64,000 bases of DNA from Ascidia mentula (taxonomy: Eukaryota; Chordata; Ascidiacea; Phlebobranchia; Ascidiidae), in NCBI GenBank assembly GCA_947561715.1, contig OX387201.1, positions 1,816,001 to 1,880,000 on the forward strand. The letters are read 5' to 3'. Both the position numbers and the translations under genes were made by a program. Under the pieces are notes generated by a model. That model was not told where the DNA came from, made no database searches, and saw only the letters and a program-made list of their open reading frames with translations. Below, piece after piece: positions 1 through 64,000 of this stretch (the first letter of the stretch is position 1; every line of letters starts with the position of its first letter).

Positions 1-981
1 GAACAGAAAGTAAAATTGCCGTTTATCTGACTCCTGATAAGACTACTATCAAACCCGAGGTTACTTTATCAATTTAATTCAAGATTAATAAACGCACGAC
101 GACTAAAAATAAAACTTCACAAACCATAAATTCAATCTGGATCTGTTTAACATTCCGGCCGTTTACACAACCCTTTTACTTTCTGTGTTATTCTCGCTGT
201 CTTAAAATGTCTCCTATGTTCTCTTAAAGTCTCTTATGACGTGTCTAACCACGTCTGGTTGTATGTAAAGGTTATGTGGCTCATATAGAAAGTGTACGAT
301 GAAATAATTAGGTTCGAGTCATGAGCGGCTACTTCGAAAAACCTCGTTCTTTTAAAATTGGGCATAAGATACTGCGAAATTGGTCGTAAAAAACGGACGG
401 TATCTTAAGCTGAAGTCGGCGAATGGTTCGTTGTTACTGAGTGATGTGACCTGTGTGCGTATAAACAAATATATGACAAAAAAAAATTTAAACCAGTTGC
501 CGAATCTACCAGTTGCCGGCGGCAATTAGTTTTAAACTTGAAGGTCTTAATACCTTGAAACACGATACAATTATTTGGAAATATGACATTGACGATACAT
601 ACTAAACCTTCTTCAGCATTGTTTTAAATTTGGACGAATTAGACTTTTCTTTCTCGTGATTTCAAGTCACAATACAAATTGCATATACTTTTGAAACAAT
701 GGAGTAGCATCAGGGACCGGAGACAATTAGGCGTTGCCTTGTCTTAGCTCGAGATCAGCAAGCTGTCGTGTCCGTCGATTTGCGCGGAAGAGAGTTTGAG
801 GTTTCTCACAAACGTTCAACACAGAACGGAAATATTGACAAGTGAAACTTACGTTCATGGTGCCAAGAAATAAGTATTTCAGAAACAACTTGGGGGTCAC
901 CGGGAATGCGAAATGATCAACAAAATTAATTTAACTGTAAATTCGTATTTTCGTAATATGCAGTGTTTCGTGTTGCCCTAA
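1..981. repeat. About 1-kb duplicated spacer, copy 1
   Basis: This spacer recurs almost unchanged at about 3910-4890, and a third, internally deleted copy lies at about 9650-9892. It lies beside the units of the sulfotransferase-like array and moved with them. I see no convincing exon in it. Short open frames in the three copies are not conserved as protein. The left end of the window falls inside this copy, so the duplicated block probably extends to the left. Confidence 0.75.
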
Positions 982-1886
982 AGTAACTTCTTTCCTTAAT
1001 TTTTTAAATACTAGCATATCAATTCTTTTTGATAGAAAGACGAATTTTTATACATACAGTGCAAGCGAACTTATAATGGCGATCGATACAGAAGCGCGCC
1101 TGCCAGCTACTGGAGCGAGGCGGGAAACCAGTGGTTTTGCCGCATCACATATGTCAACATATCACTGAAATAAATTGAGTGCAAGGTTTGTAAATATATT
1201 AATTAAATCAGCGGACAAGCATCCGGAAGCTGATAGGAAAAATAATCTCATATTTTTATATTTAAAGAACTTGCAAAATTGTAAAATATCGTGTCTCTAG
1301 TGCGCATATCGCGCATTAACTAAACACTTTTTATGCAATATTAAACAACTTCACAGTTTCACAATTCCATTGAGGAAGTTGTCTGGTTAGCGGCTAAAAC
1401 TTTGTCTCCCTTTCCTCGCCCACGAATAGTTTTTTATCAAAAGTGCTTCGTTCCAGTCGTTAAAAGTTGAATACTTCCTTATGTTAATGCACTGCACCTG
1501 AACATTCTTTAGTCCTTAGCAGTCTATCATTCTAAGGAGGCGTCCTTTAGCCCTTGGGAGTCGTTACTCAATAATCCAGGTATTTATTATCATTAATATG
1601 CCTTACCCATATAGAAGGTACAGCGAGTAAAATTATGTTAGCAATAAAGTACAATAATGTGACTAACATGAAAAAGACAAAGCACAACGAACACCATAAA
1701 CCAATGATGACCTCCAAGAACAGCAAACAAACACGAGATTACCAGGTTAATTCAATCCATAACACTAGGGCTCAAATTCAACAAGTAACAAAATTAAGGT
1801 ACAACAACAATTAACAGTCACCGTCATTTACTGAATGTTTTGTGGCTGTTGATGTTTCTAAAATCTATTTGACATAGCTTTGGAAT

Positions 1887-3729
1887 CTAGAAGAATAGAT
1901 AGGCAAAAAAGACCTTTGCAACAACTGATACCACAATTAAAAGTGCAGAGAATGTGAATACAGCTGAGCTGATTAGTTGTCTAGATGTGCTGGTCTGGCT
2001 TGTTTCCTTTGTATACGTGCTACCCTTGTTCTCGTGTGGGAAGTCTATGTCGGGTATTTCTTCGCCCAGGAATTCACATAACGGTTTCCACCCGTCAGTG
2101 ACTTTGAACATCAGGAGCCTGTCTTTCCGAGCGTTCTGTTAACGAGGTTTTTCATTTACCGGTCGAAACTCACAAACGCGACACCGGTTCGCTCAATGGC
2201 ATCATCAAGTGTCAAATATTTATCGTAAAAACATTGTTTTAGCAATTTGCCTTTGGTAAAAATGTTGTTTGGAATATCGCTTCCAAAAAGTAAAAGTGCC
2301 GTTAAAAAAATCGTTTTTTGAAATAAATTTCCATGCATTTCAATAGGCTAACCATGCCCATACTGACCTGTAACACGCCGTCGTTGTGTTCTCTATATAA
2401 GCTTTTGAGACTTTCCTCTGGATAGAGCTGTATTGTACCATCGAAACAATAGTCGCCGAAGGCCTTATCTGTTGCAGATCAAAACGTTTGATTTCAATAC
2501 AAGAAAGTGAAAGATTTAAAGCTAGGTGCTAGTTGACTTTAACATACTCATGTTACGCTGGTAGTTGTTCCTCAGCCAATACATCGGCGAAAAAACTGTT
2601 ATAAAACGACCGAGCCGACTTCCGTTGTGAGATCTGAATTGCTTGACCACACTCCTGTACCACGAATCCTCATTCCTTGTTGTTAAAATGAGCTGTGGGA
2701 AATTCAGTAGATTTTTATCGCATTTACCGCATCGTATGGGTAAGAATTTGTCTCACACAACAGCTCAACAAGTTATTGTCTTTTGAAATTATGTTTACCC
2801 CGGCTCTTATGGTGGACCGAGGCAGGCAACGTTAAACTTCTAAATTCTTTTCACTTGAGTAGTTTACGTGGCAACCGATAGAGTATTGAACAGAATGGAC
2901 TACCCCGGCCCATATAGTGGTCCGAGGCAGGCAAACCGTGCGACTGCAACGGAGGCCGTCAAGAAAAGAGGAAACAGTTTACGCTCTCACATGAACCAGC
3001 ATTTAACCGTTAACATGGGAAACAGGATTTGCTTTAATTTCAGTCGTATTTGATAATAGCTTAGAAAAAGACCCATCAAGTGACAGAAATAACAAAACCA
3101 ATTACAATTGTTATGTCACGTATAGACAGCCTGATGGTTACCTTCAATAACGCAACAACAGAATTTTTTAACAGAATAACTCTTTGAAGTCGCAATATTA
3201 AAATGGTAAAAATGCCAGAATTTAACGTTATTTGAGCCAAAACATATTAAAATAAGAACGTTTATTAAACAGTTCAAAAATGCCCCAAAATAAGGTCGAG
3301 TCCTGGAAACGAGGTTGCATGTAGTTTCTTAGACCTTTAAGATAATTACTGATCTTAGAAATGATGAAGATATGGTAACCGGGGCTTATGGACGTTTGAA
3401 ACCATGTCTGCTGAATGGTGACATCCAGTTCCATGCTGTGCATTAGAGGCCACATTAAAAATAAAGATATAAACCACCTTGGCCTCAGGAAAGGCATCAG
3501 CCAACGCGCGCCAGTGTAAAAACGTTGGAGTGTCCACCACGGCGTCAACACCTTCGTACATTTGCCTTATTTCTTCCGATGTTGCTTTGCCTGTGAAGAT
3601 TCTGTCCCAGCCTTTGTAGAGAAAGTAGAAGTTTTCTGTTGTGTCGTATGTCGTGTATCCAAAGTTTCGGAACGCTGCGGCCATCGTCTTTGTTCCTGTT
3701 TTGGAATATCCGACCAATATCACCTTCAT
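1887..3729 (-). CDS. Membrane-anchored sulfotransferase-like protein, unit A (4 exons)
   Basis: Predicted exons on the minus strand: E1 3478-3729, E2 2548-2692, E3 2368-2468, E4 1887-2135, giving 248 aa. E1 starts MKVILVGYSKTGTKTM, a P-loop-like 5'-phosphosulfate-binding motif placed as in the Sulfotransfer_4 family. E2 opens LILTTRNEDSWYRS, the position of the second PAPS-contact region. E3 ends with the family's LYREHN. E4 has VTDGWKPLCEFLG and DFPHENKG, then a hydrophobic C-terminal stretch of about 25 residues that looks like a tail anchor. Phases agree (0, 1, 0). A sulfuryl transfer activity is inferred from the family; substrate is unknown. Start chosen at the conserved MKVIL. About 93% similar by eye to unit B, its tandem copy. 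E3 is two codons shorter than in units C-J. Confidence 0.8.
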
Positions 3730-3909
3730 CTTTCAATTTCTATTACAGCTTGTCTGGAGAGAATGTGGTTTTATATGTAATTAATTCAATGTATGCTAAC
3801 ACCAAACATATGAATTATTTTTTTAAGTGGCAGACTTTTTTTCAAACTTTTGCATTGCTTACATTACGTACTTAGCCACTAATTATCACAAAAAACTGTA
3901 ATTAATACG

Positions 3910-4890
3910 TACAGAAAGTAACACCGCCGTTTATCTGACTCCTGATAAGACTACTATCTAACCCGAGGTTACTTTATCAATTTAATTCAACATTAATAAA
4001 CGCACGACGACTATAAACAAAACTTCACAAACCATAAATTCAATCTGGATCTGTTTAACATTACCGGCCGTTTACACAACCCTTTTACTTTCTGTGTTAT
4101 TCTCGGTGTCTCAAAATGTCTCCTATGTTCTCTTAAAGTCTCTTATGATGTGTCTAACCACGTCTGGTTGTATGTAAAGGTTATGTGGCTCATATAGAAA
4201 GTGTACGATGAAATAATTAGGTTCGAGTCATGAGCGGTTACTTCGAAAAACCTCGTTCTTTTAAAATTGGGCATAAGATGCTGCGAAATTGGTCGTAAAA
4301 AACGGACGGTATCTTAAGCTGAAGTCGGCGAATGGTTCGTTGTTACTGAGTGATGTGACCTGTGTGCGTATAAACAAATATATGACAAAAAAAAAATTTA
4401 AACCAGTTGCCGAAACTACCAGTTGCCGGCGGCAATTAGTTTTAAACTTTGAAGGTCTTAATACCTTGAAACACGATACAATTATTTGGAAATATGACAT
4501 TGACGATACATACTAAACCTTCTTCAGCATTGTTTTAAATTTGAACGAATTAGACTTTTCTTTCTTGTGATTTCAAGTCACAATACAAATTGCATGTACT
4601 TTTGAAACAAGGGGTAGCATCAGGGACCGGAGACAATTAGGCGTTGTCTTGTTTTAGCTCGAGATCAGCAAGCTGTCGTGTCCGTCGATGTGCGCGGAAG
4701 AGAGTTTGAGGTTTCTCACAAACGTTCAACACAGAACGGAAATATTGACAAGTGAAACTTACTTTGGTGCCAAGAAATAAGTATTTCAGAAACAACTTGG
4801 GGGCTCACCGGGAATGCGAAATGATCAACAAAATTAATTTCCCTGTAAATTCGTATTTTCGTAATATGCAGTGTTTCGTGTTGCCCTAAA
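3910..4890. repeat. About 1-kb duplicated spacer, copy 2
   Basis: Near-identical to positions 1-981 with a few substitutions and a short deletion near the right end. Its right end abuts a truncated sulfotransferase exon 1 at 4898, so the junction marks a rearrangement breakpoint. Confidence 0.75.
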
Positions 4891-4897
4891 GCCCCTT

Positions 4898-5032
4898 GAA
4901 AATCTTGTTCCATCCAGCGTAGAGGAAAAAGTAATTCTCAACCGCGTCGTAAGTCTCGTAACCAAGTAATCTAAACGCGTTGGTCATTGTCTTTGTGCCG
5001 GTTTTGGAATAACCGACCAATATTATCTTCAT
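4898..5032 (-). pseudogene. Truncated exon 1 of a sulfotransferase-like gene
   Basis: Minus-strand start at 5032 reads MKIILVGYSKTGTKTM and continues for about 45 residues resembling exon 1 of unit A (GYETYDAVENYFFLYAGWNKIFKG). The reading then runs into the 1-kb spacer repeat and stops. The second half of exon 1, with the DAVxDxP and FPEAK segments, is absent. No exon 2-4 follows downstream in the right order. The P-loop itself is intact. It is a relic of a further A/B-type unit cut by duplication. Confidence 0.7.
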
Positions 5033-6788
5033 GGTTCAACACTACTTGTGTTCGCCAATATTTTTTATCATATTTTCACATCTTGTTTACAAAATTTGAG
5101 CAAATTAGAACGGAAATAATAGATTTCAACATCTAGCGATGTACTCTCATTTCTGTCTGATTTTGCAGGCATACAGCACGACGAAGTTTCAAACTAACTG
5201 ATGCATTTCGGTTGGAAAAAACTGAAACTGTACTAATTCATTATCTTCATGTCTTGTACTAGAGGGTTCTCAAATGTCACAACAATTTCAGTGACTATGT
5301 GCCAATAATACATGTTTTTGCCATAAACTGTTTCTCTTGTCTCATCGCGCAGTTCGTTGCTAAACTTCATGTCGAAGGCAACTCGAAAGAAAAAGGCGCC
5401 TGCGAGTTACTGGAGCGCGACAGAAAAAAACTGTCTTTGGCGCATCACATTTAACCAGAGGGAAGCTAGTTGACAAAAAAATGGCCAGTCAACAAAACTT
5501 TGAACGCGGGTTACTCGGCCACCTTACGAGGTAGGGGCATGATTTTTTCACACTTATAGGTCATAGACTGACCTTTCTAACGAATACCAATTTGACACAT
5601 AAGTCACGTAATAAAGCGTGTGCAAGGCTTGTAAATACATTAAATATATCAGCGGACAAGCAACCGGAAGCTGATCGTTCCGTATATTGTTCTGAAATGA
5701 CGTTTGTGGAGATTGGCAACAAACACTTGGAGACCCTATACTGGTTAACAATGTCAACCACTGGCTATTACACTTTCTACGACTCTAACTAGTTGGCAAC
5801 CAGAACAGCCTGCAAACAACACCGTTTATTGACGTACATACTGCTGGTTTGCATTTTTTTAAGATCCACAAATACACAAATACGAATTTTTTACAAACTT
5901 GGTGACATATGGACAAGGGTCGCCAAATATTTCGTTCTTTGCCTCCATGGTACACGAGTTCTTAAGGTAACAATTGAGCTTGAGTCTTTCGAACGATCCA
6001 TCGGCTTTGCAATTGGTATTGGCGCTATATCCACACCTTTAGTAAAATGTGGTAGACTTTAGTTGGACAATAATATGCGCTATACCACAGATTTGACAAA
6101 GAGATCGTCACTTTAAGTCTCATGAAACTAATATGTTTTCGGATGGTCGTATAGTAAATGACTTTTAATTGCAAATATACCATTTGTGTGGGAAATTTGC
6201 GGTTAAAAATGTTGCGCTACAAATGCTTTAAATTATAGGGGTTTGACATTGTTTAATCACAACCTGAACTTACGTCATAGTGTCGTCCCGTCCGTAGAAA
6301 CCGTCGGTTATCAAGAGTTAAACCGAAACCACATGCGGATGTGATTTGTGCGCACGCTTTCTCAACCACCAAGTTAACTTCCTTGTGTATCGCACATAAC
6401 CCATTGGCTGAAAAAGGTTTAGCTGCATGTTTTCGAAGCTTAAAGTTTTTAACCGATAACTATGGTAACGGGTTTCTTGTGGTGAAAAACGTTAGGAAAC
6501 GATTTCTGGTGATAGGAGTTTGCGAGAGGTCATGCTGCCACGCAACAATATGACAAAACAATGCAACTGAAACATGCTATAACATGAAAAACGTCACGTG
6601 TCACCGCAGGGGAGACATAACACAGTAAAACTAAATGTAACACCAACTATTTGCGACTGATGAAATTCTGAAATTCTGCGTCTGTAAAGGCTTTAAAATG
6701 GTGATTTCACCATCAATCAACAGTTAATGAAACGTTTTCATTGCTATGCGAGCCATCAGGTGTTTTAAACGTCAGCGGTACACGATAT
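5033..6788. other. Spacer without recognised gene
   Basis: No splice-consistent exon or family motif seen. It contains a short motif around 5395-5455 that recurs at about 1095-1145 and 6998-7055, again tying this spacer to rearrangement of the array. Confidence 0.5.
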
Positions 6789-7001
6789 TCATTTATCTGT
6801 GAAGTACGCGACCCCCACAACAAGACCCGAAAACATTATCACAGCCGAACCGAGAAGTTTGAACGCATAGCGTGTGACAGCAAGTTGCTTGAATGACTTT
6901 CCGCCCTTGTTCTTGTGGAAAAAATCGACATCCGGGACCTTATCGCCGAGAAATTCACAGTAAGCTTTCCAGCCATCCGTCACATTGTACACAAGAAAGC
7001 G
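6789..7001 (-). pseudogene. Isolated exon 4 of a sulfotransferase-like gene
   Basis: Minus-strand frame reads FLVYNVTDGWKAYCEFLG, then VPDVDFFHKNKGG, then a hydrophobic C-terminal segment ending at a stop. This is the array's exon 4, but the residues normally coded at its 5' edge (xAPKDRLL) are missing or replaced at a repeat junction. No matching exons 1-3 are found upstream on the strand before unit B's own 3' region. The sequence has diverged clearly from both A/B and C-J, so it represents a third lineage of the family. I take it as a fragment; use as a 3' exon in some splice form cannot be excluded. Confidence 0.6.
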
Positions 7002-7053
7002 CGCCTGCCAGCACTGGAGCGAGGCAGGAATCCAGTGGTTTTGCCGCATCCTT

Positions 7054-9650
7054 TCCTCGCCCACGAATAATTTTTTATCAAAAGTGCTTCGTTCCAGTCG
7101 TTAAAACGAAAAGTTGAATGCTTCCTTATGTTAATGCACTGCACCTGAACATTCTTTAGTCCTTGGCAGTCGTTATTCAATAATCCAGGTATTTATAATT
7201 ATTAATATGCCTTACCCATATAGATGGTACAGCGAGTAAAATTATGTTAGCAATAAAGTACAATAATGTGACTAACATGGAAAAGACAAAGCACAACGAA
7301 CACTATAAACCAATGATGACCTCCAAGAGCAACAAAAAAAACACGAGATTACCAGGTTAATTCAATCCATAACACTAGGGCTCAAATTCAACGTGTAACA
7401 AAATTAAGGTACAACAACAATTAACAGTCACCGTTATTTACTGAATGTTTTGTGGCTGTTGATGTTTCTAAAATCTATTTGACATAGCTTTGGAATCTAG
7501 AAGAATAGATAGGCAAAAAAGACCTTTGCAACAACTGAAACCACAATTAAAAGTGCGGAGAATGTGAATACAGCCGAGCTGATTAGTTGACTAGATGTGG
7601 TGGTCTGGCTTGTTTCCTTTGTATACGTGCTACCCTTGTTCTCGTGTGGGAAGTCTATGTCGGGTATTTCTTCGCCCAGGAATTCACATAACGGTTTCCA
7701 CCCGTCAGTGACTTTGAACACCAGGAGCCTGTCTTTCCGAGCGTTCTGTAAGCGAGGTTTTTCATTTAACGGTCGAAATTCACAAACGTGGCACCGGTTC
7801 GCTCAATGGCATCATCAAGTGTCAAATATTTATCGTAAAAACATTGTTTTTTAGCAATTTGCCTTTGGTAAAAATGTTGTTTGGAATATCGCTTCCAAAA
7901 AGTAAAAGTGCCGTTAAAAAAATCGTTTTTAAAATAAAATTTAAAACGAAACAATTCCATGCATATTAATAGTCTAACCATGCCCATACTGACCTGTAAC
8001 ACGCTGGCGTTGTGTTCTCTATATAAGCTTTTGAGACTTTCCTCTGGATAGAGCTGTATTGTGCCATCGAAACAATAGTCGCCGTAGGCCTTATCTGTTA
8101 CAGATCAAAACGTTTGATTTCAAAGTGAACGTTCTGACGCATTGTTCTTTTATTAAAATATTGTCATCAAAAGATTTAAAGCTAAGTGCTAGTTGACTTT
8201 AACATACTCATGTTGCGCTGGTAGTTGTTCCTGAGCCAATATAACGGCGAGAAAACTGTTGTGAAACGACCGAGTCGACTTCGGTTGTGAAATCTGATTT
8301 GCCTGACCAAACTCTTGTACCACGAATCCTCAATTCTTGTTGTTAAAATGAGCTGTGGGAAATTCAGTAGATTGTTATCGCATTCACATCCTATGGGTAA
8401 GAAATTGTCACAAACGTTGTTTTCAACAAGTTATTGTCTTTTGAAATTATGCTTACCCCGGCTCTTAAGGTGGACCGAGGCAGGCAACGTTAAACTTCTT
8501 AATTCTTTTCACTTAAGTAGTTTACGTGGCAACCAATAGAGTATAGAATAGAATGCCCTACCCCGGCCCATATAGTGGACCGAGGCAGGCAAACCGTGCA
8601 CTTGTCAAGCGATTGTTGAGTAGAATGACAAAACGTTAGACTGCAACGCAGGCCGTCAAGAGAAGAGGAAACAATTTACGCTGTCAGATGAACTGGCATT
8701 TAACCGTTCACATGGGAAACAGGATTTGCTCAATAATTCAGCTTAGTAATTATAAAATCGTTGCAAGGTCAATGTAGCTAGAGCTAAATTCAATAACAGG
8801 TATTTCATGAAGTATTTTTGATTTAATGCACTTATTTAACAAAAACAAATTACAATTGTTATATCACGTATAGACAGCCTGATGGTTACCTTCAATAACG
8901 CAACAACAGATTTTTTTAACAGAATAACCCCTTGAAGTCGCAATATTAAAATGGTAAAAATGCCAGAATTTAACGTTATTTGAGCCAAAAACATATTAAA
9001 ATAAGAACGTTTATAAAACAGTTCAAAAATGCCCAAAAATAAGGTCGAGTCCTGGAAACAAGGTTGCATGTAGTTTTTTAGACCTTTAAAATAATTACTG
9101 ATCTTAGAAATGATGACGATATGGTAACCGGGGCTTATGGACGTTTGAAACCATGTCTGCTGAATGGTAACATCCAGTTCCGTGCTGTGCAATAGAGGCC
9201 ACATTAAAAATAAAGATATAAACCACCTTGGCCTCAGGAAAGGCATCAGCCAACGCGCGCCAGTGTAAAAACGTTGGAGTGTCCACCACGGCGTCAACAC
9301 CTTCGTACATTTGCCTTATTTCTTCCGATGTTGCTTTGCCTGTGAAGATTCTGTCCCAGCCTTTGTAGAGAAAATAGAAGTTTTCTGTTGTGTCGTATGT
9401 CCTGTATCCAAAGTTTCGGAACGCTGCGGCCATCGTCTTTGTTCCTGTTTTGGAATATCCGACCAATATCACCTTCATCTTTCAATTTCTATTACAGCTT
9501 GTCTGGAGAGAATGTGGTTTTATATGTAATTAATTCATTGTATGATAACACCAAACAATAGAATTATTTTTTTAAGTGGCAGACTTTTTTTCAAACTTTG
9601 TATTTCTTATATTACGTACTTATCACAAAAAACTGCAATTAGTACGTGTA
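7054..9650. repeat. Tandem duplicate of the unit A segment
   Basis: Positions about 1420-3905 and 7060-9650 align throughout, introns and flanks included, with scattered substitutions and small indels. The pair is a segmental duplication that created units A and B. Confidence 0.75.
7497..9478 (-). CDS. Membrane-anchored sulfotransferase-like protein, unit B (4 exons)
   Basis: Predicted exons: E1 9227-9478, E2 8208-8352, E3 7994-8094, E4 7497-7745; all have GT/AG borders and the same phases as unit A, giving 248 aa. P-loop GYSKTGTKTM at residues 7-16. E1 ends DAFPEAK directly before the donor. E2 begins LILTTRIEDSWYKS and E4 carries VTDGWKPLCEFLGEEIPDIDFPHENKG followed by the hydrophobic C-terminus. 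Likely a PAPS-dependent transferase held in a membrane by its C-terminal helix; substrate unknown. The third intron holds an open stretch (about 7766-8002) also open in unit A, but it lacks usable splice borders and is probably intron. Confidence 0.8.
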
Positions 9651-9892
9651 CAGAAAGTAACACCGCCGTTTATCTGACTCCTGATAAGACTACTATCAAA
9701 AAAGAGTTTGAGGTTTCTCACAAACGTTCAACACAGAACGGAAATATTGACAAGTGAAACTTACTTCGGTGCCAAGAAATAAGTATTTCAGAAACAACTT
9801 GGGGCTCACCGGGAATGCGAAATGATCAACAAAATTAATTTCCCTGTAAATTCGTATTTTCGTAATATGCAGTGTTTCGTGTTGCCCTAAAG

Positions 9893-10743
9893 TAACTTTT
9901 TTCCTCAATTTTTTAAATACTAACATATCAATTGTTTTTAGAGAAAGACGAATTTTTATACATACATTGCAAGCGAACTTATAATGGCGATCGATGCAGT
10001 ATTAAACTATACAAAATCCATACTTCAGCGTTTCGAATGTTTTGCTTGAAGCTGCTGTACTGATCTATTGTCTGTTTGCGTGTTCTTACTATAAGCTACT
10101 AAATTGACTCCGTGAGCAGACTTATTGATTAAATGAAAAACACGTTGCAATATCAGGCGGTGGTTGAACTTAACTAAGCGCGTTAGTGACTGACCGAGAC
10201 GAATGAAAAATACAAACCGTTGCTAAATGATGAGAGAGCGTATGTCCGCCTACATTCTTTGTTTCCTGCATGTTTCAGCTGTGTTATGTCACGCAGCATT
10301 CGTGTTGCTACACACCCCCCTTCGGTTTGAAAGGTTGCTTTTCTCCGATTGTCTCAGTATCGTCTGGGTTAACTTTATTTTCGTTTGTTTTGGCCTTTGA
10401 TATGTCTGCATTAAGTGGAAACAATTATTTTGAAAACATCTGTTATTTGGTTCTTATAGCGTTTGTTGGATAAATGGTGTAGATAGTTTTAGCATTGAGA
10501 ACGCGCAAACAAGATTGTTTCAGACCGGGGAGTTACTGGGAAAACAAATTTTCTGCAAGCAGGAGTTGTTTCGCTTGTAACTTGTTTTTCCCTTTGCTTT
10601 GCTTAACAATTACTGGCATAAAGATACTGCTTTGCTAAACTGGCTTATTTTATGCTGTTAGAAGTTAGGGCTCTAGTAGTTTACAGCAAGTAAATTTCTT
10701 TATTTGCACAATATTCACAACATGCTCTGATAGAAAACAAGCG
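9893..10743. other. Spacer without recognised gene
   Basis: The stretch from the end of the third spacer copy to pseudogene Y shows no exon with family motifs. Part of it (around 10170-10230) recurs at about 15500-15560, in the intron of pseudogene D. Confidence 0.45.
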
Positions 10744-11284
10744 TCAGAACAGTAACAAAAACACCAGCATAGTAATCTTGACCTCTATCTTCATCACGGC
10801 TTCGTTGCTCATGCGAAACTCTTTCATAAGACTTGCCCCCTTATTCTTGTGTAGAAAAGGTTGGTCGGGTATTTCGACTCCAAAGAAGTCACAGAGGGGT
10901 TTCCAACCTCCAACACCAGCAATCTGTCCTTGGGCGCCGTCTGCACAAAATATATGAATCAAATGTGCAAAAGTTAGCGATTCAAGCAATGCAGCAGGTA
11001 ATGTTAATAAACGACAAGCAATACACGCGCTGTTAGAGTCGTCTGGCAACGTCACAAGCGTAAATTTGGAAAAGTAAAAAAAAAAAAAAAAAGCAAACAA
11101 TTCAAACAACCAGTGTCTCGTTGAAACAATCTACAGTGTCACCACCGTAACGTTTTTATCACCAAATCCGGATCAAGTTTTCGTACAAGTAATACTGGTT
11201 TTCTATCGTACACTGTGTACCCCAGTATAGTAAATGTTGCATTGAGTGATTTTGTACCGGTTTTTGGGTCACAATAACTCCCAT
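10744..11284 (-). pseudogene. Decayed inverted copy of unit C (exon 1 and exon 4 only)
   Basis: Exon 1 remnant at about 11160-11284 matches unit C exon 1 at DNA level but is frameshifted right after the start, so the P-loop is lost as protein. Exon 4 at about 10744-10945 keeps the acceptor and APKDRLLV, loses a few bases before the GWKPLCDF motif, then reads VEIPDQPFLHKNKGASLMKEF into a hydrophobic tail. The intron just upstream of exon 4 also matches unit C, so this arose by DNA duplication, not retrotransposition. Exons 2 and 3 are missing. It lies opposite to unit C, forming a degenerate inverted repeat about unit C's 5' flank. Confidence 0.75.
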
Positions 11285-11746
11285 GGTGCTTATACACTTT
11301 TCCAAGCGATGTGTAGTGCTAGCGACGTGATATATGATCATTTTGGCTTGTTAAAGACAACAGCTGGCCAGTGCTTCCTACCGTTGGTTTGATGAATGGT
11401 TCACGTGAATGCAGTGAAAACTCACAAACAAGACTGGCCGGGGGTTTAATGGAAAAAAGTTGCCGACAGTGAGGCAGGAAATCATTGGTGTCGCCAAAAA
11501 CTCGTGTCATCCATTTCTAAAACAATTACTGTCATGAATTAAATGAGAGGGCATTCATTAAGAGGCTGCTTTGCCAAGCGCACTTTGTTTTCTATCAGAA
11601 GTTAGGGCTATAGTTAACGGTATGTTGAGTTGGTTTCTTTCCTATTTTTACACTTGAGGACCAGGAAAATGTACTCCACATGTTCATAGGACTGTGAACG
11701 AGTGAGCGAAACGTGCCAGAGCCTTAGACGTTGTTTGAGACGTGAA

Positions 11747-11800
11747 GGCTGCAAACAGATGCGCCACTGTTTCGACCTACAAGGTCTCATCAGTGCAACT
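11747..11800 (-). ncRNA. Type I hammerhead ribozyme (core intact)
   Basis: Read on the minus strand: stem I (AGTTGCA), core CTGATGA, stem II GACCTTGTAGGTC (5 bp), GAAA, short stem III CAG...CTG, cleavage dinucleotide TT, then stem I return strand TGCAGCC. Stem I pairs over 6 bp including one G-U. All conserved catalytic core positions are present. The nucleotide before the scissile bond is U rather than the commoner C, which usually slows cleavage. Self-cleavage is inferred from the fold only. Confidence 0.75.
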
Positions 11801-12027
11801 GGGGTGACTATAAGACGACATTGCAGCTTCCACAATTCATATTATTGGCTCCACTTTGCTTATCATATGAATATTGTGAAACGGACTTGGCCATAGTGTT
11901 TCCACCTTGTTTTCTCCGTAAGGTTGCACCTAATTTGGTGCCCAAAGGATGACGGTGATTGTATAATCACCACAAAGTGGAAGTCTTTGCTTGGCCGTTT
12001 GGTCAGCAAAGTCGTCTGATAGTCACA

Positions 12028-12083
12028 CCAGATGCACTGATGAGACCTTATAGGTCCAAACAGTTGCCATCTGTCTGCAACTT
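12028..12083 (+). ncRNA. Decayed hammerhead ribozyme
   Basis: CTGATGA, stem II GACCTTATAGGTC and the CAG...CTGTC stem III are present, but the invariant GAAA reads CAAA and stem I pairs imperfectly. Probably inactive. It forms the right terminus of the element at 11747-12083. Confidence 0.65.
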
Positions 12084-12229
12084 TCACATTATATTATTGT
12101 GTAAGTTATTGAGTAAATTCATATTATTGGCTCCACTTTGCTTATCGTTGTTTGAGACGTTGACTTTTTTAAAGTTTACCTTCGAGTTTGTCTTTTATTA
12201 AACCAAAATACTTACAGAAGTGTAGCACC

Positions 12230-14033
12230 ATGAAAGTTATTGTGGCCGGTTACCCAAAAACCGGTACGAAATCACTCAATGCAGCACTTACTATACTGGG
12301 GTACACAGTGTACGACTTCATAGAAAACCAGTATTACTTGTACAAAGACTGGAATCGGATTTACGAGAATGGCGTCCAGCTCGGCGATTTCGAACGAATG
12401 TACGAAGGTGTGGACGCTGTTTGCGACGCCCCGTGTTCGTACTATTGGAAGGAACTGTCTGAATCCTTTCCTCAGGCAAAGGTTAAACGATTCAGTTCAT
12501 AAACGTATGGTAATAGTAAAGCCTAATAGGTTTAACATTTTTTACGCTGCATGTATCGTTTAAGAAGGGCTTCCGAAAGGTGCTTCTGGATTTGATTTTT
12601 AACAAAAGTCTATTCCAAAACACAAACGATACTGTTGAGTTATAGCCGGTGTGTTTGTTGCAAATCTGTTTTTGAACCAGATTGTGTTGATGATTCGAGA
12701 CGAGGATTCGTGGTACAAAAGCTTGTTAAAACAACTTGAGGAAATGCACTGGTGTTGGATGTGGTGGGCCTTAGACTCCTGTTGCCTGTCTGCGATATCG
12801 AGTCGGAATTATCGCTACCATACATGTAAGGGCAAGATTTTGAGCTGTATATTTTATTAAACCTATATTTAAATTATCATATGACAAAACGCAAGGATGC
12901 TTTATCGTGAGAATGCAGACAGGGCCACTGTTTCGGCCTAATATACCTCATCAGAGCAGCTTTGGTGAGTAACTACGATCTTAGCAGATAAATATCCAAA
13001 CATTATTGGATCTATTGCCTGCTTTAGCTGAAGGCTTTTGAAAATACAGTGCTAACAAAGCACTAGCTTTTAACATCAGGATTAGCCATTTCTTCCGTTA
13101 CAACAATGGCTAAATTTACACAACCGCATTAATTTCATTAATTTGAAAAAGATTGCTCGAATGGAGATGTCAGTTTAATTTAACTGTCTTTTCCAATAGT
13201 GAAATTTTTGGCCGACGTAAAACCTTGGCCGAGTGCAAAGTTGATTCCACACAACGAAAACACGTTAAAGCGAATGTACAGGGAACACAACTTGTACGTA
13301 CAGACGGTCAGTAGGATTTTGTTAAAATTTATTAGTTATCATTCATTTGTATTTTTATGTGGTATTTTTCGACAAGCGTCAACATCAGGCAAGTTCCAGA
13401 TGTTCAATGTTTTGTGGTAGACTCGGTGACGGCATATTTTAGTTTGTAGTTTGGCAACATACAGTTTTCAGACTTTCACTACAAAATATCTAACACTGGT
13501 ACAGTTACTGGTGTTCAACTGGTAAAAATCCCTTTTTGCAGCACTTCACTATAACAGAATGGTGTGTGTGTCATTTCATGTAGCAGAATATGGTGGAAAC
13601 TGGATGGTTGTTTAATTTGTTTGCTTTCTATTCTTTTCTCTTTTTTACTTTCCAAATTTACGCTTGTGACGTTTTGCCAGACGACTCCAACAGCGCGTGA
13701 TGCTGGCCGTTAATTAACATCACCTGCTGCATTGCGTGAATCGCTAACTTTTGCACATTTGAATCATATTTTTTTGTGCAGACGGCGCCTAAGGACAGAT
13801 TGCTGGTGTTTAAAGTGACAGAAGGTTGGAAACCGCTCTGTGACTTCCTTGGAGTCGAAATACCCGACCAGCCATTTCCACACAAGAACAAGGGGGCGAG
13901 TCTTATGAAAGAATTTCGCAAGACCAACGAGGTCGTGATTAAGATGGAGCAAGAGGTCAAGATTACTTTGCTAGTTTTCGTGACCGTTCTGGCATTTGTT
14001 CTCTATCAGTGTTTCCGGTACGTGTGTAGTTGA
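12230..14033 (+). CDS. Membrane-anchored sulfotransferase-like protein, unit C (4 exons)
   Basis: The only plus-strand member. Exons E1 12230-12481, E2 12681-12825, E3 13200-13306, E4 13782-14033; GT/AG borders, phases 0, 1, 0; 251 aa. E1: MKVIVAGYPKTGTKSL (P-loop), DAVCDAPCSYYWKEL, ending PQAK. E2: IVLMIRDEDSWYKS plus a Trp-rich stretch (CWMWWALD). E3: LADVKPWPSAKLIPHNENT then RMYREHNLYVQT. E4: APKDRLLVFKVTEGWKPLCDFLG, PDQPFPHKNKG, then a hydrophobic C-terminus. A polyadenylation signal AATAAA lies at 14106-14111. Family function: PAPS-dependent sulfotransferase-like fold; substrate unknown. An inverted broken copy lies upstream (10744-11284) and a broken relative on the minus strand downstream (14310-16699). 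Confidence 0.85.
12903..12962 (-). repeat. Decayed hammerhead-like repeat in intron 2 of unit C
   Basis: Minus strand has CTGATGA, GAAA and CTGTC in the right order, but stem II keeps only a few pairs and stem I does not close next to the core. It is a degenerate member of the hammerhead repeat family. Confidence 0.5.
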
Positions 14034-14105
14034 TGCAAGATATTATAAGAGTTGTTAATTTTTGTGTTGTAGTTTTATTCTGTCACAAATTGTTCTGCGG
14101 AAAAA

Positions 14106-14111
14106 AATAAA
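14106..14111 (+). promoter_or_regulatory. Polyadenylation signal of unit C
   Basis: Canonical AATAAA 72 bases after the unit C stop codon. Confidence 0.6.
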
Positions 14112-14309
14112 CTTTCGACCCTGAATACACACACAAAGAGTGTTAACGACCTTTTATTATGAAACAGGCATTGCGCCTAAATTCCATATATTTATTGTCT
14201 ATTAACTTTTGTATTGGAAATGTTAGTTTTCACATGACATTTTCTTATGTCAGTAATGAGTTGAAAGTCTTAACATGTTAGTAAATATATGCACAACATC
14301 AGTTGCGCC

Positions 14310-16699
14310 TCAACTGAAAATATACATGGACAACTGATACATGACAAAGGCAAGAACAATCGCTAAAATCAAAAAAGTAATCTTGATCTCCTGTTCCATT
14401 TTCCTCACAATGTCATGGGTCACCCGATATTCGTAGATAATCTTCCCTCCCTTGTTCTCGTGTGGAAAAGGCTGCTCGGGTATTTCGACTCCAAGGAAAT
14501 CGCAAAGAGGACCCCAATCGCGACTTTGTACACCAGCAATCTGTCCTTAGGCGCCGCCTGAACGATAAATATATGATTGTGGTAAAATGTTGCGATAACT
14601 CCAACCACAGACGGGTTCGTGGTTTTATATTGAAGGTATGAGGAACAAAGACATTCACACGTTATGAACAAGTGCTCGGAAAAGTAATATTTGTGTTTGG
14701 AGATTTAATGTTGCAGACACAAGAAATTAGCAACCGTATCCTTGGTAAATTCTACGGCAACAAGCGCGGTTACCATGTAGGCCTAGACCAAAAATAAACA
14801 TTTTAATGACGTAGTGGTACAAAAGTCGTGTATGGTTTCTTCCTGTCTTCTGTCGATTTTAAAGGCTTGTAATATTCACGTCATGAAGATGCACCTTATG
14901 TTTTTGTTTGTTTGCACCAACTTTGGTATACGCGCTTAAACGTCTTTTACGACCCAATCGTATTTAAGAACGCTTCAATTTTCAAATGCTGTCCCTTCAA
15001 AAATAAGCATGCGGAAATCTTGAATGTAAGTTTTAATTTTTTTCCGCAAGGTGGAGCACTGCATCTGCACACCCGTCACGCATGAGGTGTTTCAGTAAGG
15101 GACTTTTAGAAGTTATAACGATCACTGGGTTTGCTTCAAGACAGTTTGTCTGTGTTTGGTCCATATGATAAAGGTGATCTTTTTGTTACACCAGTTGTCT
15201 TCGAGAAACTATTTACAATGTCATTTGGAACAATGCTGGCCCTGCCGTCTTATTCAACTTATTTGTACTTTGCCAAATTTAAGCTGAAATACACCATCAA
15301 GCGTCGCCGTCTTATACACAAACATGTAAAATTTAAGTGTGGTATTCGCTGTTCCAATGCGGACTCGTTCCAAAGTCGAAAAAAGTGTTATCAGCTATCG
15401 GGGCAAAGGGCAATCTCGGCGGCTAATTTATAGTAAACATTAACGACTTCTGATAACTCGTGCAACTCACCGTCTACTTAACTAGGCGGTCCTAGTTTAC
15501 TTAACTGAATGAGCGAGACGAGTGAAAAATACAAACCGTTGCTAAATATTGAGAGAGCGTAATTTATAGTAAACCTTGACGACTTCTGATAATTACTCGT
15601 GCAACTCACCGTCTGCACGTACAAGTTGTGTTCCCTGTACATTCGCTTCATCGTGTTCACGTTATGTGGAACCAACTTTGCACTCGGCCAAGGTTTTGGG
15701 TCGGTAAAAAAATTCACTGCATAGGAGCAGGGTAGTAGATCGAACTGACACAACCATGCAAGCAACCTGTTTAATCACTGAAGTCAAAGCACTGACACCA
15801 TGGCTACCATTGGCGTAGAAAGGGGCCATAGCCCTTCCTAAATATGAAGGTTAAATATTTAGAAGATGCTATTTTTCTAAAGGTCGAAAATGCTACTTTT
15901 GTTCATTTACAGTAGCTTTTCTTTCATGCAAGTTGTGCCATTTTCGTTTAACATTAACACGCTTAAATCGACGAGGAACCCAACCAAACCCCACCAAATA
16001 TTTTGACTACGCCATCACGATTGCTGCAAATTACAGATATATGCAACAACCAATCATGACGTAATGTTTATTCTAGCTCAAAATTACGTGTATTGTGCCA
16101 GAAGCCTCTTCTTATTATCGAGGAGATGCTGCAGCATTCCAATGCCCACCACGTCCAGCCTGTGCTATAGCAAGTTATAACTTCGTAGAATTGTTTCACT
16201 ATGCTTTTGTACCACGAATCCGCGTCTCGAATCATCAACACAATCTGGTTCAAAAACAGATTTGCAACAAACATCAACCGTAAAACTACTTTGACCATTA
16301 AAGCAAATGCACTAATCGGTGTTCGAGCTTTAAACACAGCAAAAAGTCTATCGAACCCAGCAGTTTGGTCCCAAACCTCAGTTAAAGTGCTTTTATCATC
16401 CCTTTTAAGATGTAAATCACCCGTTAAGATGGAAACCCGACACAATTCAGTTTATGCGTATGCAGACTGCAGCAGTACAAATGCTTGTAAAATAGAAAGG
16501 CCACACTTTAATCGAAAGTGCTTTATTTGTCCTTTTCCTTTAGCTCACATGTAAAACAGGACTGAATCATTTTTAGTGAATTGCCAATTCGTCTATGTAT
16601 TTGGAATTAAAAAAAAAACACCGTGTACCCAAGTACTCTCAGGGCTGCAGTGAGGGTTTTTGTGCCGGTTTTTGTGAAGCCTGCCACAATTACCTTCAT
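14310..16699 (-). pseudogene. Sulfotransferase-like pseudogene, unit D
   Basis: All four exons can be traced. E1 from 16699 reads MKVIVAGFTKTGTKTL for about 26 residues and then collapses into a poly-T tract (fwd poly-A near 16608), losing most of the exon. E2 16088-16244 is open with good borders and 12 bases longer than its relatives (IVLMIRDADSWYKS). E3 15610-15716 is intact (FTDPKPWPSAKLVPHN). E4 14310-14557 has proper acceptor and APKDRLLVYKV, but a 4-base loss shifts the frame before the DWGPLCDFLG segment; the rest, including the hydrophobic tail, is readable only in the shifted frame. Closest to unit C. Lesions in E1 and E4 make a product unlikely. Confidence 0.8.
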
Positions 16700-16700
16700 G

Positions 16701-17482
16701 GTGTTATTGTAAAGAGCGGAGTGGAGGTAGGAATATATGAGAACACACTTTTTTCTAATATCGTCACGGACCCCCCGAGATTCGCAAACACTTTTAGATT
16801 TACCAAAGGATATAAAATAACTTTATTTTTTAAACAAAACAGGGTTTATTTTTTTAAACTTTACTTTTTATGGTCAATATCCTGTCATGATTTTTCCTGT
16901 AATACTAGGTTTATTTTAGCTGCAATGCCAGAGAATCTAATGATCGAAATGCGATATATTTGATTGCGCGATCCTGCCTATTGCAATGTGGCAGCGTGTA
17001 ACATTCTGCTTATTCTATACCATCACGTATTAAAGAAAGTTGCAACATTCAGTACATCCTTTCCAAATTTGTGCATCGCGTGCTGTTCGTGCGTTGTGTG
17101 CATTTATCTCACACTGCGCTGTGAACGTGATAAGCTTGTTGATCGTGTATTGTGTCAAGGCATTGACTTCAAAATGCTAAAGTCTTGTTTCCCACTTTTC
17201 CCTTGTGTAAAGCTGTATCAGCCATACCTAATGTGATCCCCGCGCCTTACGCAATCAGCGTGATATGGGCAATATTAACTGTACGACGTATGTAATTGAT
17301 AATTTTATCCGAACACATAGGCTAAGCCTGCCGAATCAGTTACCGTATTCAGTCGTTCATATAGGATTTTAATAACATAGCAAATTGAGTGGATTGCACA
17401 ACAATAGACAACCTCGGCGACAACCTGATAAAAACTAGAATTGCGACAAATAGGAATTAACGTTTCTACTCGTGAACTTCAG
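16701..17482. other. Spacer between pseudogene D and unit E
   Basis: No gene recognised. The part from about 17085 onward recurs from 21048, where it is fused to a cut exon 4; the two are copies of one duplicated block. Confidence 0.5.
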
Positions 17483-19822
17483 TTAAACCGAAAGGAATGA
17501 GTAAAGCTGATAAACGAAAAACGCAAAGACGGCAACCAGCACAAGCAGCGAAATCTTTGCTTCTCGTTCGACGCGTTTCACAAGATCATTCGTTTTTCGA
17601 TATTCTTCAAAGAGGTCCGCACCCTTGTTCTTGTGTGGGAATGGCTGGTCGGGTATTTCAGCTCCAAGGAAGTCACAGAGCGGTTTCCAACCGTCCGTCA
17701 CTCGGTAAATCAACAATCTGTCCTTGGGAGCCGTCTGCGCATTCAAAGTGGTGTTAATAGCGCGTTGATTGGCACCGGTTTAAAAAAATGTGATCATGTT
17801 TAAACATCTACATATGGAAACGATCTATGTTCCACATTGAAACGGCAAAAATACTCATTAGCTTCAATGGCGGTGTAAGCATTCATGTTCCAATATTTTT
17901 TAAAACATTTCGTGCAGCTTGCTGCCTTTTTTACCAAATTTCGCAATGGTAAGTGGAGACTAGTGATGTTCCCAGTTCCAAATTATCCGGACCGGCCGGA
18001 TCCGGATAGTTATCAATCAAATCCGGCCGGGTAATTTGGATCCGGCAGTTTGTTAACACCGATTCGTGTATTTTATCGGTATGTCAAAAATGTTTGATTG
18101 CCAAACAGAATGCTATGTTAAGGTTAGCTTATCATAAGTGGAACAAATAAACGTGGGCATTTATTAATATGGTATAACACGTCACGAAAACCTTGATAAC
18201 AAACATAAGAAAAATCGGAAGTCGGCGAGTATCACAGACCGGGTCCCAAAAACGAGCAATTTGCGAACGTTTGTCCGTTTTTAGGACAAAAATGCTTTCC
18301 CAACTATCCGGTAAAATTAAGTGTGTTATCCGGCCGGGTCCGGGTATTGAAAATTGGTCAATATCCGGCCGGGTCCGGGTACCCGGATCCGGCGTAAGAC
18401 ATCACTAGTGGAGACCCACCGTTTGAACGTACAAGTTGTGCTCCCTGTACAGTCTCTTTAGCGTGTTCTCATTGCGTAGAAACAACCCGGATCTCGGCCA
18501 ACTTTTCGTATCACCCAGGAACTTAACTGAAATGTGCAGCAAATGAATAAACTTAAAAGAGCGTTGCACAAATCATAAGGCTCACAGGCTTCACAGCCAA
18601 GGCATTGCAGTCTAGCTGGATCAGTCACTTTTCCCGACAAGTCGGAGCGAGAACTGAAAAATCAAGCTCTCGGTGAGGTTTAAACCCACGACCCTGGGCT
18701 AACCAGGCCCAACGCTCCACCAACTGAGTGGCTTCACGGGGTATATTGTGGCCAAGGTACACTGGTACGCAAGCGCACAACTTGTCGGGCGACCTTCACA
18801 TGCGTAGAGGACCTGCAGTGGGGTGATCCTGCCTTGCTATGCGAAAGCATGGTATTACTTCTGCGTTGCTCAAATCAAGCATATCCAAGGAAAAAGGATT
18901 GGTATGGAGAAAACCATTATTTGTTAAATAGTTTTGTAATAAGGTTCACAGGCTTCGCAGCCAAGGCATTGCAGCCAAGCTGGATCAGTCACGTTTCATA
19001 TGAACGAGATATGACATAGTTTTGTATTTGTAGAAATATTTCAGTAAGCTGCCAAAATGCCAAAATTATCTTAATTAGCTGCAGAGAGTTGTGCGTATAC
19101 TGTTTCGCCCTATCAGGTCTCATCATCAGTGCACGTGCATTTACGAAACAACATAATTGACTCTTACACATGTTGTTTCGATATCTACTCCTTCGTATTC
19201 CGGTCCAGGTAAGAGTGGACATCCACCACCACAACCAACTGCTGTTCATTTTTTTCATTTGTTTGTGGACGCTTTTGAACCATTCGTCTTCATCTCGTAA
19301 GCAAAGAATAATCTGAGCATGCAAGAATGGTGAAAAATGTATTTTTGATAATTGCAATTTGGGTCAGACTGATCAAATAGTGAGGCTATCGTTTCAAAAA
19401 GTGTTTGGAATCTCCATTTAATTCATATGTAATCGGCTTTTGTTTACATGAACCGAAACACCATCGTTTAAGCTGCAATTGATTGCCACATTCATCTCAC
19501 TGATTATTAATGCTGATACAATCGTTTGATTTAGCTCAAAAACCTATTGGAGCAAAAAATCAGCCTTTACTTTTGCCTCAGGAAAGGCTTCAGAAAATTC
19601 CTTCCAGTAATAAAAGCACGGGATGTCATTTACAGCATCAGCGCCTTCGTACATTCGTTCCAAATCACCAGGTTGAACGCCCTTCTCAAAGATTCTATTC
19701 CAATCTTCGTGCAAGACCAATAAATTTTCCAAATAGTCGAACACTTTGTAGCCAAGTGCGTGCAATGCGGCATGCATCGTCTTGGTGCCAGTTTTCGAAT
19801 AACCCGCCAGTATAACTTTCAT
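17483..19822 (-). CDS. Membrane-anchored sulfotransferase-like protein, unit E (4 exons)
   Basis: Exons: E1 19571-19822, E2 about 19169-19313, E3 18420-18526, E4 17483-17734; 251 aa. E1 has GYSKTGTKTMHAALHALGY, EDWNRIFEKGVQPGDLERMY and ends FPEAK. E2 starts IILCLRDEDEWFKS and carries a Trp run (SSWLWWWMSTLTW). E3 KFLGDTKSWPRSGLF...RLYREHNLYVQT. E4 APKDRLLIYRVTDGWKPLCD, PDQPFPHKNKG, a charged linker, and a terminal helix of about 20 hydrophobic residues. A 447-bp hAT-type MITE sits in intron 3 only a few bases from the exon 3 donor, and a SINE lies in intron 2. Splicing past these is assumed. Confidence 0.8.
17961..18407. mobile_element. hAT-type non-autonomous element (447 bp)
   Basis: Terminal inverted repeats TAGTGATGT...ACATCACTA and a perfect 8-bp target-site duplication GTGGAGAC at 17953-17960 and 18408-18415. 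The interior is rich in CCGG/GGATCC-like runs (sub-repeats of the type TCCGGCCGGGT) and has no long frame. It is absent from the matching intron of unit F, which gives the pre-insertion state. Confidence 0.85.
18560..18742 (-). mobile_element. tRNA-derived SINE, family 1
   Basis: Read on minus: a tRNA-like head with A-box-like CTCAGTTGGTGGAGCG and B-box-like GGGTTTAAACC, then a body (GAGCTTGATTTTTCAG, CGCTCCGACTTGTCGG) and a tail with GATCCAGC and GAAGCCTGTGAGCC. A second copy is at 53755-54025. Tail-only fragments occur at about 18945-18990, 22148-22195, 25885-25930 and 28714-28742, in the same intron of other array units. Confidence 0.7.
19085..19140 (-). repeat. Degenerate hammerhead-like repeat beside unit E exon 2
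   Basis: Contains CTGATGATGA, an imperfect stem II, GAAACAG and a final CTCTGCAGC on the minus strand. Equivalent, more decayed copies lie at about 22285-22330, 26053-26105 and 28868-28920, always just downstream of exon 2 in its unit, so the insertion predates the E-H duplications. Confidence 0.5.
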
Positions 19823-20956
19823 AATGCCTTTCTATATCTGCCTGCTGCGTAAACGAATAACACAAAAAATTACTATTTGATCAAATGTACTGCAGAGTAA
19901 AAACCAAATCTCGATCTGCTGAAACCAAGGTACCTTTGCAGGCTGCCGATCGCTCACACTATCACAACTTGTATTACTATGTTAGTTCGAAACAACGACT
20001 ATACAGACAGCTCAGTTGATGTTTAGTTTAACAAAAATATATTTCGCCTGACAAGGTATCATCAGTTACTGTTTGGCGATAGAAATTATAAAGCCTTCTT
20101 GATCATTACAACGATTCTTTGAGGTTGGTGAAAAACTAAACGAATTGTTTGTGAAAGTCGAAACATTTCATTTACTGAGGGTTCACTATTTGCGTCGTTA
20201 CTTGAAATGTGAGTTACTTGGCCAATTAAAATGCTATTAAAGTCATGCTACAGAAAATCCTGCTTGTCCTGCAACCTTTATCTGATATACTGCATGTAAT
20301 ACTGTGCATGCGATTTTTTTAACGACAAGCAGTGAATGTTTGTTGTTCTCGGGTGCACTTTGTGCTGACTTTCGCAATGTTTGACCTTAAGCCAAAGGCA
20401 AACAAACCTTCGTACATTTTATCTACCGCGACGTTGATGGAGCGAAGGTATTGTCGACTCAAAGAAGCAAAGTTGCAAATTCAACTAAGCTACATTTTGT
20501 GGTCTATATTGACAAACACGTACAATGAGCGACCACTAAATCTGTAGTGAAAACCTGAAAACATCTGCTTACTTCTAAACATTTGGTGATCAACCTTTTA
20601 TAAATGCCTTAACACCTGGTAGCATGGAGACGATCGGCCGCAAAGGTAAATTCAGCAAACATAAAAGCGCATAGCCGCACTGTGTTTGTCGAGTCATGGA
20701 CGAAAACTTGAGATGACACAAATCACTTGGCAGCCCATGTTATTTCAATAATTGTTCAATCAAAGATTTTATTAATATTTCACAATTGAGTTGAATCGTA
20801 AAACAACAACGCCAAGGTCATATAACAGTGCTACGTCTTCGGACAGAAATATACTGTAGAAATACTTGGCCAATGCAATTAAAAATTGATAAAAAACTCT
20901 TTTTAACATCTAAGATTGAGAAAACGAGATCAAAGTTTCCACTTGTGGTGAAACAT

Positions 20957-21048
20957 TTAAACCGAAAGGAATGAGAAAAGCTGATAAACGAAAAACGCAA
21001 AGACGGCAACCAGCACAAGCAGCGAAATCTTTGCTTCTCGTTCGACGC
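20957..21048 (-). pseudogene. Terminal fragment of sulfotransferase exon 4
   Basis: About the last 90 bases of an exon 4 (hydrophobic C-terminus and stop), cut at 21048 where the sequence jumps into a copy of the spacer found at 17085. The 3' flank with a TTTATT (minus AATAAA) resembles that of units G, I and J. It marks the breakpoint of the duplication that made unit F. Confidence 0.75.
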
Positions 21049-21447
21049 TGTTCGTGCGTTGTGTGCATTTATCTCACACTGCGCTGTGAACGTGATAAGC
21101 TTGTTGATCGTGTATTGTGTTAAAGGCATTGACTTCAAAATGTTGAAGTCTCGTTTTCACTTTTCCCTTGTGTAAAGCTGTATCAGCCATACCTAATGTG
21201 ATCCCCGCGCCTTACTCAATCAGCGTGATATGGGCAATATTAACTGTACGACGTATGCAATTGATAATTTTATCCGAACACATAGGCTAAGCCTGCCGAA
21301 TCAGTTACCGTATTCAGTCGGTCATATAGGATTTTAATAACATAGCAAATTGAGTGGGTTGTACAACAATAGACAACCTCGGCGACAACCTGATAAAAAC
21401 TAGAATTGCGACAAATAGGGATTAACGTTTCTACTCGTGAACTTCAG

Positions 21448-23029
21448 TTAAACCGAAAGGAATGAGTAAAGCTGATAAACGAAAAACGCAAAGACGGCAA
21501 CCAACATCAGCAGCGAAATCTTTGCTTCTCGTTCGACGCTTTTCACAAGATCATTCGTTTTTCGATATTCTTCGAAGAGGTCCGCACCCTTGTTCTTGTG
21601 TGGGAATGGCTGGTCGGGTATTTCAGCTCCAAGGAAGTCACAGAGCGGTTTCCAACCGTCCGTCACTCGGTAAATCAACAGTTTGTCCTTGGGAGCCGTC
21701 TGCGCATTCAAAGTGGTGTCAATTGCGCGTTGATTGGCACCGGTTTAAAAAATGTGATCATTTATAAACATCTACACATGGAAACGATCTAGTTTCCACA
21801 CTGAAACGCCAAATATACACATTAGCCTCCATGGCGGTGAATGCATTCATGAACCAATAATTTTTGAAACATTTCGTGCAGCTTGCTGCCTTTTTTACCG
21901 AAATTCGCAATAGTCAATGGACACCCACCGTTTGGACGTACAAGTTGTGCTCCCTGTACAGTCTCTTTAGCGTGTTCTCATTGCGTAGGACCAACCCGGA
22001 ATTCGGCCAACTTTTCGTTTCACCCAGGAACTTAACTGAAATGTGCAGCAAAAAATAAAGTTTAGAGCTTTGCTCAAATCAAGCATATCCAAGGAAAAAG
22101 GAATGGGATGGAAAAAAACAATATTTGTTAAATAGTCTTGTAATAGGGTTCACAGACTTCGCAGCAAAGGCATTGCAGCCAAGCTGAATCAGTCAGTTTT
22201 TATATAAACGAGATATGACATAGTTTTGTATTTGTAGAAATATTACAGTAAGCTGCCAAAATGCCAAAATTATTTTGATAAGCTGCGGAGAGTTGTGCTT
22301 ATACTGTTTCAACCAATCAGGTCTCAGTGCACGTGCATTTACGAAACAGCATAATTGTCTCTTACAAATGTTGCTTCGATATCTTCTCCTTCGTATTCCG
22401 GTCCAGGTAAGAGTGGACATCAACCACCACAACCAACTGCTGTTCATTTTTTCCATTTGTTTGTGCATGCTTTTGAACCATCCCTCTTCATCTCGTAAGC
22501 AAAGAATAATCTGAGCATGCAAAAATGGTGAAAAATGTCTTTTTGATAATTGCAATTTGGACCAGACTGATCAAATAGTGAGGCTATCGTTTTGAAAACT
22601 GTTTGGGGTCTTCATTTACTTCCTATGTAATCGGCTTTTGTTTACATGAACTAAAACACCATCGTTTAAGCTGCAAATGATTGCCACATTTATCTCACTG
22701 ATTATTATTGGCTCATTGCTGATACAATCGTTTGATTTAGCTCAAAAACCTATTGGAGCAAAAAAATCAGGCTTTACTTTTGCCTCGGGAAAGGCTTCAG
22801 AAAATTCCTTCCAGTAATAAAAGCACGGGGTGTCAATTACAGCATCAACACCCTCGTAAATTCGTTCCAAATCACCAGGTTGAACGCCCTTCTCAAAGAT
22901 TCGATTCCAGTCTTCATGCAAGACCAATAAATTTTCCAAATAGTCGAACACTTTGTAGCCGAGCGCGTGCAATGCAGCATGCATCGTCTTGGTACCAGTT
23001 TTCGAATAACCCGCCAGTATAACTTTCAT
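21448..23029 (-). CDS. Membrane-anchored sulfotransferase-like protein, unit F (4 exons)
   Basis: Exons: E1 22778-23029, E2 22366-22510, E3 21929-22035, E4 21448-21699; 251 aa, no lesions seen. P-loop GYSKTGTKTM; E2 IILCLRDEEGWFKSMHKQ; E3 with LYREHNLYVQT; E4 APKDKLLIYRVTDGWKPLCD then PDQPFPHKNKG and the terminal hydrophobic helix. Very close to unit E, but with a shorter intron 3 because it lacks the MITE. In E1 a Val and a Thr replace Ala and Ile around DAVIDTPCFYYW. Confidence 0.82.
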
Positions 23030-24826
23030 AATGCCTTTCTATATCTGCCCGCTGCATGCGTGAACGAATAACACAAAAATTTACATTACTATTTGATCAA
23101 ATGTATTGCAGAGTAAAAACCAAATCTCGATCTGCTAAAACCTAGGTTCCCTTGCAGGCTCTCGATCGTTTACAACTTGTATTTCTATGCTAGTTCGAGA
23201 CAACGATTATGCAGACAGCTCAGTTGATGTTTAGTTCAGCAAAATCATATTTCGCCTGACAAGGTATCATTAGTTACTGTTTGGCGATAGAAATTATAAA
23301 GCCTTCTTGATCATTATAACGATTCTTTGAGGTTGGTTAAAAACTAAACAAAAAGTCATGCTACAAAAAGTCCTACATGTCCTGCAACTTTTTCTGATCT
23401 ACTGCATGAAATGCGGTGCATGCTTGCCAATATTACACACACCAAATAAAGCAAGCAGGATTTTTTTTACCGACAACCAGTAAAAGTTTGTTGTTCTCGG
23501 GTGGACTCTTTGCTGAGTTTCGCAATGTTTACCTTAAGCCAAAAGCAAACAAACCATCGGTCAGTTTTTGTTTGACCGCGACGTGGAGGTGCACTGACCG
23601 TTCCGGGAACGTAGTACAAAATATAACACTGCTGCCGTGTATCTGACTCCTGGTTACTATTTAAACAAAAACTGTATACCTTTAAGATTTTTCCTTTAAT
23701 TTAATTCGTTGAACACAAACAAAAACATCGACAACTTCCAAACAAATGTATCGAATCTGTTCCCAAACAATAGCTCGTATAGCTAGGTGACAATCAGCCC
23801 AATATTTTCTTAATCTTCTTAGTGCGGTCTTTGCTCTTTCTCCTGGCCAGGTTACATGATGAATATGCACGTAATATATAGCCAGAGAGAGCTCAGGTAA
23901 AAGATAGAAATGACGTTGGTGTTGACGTATGATGTTGGTGTTGCAGGTTATGACAAGATGGTTGTCGAGCGTCTTGATGAGGGGCGCTTGTCATTCGCAT
24001 GAATGAGGCTGAAGTCGGGACAACGCAATTGTGTGTTGTTCTTGAATATGACTTGATAGATACAGAGGGACCGAAGGTCTTGTCGCCTCAACGAAGCAAA
24101 GTTGCAAATCAACTAAGCTATATTTTGTGGTCTATATTGACAAACACGTTCAATGAGTGAGTTCACTAAATCTGTAGTGAAAACTTGAAAACATCTGGTT
24201 GCTTCTAAACATTTGGTGATCAACCTTTTATGAAAGCTTCTACGCCTGCTAGCATGGAGATGATCGGCCGCAAGGGTAAAATTAAGCAAACATAACAGAG
24301 CCAAGCCGCACTGTGTTTGTCGAGCCATGTACGCCCCGCTGCGTTTTTTGTAATTGTCCATATTTCTACCCAATGGGGTTATGGTAAATAGGACCATTTT
24401 CTTGTATTCGGTCAAACAGAAGAAAAGCATTTCAGACTGACCCTTGATTTGTCAAATAGTCGGTAAGCTTTCAAATGGCAAACATTCGTATTTAGAAATG
24501 CCCAAGACAAAAGCGACTGATTAAAATAGGTTTATCGACGCATTAGCGCTGCATTAGTAAAATGCAATCAGCCATCTTCCGGCCTGTTTCTTTCAAGATC
24601 ATTTGCTCCAAATTATTATGCACCCAATTCATAACATATCGACACTCATTCAGCACATCGACTCAAATTGCTTCCATTTTATTTCAAATAGAATATCAAG
24701 GAATAAAAGATGCCCATAGGATGAAATATATCCAACATACTATATTGGCACAGGTGCTTGAGTTTGTTTTTTAAAAACAAAACAAAAAAATAAGACCGAT
24801 GTTGCCAATAGCCCGGCCTGGATATT
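23030..24826. other. Spacer upstream of unit F
   Basis: Homologous to the spacers upstream of E, G, I and J. An open stretch on minus at 24113-24430 includes a possible signal-like segment, but its paralogues are full of stops in every frame, so I do not call a gene. Confidence 0.4.
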
Positions 24827-24975
24827 TTATTTATTTGTTTACCACACAGGAATTTGAACCCAGGTTATCCTGGCCACGAATCCCGATCAGGTTTTCTTCT
24901 TGGTATATGGGTTCGCTTAGATTTTGCGATCCTGTTTGGTCATGCGCCATCATGCGGAAAGTCATGGACGAAAAT
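24827..24975 (-). mobile_element. tRNA-derived SINE, family 2, copy 1
   Basis: On minus the sequence has CATGATGGCGCATGACC, AAACCTGATCGGGATTCGTGG, and a B-box-like GGGTTCAAATTCC, all shared with copies at 31262-31428, 34740-34905 and (plus strand) 58413-58530. It lies about 250 bases downstream of the unit G stop. Confidence 0.65.
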
Positions 24976-25035
24976 TTGAGATGACACAAATCAATAGGCA
25001 GCCCATCTTTTTTCGATAGTTGTTTGATCAAAGAT

Positions 25036-25041
25036 TTTATT
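25036..25041 (-). promoter_or_regulatory. Polyadenylation signal of unit G
   Basis: AATAAA on the minus strand about 185 bases after the unit G stop; the same signal at the same distance follows unit I (31504-31509). In unit J the position reads AATCAA. Confidence 0.5.
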
Positions 25042-25224
25042 AATATGCCACAATTCAGTTGAATCGTAAAACAACAACGACAAGGTCATATAACAGTGCT
25101 ACATCTTCCGACAGAAATATACTGTAGAAATACTTGGCCAATGCAATTAAAAATTGATAAAAAAACTCGTATTAACTCTGAGATTGAGAAAAAGAGATCA
25201 AAGTTTCCACTTGTGGTGAAACAT

Positions 25225-27188
25225 TTAAACCGAAAGGAATGAGAAGAGCTGATAAACGAAAAACGCAAAGACGGCAACCAGCACAAGCAGCGAAATCTTT
25301 GCTTCCTTTTCGACGCTTTTCACAATATCGCTCGTTTTTCGATATTCTTCGAAAACGCCCGCACCCTTGTTCTTGTGTGGGAATGGCTGGTCGGGTATTT
25401 CAGCTCCAAGGAAGTCACAGAGCGGTTTCCAACCGTCCGTCACTCGGTAAATCAACAGTCTGTCCTTGGGAGCCGTCTGCATTCAAAGTGGTGTCAATTG
25501 CGCGTTGATCACACGGAAATGATCTATTTTTCGCATTGAAACGCCAAAATTACTCATTAGCTTCATTGGCGGTGTATGCATTCTTGTTCCAATATTTTTC
25601 AAAACATTTCGTGCAGCTTGCTGCCTTTTATACCGAAATTCGCAATGGTCAGTGGAGACCCACCGTTTGAACGTACAAGTTGTGCTTCCTGTACATTCTC
25701 TTTAGCGTGTTCTCATTGTGTGGAACCAGCCTGGATCTCGGCCAACTTTTCGCGTCAGCCACGCACTTAACTGAAATGTGCGGCAAAAAATACAGTTGAA
25801 AGAGCTTTGCTCAAATCAAGCATATCCAAGGAAAAAGGAATGAGATGGAGAAAACCATTATTTGCTAAATAGTTTTGTGATAAGGTTCACAGGCTTCGCA
25901 GTTAATGCATTGCAGCCAAGCTGGATCAGTCATGTTTCTTATCAACGAGAGATGAGATCGGCCTCCGAAAGCATGGCAATACTTCTGCATAGTTTTGTAT
26001 TTGTAGAAATATTTTAGTAAGCTGCCAAAATGCCAAAATTATTTTAATTAGCTGCAGAGTGTTGTGCGTATACTGTTTCACCATATCAGGTCTCATCATT
26101 AGTGCAAGTGCACTTGCGAAACAACATAAATATCTCTTACGAGCGTTGCTTCGATATCTTCTCCTTCGTATTCCGGTCCAGGTTAAAGTTGTCATCACCC
26201 ACAATAACCAACTGCTGTTCATTTGGTTCAATTGTTTGTGGATGCTTTTGATCCATCCGTCTTCATCTCGTAAGCAAAGAATAATCTGTGCATGCAAGAA
26301 TGGTGAAAAATGTATTTTTGATAATTGCAATTTGGGTCGCAAACAGTGGGGCTACGACCGTTCTTTACATAAATCGTGTTGTACATGCTTGAATACATAA
26401 TCTAATTTACTGGCCTCCGTTCCTCCGATAGAGACTGGAAACATATCACAAGCGGTCTATGGGGGTTTCCCCGGTTGCGTTGTTTCGGAGATGTTTCTTG
26501 GTAAAATTTCAACAGTTATTTTTCTCAGCAATAAAAATATGTAACAACGCAAAAGTAGTTGGCGCTGAATTACGCAAACGTGTTTAAGAACCAGCAAAAC
26601 AACTAACACAAACTTAAAGTTTCGATCGCCGCATACTTCGGTAACGGTATATTGACCTGTTCTAAACTGTCGTAATTCACACTATCTTGATATGATATTC
26701 GTGCAAAGTTTAACGTGCGGCGCTTAAACCGGGGAAATCCCCATCGACCGCTCTGTAAGTGTTTGGAGTCTTCATTTATTTCCTATGTAATTGGCTTTTG
26801 TTTACATGAACTAAAACACCATCGTTTAAGCTGCAAATGATTGCCACATTTATCTCACTAATTATTATTGGCTCAATGCTGATACAATCGTTTGATTTAG
26901 CTCAAAAATCTATCAGAGCAAAAAATCAGGCTTTACTTTTGCCTCAGGAAAGGCTTCAGAAAATTCCTTCCAGTAGTTAAAGCACGGGGTGTCATTTACA
27001 GCATCAGCACCCTCGTACATTCGTTCCAAATCACCAGGTTGAACGCCCTTCTCAAAGATTCGATTCCAGTCTTCGTGCAAGTCGTATAAATGTTCCAAAT
27101 AGTCGAACACTTTGTAGCCGAGCGCGTGCAATGCAGCATGCATCGTCTTGGTACCAGTTTTCGAATAACCAGCCAGTATAACTTTCAT
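25225..27188 (-). CDS. Membrane-anchored sulfotransferase-like protein, unit G (4 exons)
   Basis: Exons: E1 26937-27188, E2 26141-26285, E3 25664-25770, E4 25225-25476; 251 aa. E1 GYSKTGTKTMHAALHALGY and EHLYDLHEDWNRIFEKG; E2 IILCLRDEDGWIKSIHKQ; E3 VADAKSWPRSRLVPHNENT and RMYRKHNLYVQT (Lys replaces Glu of the family's YREHN); E4 with TDGWKPLCDFLG, PDQPFPHKNKG and the terminal membrane helix. Intron 1 contains a 302-bp MITE. Intact splice borders throughout. Confidence 0.82.
26451..26752. mobile_element. MITE with AGCGGTC termini (302 bp)
   Basis: Inverted ends AGCGGTCTATGGGGG and (right end, reversed) AGCGGTCGATGGGG, each followed by a TTTCCCCGGTT-like run. No clear target duplication read. 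Lies in intron 1 of unit G; a copy cut on its left side is in unit H (29050-29325), inherited by segmental duplication. Confidence 0.6.
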
Positions 27189-28713
27189 AATGCCTTTCTA
27201 TATCTGCCCGCTGCGTGAACGAATAACACAAAAATTTACATTACTATTTGATCAAATGTATTGCAGAGTAAAAACCAAATCTCGATCTGCTAAAACCAAG
27301 GTACCTTTACAGGCTGCCAATCGCTCGCCCTATCACAACTTGTATTACTATGCTAGTTTGAGACAACGATCATACAGACAGCTCAGTTGATGTTTACTTC
27401 TGCAGAAATATATTCCGCCTGACAATGTATCATCAGTTACTGTTTGGCCATAGAAATTATCAAGCCTTCTTGGTCATTATAACGATACTTTGAGGTTGGT
27501 TAAAAACTAAACGAATTGCTTGGGAAAGTCGAAGCATTTCATTTACTGAGCGCTCATTACTTTGCGTCGTTACGTGAAATGTGAGTTGCTTGGCCTATTA
27601 AAATGCTATTAAAGTCATGCTACAGATAATCCTGCTTGTCTTGCAACCTTTTTCTGATCTACTGCATGAAATAAGGAGCATGCTTGCCATTACTTCACAC
27701 ACCAAATGAAGTAAGCAGGAATTTTTTTACCAACCACCAGTAGAAGTTTGTTGTGTTCGGGTAAACTCTGTGCTGACTTTCGCAATGTTTGCCCTGAACA
27801 CACGTAGCCAAAGGCTAACAAACCTTACATTATGTCTACCGCGACGTTGAGCGACCAAAGTTTTTGTGGTCTATATTGACAAACACGTAGTGAATAAGTT
27901 CACTGAGTCTGTCGTGGAAAACCTGTCAACGTCTGCTCACTTCTCGACATTTGGTGATCAACCTTTTATGAATACTTCAACACCAGGTAGCCAAGCCGCG
28001 CTGTGTTTGTCGAGCCTTGTAAGGCCCGCTACGTTATCGTCGATAGTCGATAGTTCGATAGTTCTGCCCAGTAGGGTTATGGCAAATCGGCCCTTTGCTA
28101 TTTTCTGGCATTCGGTGTAAACAGAAAAACCGCACTTCAGGCTGACCCTTCAGCCATCTTCTGGCCTGCTTTTTTTAAGATCATTTGCTCAAAATTATTA
28201 TGAACCCAATTCATAACATATCGATATTTATTGAGCATATCGACCCAAATTATACGATATATTTGACAAGAAGAAGGCATTCCATGACGTGGGTTCAGAT
28301 TGCGCAATTCCGCATCAGGGCCAAGCGCCACTAGCAGTGTCCATGTCTGTGCGATCCCAAACAGTGCATAGTATAGCGGAGACATGGGGAAAACTCCGTC
28401 CACGATGAACTTCTACAGAAGATGGGGAATCTGACTACGACCCAGACGAGTACCAAATGCTGGAACCTCTTCCTCTTTAATCAGACAACGTAGTGGTGTT
28501 ACATGCTGTCGCATGACAAGGTAGAATCGTGATAGCCCTTGACTCGGCAAACTCCGCCATCGTATTTAGATTGTTAGGCTCACTAACATCGCAACCAACG
28601 CTATTTCATCAGCTTTTCTGACAAATCGGAGCCGACAAGTGCATCTTAACCATAATAACCCATGGGTTACTGCAGTGCCTTAAAATCAACCTTTACTATC
28701 AGTCGGATTGTCT
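27189..28713. other. Spacer upstream of unit G, with co-duplicated unknown sequence
   Basis: Two open stretches are shared with the duplicate at 29762-31268: plus 27866-28120 (VVYIDKHV...) and minus 28137-28403 (with VDMLNKYRYVMNWVHNN). The latter is also recognisable at about 24570-24680 in the unit F spacer. Copies differ by many amino-acid changes and by stops, so coding status is doubtful; it may be the remains of a second gene once part of the repeat unit. Confidence 0.3.
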
Positions 28714-28952
28714 TTAATGCATTGCAGCCCAGCTGGATCAGTCACGTTTCTTATCAACGAGAGATGATATCGGCCTCCGAAAGCATGGCAATACTTCTGC
28801 ATAGTTTTGTATTTGTAGAAATATTTTAGTAAGCTGCCAAAATGCCAAAATTATTTTAATTAGCTGCAGAGTGTTGTGCGTATACTGTTTCACCATATCA
28901 GGTCTCATCATTAGTGCAAGTGCACTTGCGAAACAACATAAATATCTCTTAC

Positions 28953-29761
28953 GAGCGTTGCTTCGATATCTTCTCCTTCGTATTCCGGTCCAGGTTAAAG
29001 TTGTCATCACCCACAATAGTTATTTTTCTCAGCAATTGTGGGTGATGACAGCAATTTCGGAGATGTTTCTTGGTAAAATTTCAACAGTTATTTTTCTCAG
29101 CAATAAAAATATGTAACAACGCAAAAGTAGTTGGCGCTGAATTACGCAAACGTAGTTTAAGAACCAGCAAAACAACTAACACAAACTTAAAGTTTCGATC
29201 GCCGCATACTTCGGTAACGGTATATTCACCTGTTCTAAACTGTCGTAATTCACACTATCTTTATATGATATTCGTGCAAAGTTTAACGTGCGGCGCTTAA
29301 ACCGGGGAAATCCCCATCGACCGCTCTGTAAGTGTTTGGAGTCTTCATTTACTTCCTATGTAATCGGCTTTTGTTTACATGAACTAAAACACCATCGTTT
29401 AAGCTGCAAATGATTGCCACATTTATCTCACTGATTATTATTGGCTCAATGCTGATACAATCGTTTGATTTAGCTCAAAAACCTATCAGAGCAAAAAATC
29501 AGGCTTTACTTTTGCCTCAGGAAAGGCTTCAGAAAATTCCTTCCAGTAATTAAAGCACGGGGTGTCATTTACAGCATCAGCACCCTCGTACATTCGTTCC
29601 AAATCACCAGGTTGAACGCCCTTCTCAAAGATTCCATTCCAGTCTTCGTGCAAGTCGTATAAATGTTCCAAATAGTCGAACACTTTGTAGCCGAGTGCGT
29701 GCAATGCAGCATGCATCGTCTTGGTACCAGTTTTCGAATAACCAGCCAGTATAACTTTCAT
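28953..29761 (-). pseudogene. Truncated sulfotransferase-like unit H
   Basis: E1 29510-29761 is intact (GYSKTGTKTM through FPEAK and a good donor). E2 survives only as its last 65 bases (28953-29017, TTLTWTGIRRRRYRSN); the part with the RDEDGW motif is lost at a complex junction. Exons 3 and 4 are absent because the duplicated block starts inside intron 2. A full product is therefore impossible. Derived from the same duplication as unit G, sharing its EHLYDLHEDWN signature. Confidence 0.8.
29050..29325. mobile_element. Left-truncated copy of the AGCGGTC MITE
   Basis: Matches 26475-26752 with few changes and keeps the right terminus; the left end was lost at the rearrangement inside unit H exon 2. 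Confidence 0.6.
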
Positions 29762-31261
29762 AATGCCTTTCTATATCTGCCCGCTGCGTAAATGAGTAGC
29801 ACAGAAAACTTGCATTACTGTTTGATCAAATGTACTGCAGAGTATAAAACCAAATCTCGATCTGCTAAAACCTAGGTACCTTTACAGGCTGCCGATCGCT
29901 CACCCTATCACAACTTGTATTGCTATGCTAGTTTGAGACTACGATCATACAGACAGCTCAGATGATGTTTAGTTCTGCAGAAATATATTCCGCCTGAGAA
30001 GGTATCATCAGTTACTGTTTGGCCGTAGAAATTATCAAGCCTTCTTGATCATTATAACGATACTTTGAGGTTGGTTAAAAACTAAACGAATTGCTTGGGA
30101 AAGTCGAAGCATTTCATTTACTGAGCGCTCATTACTTTGCGTCGTTACGTGAAATGTGAGTTGCTTGGCCTATTAAAATGCTATTAAAGTCATGCTACAG
30201 ATAATCCTGCTTGTCTTGTAACCTTTATCTGATCTACTGCATGAAATAAGGTGCATGCTTGCCAATATTACACGCACCAAATGAAGCAAGCAGGATTTTT
30301 TTTACCAACAACCAGTAGAAGTTTGTTGTGTTCGGGTGAACTCTGTGCTGACTTTCGCAATGTTTGCCCTGAACACAACGTAGCCAAAAGCCAACAAACC
30401 GTACAATATGTCTACCGCGACGTTGAGCGACCAAAGTTCTTGTGGTCTATATTGACAAACACGTAGTGAATGAGTTCACTAAATCTGTCGTGAAAAACCT
30501 GTCAACGTCTGCTTACTTCTCGACATTTGGTGATCAACCTTTTATGAATGCCACAACACCAGGTAGCCAAGTCGCGCTGTGTTTGCCGATACTTGTAAGG
30601 CCCGCTGCGTTATCGTCGATAGTCGATAGTTCGATAGTTCTGCCCAGTAGGGTTATGGCAAATAGGCCCTTTGCTATTTTCTGGCATTCGGTGTAAACAG
30701 AAAAACCGCATTGCAGGCTGACCCTTCAGCCATCTTCTGGCCTGTTTCTTTTAAGATCATTTGCTCATAACATATCGATATTTACTCATCATATCGACCC
30801 AAATTATACGATATATTTGATAAGAAGAAGGCATTCCATGACGTGGGTTCAGATTGCGCAATTCCGCATCAGGGCCAAGCGCCACTTGCAGTGTCCATGT
30901 CTGCTGTGCTATGTCAAACGGTGCATAGTATATCGGAGACATGGGGAATACTCCGTCCACAACAAACTTCTACAGAAGATGAGGAATCTGACGACGACCC
31001 AGACGAGTACCAAATGCTGGAACCTCTTCCTCTTTAATCAGACAACGTAGTGGTGTTACATGCTGTCGCATGACAAGGTAGGATCGTGATAGCCCTTGAC
31101 TCGGCAATCTCCGCCATCGTATTTAGATTGTTAGGCTCACTAACATCGCAACCAACGCTATTTCATCCGCTTTTCTGACAAATCGGAGCCGACAAGTGCA
31201 TCTTAACCATAATAACCCATGGGTTACTGCAGTGCCTTAAAATCAACCTTTACTATCAGTC

Positions 31262-31428
31262 GGATTGTCTTTACTTCCTTTTTGACCACACCGGGATTTG
31301 AACCCTGGATATCCTAGCCACGAATACCGATCAGGTTTTCTTCTTGGTATATGGGTCGGGCGCTTGACCATATTGCCAATTCGCTCTGATTTTTCGATCT
31401 CTTTTGGTCATGCGCCATCATGCGGAAA
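31262..31428 (-). mobile_element. tRNA-derived SINE, family 2, copy 2
   Basis: On minus: head with GGTCAAGCGCCCGACCCATA, ACCAAGAAGAAAACCTGATC and B-box-like GGGTTCAAATCCCGG. About 260 bases downstream of the unit I stop; same place as the copies by units G and J. Confidence 0.7.
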
Positions 31429-31687
31429 GTCATGGACGAAAATTTGAGATGACACAAATCACTTGGCAGCCCATCTTATTTCGATAGTTGTTTAATCAAA
31501 GATTTTATTAAAATTCGACAATTGAGTTGAATCGTAAAACAACAACCCCAAAGTCATATAACAGTGCTACATCTTTGGGGAGAAATGTATGTAGAAATAC
31601 TTGGCCAAGGCGATTAAAATTGATAAAAACTCTTATTAACTCTGAGATTGAGTAAAAGAAATCAAGTTTCCACTTGTGGTGAAACAT

Positions 31688-33631
31688 TTAAACCGAAAGG
31701 AATGAGAAGAGCTGATAAACGAAAAACGCAAAGACGGCAACCAGCACAAGCAGCGAAATCTTTGCTTCCTTTTCGACGCTTTTCACAATATCATTCGTTT
31801 TTCGATATTCTTCGAAGAGGTCCGCACCCTTGTTCTTGTGTGGGAATGGCTGGTCGGGTATTTCAGCTCCAAGGAAGTCACAGAGCGGTTTCCAACCGTC
31901 CGTCACTCGGTAAACCAACAGTCTGTCCTTGGGAGCGGTCTGCATTCAAAGTGTTAAAGGTACTTCGAATACAGTGAGTTGCTGACATGACCACTGTTTT
32001 GACCTAATAGGTCTCAGTGCAACTACAAACTAGTTTGGTACCCAATGGTTAATGGTGGCTGCATAGTCTCAACAATGTGGAAGTCTTGTCAGTTATTTAG
32101 TTGACAAGATTGTTGTATGTTTCACCATAGCTGCACTGATGAGACTTATTAGGTCAAAACAGTGTCCATGTCTGCAGCTCACCATAAAAAACATTATTGG
32201 CCATATTGCTTATACGTGCTTTAATTTGTCTTAAAGTTGGTTCTTTCTTCAATGAAAACACATAAAACTATCAATGCACCTCATTCAAAAAGTAAAAACA
32301 CTAAACCTTACATATACAAGTTATATATATATGTGTGTCCAGCATTCCAAAACATTTCGTGCCATTTGCAGTTTTTTATATCAAAACCGCAATGCTGGTC
32401 TGTGTCCACCCACCGTTTGAACGTACAAGTTGTGCTCCCTGTACATTCTCTTTAGAGTGTTCTCATTGTGTGGAACCAACCTGGATCTCGGCCAACTTTT
32501 TACGTCAGCAACGAACTTCACTAAAATGTGCGGCAAAAAATAAAGGTAAAAGAGCTTTGCAGGAACCACGAAAACCCAGAAATATAGGATTAGGATGGGC
32601 ACAAAATCCAAATGTATTATGCAGTATGGGTGGGTTATTCCAAAACGGGCATTAACAATACGTCTAAAACTACCAAACTGAAAGCATCTTACTAATATTG
32701 CTTCGAAATTTCTTTCTTCGTAATCCAGTCCAGGTTAGAGTCGTCATCACCCACAATAACCAACTGCTGTTCATTTGGTTCAATTGTTTGTGGATGCTTT
32801 TGAACCATCCGTCTTCATCTCGTAAGCAAAGAATAATCTGAGCATGCACGAATGGTTAAAATTTTGCTAGTGACAATCTTTAAATACGGATCGGACTAAT
32901 TAAAAGCATGTGACCTGAAGAAACGGGGTATTTAGTTTACACTGGTTACGTTTTGCATGCTTTAAGCTTGTGTACCACGAAAAGCATGCGATCCTATGCA
33001 CAACGACAAAAACGAGAAGGTTATGCTATGAACACATTAATGGGATAAAAATACACTGGGCGGTCAAATGTGATTAATGAATAAAAAACTGAATCGATTT
33101 AAAAACCAAAAGCCCCCTGACAGGCTGTCGATAGCACACCGTAGCAATATACGCATTCAAACTTCTTTTGCTTATAACTTAACGAAGACTTTATTGAAAT
33201 TATTTAACTGTGTTGTCGTGCAATAAAGTAATACTATAGAAATTCTTTAAATGTTGGTAAATACTGTGTTGACATCTAGGTAAAAAAAGGTTAATCTACT
33301 ATGTGTCAAGTTTATTATGGGGCATCTCATGTAATCCTGTTTTAACATCTATCAATTAAAAATATGATTTAAACTTCACCTTTGCTTCAGGAAAGGCTTC
33401 AGAAAATTCCTTCCAGTAATAAAAGCCCGGCAAATCGTTAACAGCATCAGCACCCTCGTACATTCGTTCCAAATCACCAGGTTGAACACCGTTCTCAAAG
33501 ATTCTATTCCAGTCTTCGTGCAAGTCGTAGAAATTTTCCAAATAGTCGAACACTTTGTAGCCAAGTGCGTGCAATGCAGCATGCATCGTCTTGGTGCCAG
33601 TTTTCGAATAACCAGCCAGTATAACTTTCAT
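31688..33631 (-). CDS. Membrane-anchored sulfotransferase-like protein, unit I (4 exons)
   Basis: Exons: E1 33380-33631, E2 32693-32837, E3 32414-32520, E4 31688-31939; 251 aa. Start chosen at the conserved MKVIL, although the frame is open for 12 more codons upstream (MVVFTADRQKDN). P-loop GYSKTGTKTM; E2 IILCLRDEDGWFKS; E3 VADVKSWPRSRLVPHNENT and RMYREHNLYVQT; E4 APKDRLLVYRVTDGWKPLCD, PDQPFPHKNKG, then the terminal helix. In E1 Gly replaces Cys in DLPGFYYW and Asn replaces Lys in IFENG relative to unit J. Confidence 0.85.
31978..32180. mobile_element. Hammerhead-terminated repeat element, decayed
   Basis: Both ends are inverted hammerhead remnants: left (minus) lacks three bases of CTGATGA; right (plus, 32124-32178) has CTGATGA, stem II GACTTATTAGGTC and the TGCAGCT stem I return, but GAAA reads AAAA. 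It lies in intron 3 of unit I and is copied in unit J (35450-35654). Confidence 0.65.
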
Positions 33632-34739
33632 ATTGTCTTTCTGTCTATCCGCTGTAAAAACGACCAATACACAAAAATTACATTGTTGTTTGACTATTTA
33701 CAAATATTATCAAGCCTACTTGGTCATTAAAATTGTCTAGGGTAATTCATATCAATTCGCCTGCGAAAGACGGTTCATTGATAATTTAAAGCTCCTCTGG
33801 CAAAAAAACTACTTGTTTGGACGACGTTTCGGTCGTTATGCAACAAACCTTCGTCAGTTCATTGATTTGCGTTGTTACTTGGTTTCGCCGTTACTTGGCG
33901 AATCTAATTCCCAATTATGCTGCAATAAAATTCACCTATTCTACAACTTTCTCTGACCCACTACATGAAATACGGTGCATGTTTGTCATTATTACACACA
34001 GGAAATGAAGCATGCAGCAGGATTTTTTAACTACAACCAGTAGAAATTTGTTGTGCTCGGGTGACTTTCGCAATGTTTGCCCTTGACAAATGGAGCCAAG
34101 GGCAAACAAACCCTCGTAAATTTTGTCTGCCACGACTTTGTGCGACCAAAGTTCGAGCGTAAAACAAAGCTGTGGCATTCATGAAATGGCCGCGAAAAAG
34201 CAACTTATGACATATTGTCGTTTAGCTTCTTGCACTCTATTGCTCTATGTGGTGGCTGCTACTTATTTATACGTTGAACTAATTCAAACGTCAAGAACAA
34301 GTACATTGATGAACACTCCCTCAAAACATTCGTTTTGTATTGGATTTGATGGTGTTCTATGTAAAACTGCAGCCCCATGCAGGCATTTGTTTCACCCCTG
34401 AATAACTTTTTACCTCAACCAAGCTTGCCATTGCTGATGGCTTGCGTACAAACACTTCCTGGCTCTGTGGTAGCAATCCTGAAAACATCTGCGTAGTTCA
34501 TGAAGAACAACCCTAAATAAATGCTTAGAATATCCCAACACAACAAAGACAGTAAACGCGACGATCACCAAAATAATAAAATAGTATTTAAAAATCACTG
34601 AACAAGTCTAAAACACTCGGCATAGGGCTATTATCAACACCGCTTTTCTGACAAATCGGAGCCGACAAGTGCATCTTAACCAAAATAACCCATGGGTTAC
34701 TGCAGTGCCTGAAAATCCACCTTTACTATAAGTCGGATT
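33632..34739. other. Spacer between units I and J
   Basis: Contains an open plus-strand stretch from 34186 (MAAKKQLMTYCRLASC..., one hydrophobic segment, 71 codons) repeated in the next copy. Between the two copies amino-acid-changing differences outnumber silent ones, so it does not look like a constrained gene. A minus-strand hydrophobic frame at 34410-34598 has no ATG. Confidence 0.35.
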
Positions 34740-34905
34740 ATTTTTACTTCTTTTTTTTACCATACCGGGATTCGAACCGGGGATATCCAGGCCACGAATC
34801 CCGATCAGGTTTTCTTCTTGGTATATTGGTCGGGCGCTTGACCATATTGTGAATTCGCTCTGATTTTTCGATCCTTTTTGCTCATGCGCCATCATGCGGA
34901 AAGTC
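34740..34905 (-). mobile_element. tRNA-derived SINE, family 2, copy 3
   Basis: Same family and orientation as 31262-31428, about 255 bases downstream of the unit J stop. Confidence 0.7.
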
Positions 34906-35161
34906 ACGAACGAAAATTTAAGATGACACAAATCACTTGGTAGCCCATCTTATTTCGATAGTTGTTTGATCAAAGATTTGATTAATATTCGACAATTGAG
35001 TTGAATCGTAAAACAACAACCCCAAAGTCATATAACAGTGCTACATCTTTGGGGAGAAATGTATGTAGAAATACTTGGCCAAGGCGATTAAAATTGATAA
35101 AAACTCTTATTAACTCTGAGATTGAGTAAAAGAAATCAAGTTTCCACTTGTGGTGAAACAT

Positions 35162-37133
35162 TTAAACCGAAAGGAATGAGAAGAGCTGATAAACGAAAAA
35201 CGCAAAGACGGCAACCAACACAAGCAGCGAAATCTTTGCTTCCTTTTCGACGCTTTTCACAATATCATTCGTTTTTCGATATTCTTCGAAGAGGTCCGCA
35301 CCCTTGTTCTTGTGTGGGAATGGCTGGTCGGGTATTTCAGCTCCAAGGAAGTCACAGAGCGGTTTCCAACCGTCCGTCACTCGGTAAACCAACAGTCTGT
35401 CCTTGGGAGCGGTCTGCATTCAAAGTGTTAAAGGTACTTCGAATACAGTGAGTTTCAGACAGGACCACTGTTTTGACCTAATAGGTCTCAGTGCAACTAC
35501 AAACTAGTTTGGTACCCAATGGTTAATGGTGGCTGTATAGTCACCACAATGTGGAAGTCTTGTCAGTTATTTAGTTGACAAGATTGTTGTATGTTTCACC
35601 ATAGCTGCACTGATGAGACTTATTAGGTCAAAACAGTGTCCATGTCTGCAGCTCACCATAAAAAACATTATTGGCCATATTGCTTATACGTGCTTTAATT
35701 TGTCTTAAAGTTGGTTCTTTCTTCAATGAAAACACATAAAACTATCAATGCACCTCATTCAAAAAGTAAAAACACTAAACCTTACATATACAAGTTATAT
35801 ATATATGTGTGTCCAGCATTCCAAAACATTTCGTGCCATTTGCAGTTTTTTATATCAAAACCGCAATGCTGGTCTGTGTCCACCCACCGTTTGAACGTAC
35901 AAGTTGTGCTCCCTGTACATTCTCTTTAGAGTGTTCTCATTGTGTGGAACCAACCTGGATCTCGGCCAACTTTTTACGTCAGCAACGAACTTCACTAAAA
36001 TGTGCGGCAAAAAATAAAGGTAAAAGAGCTTTGCAGGAACCACGAAAACCCAGAAATATAGGATTAGGATGGGCACAAAATCCAAATGTATTATGCAGTA
36101 TGGGTGGGTTATTCCAAAACGGGCATTAACAATACGTCTAAAACTACCAAACTGAAAGCATCTTACTAATATTGCTTCGAAATTTCTTTCTTCGTAATCC
36201 AGTCCAGGTTAGAGTCGTCATCACCCACAATAACCAACTGCTGTTCATTTGGTTCAATTGTTTGTGGATGCTTTTGAACCATCCGTCTTCATCTCGTAAG
36301 CAAAGAATAATCTGAGCATGCACGAATGGTTAAAATTTTGCTAGTGACAATCTTTAAATACGGATCGGACTAATTAAAAGCATGTGACCTGAAGAAACGG
36401 GGTATTTAGTTTACACTGGTTACGTTTTGCATGCTTTAAGCTTGTGTACAACGAAAAGCATGCGATCCTATGCACAACGACAAAAACGATGAAGGTTATA
36501 CTATGAACACATTAATGGGATAAAAATACACTGGGCGGTCAAATGTGATTAATGAATAAAAAACTGGATCGATTTAAAAACCAAAGGCCCCCTGGCAGGC
36601 TGTCGATAGCATACCGTAGCAATATACGCATTCAAACTTCTTTTGCTTATAACTTAACGAAGACTTTATTGAAATTATTTAACTGTGTTGTCGTGCAATA
36701 AAGCATTGTCACATGTAAAATTGTTGGGGGTAATAATATAGAAATTCTTTAAATGTTAGTAAATACTGTGTTGACATCTAGGTAAAAAAAGGTTAATCTA
36801 CTATGTGTCAAGTTTACTATGGGTCATCTCATGTAATCCTGTTTTAACATCTATCAATTAAAAATATGATTTAAACTTCACCTTTGCTTCAGGAAAGGCT
36901 TCAGAAAATTCCTTCCAGTAATAAAAGCACGGCAAATCGTTGACAGCATCAGCACCCTCGTACATTCGTTCCAAATCACCAGGTTGAACGCCCTTCTCAA
37001 AGATTCGGTTCCAGTCTTCGTGCAAGTCGTAGAAATTTTCCAAATAGTCGAACACTTTGTAGCCAAGTGCGTGCAATGCAGCATGCATCGTCTTGGTGCC
37101 AGTTTTCGAATAACCAGCCAGTATAACTTTCAT
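35162..37133 (-). CDS. Membrane-anchored sulfotransferase-like protein, unit J (4 exons)
   Basis: Exons: E1 36882-37133, E2 36167-36311, E3 35888-35994, E4 35162-35413; 251 aa with the same borders as unit I. P-loop GYSKTGTKTM, DLPCFYYWKEF, IILCLRDEDGWFKS, SWPRSRLVPHNENT, YREHNLYVQT, VTDGWKPLCDFLG, PDQPFPHKNKG and a C-terminal hydrophobic helix are all present. E3 and E4 protein sequence is the same as in unit I. The downstream AATAAA of the sister units is changed here. Confidence 0.85.
35450..35654. mobile_element. Hammerhead-terminated repeat element, decayed (copy in unit J)
   Basis: Segmental copy of the element at 31978-32180 with the same disabled GAAA position. Confidence 0.6.
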
Positions 37134-38159
37134 ATTGTCTTTCTGTCTATCCGTTGTAAAAACGACCAATACACAAAAATTACATTGTTGTTTGACTATT
37201 TACAAATATTATTAAGCCTACTTGGTCATTGAAATTGTGCTTTAATGTTGATGAAAAACTAACCACTCGTCTAGGGTAATTCATATCAATTCGCCTGCGA
37301 AAGGCGGTTCATTGATAATTTAAAGCTCCTCTGGCAAAAAAACTACTTGTTTGGACGACGTTTCGGTCGTTATGCAACAGACCTTCATCAATTCATTGAT
37401 TTGCGTTGTTACTTGGTTTCGCCGTAACTTGGCGAATCTAATTCCCAATTATGCTGCAATAAAACTCACCTATTCTACAACTTTCTCTGACGCACTACAT
37501 GAAATACGGTGCATGTTTGTCATTGTTACACACAGGAAATGAAGCATGCAGCAGGATTTTTTAACTACAACCAGTAGAAATTTGTTGTGCTCGGGTGACT
37601 TTCGCAATGTTTGCCCTTGACAAATTGAGCCAAGGGCAAACAAACCCTCGTAAATTTTGTCTGCCACGACTTTGTGCGACCAAAGTTCGGGCGTAAAACA
37701 AAGCTGTGGCATTCATGAAATGGCCGCGAAAAAGCAACTGATGACCTATTGTCGTTTAGCTTCTTGCACTCTATTGCTCTATGTGGTGACTGCTACTTAT
37801 TTATACGTTGAACTAATTCAAACGTCAAGAACAAGTACATTGATGAACACTCCCTCAAAACATTCGTTATGTATTGGATTTGATGGTGTTCTATGTAAAA
37901 CTGCAGTACCATGCAGGCATTTGTTTCAACCCTGAATAACTTTTTACCTCAACCAAGCTTGCCATTGCTGATGGCTTGCGTACAAACACTTCCTAGCTCT
38001 GTGGTAGCAATCCTGAAAACATCTGCGTAGTTCATGAAGAACAACCCTAAATAAATGCTTAGAATATTCCAACACAACAAAGACAGTAAACGCGACGATC
38101 ACCAAAATAATAAAATAGTATTTAAAAATTACTAAACAAGTCTAAAACACTCGGCATAG

Positions 38160-39310
38160 GGCTACTATCAACACTACATAGCATGGACATGATGGGCCAC
38201 CCAAACGAAGTTCAGCAAATATACAACTTGATGCCCCACTGTGTTTGACAAGCCATGTACGGTCGGCTGCGTTTTTCACATTCGTCTGTGTTTCTGCTCA
38301 GTGGGCTGATAATAACCAAGTCCAATTGCCTTTTTCTTGCAGTCCTGTAAACTGAAACACCGGGTCTACGATCGTAGAATCACCTTGTCGTTAATTAATC
38401 AATGGATGAACTTGTTGGTATTCGGAGAAACTAACAAAAGGTTATAACAATCTCAAAGAGAAAAGCAAAAGTAAAAATTTGCCGAACAGTGTGGTATTGC
38501 AGAAGCTTATGTATATCTTTGCAATTTAGAAATTTTCTGGTTCTTTGCTCCAACTATCAACATATGACGTTATTAGTTTAATAAGGAACTTGCGATGCCC
38601 ACAGGGCGAAATATATCCTATACGTAAATTAACATTAAAAAATTATGTGGGGTTATGTGATGATCAAAAAGGTTTACACTTGGTATGCTTTAAGCTACAC
38701 CCCTACTATTTTTGGTTTCTAAACTGACATCGATTCGTTTTAATTTCTAAAGTCGCCTGCTGTTTCCAATTTAGAATGACAACTAGCCGAATCAACAGAA
38801 AAATCTAGCCCTAATTTTTTTTCAAACCCTAACGAATAAACGAAATATTAGCCAACAACCAAATAAGGCTGTCATCGAAATATATTAATGCAACTTAATA
38901 TATCATGGTACTTTCCCGTGAAGGGGATTTTTTTACAAAGTTCTGAGGATTTTTATTATTTGACCATTGTCATTTTAAAAGGATCGAAAAAATGCAAAAA
39001 CCGTTATTGAAAGTTCTGAATTTAAGCCTAATGTGAATTATTATTTTATGTAAAAATGCAACAATTTAATTTATTCACAAAAGGTATTGTGGTACAAATA
39101 TTTTTCTTTAACCTTTTTGACTTTTTGAGCTGAATAGGTAGACGTAAGTGGTAAAAAGAAAAAGAAGTGTTTCAGCTGTTTGTGAACAAGAATCTTGGAT
39201 AATGGATAACCCCAGGTTCAAAATTTTGGACGTTTTACCAATCAAACTGGATTAAAGGCTCCTATCTTTTGAATTTTTTTGTTAATGAGCATGTTTGAAA
39301 TTGTTTACAG
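38160..39310. other. Spacer between the sulfotransferase-like array and the Death/TIR genes
   Basis: The first 250 bases are a diverged copy of the array's upstream spacer. Beyond about 38450 nothing repeats and no exon is recognised, although the 5' exon of the following Death/TIR gene is probably in or before this stretch. Confidence 0.4.
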
Positions 39311-42300
39311 AGAAGAAGACAGAAAGAGAAAAATTTTCTATGAAATAATTGATGCAGTGAACAGCAAGCAATGGTTTGAATTTGTACGAAAGATTGGTGT
39401 CCCAGAAGCAACTTTGCAGAATGTTTGGGAGGGCCCTGAGCAAGTTTTAGAAAAGAAGTTTAAGTTGCTGAACGTTTGGAGCATGGAAACTAGTAAGTTG
39501 TGTTGGAAGCTTGAAGATTTCATGCTAGTGAGTGTCGGGTTTTTATTGCAAAAGCTCACCAAATACAAATTAAGTATGTGATTAACTAGCATTGTAATTG
39601 TTTGATCTTGGCCCTAAGATCCATTTGAGTGTAAATTAAGCGACAATAGGTTTGGGAAATATTCCCAGGGTTAAATTTAAATTATATTTTAGGTTCTTCC
39701 ACTGAAAATCAAAAACAAATGTTGGAAGGGGTAAAAAAAGAAATTTATGGTGACAGAAGCAGGGCATTGGACCACTTGTTTCATGTGAAACTCATGGAAA
39801 GTAAGTGCACTTGTAAAGTATTTGATTCACATAAACCTTTATAATAACCCACATATTTGCCGGGAGTAAATAAAGTTTGTAGCAAAATGGCCTAAGTGAA
39901 AAAAATTCATCACCAAATTGAAATATTTCATTATAGGAACAGCATGACGACCCACTTGTATTAAATATATAATATTATTACTAGGTTTAAATTGCTGCAC
40001 CTGAAGAAGCGAGATCAATCTCGCGAAAGCTCGTGCTAATAAAGTGGTTTCATAGTCAGTCCCTTATAAAAGCAGTGCACAAGCAAGCAATATATTCATA
40101 GGTTTATATCAAAAGTTTGAATCATGATGCTTTTGAGTCTTTTAAGAAATAAAATACATGTTATAAGCAGGTAAATAAACTGAAAGCTTTCATTACTGTA
40201 CCTAATATTTACCTGTGATTTTTACAAGTTTTAGAGATAAATGGCAGTAGTATGTTCATTGTTTGTTTTGCCTATTTTGACAGATCGTGAAAAGGCATGG
40301 CTTATGTATGAATTCATTTCATTTTATTCTGAAGAAGCTTACTGGCTTTCCAACATTGCCCGCCAGAAACTAAATATTCCAGAAAACAAGATCCAGCATA
40401 TCAGCAGAAACTTTAGTGGCAATTCTGCTGAAAGGAAATACCAGTGTTTGTTGTTCTGGTGTGGGCGGGATGGCCTCGGTTTGTCTAAGTTAATGTTTCT
40501 CAAACGTAACAAGCTGTTTACAAGCATTGAGCCAATAATGCATGTTATGTTATTGTATTTATGGCCCATTAGATTTACAATGAACTAAACCAGTATAAAA
40601 GTAGTATTTTAAATACTACTTACTGTATTTAAATACTGTATTTAAATACATAAAAACAATTAAAAAATACATTGCATATGATTTATAGTTGCACCAAGTT
40701 CACAAAAATATGTTTCCATTTATCAACAGACACATGGCAAACAATTGTTGAAGGATTTACATCCTTGGAGTTGCATGTTCCAAGAGATTTTAATTTTGGT
40801 GCCAGAAGACAGCAAGTTGAAATGCCAACACAACACCAAGGTTCATTTGTATGATGCTAAATTCATTTTTTAAACTATTTCGTTCAGATCAGGTTGATGG
40901 GGGCACAGTGGTTGAAAGTCCGACAGCTGTTGTCGAAACTGCCGGAGGAGGTTAGAAATTGTGTTATTTCTGTAGGCTATACTTTGATGCATAACATGTA
41001 ACGTATGGAACTATATGAAACTTTTGTGTCTCCTACAAACAGAATAAGAAATGATGATGTTGTTTTTAGCGAAACATGTATCATAAAATACACTGTGTTG
41101 AAGAAAACCTTAATTATTGTTCTATGTCATTATGTTTATGTGAAAATCTAGTTTCTTAACATGGTATAATAAAAGTGATTTTTTTCAGGAGACAATATGG
41201 AAAATCCCAATCAGGTTAAAGTCTACATGCTTGATTAAAATGTACACATCTTTTAAGACCGATTTGTCTTTACAGGTGACTTCTCAAAAACTGTGTATAA
41301 TGTTCAGCTACTGCCATCAGCACCCAGAAATTCCTCGTGATGTGAGTGAACCAAACATGTTTATTGTAATTTTCCATTTAAATGTTTTTGGCCTTAAAAA
41401 AAATTCCTGTCGAAAATACTTTTAAACAAATTACTTGGTATGACCATGAATGTAACTATTTAAGTCAGTGGTTCTCAATCATTTTGCACTTGCAGTTTTG
41501 TAAAATTTCAAACAACTGAAATGTAATAAACCTAACAGATTATAAAAAAAAATATGACTGTCGGAAAAAATTAACCAGGACAGGCACTAGTCCGTCGACT
41601 AACAGTTAAGAAACACTAATTCCAGTTTTGATGAATTTTAATAAACTTATCACTAGCTTGCCACCATATCCACAAATAAATGTAGTTTAAAAGGTTAGTT
41701 ATGGCAGTTATTACAGCAAGCCAATTCTACCAAACTGATAATATAAATTCTCATGTTTTTTATTCAGATGGCAAAACATGTTCTCGCAAACCACAGGGAT
41801 AAATACTGTGTTTGGATTGATGAAAAAGATATCAGCGGAAAGCTGTTTAACTCAATGGCTGACGGCGTTGAAAGATGTGACATTTTTCTGATGTTTGTTT
41901 CTCAAGCATATCAGGATAGTGAAAACTGTCGCATGGAAGCAATAGCTGCCCAGAAGTCAAGGAAATTGATTATTCCAATAAAAGTGGAGAAAGGATTTAG
42001 ACCAAGTAGCTGGTTAGGTAAATCTAGTACAATGTCCACTTCCTTTTTGTTAATGCAGATTTGTTTTTTGAAATTTCTGTTTACACAAATAGTATTATTT
42101 TGTCCAGTCAAGAAACTTCACCTTTGAAGTTGCAATAAGGCTTGTATTTAAAAGTGATTACTACTATTTGCTCATAGCCTGTATTACTGATCATGGTTGC
42201 ATACAAATAATGAAATAAATGCCTGCAGTAAAGCAAACAAAATGTTCATTGTTACAGGTTTGTTAATGCAAGACTACAAGTATTTTGACATGACAAAAAT

Positions 42301-42367
42301 TCCATTTGAGGAAGGCATAAGTGATGTCCTCAGGGAGATTGACCTTAGGATTAATGATGAGCACTGA
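39311..42367 (+). CDS. Death-Death-TIR protein (9 exons seen, 5' end not found)
   Basis: Exons: 39311-39492, 39693-39800, 40284-40478, 40730-40840, 40888-40950, 41189-41214, 41276-41341, 41768-42017, 42258-42367 (stop). All phases agree, giving 369 codons. Exons 1-2 and 3-4 each encode one Death-like domain (helix motifs WFEFVRKIGVPEATLQ and WLSNIARQKLNIPENKI, then KYQCLLFWCGR). Exons 5-6 are an acidic linker. Exons 7-9 are a full TIR domain: strand KLCIMFSYC, loop YCVWIDEKDISG, CDIFLMFVSQAYQDSENC, RMEAIAAQ, LIIPIKV. The YxxSxxCxxE spacing matches NAD-cleaving TIRs with Glu as candidate catalyst. Likely a cytosolic innate-immune or cell-death adaptor/enzyme. The first exon starts in phase 1, so at least one upstream exon is missing, unless translation begins at an in-frame ATG near 39279. 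Confidence 0.82.
39985..40075 (+). repeat. Hammerhead-like repeat tail in intron 2 of the Death/TIR gene
   Basis: CTGAAGA at 40001, a 7-bp stem GCGAGAT/ATCTCGC, GAAA, then GCTCGTGCTA. The order copies a minimal hammerhead with very short stem III, but the core has A where T is required (CTGAAGA for CTGATGA) and stem I is not evident. Possibly a decayed ribozyme of a retroelement tail. Confidence 0.35.
41465..41618. mobile_element. Possible hAT-type MITE
   Basis: Ends CAGTGGTTCTCAATC and GTTAAGAAACACTA are approximate inverted repeats of a common hAT type. Flanking octamers ATTTAAGT and ATTCCAGT agree at 6 of 8 positions. Lies in the intron between the two first TIR exons. Confidence 0.4.
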
Positions 42368-42454
42368 TATTACAGCTAAAAGAATATGCAGAGTATGTAT
42401 GGTGGGTAGGCCTAAGTTCTTCAATAATACTGTCCAAAGATATACAAATTTCTC

Positions 42455-42596
42455 TACAACAATGAGCATATAATCACTAGTCACCACAAAGTGGAAGTCT
42501 TTGCTTGGCCGTTTGGTCAGCAAAGTCGTCTTATTGTCACACCAGCTGCACTGATGAGACCTTTTAGGTCGAAACAGTGGCCATCTGTCTGCAGCT
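42455..42596 (+). mobile_element. Half of a hammerhead repeat element
   Basis: The body (CACCACAAAGTGGAAGTC, TTGGCCGTTTGGTCAGC) matches the interior of the element at 11747-12083 and leads into an intact ribozyme. The left terminal ribozyme is missing. Confidence 0.6.
42544..42596 (+). ncRNA. Type I hammerhead ribozyme (best copy)
   Basis: Stem I AGCTGCA (42544-42550), core CTGATGA (42551-42557), stem II GACCTTTTAGGTC (42558-42570), GAAA (42571-42574), stem III CAG/CTG with a 7-base loop (42575-42587), TC (42588-42589), return strand TGCAGCT (42590-42596). Stem I pairs over 7 bp without mismatch and stem II over 5. Predicted cleavage follows C42589. Every conserved core base is present. It lies 177 bases after the stop of the Death/TIR gene on the same strand, so it could be in the 3' UTR. 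Confidence 0.85.
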
Positions 42597-43045
42597 TATA
42601 CACAATTTATAATCACTTTGTTTGGGAAACGAACTTTGAAATTTATCAACTTTAATACGTTCTGTATAAATTTTTTCAATTTCTGTGCTTGACTTTTTAG
42701 CTTACTTTTTATTTTTAGGTCTTCCTGAAAAATCATGAGACAGAAGTACTCCTGTTGAATATTGTGTTTGGTGATCAGGACTGAACAATCCTATTGTTTG
42801 CATGTTCCATTTAATGGTGTGCCCTTTCCTTCAAAAACGCATGTCCTGTTATTTTATGCCGATAATGCCCTATATTTTATCCAGCGATGAAAAACTTTTT
42901 GCGTTGGAATTGTTGTCTTTCCTGGGCTTTTATGGATGTTCTATTTCCTACATTGTTTTTGTACGTTTTTTATGATTCTGTAATACAAATGCAATGACAC
43001 ATTTATTACGACCTTATTATAACAAAATAACTAACAAATATTTTT

Positions 43046-43125
43046 CTCAGTTGTGGTTCGCATTGATATGGTGGTTCGCATTGATGTGGTGGTTCGCATT
43101 AGGTGTATATGGTTCGCATTAATGG
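43046..43125. repeat. Short tandem repeat, about 20-bp unit
   Basis: Four imperfect copies of TGGTTCGCATTGATATGG-like units. Confidence 0.75.
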
Positions 43126-44339
43126 GCGGATACACACAGTAAAACTTTAAATCGTTGCGCATTGATAGCGTTTAGGTGCTAAACAGCTAATGTCTTAGAC
43201 CAAAACACACGAGTGCGACGAACCAAAATAAATTTAAGAAAAACCCTTTTGGATCAGCATGTGTTTCGCAACAAGTTAAATAATTTTCCCCGGCCATCTA
43301 CAAGCAACCAACACAACAATATACGCCCAATTTCGCCAGTATATTTGTGTAAAAATTTGTGGAAGCTCCTGTTACTCAAGTGTAATTACAAAAATGAAGT
43401 CAGAATCCAGTATTGGATATGGTTTTGTTTAAATTTTTTTTTTGCCCACGTGAGCGTCAAAATATCTCAATACGCCATGTAACAAAAAATCATTCACTGA
43501 AAATGTCCTGAAAGAGTACGCAATTCGAAAGTAAGGGTTTTCAGGAATTAAAACATTTCCAAGCACAAATCTAAAAAATGAGCACGATATAGCAATTAGC
43601 CACACCGGTTTTAGCACTGAAAAATCTGGTTGAATATCTTGTGACGTCATATCGTGTAAAAGCGGAACAAACAGCACAGCACCAAAAAGCGGAACCAATG
43701 AAAATACTTCACCGGGACATTTGGGTCCAATTCCAACCATTTTGAAGATAAAACGGTAACTTGACGGGTATACGTCTCTGCTGGCAAGGTAGCTTTGGTG
43801 TAGTACAATGTTTAAAAAACATAGAAACAGATTATTTGAGTCTGTATTACAGACTACAGACTCTGTAAGCAACATTTGTCACTGATAGAACTTGCTTGTT
43901 TTGCGTCTGTTTCAAACTGGAAAAGGCAACGTCCAACACAGATATAGTTCAGTGACAGGAGAAAGTGTCATGGAGATAAAGAACACGATTTTGGAACCTA
44001 TTTTCATGCCTTTAATAAAACTTTTGTTTTTTAGGTTCACAAATTGTTTTGATAGATATTCTGTTTTGGGCGTGCTTACTTTATTATATATACAATCAAA
44101 GGATGGAGTAAGTGTATTTAATTGTATATATGTTGGGTATCACTAACCTATATTGGTGCAGCATAATGTTTTGTTTTATTTTTTTTGTAATATGTTCATT
44201 AGTAAACATGTATAATATCAGCCCTCCTACCAAACGTTTCTGTAGTCATGTTAATGGTAAATTTAAAACCTTAACCAGATTTCAATTCCTGATGTTTCAA
44301 ACAAAAAAGTGCAATAGTTACAATTAAATGTTGTTCCAG
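43126..44339. other. Interval upstream of the second Death unit
   Basis: No domain recognised. A minus-strand open frame of 148 codons (43429-43875) is long for this base composition but has no homologous copy, no splice partner and no motif I know; a start exon of the downstream Death gene may also lie here. Confidence 0.3.
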
Positions 44340-45964
44340 GTTAACCAACCAGGAAAAACAGGCCAAGTTTACAGAAATTAAGTCTTCTGTAAGCAAGAAA
44401 ATGTGGCCGGAATTTGGCAGAAAACTTGGTCTATCAGATTCCATAATTGAAAGCTATGAGGAAAGCACTGATAGTAAACATGAAATGCTTACCCGTTGGA
44501 CAATGCATTGTGGTATGAAAATTTGCATAAGATACAAACCTTATTTTGCATAAAGTAAGCCTTGAATCCCTTATAAAAAACATAGTAAATAGGTAATACA
44601 AGTAAATGGTCAATGCAAAAAAAAGAAAAGCAATGCAATGTACACATTGTATTTAAATCAACAGCTTGTATTTTACATTTAAGGTTTGTTTACTGAACAA
44701 AAGGCAAGGTTGTTGGATTTGGTACGGAAAGAAGTTTTTGACAGTGAACGGCATAGGGAAGTGGATGCTGGGCTGCCAACAGATCTTGCATTAGGTAAGG
44801 CAACCAAACTATTTACCTTTTCAAAAGGTCTTTAAGAAGCCAATGGTCTGAAATCACCACCTTACGACTCATGGTTCAACTTACTTGGCATGATGTCAAG
44901 TGACTGTCAATCACAAAGCAAGTGTATAGCAGATAGTAATATAAATTTTGGTAATTTAATGCTTGCCTTTTGTCCATTTAAAACATAAATTTTATTTTGC
45001 GTCAAAGTGTTGTAACAATTAAAATGTTTTTATGGTTAAGCTTGAAAAAGCAATTGTTTTTTTCTGACAGTTCGCGACAGAGCTTTCGTGATGTATGATA
45101 TTGTTCAACACTATCATAGCAATGATATGTGGGAAGATATTGCACGCAAGAAGCTGAATGTTCCCGAACGGGTTATATCTGACATAGGATCTGACAACAA
45201 TAGGAGCAATGCAGAAAAAAAATATCAGATGTTGCGGCATTGGGTTTCAAGGCATAATTATAGTAAGAACCTATACCTATAAATACTGCAAAAATACATA
45301 ATTTTGCATGGCAACAGCAATAGAAAGATTTCTGTATAATTTGAGTAGGATGCAATTAATTTTTTTCATGACCTATGGAGTCCCCTTAAATATTTCATAA
45401 ACCTTGGTGCAACCCAGATCTGCACAGAAAAAAAAACTTATATAAAATAATTTAAAGAACTGTTCTTCTGGCATAAGGTTACAAGATTTTTTTGCAACGT
45501 CAGCCTCTTGTGAGACTTCTTCCAGGTTACGTGGCAACAATTCACCATGTGCATAAACACCAGAAATGTGAGAATAAAGGAAACGGAGGAAAACAAGAAA
45601 AATGTCGGTTGTAATAAAAAATCTTGTGACTTTATGCCAGATAAACAGTTCTTCAAAATTTACAATGCTTTGCAACAAGAATAGCACTAGAATTCAATAT
45701 ATGTATACAAAAATTGACTAGTTTGTACAATGGCCGAAAAAATTCTCATCTGTAATTTGGAAACTGGGGTGTACGTTACATGTAATTATCTCATCTTAAC
45801 TTTTATTAACCACAAGATGGCTGACCACTTTTTACGAATTACAGTAAAATTGTTACTTGTTTTAAGAAACAACAATAGAAATAGCCCAGGCCCTGAGAAG
45901 GTTGGAACTGGAGGTACCTGAGGAGTATTTGGAGGCAGATGGGCCAACTGTAGATTTAACTTGA
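44340..45964 (+). CDS. Tandem Death-domain protein, copy 2 (4 exons seen)
   Basis: Exons: 44340-44512, 44684-44794, 45071-45262, 45867-45964 (stop), 190 codons. First domain: LTNQEKQAKFTEIKSSV, MWPEFGRKLGLSDSIIESYE, HEMLTRW, completed in exon 2 by ARLLDLVRKEVF. Second: RDRAFVMYDIVQHY, MWEDIARKKLNVPERVI, AEKKYQMLRHW, completed in exon 4 by IEIAQALRRLELEVPEEYL. Same exon sizes and phases as the other two copies. It ends right after the second domain, with no TIR. Likely a cytosolic adaptor acting by Death-domain assembly; partner unknown. The first exon begins in phase 1, so the start codon lies in an exon I cannot place. Confidence 0.75.
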
Positions 45965-46821
45965 AGATATATTTATTTAATATTAAAATATTTGGGATTG
46001 AATGGATTGACAAGGGGTAGACAAATCAATTCAAATCATTTATAAAAGAACCAGAAGCAACAACGACATTAAAAAAGGCTGTATTCAATCCACATGTTCC
46101 ATGCAAGTTCAAGGTTGTTTTTATCAACAGATATCTTATGCTATTTGACTTTCATGTTGTTTTACGTTAGTAGCGTTCAAAAGTGTACTTATTTTTAATA
46201 ATATTTGTTTTATGCACTACTCTGTCAGCAATTTTTGATCATGCTCATTTCTTAATTTCCATAGTATTTTCATTTTTTCTTTTTAAAATTTGGTGCAGGC
46301 AGATGAATTTAATCTGTGTAGTGAATCTTCAGTCATTACTGTGGTCGCCTATTCACTTCTTTTAAGTCTTACATACAATGTTTCGCATTCTACTGTCAAT
46401 GACATGAAACAAAATATACAACTCTGTGCATGCACGTCTATTTTTGTTTTACCGTAAGGCGTCTTTAGAGAATAAACACCAGTCTCATGGCAAATCTTGC
46501 ACAAAATCGAGAAAAAACAGCGATGCCTTCATAGATCCCTAGATAATTTTTGGATTAAAGTAAGACATTTTTGATCACAAAACAAATGACTATTAACTTA
46601 TAGTTTCCGCTCCTCCGATTTTCTTCATCCTGCTTAGTTATTGAAAACAATGTAAGTAAACTAAAACTAAAGAGCGCAGGATTTTTTGCATTTAGTATTT
46701 CCACGAAAAAGTAAATCGCCAAGTGATACTTCTTAGAAGAGTTACAAAATCTTGTTGCGCAGTCTTATTCATTTTCGTTCTTGTTGGTTGGTTAACTGGA
46801 TTAGTGTGTTGGTTAACTGGC
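45965..46821. other. Interval after the second Death unit
   Basis: AT-rich, no exon, repeat or RNA recognised. Confidence 0.4.
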
Positions 46822-47288
46822 CAGGGTTGCCATTTGGCCGTCTTCACGGCCAAACTCCAGAAATTTGGCCGTTTGAAAATCGGCCTGGCCGCGAAAAAAT
46901 CGTTTGGCCGTAAGGCAGATATTTGGCCGAATTTGGCCGAATTTACATAAATCCACAAAAGGCATTGCTGGTTTCAGGTTATCAATAGATTTGTGGACGA
47001 TTGTGTAGTCATAAATATGTCTCCGAAAAATTGGTACGTCATAAACTAATCTTGACTGAGTTGGCAAAGAATTATGCTGCAATCGCAATGCTTTAGCAAC
47101 ATAACCGGTTTTGAAACCACTGATAAGCACATAGATAACAGTGTTTTAAACATGCAATTTACGAATTTATTTCCGGCTATATAGTCGTTTTTATAGAAAT
47201 CATCAAACTTATAACGTGATTTGGCCGAATTTTGGCCGTAAGAGAAAAAAAATTGGCTGTCAAGTGTTTTGACCATCTGGCAGCCCTG
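46822..47288. mobile_element. hAT-type non-autonomous element (467 bp)
   Basis: Imperfect terminal inverted repeats CAGGGTTGCCATTTGG and (right, reversed) CAGGGCTGCCAGATGG with a perfect 8-bp target duplication TAACTGGC at 46814-46821 and 47289-47296. Sub-terminal clusters of TTTGGCCG motifs on both sides. No coding capacity. Confidence 0.85.
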
Positions 47289-47296
47289 TAACTGGC

Positions 47297-47990
47297 ATTG
47301 ACACCAAAACCCAGAAGACAACTGCTGTCGCCTGTGACCGGTCATGGCTCGAGAGTAAGTTATAACAGTTCGTATTTATGTTGTGTCCTTTTGGTGGTGA
47401 TGCGTCTGACCTTTTTAAAATATCAAATGTACTGCAGAAAGGGCTACTCTTTTAGCCTACCCTGTTACCAGATCGAAAAAAAATCTTGTTTGCACTTTTG
47501 CGATAATTTACTGATAATCCACTTAATATTAATGAGCTAATGCATTAACATACTCAACAGTGCAGTTTTGTGGTTGTTATTCTAAATCTTCAACTGGTGT
47601 AGCTGATAAGATGGTCATTACATTATCAAGCTGAACTGCTGAGAGCTAATTGGTGGAACTAGGGTTCAACCCGATTGTGGAATTAATAGAGACGTTGGTT
47701 TTAAGATGGAACCGAGTCATTAAAAATACCACGACTAGGACTCCTTTAGTTACTGTATATACAGCATAAGGTCAGCGATTTAGGTAACATTGAATTGATA
47801 GCAAGCATACTACTCGATTTATTTTAAACAAGAAGGAGTCGTTTGAGTTGAACAAAAATATTTTCACTGGGTCAGAGTTGAGTAATTGTTGCGCTCTGTG
47901 ATCCTGGTAGAAACAGTTGTCCTGTCTGTAACTTAAACACTATTGTTGCATATACATTACATATGTTACTTTTGCTTGTTTACATTCCAG
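47297..47990. other. Interval before the third Death unit
   Basis: No recognisable exon. Contains only short frames. Confidence 0.35.
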
Positions 47991-50183
47991 ACTTACGACC
48001 AGAGAAAAGAATGAAGAATTCAACAAACTGCTTGGCACATTGAGCGAGTCGCAATTCATCGAATTTATTCGCAAGGCAGGTTTGCCTGAAACTCACCTTC
48101 AGCAACGCAAGAGAAATAGAAGTGACAATTACACAATTCTTGAAAGTTGGGTTATGATATATGGTGGGTGTACACTACACTTACATATATATTCAACAAA
48201 TCCTTTATTTCCATGTGCAATAGCTTATTCAACTTATCTGTATTTTGTAAAGGTATATTTTCAATTTAAATGCTTGTATGTTGATCTGGAAAATTGTATT
48301 GAACCGTTTTTCATTTGTATAAATTATGTAATTTCAAATTACACCATTAGTGATTGGTTTTGAAATGCAAAACTATCTTTTTTGACACCCAAACAATTTT
48401 ATAACTTGCAAGTTAATTCATTACAAGTACGGAATATTCATCATTTTTTCTCTCTCCCTTGCAATTGCATGAGATTAAATTGGATCAAATTACTTCTTTA
48501 TTGACACAATGTTTTGATTTGCTACAGGATGTGTTGATAGGAGTACAATTAAACTTCTAACCCAAATTAGACAAGAAGTTTTTCAACCTGTTAGGAATTT
48601 GGATATTGACAATAGGCTACATGAAAAGCTTTTGAAAGGTATTGGGCACAAAATATTTTATAGTTTTTGTTATTAGCTAAAACCTTAAATGAATGTACCA
48701 AAGCTAATATGCTGCTATGCATTATGTGCAAACATTTTGAACATGACTACGTCCATCATCAGTGCAATTTGAGAATGAGTTGCAACCAAGAGAGGAGGTA
48801 GGCAGGCAACTGAACAGGGAAAACATAACAACACACCAGAACCACATCACATGACAGTAGCTACTCCAGGAGGTCTCCGCACTGATGTCATCGCAGCATA
48901 TTAGCTTTGGCTTTCTTGTTTAAATTAATAAATTCCAAGTTTTTTGCACCAATGTGTATATATGTTTTTGCTTATGGAATTCCATTACATTGGCCAGCAA
49001 TTGTTTTCCAAGTTTACAATAACTTTTGTTTGTATGTTGTGTCTGGTGCATGATAAGAATGTGCAGGACTGAATCCAAAGAGTTTGATAGTAGTTAAATG
49101 TACTCTTCCGAATACACATATTGACTGTGAATCCTGCAATCATTGTGCTAAGATCAAATTTAACCGAACAGTGCTTAGAATCACATAGTTTCACTTGAAA
49201 ATTTAAAACTGGCGTTGACTATGTAAAATTTTGGAAAAGCCAGAGCTAAGATGCTTATAATGGTAGAGCAAACATTGCCGCTTGTGTATACGCCCTGTTG
49301 CAACTCAGTTACCTTACCGCACTGATAATAAAACACAGCAGTGTTCAAAACATTTGCCCTACTCTGACTAGCATATTAGCTCTGGATTTCACAGGAATTT
49401 ATGTATAAAATTAGTATTGTATCAAGCAAACTGACTAAAGTTTTCTATATTTGTACATGTCCAGTATTTAGGCGAGTGTGGAAGAGATTTAATTTTTTAC
49501 AGGTCGGGAACAAGCTTGGCTGTTGTATCCTGTTATCCAGCGTTATTATCAAAATAACACCTGGTTGGCTATAGCTCGTGACAATCTGGCACTAGAGGGC
49601 TATGTGATCAATCAATGTCAACGGGACTATGATGATCAACAAGAACAATGCTATCAGATGCTAAAGTGTTGGATACAGAAAAGTGGTCTTGGTAAAAATT
49701 GTGGTAATGTTTTTGGGAGACCACTGTGATTTAGAGAAATGTATAAATGTGCCTATATGTGCAGAAGCAACAACCTTAAGTTTTACTTTCAAAGGAAAAT
49801 CATGCAATAAATAGTAGTTTTGTAGCATATGAATAGTGGATAGCATTAACCAGTGTAGTATTTTTAATCCCTAAACAGCAGACTTTTAAATACAACTTTT
49901 TTTTTGTATTTTGGTGCTATTAGTGACTCCAGTTGAAATTGCAAAAGAATTGAAGAAGCTTGATATCACGGTTCCGGAGGCATACCTCCGTGGAGCTCAA
50001 ACTCCAGTTGAATGTAAGTTCAGGCATTTGAGGACTTTAATTTGTGTTAATTCTATTCTGGAACTTAAGCAAACTCAAAATAAGCATATACTGTTCCTTG
50101 CTGACATGGAAAATAAAGATCCCTTGGTCACAGAACTGCACAGGCTGATTTTTGGAGTCATTCGCGTTCCTTTCAGGAAATAA
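47991..50183 (+). CDS. Tandem Death-domain protein, copy 3 (4 exons seen)
   Basis: Exons: 47991-48163, 48528-48638, 49503-49691, 49924-50183 (stop), 243 codons. First domain: LTTREKNEEFNKLLG, QFIEFIRKAGLPETHL, ILESW; exon 2 adds TIKLLTQIRQEVFQPVRNL. Second: REQAWLLYPVIQRYYQNN, WLAIARDNLALEGYVI, CYQMLKCW; exon 4 adds VEIAKELKKLDITVPEAYL and then about 60 further residues (with LFLADMENKDPLVTELHRL) not present in copies 1 and 2. No TIR. All introns phase 1, as in the sister copies. Copies 2 and 3 could be alternative parts of one transcription unit with copy 1, but each has its own stop. The start exon is not seen. Confidence 0.75.
48698..48910. mobile_element. MITE with 18-bp inverted ends (213 bp)
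   Basis: CCAAAGCTAATATGCTGC at the left and its exact reverse complement at the right. Target duplication not clear. In intron 2 of Death copy 3. Confidence 0.65.
49240..49385. mobile_element. Second MITE of the same terminal type (146 bp)
   Basis: Ends CCAGAGCTAAGATGCT and, reversed, CCAGAGCTAATATGCT; related to the termini at 48698-48910 but with a different interior. Same intron. Confidence 0.55.
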
Positions 50184-51047
50184 GTAATATTTTTTCTCAA
50201 GCCATTTTTACTCTCGGTTACAGTGCATCGCTGTTAGCAAATGCGCCATAGGTCGGTCAACCCCGCATTCGGCGATTCTATTAATTAATAAAGATCAATT
50301 TGTTGCAGGAGAATGGTGGAATGATCAAAATTTCAATCCAAATGCTGGGGGCTTCATTTATTCTTGATGAAGTGAAACCACATGTGAAATATTTTAGGCC
50401 TTTCTTTGTATTGGAGTGGTATGCAAAGTCTTGTGTTGATTTATTAGTCAAATGGCATTTAATGCTGAATCAAGTTCAATCGTATTGTTTTGTATTTTTT
50501 TTTCATCAACCAAACATCCAAACCCATAGCGTCTAGGGTGTCTTTTGCTTTTAGATATTTTTAATCACTTCTTCATATAGTATGTGTCTTTTCTACTATT
50601 TTTTCTAAACATTTAAAAAAAATCACTATTAAAATGTTGCTGTCTTTGACGTCGTATCGCTGTTGGTTTAACTCCTCTGGAATAGATTCCTTGTTTAATT
50701 TCAACATATGCTAACTGTGCTCTTATAATTTATTCTTATAAGCGTAACTATCCCTTCACCTCTTCTCCTTAGCCTGTCTTGGATCAGAAACTTCATTTTT
50801 CAAGTTAAGGTAATTCGCATTCGGCCACTTGTGCTATTTTCTATGTGTTTTACTTATGAACCACAGCGCTTGGAATCAGTGTGGTTGGGGTTTCTCCACG
50901 AAAATGGGATTTTTCGAAGCAAAACCAAGAATTTAGCGCCCGAATAACTACATTACGTTAGAATTATGTCGCTTTAAAAATTCAAACGGTGCTTTCGCTT
51001 TTTTACCTGGAGCACGCAAATTTTTTACGTTATTCAATATTGGCAGG
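50184..51047. other. Interval after the Death genes
   Basis: An open frame at 50300-50536 has no domain or splice support. Nothing else recognised. Confidence 0.35.
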
Positions 51048-51468
51048 CATAGGCGCCTAGTTTTCATTTTTCCAGTGGGGCGGCTATATTATGACGTCAT
51101 AATTTGTTACTATGACGTCACTAAGTATCGAAAAACTGTGTTTGAATTTCAATGTATGAGGCGTATTAACCAAAAGGGCGGCGTTAACGATAAACACACG
51201 AGATCGGTCTACGACACGACCAATAAGAACCTGTTGGCATATCATACTGCGAGACTGACGTTGCAACAACCGATGTCAGTTACGCAAGCGAAACTAGGTC
51301 AACATGTTTTGTGCGCGTCGTGCAAGAAACACATTGTTTTTAGGTCTTTTTATTTTCGAACGTTACGAATACGACGAGTTAAATGGTGCGGACAGACGCG
51401 CGTAATAGCCACTCGTTTTCTTTTTTGAAAAACCTGGGGGGGCTAGCCCCCCGGACTAGGCGCCTATG
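51048..51468. mobile_element. MITE with 8-bp target duplication (421 bp)
   Basis: Perfect inverted ends CATAGGCGCCTAGT...ACTAGGCGCCTATG with target duplication TTGGCAGG at 51040-51047 and 51469-51476. Interior has GC-rich palindrome GGGGGGCTAGCCCCCC near the right end and a 117-codon frame of no known family. The 8-bp duplication suggests hAT. Confidence 0.8.
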
Positions 51469-51674
51469 TTGGCAGGTATTCTCAGGTTCGTAAATTTACG
51501 ATTTTTCCTCTACGACTTGTCCGGAAAAATGTAGGCTACTTGGCGAGACTTATTATTTTTTCTTGTCCCATGGCTAGGTCTTAGTCACCGAACTGAATCA
51601 CTAATCTTATGCAACTATAAATGACGTATAGCATTTTGGATAATTGTAAAGCAACAGCCACAGTGAAAAAGATG

Positions 51675-53160
51675 CTGTAACAAAGTTCCTACATTTAGGG
51701 TCATTTTTCTTGACTTATCACCATTCAGAGCGCCCCTGACAAACAAATAGTGCGCTTCCCTTCCTGGTTTACAACAACATTCAACCATAAACAATTGACA
51801 AATCCATATGAATACAAGTAAAAATTTTGCCTCGTATCGGAAGCTCATTGACATATGAGTTCTAGTTATCTCATTTGAGATCTTCTATACTGTTGCGAAA
51901 ACTAGTCAGAAGATTTTATTGCTTGCTCGCGCACAATGTTACGCATATTTAAAACACTTAAGGCCTACAAAGCTTGGCGAAAAGCTGTTCTCGTTAAAGT
52001 CCTTGACGTTCCACACAAAAAAACGATTGATTTTTCATGAAAACACTTTTTCTGAGACAAGAGAAAAAATATTGAACAGATGTTTGGACTTCTTCTTAGG
52101 ATGGAGGTTAGTTGGGTTATTGGATCTGCACTTGTTCCACCTCCTCAAATAGAAGCTGAAAAAAAACACGTCATATATTTAAATGACGTTGCTGTTTAGC
52201 GAAACAAATTTTTCTTGATTCCTTGGAAAAACACATTTTCCGATTTTCGTTTCTAACTTTGGAAAAACAAGTTTTCATTAAGGCCGCATCTCTCAATTAA
52301 ATCCTAAAAATTGAGTTTTAGAAGTCATTTGTTATTGTGCACCTGTTACAGTTTCTCTTGTTTGCCAAAAACAATCGCCGGGTCTGATGACTCATGAAGG
52401 GGGCTACTATTGCTGAACAGAAAAAAAATTGATTGCAGCTGCATTAAGACAGCACATTGGGGGGTTTTGCAAAGGCTAACTGCTAAATTGTCAGTCCTAG
52501 GGGGTGTACAAATAGCCCCGGTGGGGCCCCAAGACAATTACAAGACATCTAATTCTTCATGAATTGTGTAGAGGAGGGTTGGTGGCTTCACTTAATCGCA
52601 AATGGAGGTAACTTTCTGTGATTCATTTTTTCACAAAACAAACCTACACTTTTTTCTGCTTTTTTGACCAAAATAATGGCCAACAGAGGGTCAAAATGCC
52701 CCCGGGGGAGCAGTTTAAGTAGTTATTTTGATTATAAATTTGGCCACAATTCCTTGCCAAGGGTCCGCACTAACAGAAAATCACAAATTGAACATACATT
52801 CTGTGATTCATTTTTTCACAAAATCAACCTCAATATTTGGGTAGTTTTTCAGCTACATGTACAACAGCACCCTCTACCAATTTACTGCCTGACTAATAGC
52901 CCTGAAAAACAAACTAAAACTGCCCCAAACACGCTGAAAATCGCCCTGGCAACAGCCTGTTCATCTGCGCTCATTCAACCAAAACACTGGCGCCCATGCA
53001 TGACCCATTGCATTGTTACACATAATTTTACTCTGTTACGCAGGACAGAGTTCGAGAAGGGCAATTCCCAACCGGGAAAGTCTTTTCCATAGAAATACAG
53101 AGATGCGGCCTTAAATGTTATCAGTAGGAACACGTGGAAATTGTTGTGGTCGTTTAAATA
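51675..53160. repeat. Duplicated segment R, copy 1 (interrupted)
   Basis: Positions 51675-52281 and 53115-53160 together match 54030-54675 at roughly 90%. The gap is exactly the piggyBac-like insertion at 52282-53110. Confidence 0.75.
52282..53110. mobile_element. piggyBac-like non-autonomous element (829 bp)
   Basis: Inverted ends GGCCGCATCTCT...AGAGATGCGGCC flanked on both sides by TTAA (52278-52281 and 53111-53114). The paralogous segment at about 54628 has a single TTAA at the same point and nothing inserted, which proves the boundaries. The 142-codon plus frame inside (52664-53092) has no transposase motif. Confidence 0.85.
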
Positions 53161-53237
53161 GATGCACAGTGCCCACAATTAGTTTTCAGAAGCACGGTGC
53201 CCACAATTGGTTTTCATATGCACAGTGCCCACAATGG
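53160..53237. repeat. Three degenerate copies of a 28-bp minisatellite
   Basis: Units of the type GCACAGTGCCCACAATTGG; the same satellite is expanded at 55668-56162. In the intron next to CCP exon 14. Confidence 0.7.
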
Positions 53238-53320
53238 TTTTTTTAGAGAAAGTATACCCATAATGGTGTGGTAAAGGAACGCACTGAAACGTGACTTTTG
53301 AATAAAATTGAAACACTTAC

Positions 53321-56300
53321 GTATACATTTTCCAAATGGCACAGCGAGTGTCCCTGGAGATACACATAGGCTTCGGGCAAGACCGTCCAGTACATAACCA
53401 TCTTTGCAACCGACAGTAAAAGGCGAGTTAATGGGGAATAACGTAATTTCCGGCGGAACGAAGAAACCGTTCTCTGGGGGCGTTGGGGAACAACTAGCAG
53501 GTGGTGGTGGTGGTGACGGTGGTACAGAACCTAAAACAGCAAGTCGTACTAAAATAGTCAACTGACTTTTGTAACCTTTTTAGGACGCATATTGATATTT
53601 CTATGAAAATAAGTTTTGGTGCTGGGAAATGCCCACCGTGTAGAAATGCCCACCAAGCAAAGCAGTGATGCATTTAACTTTAATTTATGGTTGAATGAGC
53701 GCACATGTGCGTTCTGTTGTCATGGCGAATTTTAGGGTGTTTGGGGCAGTTTTTGTGGGCTCAGTTTGTAGAGTGTAGGGCGTGGTTAGCCCAGGGTCGT
53801 GAGTTTAAACTTCACCGGGAGCTTGATTTTTCAGATCTCGCTCCGATTTGTCGGAAAAAGGGGCTGATCCAGCATGCAGCCGTTTCGCACCGGTTCTATA
53901 GAACCGTCTCACGAAATTTATGAGATCAGCGAACCGGTTAGCATTACGTGGGACTGTCAATGGATTTTGTAACAGAACCAAATGAAAAATATGCAATGCC
54001 TAGGCTGCGAAGCCTGTGAACCTTGTGTTTCCACATTCAAGGTCATTTTTCTTGACTTATCACCATTCAGAGCGCCCCTGACAAACAAATAGTGCGCGTC
54101 CCTTCCTGGTTTACATCAACACTCAACCATAAAAAATTGACAAATCCATATGAATACAAGTAAAACTTCTGTCTCGTATCGGAAGCTCATCGACATATGA
54201 TTCTAGTTGTCTCATTTGAGACCTTCTGTACTGTTGCGAAAACTATTTAGAAGATTTTATTGCTTGCTCGCGCACAATGTTACGCACATTTAAAACATTT
54301 TAGGCCTACAAAGCTTGGCGAAAAGCTGTTTTCGTTAAAGTCCTTGACGTTTCACACAAAAAACGATTGATTTTTCATGAAACACTTTTTCTGAGACAAG
54401 AGAGAAAATATATTGAACAGATGTTAGGATTTCTTCTTTGGATGGAGGTTAGTTGGGTTATTGGATCTGCAGTTGTTCCACCTCCTCAAATAGAAGCTAC
54501 AAAAAACACGTCATATATTTAAATAAGACAATGACTTTGCTGTTCAGCGAAACAATTTTTTCTTGATTCTTTGAAAAATCACGTTTTCCTATTTTCGTTT
54601 TTAACTTTGGAAAAACAACTTTTCATTAAATGTGATCTGTAGCAATACGTGGAAATCGTTGTGGCCGTTTGAATATAATGGGGAAATAATAATCTATGAG
54701 CTGCAATGCTTTACTGTCGTGCTGACTATTCAGTATAGATATTGCTAGTTTGGTGGCTTTTGTATTTCACTTTCGTCTGAGTGTAAAAAAAATATTGTTT
54801 AAAATCGCGTTGTTCAAAAACAAGACCATACATAAGTGTTATTATTTTAAAATAATTCTAACATTTTTGTCTAACGTTCTCGCATACCACCTAGGTACCT
54901 TCTGCGTACCTTTAGTGGTTCGCGTACCATCGGTTGGGAACCACTGCCGTAGATAGAGTAGCTTAAAGAGATGAAAGTTTTTTCTCTGCTTTGTGCAGAT
55001 TACTTACGAACGCATGTCGGTGGGTCGACAACAAAATTGGTGGATGAAGTGCACATATTGATCGTCGGACCGACCAGATTGTAACCGTCATCACATTCGT
55101 ACTCAAAAACGATACTGATAGGGTACTCCGTCTGGGCTCTCGGCTTCACGTATCCATTGACTGGATTGACCGGAACGCATACGGTTGGGGCAGGGGGCTG
55201 AATAACTGAAATTCGGGGTCAAGGTTCAAAGACGAGCTTCGCTACCCAGCCAGAAGGAAACATGAACTTATGCAGTGGTGGGATTCAGCCGGTTCGCACC
55301 GGTGCTATGGAACCGTCTCACGAAATTTTATGAGATCAGCGAACCGGTTAGCATTACTGGTTACTGTCAATGGATTTTTGTAACAGAACCGGCTGAAAAA
55401 TATGACTTTTGTGATTGAACCGGCTGACAAAAAATTTAAATCCCACCACTGAACTTATGTGTTTGGAGTTGAAACAGCAAAACCACTCACTAATTATTGC
55501 ATTTTTTTCTTCCAACAGGTCGTCGGCATTATGTTTTTCGGGTATCTCGCTCTAATTGGAAAAGTATGTTTGACCCAGGTTGGCTACGATACCACTGTAA
55601 GTTATTGTAACCTCTGTACTCCCTTTATATCCCCAGGTAGAGATATCAGAAAAGGTTGTATTGGTTTTCAGATGTACAGTGCTCACAATTGGTTTTCAGA
55701 TGCACAATGCCTGCAACTGGTTTTCAGATGCACAATGCCTACAATTGGTTTTCAGATGCACAATGCCTACAATTGGTTTTCAGATGCACAATGCCTACAA
55801 TTAGTTTTTAGATGCACAATGCCTTCAATTGGTTTTCAGATGCACAATGCCTACAATTAGTTTTTAGATGCACAATGCCTGCAATTGGTTTTCAGATGCA
55901 CAATGCCTACAATTGGTTTTCAGATGCACAATGCCTACAATTGGTTTTCAGATGCACAATGCCTACAATTGGTTTTCAGATGTACAATGCCTACAATTAG
56001 TTTTCAGATGCACAATGCCTGCAATAGGTTTTCAGATGCACAATGCCCGCAATTGGTTTTCAGATGCACAATGCCTGCAATTGGTTTTCAGATGCACAAT
56101 GCCTGCAATTGGTTGTCAGATGCACAATGCCCACAATTGGTTTTCATATGCACAGTGCCCACAATGGGATTTTTCGAGAAAGTATACCGACAATGGTGTG
56201 ATAAAGGAAGGCAGTGAAACGAGTCTTTTGGGTAAAATTGAAACACTTACGTATACATTTTCCAAATGGCACAGCGAGTGTCCCTGTAGATACACATATG

Positions 56301-59300
56301 CTTCGGGCAAGACCGTCCAGCACATAACCGTCTTTGCAACCGACCGTAAAAGGCGAGTTAATGGGAAATGACGTAATTTCCGGCGGAACGAAGAAACCGT
56401 TTTCTGGGGGCGTTGGGGAACAACTAGCAGGTGGTGGTGGTGGTGACGGCGGTACAGAACCTAAAACAGCAAGTCGTACTAAAATAGTCAACTGACTTTT
56501 GTAACCTTTTTATTCAATCATGTTTAACAGTTTACGCTCTTACTGTTCATTACAACGCCAAGGAGTCGAATACCCTAACCCAAACAGTTGGTTTAACAAA
56601 ATAAATAAAAAATGCCGCAAAACTACCCATGTTGTCGGACGTGTTGACCTACCTTCGCAAACTGGCAGCGCGCCCTGTACGACTCCGTTAAGCCCGCACA
56701 CCTGTGACCCCACAGTTACGAAAACAAATCCCAAGTCGCATTCAAATACGATGAGATCCCCAGTTTGCCAGAGGGTCTTTCCAGGCGGAAAGATTTGCGC
56801 ATTGGCAGGCACTTGCACGTTGGTGCAAGTTTGTGGTGGTGGTGCCACTGTTGTGGTTGCGTCTGGTGGAGGAGGTGAGGCAGCTGCGTGAGAGTTATAC
56901 ATAGTAATAGGGCGAATGTGCACGCCGCTTACAAGTTCATTTTGCGAAAAATTTGACAGACAAAATATCGGTTCTAAATATTTTCAAGATTAGATACTGT
57001 GTCATAATATTGCAAAGCTGCAGACAGGGTGTGTACACGCACTGTTTCGACCTGTAAGGTCTCATCAGTGCAACTGTGTGATTGGTAATGTCTTAAAATT
57101 TAACCTGAATTTAGAAATTTCGGACAAAAAATGCATAGCAGATAGTAACAGAGTAGTAATAACAAAACTAATCATCAAAATGAATGACAATTTTTTTCCA
57201 TACGTTCACAAACAGGCAGGTCGCCCAGAATTGCTCCGTTAGCTCCACAGATTTGAGAGCTGCTCCCTCTAAACTCGTACCCCGGGTTGCACTGGAAGTT
57301 TATCAATTCCCCTATTTGCCAAACCGCTTGGCCCACTGGCACAGTTCTGCCCATAGCAGGAGCCTGGATGTTGGTGCAGGTAACTGGTGGCCTGTTTTCT
57401 AAAAGGTGTAATGTTGTTTATTCAAAAAGGAATTTAACGCAAAGCACGAATTCGTTTGACCAAAACTGATCTCCTGCCAAAATTGAACGCACTTTTTCTT
57501 CTCCGACGTTACGTCAGTCAGACAGCGAAACTTCATCAGGGTATAACACCGCAATTCAAACGTTTAACCACACAACATTCAACGGCATAAAATAAAAAAG
57601 AACACGCTATCACCGCTTGTGAAATATGTCTTAATATTTGCTATGTTTTGCTTGTGCATGGACATCATTGGCATCGCTGAAAAACAACGATGTTTTGAAC
57701 AACCAGAAATTCAGGTTTAATATGGATGTTCGACCATAATTAAATTTTAAATTTTTGTTCAATTTGGTAAATCCGCATGTGGCATGGGGTTGGTCGATTA
57801 CTGCCAATATTGCTTATAGACGCCATTACCGTTGTCGGTGTATAAATAGACGACTTACCAACGCAAACGGTGTCATGTGATGAGAATAATCCATTTGAAA
57901 GGCAAACAGCACCTCCTGAACCTTGTCTAGTGTATCCAGAGTTACATTGGAATGTCACAGCTTCGTTTACGTTCCATGAAGTCTTACCAACAGGAAGAGA
58001 GAAACCGTTAGGTGGCGTTGTAGGGTTCGTACACATCACAGACGGAGGCAAAATGGCTGGAAAAAAGATGGTGTAGTAGAACCAATTGCACTTGGTATGT
58101 GTAACACCTGAGGTATTTAATACCGTACTAAAAAATCTTACCAACAGTTTAAAAATTATAGCTTTTTATAATGGTCAGATATTTTGTCTAATAGACGACT
58201 TACCACCAACACAAACGGTGTCATGTGATGAAAATAATCCGTTTGAAAGGCAAACAGCACCTCCTGAACCTTGTCTAGTGTATCCAGAGTTACATTGGAA
58301 TGTCACAGCTTCGTTTACGTTCCATGAAGTCTTGCCAACAGGAAGAGAGAAACCGTTAGGTGGCGTTGTAGGGTTCGTACACATCACAGTCGCTGGAAAA
58401 AATATGGTGAAGTGGCGGGTTATTGGCGGCATTGGTCAAGCGCCCGACCCGTGAACAAAGAAAAGAAAACCTGATCGGGATTCGCGTCCAGGATATCCTG
58501 GGTTCCAACCCCGGTGTGGTCCAAAAAAAATGATAAAGTAGAACCAATTGCACATGGTATGTTTCCCATTCGACTTTTTTAATAACGCATTTAAAAAACC
58601 TTACCAACAGTTTAAAAATTATTGCTTAAACGAAAGTCATATATTTTGACCAAGTAGACCAGGGTTTCCCAAAATTTTTTGGCCTCTAACCCCTATTTGT
58701 GATCTTGCTTTTTCACAGACCCCCTATCTTATGCCATCAATTGTTTCGACCAATCGTCTCAACCTTGACCAGTATTTTGTCTTGCGTTTAAAAATGTTTT
58801 CAATATTCTATTTTCATTTAAAGTTAGAGACTTTGCACCTAATTCCACTTAACAGTTTAATCACACAATTAAGCTCCACCGTAATTTCACTTTACTTCAC
58901 CCCTCAGACTCCAAACAAACTTTCACTTTTCAAACTCAATTACACTTCACGAAATTCTTGTACGCGAGAAGAACGGCTAATACGGCAACTCTACAGGCGA
59001 TAAGTCTAAATTATTACACCATAGACGTGGTATAAGACGTAATTGGAACCAACTTTTGAATATTAAATAGGTCAAAAACCATTAAAGATTGCGAAAACTA
59101 ACTAATCAATGCGACAATTTTATGTGACTGTGTACGTACTGTTTGCAATACATCAGTTTGATTTTGTTGCAATATCGTCAAGGGACCCACTGTGCAACCT
59201 TCACGGAACACCAGTTATGAAACCCCTGAAGTAGACGACTTACCACCAACACAAACGGTGTCATGTGATGAGAAAAATCCGTTTGAAAGGCAAACAGCAC

Positions 59301-62300
59301 CTCCTGAACCTTGTCTAGTGTATCCAGAGTTACATTGGAATGTCACAGCTTCGTTTACGTTCCATGAAGTCTTGCCAACAGGAAGAGAGAAACCGTTAGG
59401 TGGCGTTGTAGGGTTTGTACACATCACAGACGGAGGCAAAATGGCTGGAAAAAAGATTGTGAAGTGGAACCAATTGCACTTGGTATGTGTAACACCTGAG
59501 GTATTTAATACCGTACTAAAAAATCTCTTACCAACAGTTTAAAAATTATAGCTTTTATAATGGTCAGATATTTTGTCTAAAAGACGACTTACCAACGCAA
59601 ACGGTGTCATGTGATGAGAATAATCCGTTTGAAAGGCAAACAGCACCTCCTGAACCTTGTCTAGTGTATTCAGACGTACATTGGAATGTCACAGCTTCGT
59701 TGACGTTCCATGAAGTCTTGCCAACAGGAAGAGAGAAACCGTTAGGTGGCGTTGTAGGGTTTGTACAGGTCACTGTTGGACCAACCGCATCTGTCACAGT
59801 AAAACGAAATGCATGAAATGATTGCTTACTGATACATCCTTGCAGCACTGGATTAAATCGACGCAGCCTTTTGATCAGGCTGTGACACGGTCGTGGCGCC
59901 TACCGATATTTCAATATCACTGCGGTACTTACCACAAACAGCAAGAGCTCCACTGAACCTCCCGTCCTCGTTACATCGTACAGTTGAAGGCCCTCTCAAC
60001 ACGTAACCGGCCAAGCACCCAATCTGCAACGTTTGTCCGGGAAGAAACAGTCTTTGTGAGCCGGTGTTAAATCCGTTTACTGGGAGTACCGGGTTGCTGC
60101 AAGTGACGGGTGCAACTGGTTGATCTCCTCCGAATGGCACTGAGAAGGGATTTGTAAGCTTTAACATTGTGAAACGAATTTCCAAGTTTGGTAATTACGG
60201 TGACGATTTTTCCTATTAAATGCTATTGATTGCTGCTTTCAGTTTTTAGACTTTGGGCGGCATTGTATTCAAAATGTACTGCTCTTCTGGTATAAACGTC
60301 GTAAAATACAGTACGTTTATGCCAGAAGAGCAGTACATTTTTAATTGCAATATGCCTGGCAGCAACAGGAATTTGACATTGTATTAATTTAATTTGATAA
60401 AGAAAACTAAAACATCGATGCATCAAGTCAGTTACTTACGGAGACAGTAGGGAAACGGACTCGAATAATCCCCGCTTGCCAGACACGTTAGTACAGCATC
60501 CCCGAACAGAGTAATGCCCGTGTTACAAGAAAACGTCACCGTATCGCCAGGTGCGCGCCGTGCAAGTGGATCCTTGTCAACGGAAATACCCGTGGAGATA
60601 ACTGGTGGCGGGCACACCAGAGGTGCTGCGAAATGTACAAATTAATTAAACGTCGTTAAAAAAACACTCTGCATGAAATCGAATTCGCCCCTGCAATAGT
60701 CCTGCCCATAAGTTCAATTGTTTTTATGTTTCTGCTTCGATATTATCGGTATTTTCATACATACCACCGCAGACTGGAGGTGGGTTGCTGTAGCGTCCGT
60801 CCCTTTGACACACTGACTGGCTGCTCCCACTTATGGGGAATCCCGGGTTGCATGTATACGTCACTCTATCCCCGAATCTCCACTCCGTTCTCTGTTCGTT
60901 TATTACTCCGTTTACTGGAGCTACAGGAGGTGGACAGATTGCCCGCGGAAGCACCGGAATCGCTGCGTAGCATTGAAAGGGTTGACGCTTATTGATCGTG
61001 CGGTTTGTAGTCATGAGCCTGACTAATCAGAAGGGGACGATAAAATTTTAACAATATATAAAAAAGTGGAGTCTATAATATATGATTTCAGTGAGCTGCA
61101 GACAGATAGACGTTTGGTCCGCAAAGTCGTCTAAGAGTGACACCAAGCTGCACTGAGACCTTATAGGTCGAAACAGCGGCCATCTGTCTTCAGTTACTGA
61201 AAACTGTTATAGTGTGCCAGAGTAAAATTACTGTAGTTTACTGCTGCAATATTTTTGACATACTGACCACTTATAGACCAGAGATTGACACAGAGTATTG
61301 TATAAATTGAGTGAAATGAAGCCCATAGTATGCTTAGTTTGTTGTAAAATGGGTGCTAAACATATGTCAATTAAACTGGAGCCATCAGACTGTGTATGCG
61401 GTTTGTGACTTACGAGGATTTACGAGGTTAGTGACTTACGAGGATTTACGAGGTTTGTGACTAACGAGGATTATATTTGTCACGATACCTTTAATACTTA
61501 AATTTTTTCTCGCAGAGCAGTATTGTCCCAAAACATTCGAGACGATATTGTTTTTTTTATCGTTGTTGACAATCTAATTTATCGTTACTCGCTAATAATA
61601 CTGTACCTTCGCATATGGTATTGTGTGAAGTAAAAACCCCATTCGCCAGGCAGGTTGAGCTTCCTACACCTCGAATGTTATACCCAGAGGCACACTGGAA
61701 TGTCACAACACCACCCACGTTCCAAGAGGTTACACCAATAGGCAATGTAACGGCATTGGTTGGAATTCTTGGGTTAGCACACAGCACCGCCACCGGTGGC
61801 CTTGCGGTCGCCCGAGCTAAAATCGGTACAGACTTTGTTAAAATTTATGCGTGTTTTTATAATCAAAGAATCTTCGCCAACGATCGTGTGAGGACATTTT
61901 TATATTCAAGATTCTGTTTTGGTTGGAAGGTCTCTTGGATTCCATCAATGATAGTGTTACAAAATCGTGTGACTTGACTGACAAACAAGCAATCAAACTT
62001 ACGGATGCAGGTAGGAATCGATGAGGAGAAAGTCCCGGATGCTGTACATTGGGCTGTTCTCACTCCACTCAACACAAAGTTCCCGGCACAGGAAAAAGCG
62101 ATGCGTTCTCCAGCCGACCAAACTGTTTTCCCCGGCGGCAGAGCCCTCAGGTTGGCAACCGCTGGCAGGGCGCAAGTGGCTCTTACCGGTACCTCTACGG
62201 GCCAGGCTGCGAACAGAGCGTTTACGTATTACACCTGGGGCGTTGTAGGTGAAGTTGGGAGTGTTTATTCGGTGTATGCGACACATAAGCACGTTCATCC

Positions 62301-64000
62301 ATTCTCCTACCTCTGGTATAGCATGGATCACTGACGTTTAACAGTCAGATAACAATTAAGTCACGTTTTAAAGGTTTTTTTTTAAAGTAAAAGTCGGGTG
62401 AGAATAAAAATACTGGCCCGTACTGTTATTAACATTGCCATGTTTGAAAAACATTTCGGTAAGAACTTATGCCATCATCAGTTTGGTGAGTTTTTTTTAT
62501 TTCACTTCAGGCACAAACATTACCTTGCAAATAACTGAATGTAGTCGGTAGCATTCAAATTGCATTATGGGAACAAGCTTGTCCAGATAACGTTTGGAAA
62601 AACGAAACGTGCAATTGTAATTGAATAGAAAATTTAATCGCCCTTTTTTGCCTAAATTTGCTTCCGCCTCCGCCCGCCGAAACGCGAAGCATGAACTTTC
62701 TGTATTATTTGTGAATAAATTTAACTGCGGGCAAATTTATTTTGGTCAACTTCCAAACATTAAACACAGTTATTAACTTTAAAACTAGAACGAAAGTTAG
62801 TAAAAGCGCAAGAATGTTATCATCCTATGCGTAAAATCGACTCGACGGTAAATCTATTTCAAATCAACTCTTTCTGTCTATCACTCTAATCAATTTTAAT
62901 GTAAACGTGTCGCGTGAAACACTCGATATAGTTCTGACGTCGGTAACCCACAGGGCATATGACCATAATTTTGCCCGTTACATCGTGGTCGTGCCTACAA
63001 CCAAGTTTTCGTATTATCTCCGACCGGATCTGTATGTTTGAGAAAGCAAGTGGGCGTTCTCGTGCGGATTGCCGCAGGTCAGGTTGCCTTTTCCAGCGGA
63101 ATTTGCTCATACCGAGACTGATCCTAAGCACGCGCTGGTACGCAATTTTCCGTAATTTAGTAAAAAGTGTTGTACGATGCTGCGTTTAGGGTTGAAACTA
63201 AAACAAAATTCTTGCCATAACGATTCAATTTGCCAAGGAAAAAACAACTTTTGGCGTTCCGGCTTACTTTTGGTTGTACTGAAACATGTTTTTTGATTTC
63301 GAAAGTTTGCAGGCAACCAATTACGTTGAAACGGAAGATGCAGGACGGAAATCCATGCTTTTTGAAGCTTACCATAGAGTATAAAACAAATTCTTCCGAC
63401 ACTTTCATGTCGTTATACATGTGACGTTATTGCTACATTAAACCTAAATCACTTAACACCTGTTTTCACTACTTAACGCCTATGTAATTATTGCTGCCAC
63501 TTGACCATTCCGGACGATTTTGTTTCTTACCTACACACGTTCGTCTGTAAAGGAAATACCCAGGATTGCAGATGCACGCCAACCGACCGTATATGGCGCA
63601 AGTCGAATATGTTGGGCATTGGATTCGGGCGCAATCGGAAGCTAGAGCGCTTTGGATGTTCGAACGATCTGCAAAATAAAATTAAAAAAAATTCGAAAGT
63701 ATAGAAGGTGTGACATTCAGACGGTGCAAAACCGGTTTGTGCCAAAATTGGACAGGTTTGATTGGTTGACACGTGAAAGAAAACAAACATATTTCAAAGT
63801 CTTTCAGTTGAAATTCGGTTTAGATAGTGAGTGTGTGCGTCGTTGTTTAACAACTCGACAAAACCAAACATATTCAACAATATATAGGCGAGTTCCCGGC
63901 ATTTCTTCAAGAGTGAATTAGAAGTTTGGGGCGATCACCTTCGACGTCCAAACCAATCCGCTACATACAATGAACAGACAATAAGTTCCAACTTACCGAT
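53321..64000 (-). CDS. Multi-CCP (sushi) and EGF-like domain protein, 3' part (partial)
   Basis: Minus-strand exons, 5' to 3': one beginning beyond the window (donor at 63996/63997), EGF-like 63531-63668, then CCPs 62003-62206, 61607-61816, 60768-60962, 60440-60625, 59933-60139, 59593-59790, 59244-59444, 58204-58392, 57859-58056, 57204-57398, 56653-56883, 56251-56460, 55008-55205, 53321-53530. Nearly every CCP exon shows four Cys, a Gly-Tyr (or near) before the third block and final C; all are phase 1-1, so any exon can be skipped or duplicated in frame. Pro/Thr-rich linkers precede the CCPs at 56.8 and 56.4 kb. Product expected to be secreted or on the cell surface, binding ligands like complement-control or adhesion proteins; ligand unknown. 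No stop or membrane segment was found, so the 3' end is unplaced. The span may hold exons I missed. Confidence 0.85.
53755..54025 (+). mobile_element. tRNA-derived SINE, family 1, interrupted by a MITE
   Basis: Head GGCTCAGTTTGTAGAGTG, B-box-like GAGTTTAAACTTC, body with GAGCTTGATTTTTCAG and CCGATTTGTCGG, and tail GCTGCGAAGCCTGTGAACC match the minus-strand copy at 18560-18742. The tail is split by 53879-53990. Confidence 0.7.
53879..53990 (+). mobile_element. End-truncated hAT MITE inside the SINE
   Basis: Matches the interior of the complete element at 55273-55451 (TTCGCACCGG, GAGATCAGCGAACCGGTT) but lacks the CAGTGGTGGGATT ends. Confidence 0.6.
54030..54675. repeat. Duplicated segment R, copy 2 (uninterrupted)
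   Basis: Paralogue of 51675-53160 without the piggyBac-like insertion. Confidence 0.75.
55008..55205 (-). CDS. CCP exon 13 of the sushi gene
   Basis: Acceptor then IQPPAPTVCVPVNPVNGYVK, YECDDGYNLVGPTINMC and PPTCV before the donor. Full four-Cys CCP pattern; diverged from all other CCPs here. Confidence 0.8.
55273..55451. mobile_element. hAT-type MITE with perfect target duplication (179 bp)
   Basis: Ends CAGTGGTGGGATT and AATCCCACCACTG, 8-bp duplication AACTTATG at 55265-55272 and 55452-55459. Internal ACCGGTT palindromes. In the intron between CCP exons 12 and 13. Confidence 0.85.
55668..56162. repeat. 28-bp minisatellite, about 17 copies
   Basis: Unit close to TTGGTTTTCAGATGCACAAT plus GCCTACAA. 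Because 28 is not a multiple of 3 and the unit lacks stops, long frames appear by chance on the plus strand; it lies in an intron of the minus-strand CCP gene. Confidence 0.9.
56251..56460 (-). CDS. CCP exon 12 of the sushi gene
   Basis: GSVPPSPPPPPASCSPTPP, NGFFVPPEITSFPIN, VGCKDGYVLDGLARSIC and FGKCIR. Almost identical to exon 14 (53321-53530), from which it differs by about three residues. Confidence 0.85.
56653..56883 (-). CDS. CCP exon 11 with Thr/Pro-rich linker
   Basis: Starts AASPPPPDATTTVAPPPQTC, then VPANAQIFPPGKTLWQTGD, FECDLGFVFVTVGSQVC and ALPVCE before the donor. The linker is suited to O-glycosylation and would space domains apart. Confidence 0.8.
57016..57075 (-). ncRNA. Type I hammerhead ribozyme (core intact)
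   Basis: Minus strand: stem I AGTTGCA, CTGATGA, stem II GACCTTACAGGTC (5 bp), GAAA, stem III closed by CAG/CTG with a longer, itself partly self-complementary loop, TC, then TGCAGCT. Stem I pairs over 7 bp with one G-U. Cleavage predicted between 57023 and 57022. It is on the sense strand of the CCP gene intron between exons 10 and 11. Confidence 0.75.
57204..57398 (-). CDS. CCP exon 10 of the sushi gene
   Basis: NRPPVTCTNIQAPAMG, GQAVWQIGELINFQCNPGY, SSSQICGANGA and DLPVCE; four Cys in CCP spacing, phase 1-1. Resembles exon 11 more than the others. Confidence 0.8.
57859..59790 (-). CDS. Four near-identical CCP exons (6-9)
   Basis: Exons 59593-59790, 59244-59444, 58204-58392 and 57859-58056 each read CTNPTTPPNGFSLPVGKTSW, NVNEAVTFQC, YTRQGSGGAVC and SHDTVCVG with one or two changes. 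Flanking introns are also alike, showing recent tandem duplication or gene conversion. A SINE interrupts the intron upstream of 58392. Confidence 0.85.
58413..58530 (+). mobile_element. tRNA-derived SINE, family 2, copy 4
   Basis: GGTCAAGCGCCCGACCCGTG, AAACCTGATCGGGATTCG and B-box-like GGGTTCCAACCCCGG followed by an A-rich end. Paralogous introns in the CCP exon 6-9 cluster lack it, giving the empty site. Confidence 0.7.
59933..60139 (-). CDS. CCP exon 5 of the sushi gene
   Basis: VAPVTCSNPVLPVNGFN, LFLPGQTLQIGCLAGYVLRG, STVRCNEDGRF, ALAVCG; complete CCP. Confidence 0.8.
60271..60341. repeat. 29-bp perfect-stem hairpin
   Basis: Arms 60271-60299 and 60313-60341 are complementary at all but one position, which forms a G-U pair in the plus-strand RNA (the minus-strand RNA would have an A-C mismatch there). 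The loop is 13 bases and weaker pairing continues outside. Either a small fold-back element or a precursor-like RNA hairpin in an intron. Confidence 0.7.
60440..60962 (-). CDS. CCP exons 3 and 4 of the sushi gene
   Basis: Exon 3 60768-60962: AICPPPVAPVNGVI, WRFGDRVTYTCNPGFPISG, SQSVCQRDGRY, PPPVCG. Exon 4 60440-60625: LVCPPPVISTGISVDKDPLA, GDTVTFSCNTGITLFGDAVL, TCLASGDY, FPYCL. Both phase 1-1. Confidence 0.8.
61093..61195 (+). repeat. Decayed hammerhead repeat
   Basis: GAAA, stem II GACCTTATAGGTC and CTGTC are kept, but the core CTGATGA has lost three bases. A short inverted GCTGCAGACAGAT remains at the left end. Confidence 0.6.
61395..61480. repeat. Short tandem repeat, about 30-bp unit
   Basis: Two and a half copies of GTGACTTACGAGGATTTACG-type units. 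Confidence 0.75.
61607..62206 (-). CDS. CCP exons 1 and 2 of the sushi gene
   Basis: Exon 1 62003-62206: RATCALPAVANLRALPPGKT, SAGERIAFSCAGNFVLSG, AQCTASGTF, PTCIR. Exon 2 61607-61816: VLCANPRIPTNAVTLPIG, VVTFQCASGYNIRG, SSTCLANGVF, TICE; related to the exon 6-9 type. Confidence 0.8.
63531..63668 (-). CDS. EGF-like exon of the sushi gene
   Basis: Acceptor, then DCARIQCPTYSTC, ACICNPGYFLYRRTCVG and a donor. Six Cys in C-x4-C-x5-C-x7-C-x-C-x8-C order with GY between the last two, as in EGF-like domains; 138 bases, phase 1-1, so in frame with the CCP exons downstream. Confidence 0.75.
63997..64000 (-). CDS. Edge of a further upstream exon
   Basis: A GTAAGT donor on minus (63991-63996) borders the last bases of the window, so the gene probably continues to the right. 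Confidence 0.4.

Follow-up and report, generated by a model that had tools for sequence, protein, structure and literature searches.

Results

Gene and hammerhead motif in the window

The window (the whole stretch of DNA analyzed here; 64,000 nucleotides) contained several gene parts on its plus strand: a Death domain in the open frame 39273-39578 (Pfam E-value of 2e-5; 25.0 bits with a cut-off of 22.6), another Death match, below the threshold, in the open frame 40241-40585 (E-value of 0.0035; 17.9 bits with the same cut-off), an exon fragment with a TIR_2 domain at approximately 41774-42019 (E-value of 1.3e-12), and the last exon of the TIR gene at 42257-42367 (inferred bounds), which gave no Pfam match alone and ended with a TGA stop codon at 42365-42367. 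The Death-Death-TIR gene proposed in a sequence-only reading of this region was therefore plausible, with one Death domain and the TIR domain passing Pfam, but the second Death domain did not reach the cut-off. As that reading had also noted, a hammerhead motif starting at 42544 followed closely after the stop codon on the same strand.

This type I hammerhead ribozyme (42544-42596, plus strand; 53 nt) was read by eye and then parsed and aligned as AGCTGCA-CTGATGA-GACCT(TTT)AGGTC-GAA-ACAG(TGGCCAT)CTGT-C-TGCAGCT, with an open stem I of 7 bp (AGCTGCA/TGCAGCT), a stem II of 5 bp (GACCT/AGGTC; 3-nt loop TTT), and a stem III of 4 bp (ACAG/CTGT; 7-nt loop). The hammerhead core was complete, and 16 of the 16 pairs in the stems were standard, confirming the claim of an intact type I hammerhead with no stem mismatch. 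Cleavage is predicted after C42589 (42589/42590, plus strand), the cleavage base in the hammerhead architecture. A loose core pattern gave 5 matches in the 64-kb window (0.44 expected), among which that at 6657 is probably a chance match.

No match was obtained when the whole window was searched with Rfam at the gathering score, and the best hammerhead with a lax threshold (41500-43500) was the type III model: 27.2 bits (cut-off of 48.5) and an E-value of 0.0046, spanning 42531-42580 in a register different from the type I parse. The covariance models, to which the sequence-only reading had looked for confirmation, thus did not provide it and, since the score was below the gathering cut-off, the ribozyme was assigned by its core and stems, and not as an Rfam match.

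In nearest-neighbor energies, which do not include tertiary stabilization, a non-hammerhead fold masking part of the core (-17.4 kcal/mol) was slightly preferred over the hammerhead (-16.0 kcal/mol), and a stem III pair was present in approximately 4% of the modeled ensemble (likewise without tertiary terms). The stability of the fold in this region was ordinary (z of -1.55). With regard to the loop-loop tertiary contacts of fast canonical hammerheads, loop II consisted of 3 nt, and a loop in stem I was not evident by eye; mussel retrozymes lack most of the contact bases (PMC7229834). Judged from its anatomy, the ribozyme is likely to be active, and this putative activity could be slow.

Retrozyme insertion carrying the ribozyme

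The ribozyme lay at the 3' end of a copy, itself truncated, of a 285-bp unit. Positions 42478-42605 showed 96.1% identity with unit positions 157-285, the end of the unit coincided with the end of the insertion, and 53 of the 53 ribozyme positions were equal to those of the unit. This one-ended, 5'-truncated retrozyme insertion (42478-42607, plus strand; 130 bp), with a short untailed 3' end, was bracketed by a perfect 9-bp target-site duplication, TATAATCAC, at 42469-42477 (where the match extends one base into 42478) and 42608-42616, and its insertion point was approximately 110 bp downstream of the stop codon. The reading of the ribozyme as an element of the TIR gene was not supported; it is part of a retrotransposon insertion of the dispersed kind, which has a target-site duplication of its own, and its intactness can be explained by youth of the insertion (identity with the unit at all ribozyme positions).

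Unit-like sequence was found at eight places in the window. An older head-to-head insertion at 11748-12146 consisted of an inverted arm and a near-full unit with a tail, and had a 15-bp target-site duplication. Two old head-to-head fragments, at 31977-32179 and 35451-35653, probably represent a local duplication because they had the same flanks, approximately 3.47 kb apart. A hammerhead fragment (12914-12961) and a weak retrozyme-like fragment (19074-19125; 76.9%, E-value of 1.4e-4) were on the minus strand, together with a partial retrozyme of another subfamily whose hammerhead had a longer stem III loop (57040-57081); a fragment with a gapped ribozyme core was located on the plus strand (61111-61193). 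The window also contained 28-bp tandem repeats at 55660-56173 (18.3 copies; overlapping a 167-codon open frame) and 53160-53241 (3.0 copies).

Retrozyme family in the genome

The genome of the window (195.8 Mb; 79 contigs) contained 761 exact copies of the 25-nt core CTGATGAGACCTTTTAGGTCGAAAC (392 forward and 369 reverse), and a looser motif with free loops gave 2042 matches (1020 and 1022, with some sites counted twice); the reversed-motif control gave 0 and 0 matches. The 285-bp unit was arranged in tandem arrays at L009, L010, and L013 and in head-to-head pairs elsewhere, and contained no long reverse transcriptase (RT) or GIY-YIG frame. As a circle, strong pairing was predicted (-88.9 kcal/mol), and none of 100 mononucleotide shuffles were as low. 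This element is a metazoan retrozyme, a kind already known. Among the stem-pair cells of 47 distinct aligned copies, 666 were unchanged, 47 were broken, 16 were changed on one side, and 5 were changed on both sides with the pair kept. Dispersed copies decay, as expected of relics of active sources. Covariation, considered as support for the fold, was uninformative in this young family.

Several variant copies were observed. In L004 and L005 (local position ~1260), the ribozyme was missing between the stem I repeats, with CACACCAGC joined to TTACACAA; this loss was perhaps caused by a jump of the reverse transcriptase over the folded ribozyme. Nine of 80 arms (e.g., L003, L006, L007, and L014) started at or beside the first base of stem I (unit positions 222-227), some of which were minimal copies of approximately 62 bp with the ribozyme and end alone. 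No enrichment of 5' breakpoints was found at the cleavage site (unit positions 269/270) in the 80 arms, a search that arms as short as this would escape.

Ends of retrozyme insertions

Retrozyme elements with an intact 25-nt core were selected from contig C1 and the window: 61 were found (L001-L028, L069-L094, and the window), and 60 were examined, one being too near the end of its stretch. A target-site duplication of at least 8 bp was detected in 31 of the 60 elements and not in the other 29, whereas mismatched left and right flanks gave one of this length in 0.7% of 1177 pairings. Counting L004 and L005 once, as a single insertion whose surrounding DNA was duplicated, left 30 duplication-bounded elements. 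Their ends were assigned by duplication-anchored alignment with a score cut of 22; random flank pieces had a 99th percentile of 18.5 and a maximum of 65 (perhaps a piece holding an element).

Twenty of the 30 elements were two-armed. In 19 of these, one end was short and the other tailed; the exception (L028) had an internal left end. The short end was located within 8 nt of ...TTATACACAA, and the tailed end 28-39 nt farther; the tail assignment of L081 was weak (score of 25). If end types were independent at one half, the probability of 19 one-short-one-tailed elements in 19 would be 2e-6. The ten one-ended elements comprised seven with a short end, including the window copy, and three with a tailed end. 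No poly(A) tail was seen at the retrozyme ends listed.

The same two classes were obtained by a method independent of duplications, in which the 3' ends of 63 terminal ribozymes were measured past ACACAA: 30 fell within 0-12 nt and 23 within 20-36 nt, with none at 13-19 nt, and 10 had no assignable end. Ten clusters had both ends assigned in this analysis, and every one of them combined one end of each class. The short end of L010 was at 12 by this method and at +5 by anchored alignment.

Regarding the junctions between arms, none of the 21 listed were within 10 nt of symmetry, the filter having excluded arms that start at unit positions 1-60 (L004, L005, and L071); two of the 21 were in duplicated window DNA, and some had one arm consisting of the tail alone. 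By eye, the junctions of L004 (= L005) and L071 were near-palindromic, approximately 10 and 6 nt off symmetry, respectively, and those of L018 and L072 had a difference of only 11 nt.

Penelope-like elements in the same genome

Penelope-like loci were recognized by a GIY-YIG match. At least 121 such matches were present (150 of 382 candidates scored), at least 19 of which were in frames of 700-892 amino acids (hand count), and many were ordered head-to-head or in tandem. Twenty regions were fetched, giving 19 stretches (L049 and L050 were joined), and the end structure was assessed in 13 of these after L051, L060, and L068 (lacking a 60-bp inverted repeat), L059 (self-palindrome only), and L062 and L066 (self-palindromes, or arms located at the end of the stretch) were dropped. 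Duplications of 12-15 bp were found in 11 of the 13 loci and not in L058 and L063; mismatched pairings gave at least 12 bp in one of 156. All 11 duplication-bounded elements, which represented four families by eye from their end sequences, had exactly one tailed end (tail of 23-42 bp), for which the probability would be 5e-4 if end types were independent at one half. The median duplication was 12 bp in both the retrozyme and Penelope-like sets, and the A+T content of the duplications was 78 and 82%, respectively (61% for the window).

No Penelope-like element found in this genome shared sequence with the retrozyme start sites. Unit matches in GIY-YIG loci (L030 = L062, L037, L048, and L068), considered as candidates for an autonomous partner, were degraded or of insufficient length to be judged. 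When L029-L068 were scanned with a strict type I hammerhead motif, no match was obtained, and none was obtained in the reversed controls. In L062 and L066, a CTGATGATGAAC...GTTCGAAAC motif resembled the minimal Penelope type; motifs of the form CTGATGATGAAC...GTTCGAAACGTTT beside GIY-YIG matches (L062, local position 1932; L066, local positions 3680 and 8332 on the minus strand) resembled minimal Penelope hammerheads with a start codon at stem II. A Penelope-like array at G000:C67:6134028-6146916 contained two minus-strand and three plus-strand GIY-YIG frames with a spacing of 2870 bp per arm, and its almost identical head-to-head arms suggest that it is probably young. The genome also contained two GH6 matches (G000:C71:8046784 and C52:18248788), which would fit a tunicate host.

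TIR paralogues

Thirty other TIR matches, some of which were exons of one gene, showed 30-47% identity to the exon in the window. Five paralogues were fetched: L096-L099 by similarity, and L095 for an adjoining listed hammerhead. In L096-L099, no hammerhead was found in the 1.3-1.5 kb following the TIR match. A further TIR gene, L095 (G000:C1:2319600-2320900), carried an independent same-strand retrozyme insertion (local positions 886-1061), which started 48 bases past the stop codon and had an intact hammerhead and its own 12-base duplication (read by eye). When the 18 TIR matches on contig C1 were compared with the genome motif list, L095 alone was followed by a motif on the same strand in the next 3 kb. 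Two TIR genes with same-strand insertions just past the stop codon could hint at more than chance; given the copy number, some retrozymes must land after genes.

Discussion

Ribozyme and the TIR gene

Location of the ribozyme in the 3' UTR of the TIR gene, as suggested in the sequence-only reading, is possible because no poly(A) hexamer (12 kinds) separates the stop codon from the ribozyme, and eight were found within approximately 1 kb 3' of it (TATAAA at 42665, AATACA at 42982, AGTAAA at 43138, AATAAA at 43227, and four more up to 43600); on the other hand, there was no sign of selection for this placement. As a working part of the 3' UTR, the ribozyme would cut the mRNA and shed the poly(A) tail, lowering expression, possibly with the involvement of a masking factor. 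Its intactness and sense orientation, the arrangement of hexamers, the alternative fold hiding part of the core, and the independent insertion in L095 are all consistent with such a role, for which the atypical hammerhead of Clec2 3' UTRs provides a precedent (PMC6155905). However, the ribozyme sits in an insertion of a high-copy element, dispersed copies of this element decay with nearly no compensation, and the four paralogues L096-L099 had no hammerhead in the stretch examined, which makes this role very unlikely. Any effect on the TIR gene would be a by-product. Considered as a switch of an immune gene, the finding is probably unremarkable, amounting to a mobile element beside a gene. The Rfam score below the gathering cut-off may also be taken to indicate a chance resemblance to a hammerhead; the hundreds of identical copies and the absence of matches in the reversed-motif control leave this reading with almost no probability.

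Proposed origin and insertion mechanism

We consider it probable that the hammerhead in the window is the end of a truncated retrozyme copy, which probably landed there by chance, and that this copy arose by Penelope-type insertion from a closed or multimeric template. In the proposed process, tandem units would be transcribed, hammerheads would cut the RNA into units, and a host ligase would close them into circles, as published for animal retrozymes. Penelope-type machinery would then cut both strands of an AT-rich target approximately 12 bp apart, and each free end could then serve as a primer on the retrozyme RNA, from either of two start sites located approximately 30 nt apart and just past the ribozyme. 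When both ends prime, the two cDNAs would be joined head-to-head, leaving one short and one tailed end; when a single end primes, a one-ended copy would result, such as that in the window. The start sites were located between 16 and approximately 55 nt downstream of the putative cleavage site (unit positions 269/270), and copies continued through this site; therefore, the template appears to be a closed circle or uncut multimer rather than a cut linear monomer. The outer ends suggest priming from both free ends, with one start site for each, and the joining of two independent cDNAs is less certain.

The end asymmetry that 19 of 20 two-armed retrozymes have in common with 11 of 11 duplication-bounded Penelope-like elements supports insertion by Penelope-type machinery. 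Alternatively, the retrozyme could be inserted by an ordinary LINE through twin priming, since LINEs also yield 5'-truncated and inverted copies with target-site duplications of similar length. However, in 19 of the 20 two-armed retrozymes, both outer ends were 3' ends, at two sites separated by approximately 30 nt, the ends listed had no poly(A) tail, and the asymmetry was shared by all 11 duplication-bounded insertions in a comparison set that consisted of Penelope-like elements; insertion by a LINE is thus unlikely. Head-to-head copies may also be formed by self-priming on an antisense transcript, rather than by two-ended priming, as proposed from palindromic junctions for Penelope elements of rotifers (PMC3846280). 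The near-palindromic junctions of L004 (= L005) and L071 and the small difference in L018 and L072 are in line with this proposal, but none of the 21 listed junctions (a list without L004, L005, and L071) were within 10 nt of symmetry, and in 19 of 20 elements the start site of one outer end differed from that of the other, so that we regard self-priming as improbable here.

We give an even chance to the reading in which Penelope-type machinery inserts animal retrozymes by coupled priming at both ends on a circular or multimeric RNA; the partners in a single enzyme complex would each take a different start site, and every two-armed insertion would therefore have exactly one short and one tailed end. 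The Penelope protein of Anolis cuts and extends both strands, and two adjacent internal start sites explain the tail (PMC11167929). Penelope-like elements were already proposed as strong or likely candidates for the mobilization of retrozymes on indirect grounds, namely co-occurrence, a shared ribozyme type, and tandem copies (PMC7229834 and PMC7761336). The ends of sister copies bear on the identity of the enzyme by which retrozymes are spread in animals. Both kinds of elements have a common duplication length, AT-rich targets, a head-to-head form, and the one-short-one-tailed rule, and this rule suggests a way in which the two ends of an insertion are coupled. If the coupled reading is true, the retrozyme would be a trans-mobilized partner of Penelope-like elements, and its ends would record the reaction. 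One-short-one-tailed ends were not found to be reported for retrozymes in the open-license papers searched.

Comparison with known systems

The ribozyme in the window resembles the discontinuous hammerhead of mammalian Clec2 3' UTRs (PMC6155905) in its possible location, the 3' UTR of an immune-type gene; in contrast, it is type I, continuous, and inside a retrotransposon copy, and no sign of conservation was seen in this one genome. Similarity in sequence organization was found with the metazoan non-LTR retrozymes of Cervera and de la Pena (2020; PMC7229834), namely a type I hammerhead in each tandem unit of 150-450 bp, thousands of motifs per genome, target-site duplications of more than 4 bp, and coexistence with Penelope-like elements (here, candidates with GIY-YIG matches); the strong pairing predicted here for the unit as a circle is another point of likeness. 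Two-armed head-to-head insertions in which one end is short and the other tailed are not described in the text consulted.

Among Penelope-like elements with pLTRs, those of Adineta vaga (PMC3846280) and PAc of Anolis (PMC11167929) share head-to-head inverted terminal repeats, short target-site duplications, and AT-rich targets with the retrozyme. In A. vaga, a tail of approximately 31 bp is optional at one inverted pLTR end, and antisense self-priming was favored (PMC3846280). Unlike the minimal hammerheads described for Penelope elements (PMC7761336), the ribozyme of the retrozyme has a stem III of 4 bp. Unlike Penelope-like elements, with which no common sequence was found, the 285-bp retrozyme has no long RT or GIY-YIG frame, and for this reason it was classified as probably mobilized by Penelope-like elements, and not as a member of them. 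The Penelope-type insertion signature (inverted ends, one tail of 30-40 bp, and a duplication) was present in 19 of the 20 two-armed copies, beside which the copy in the window is one-ended.
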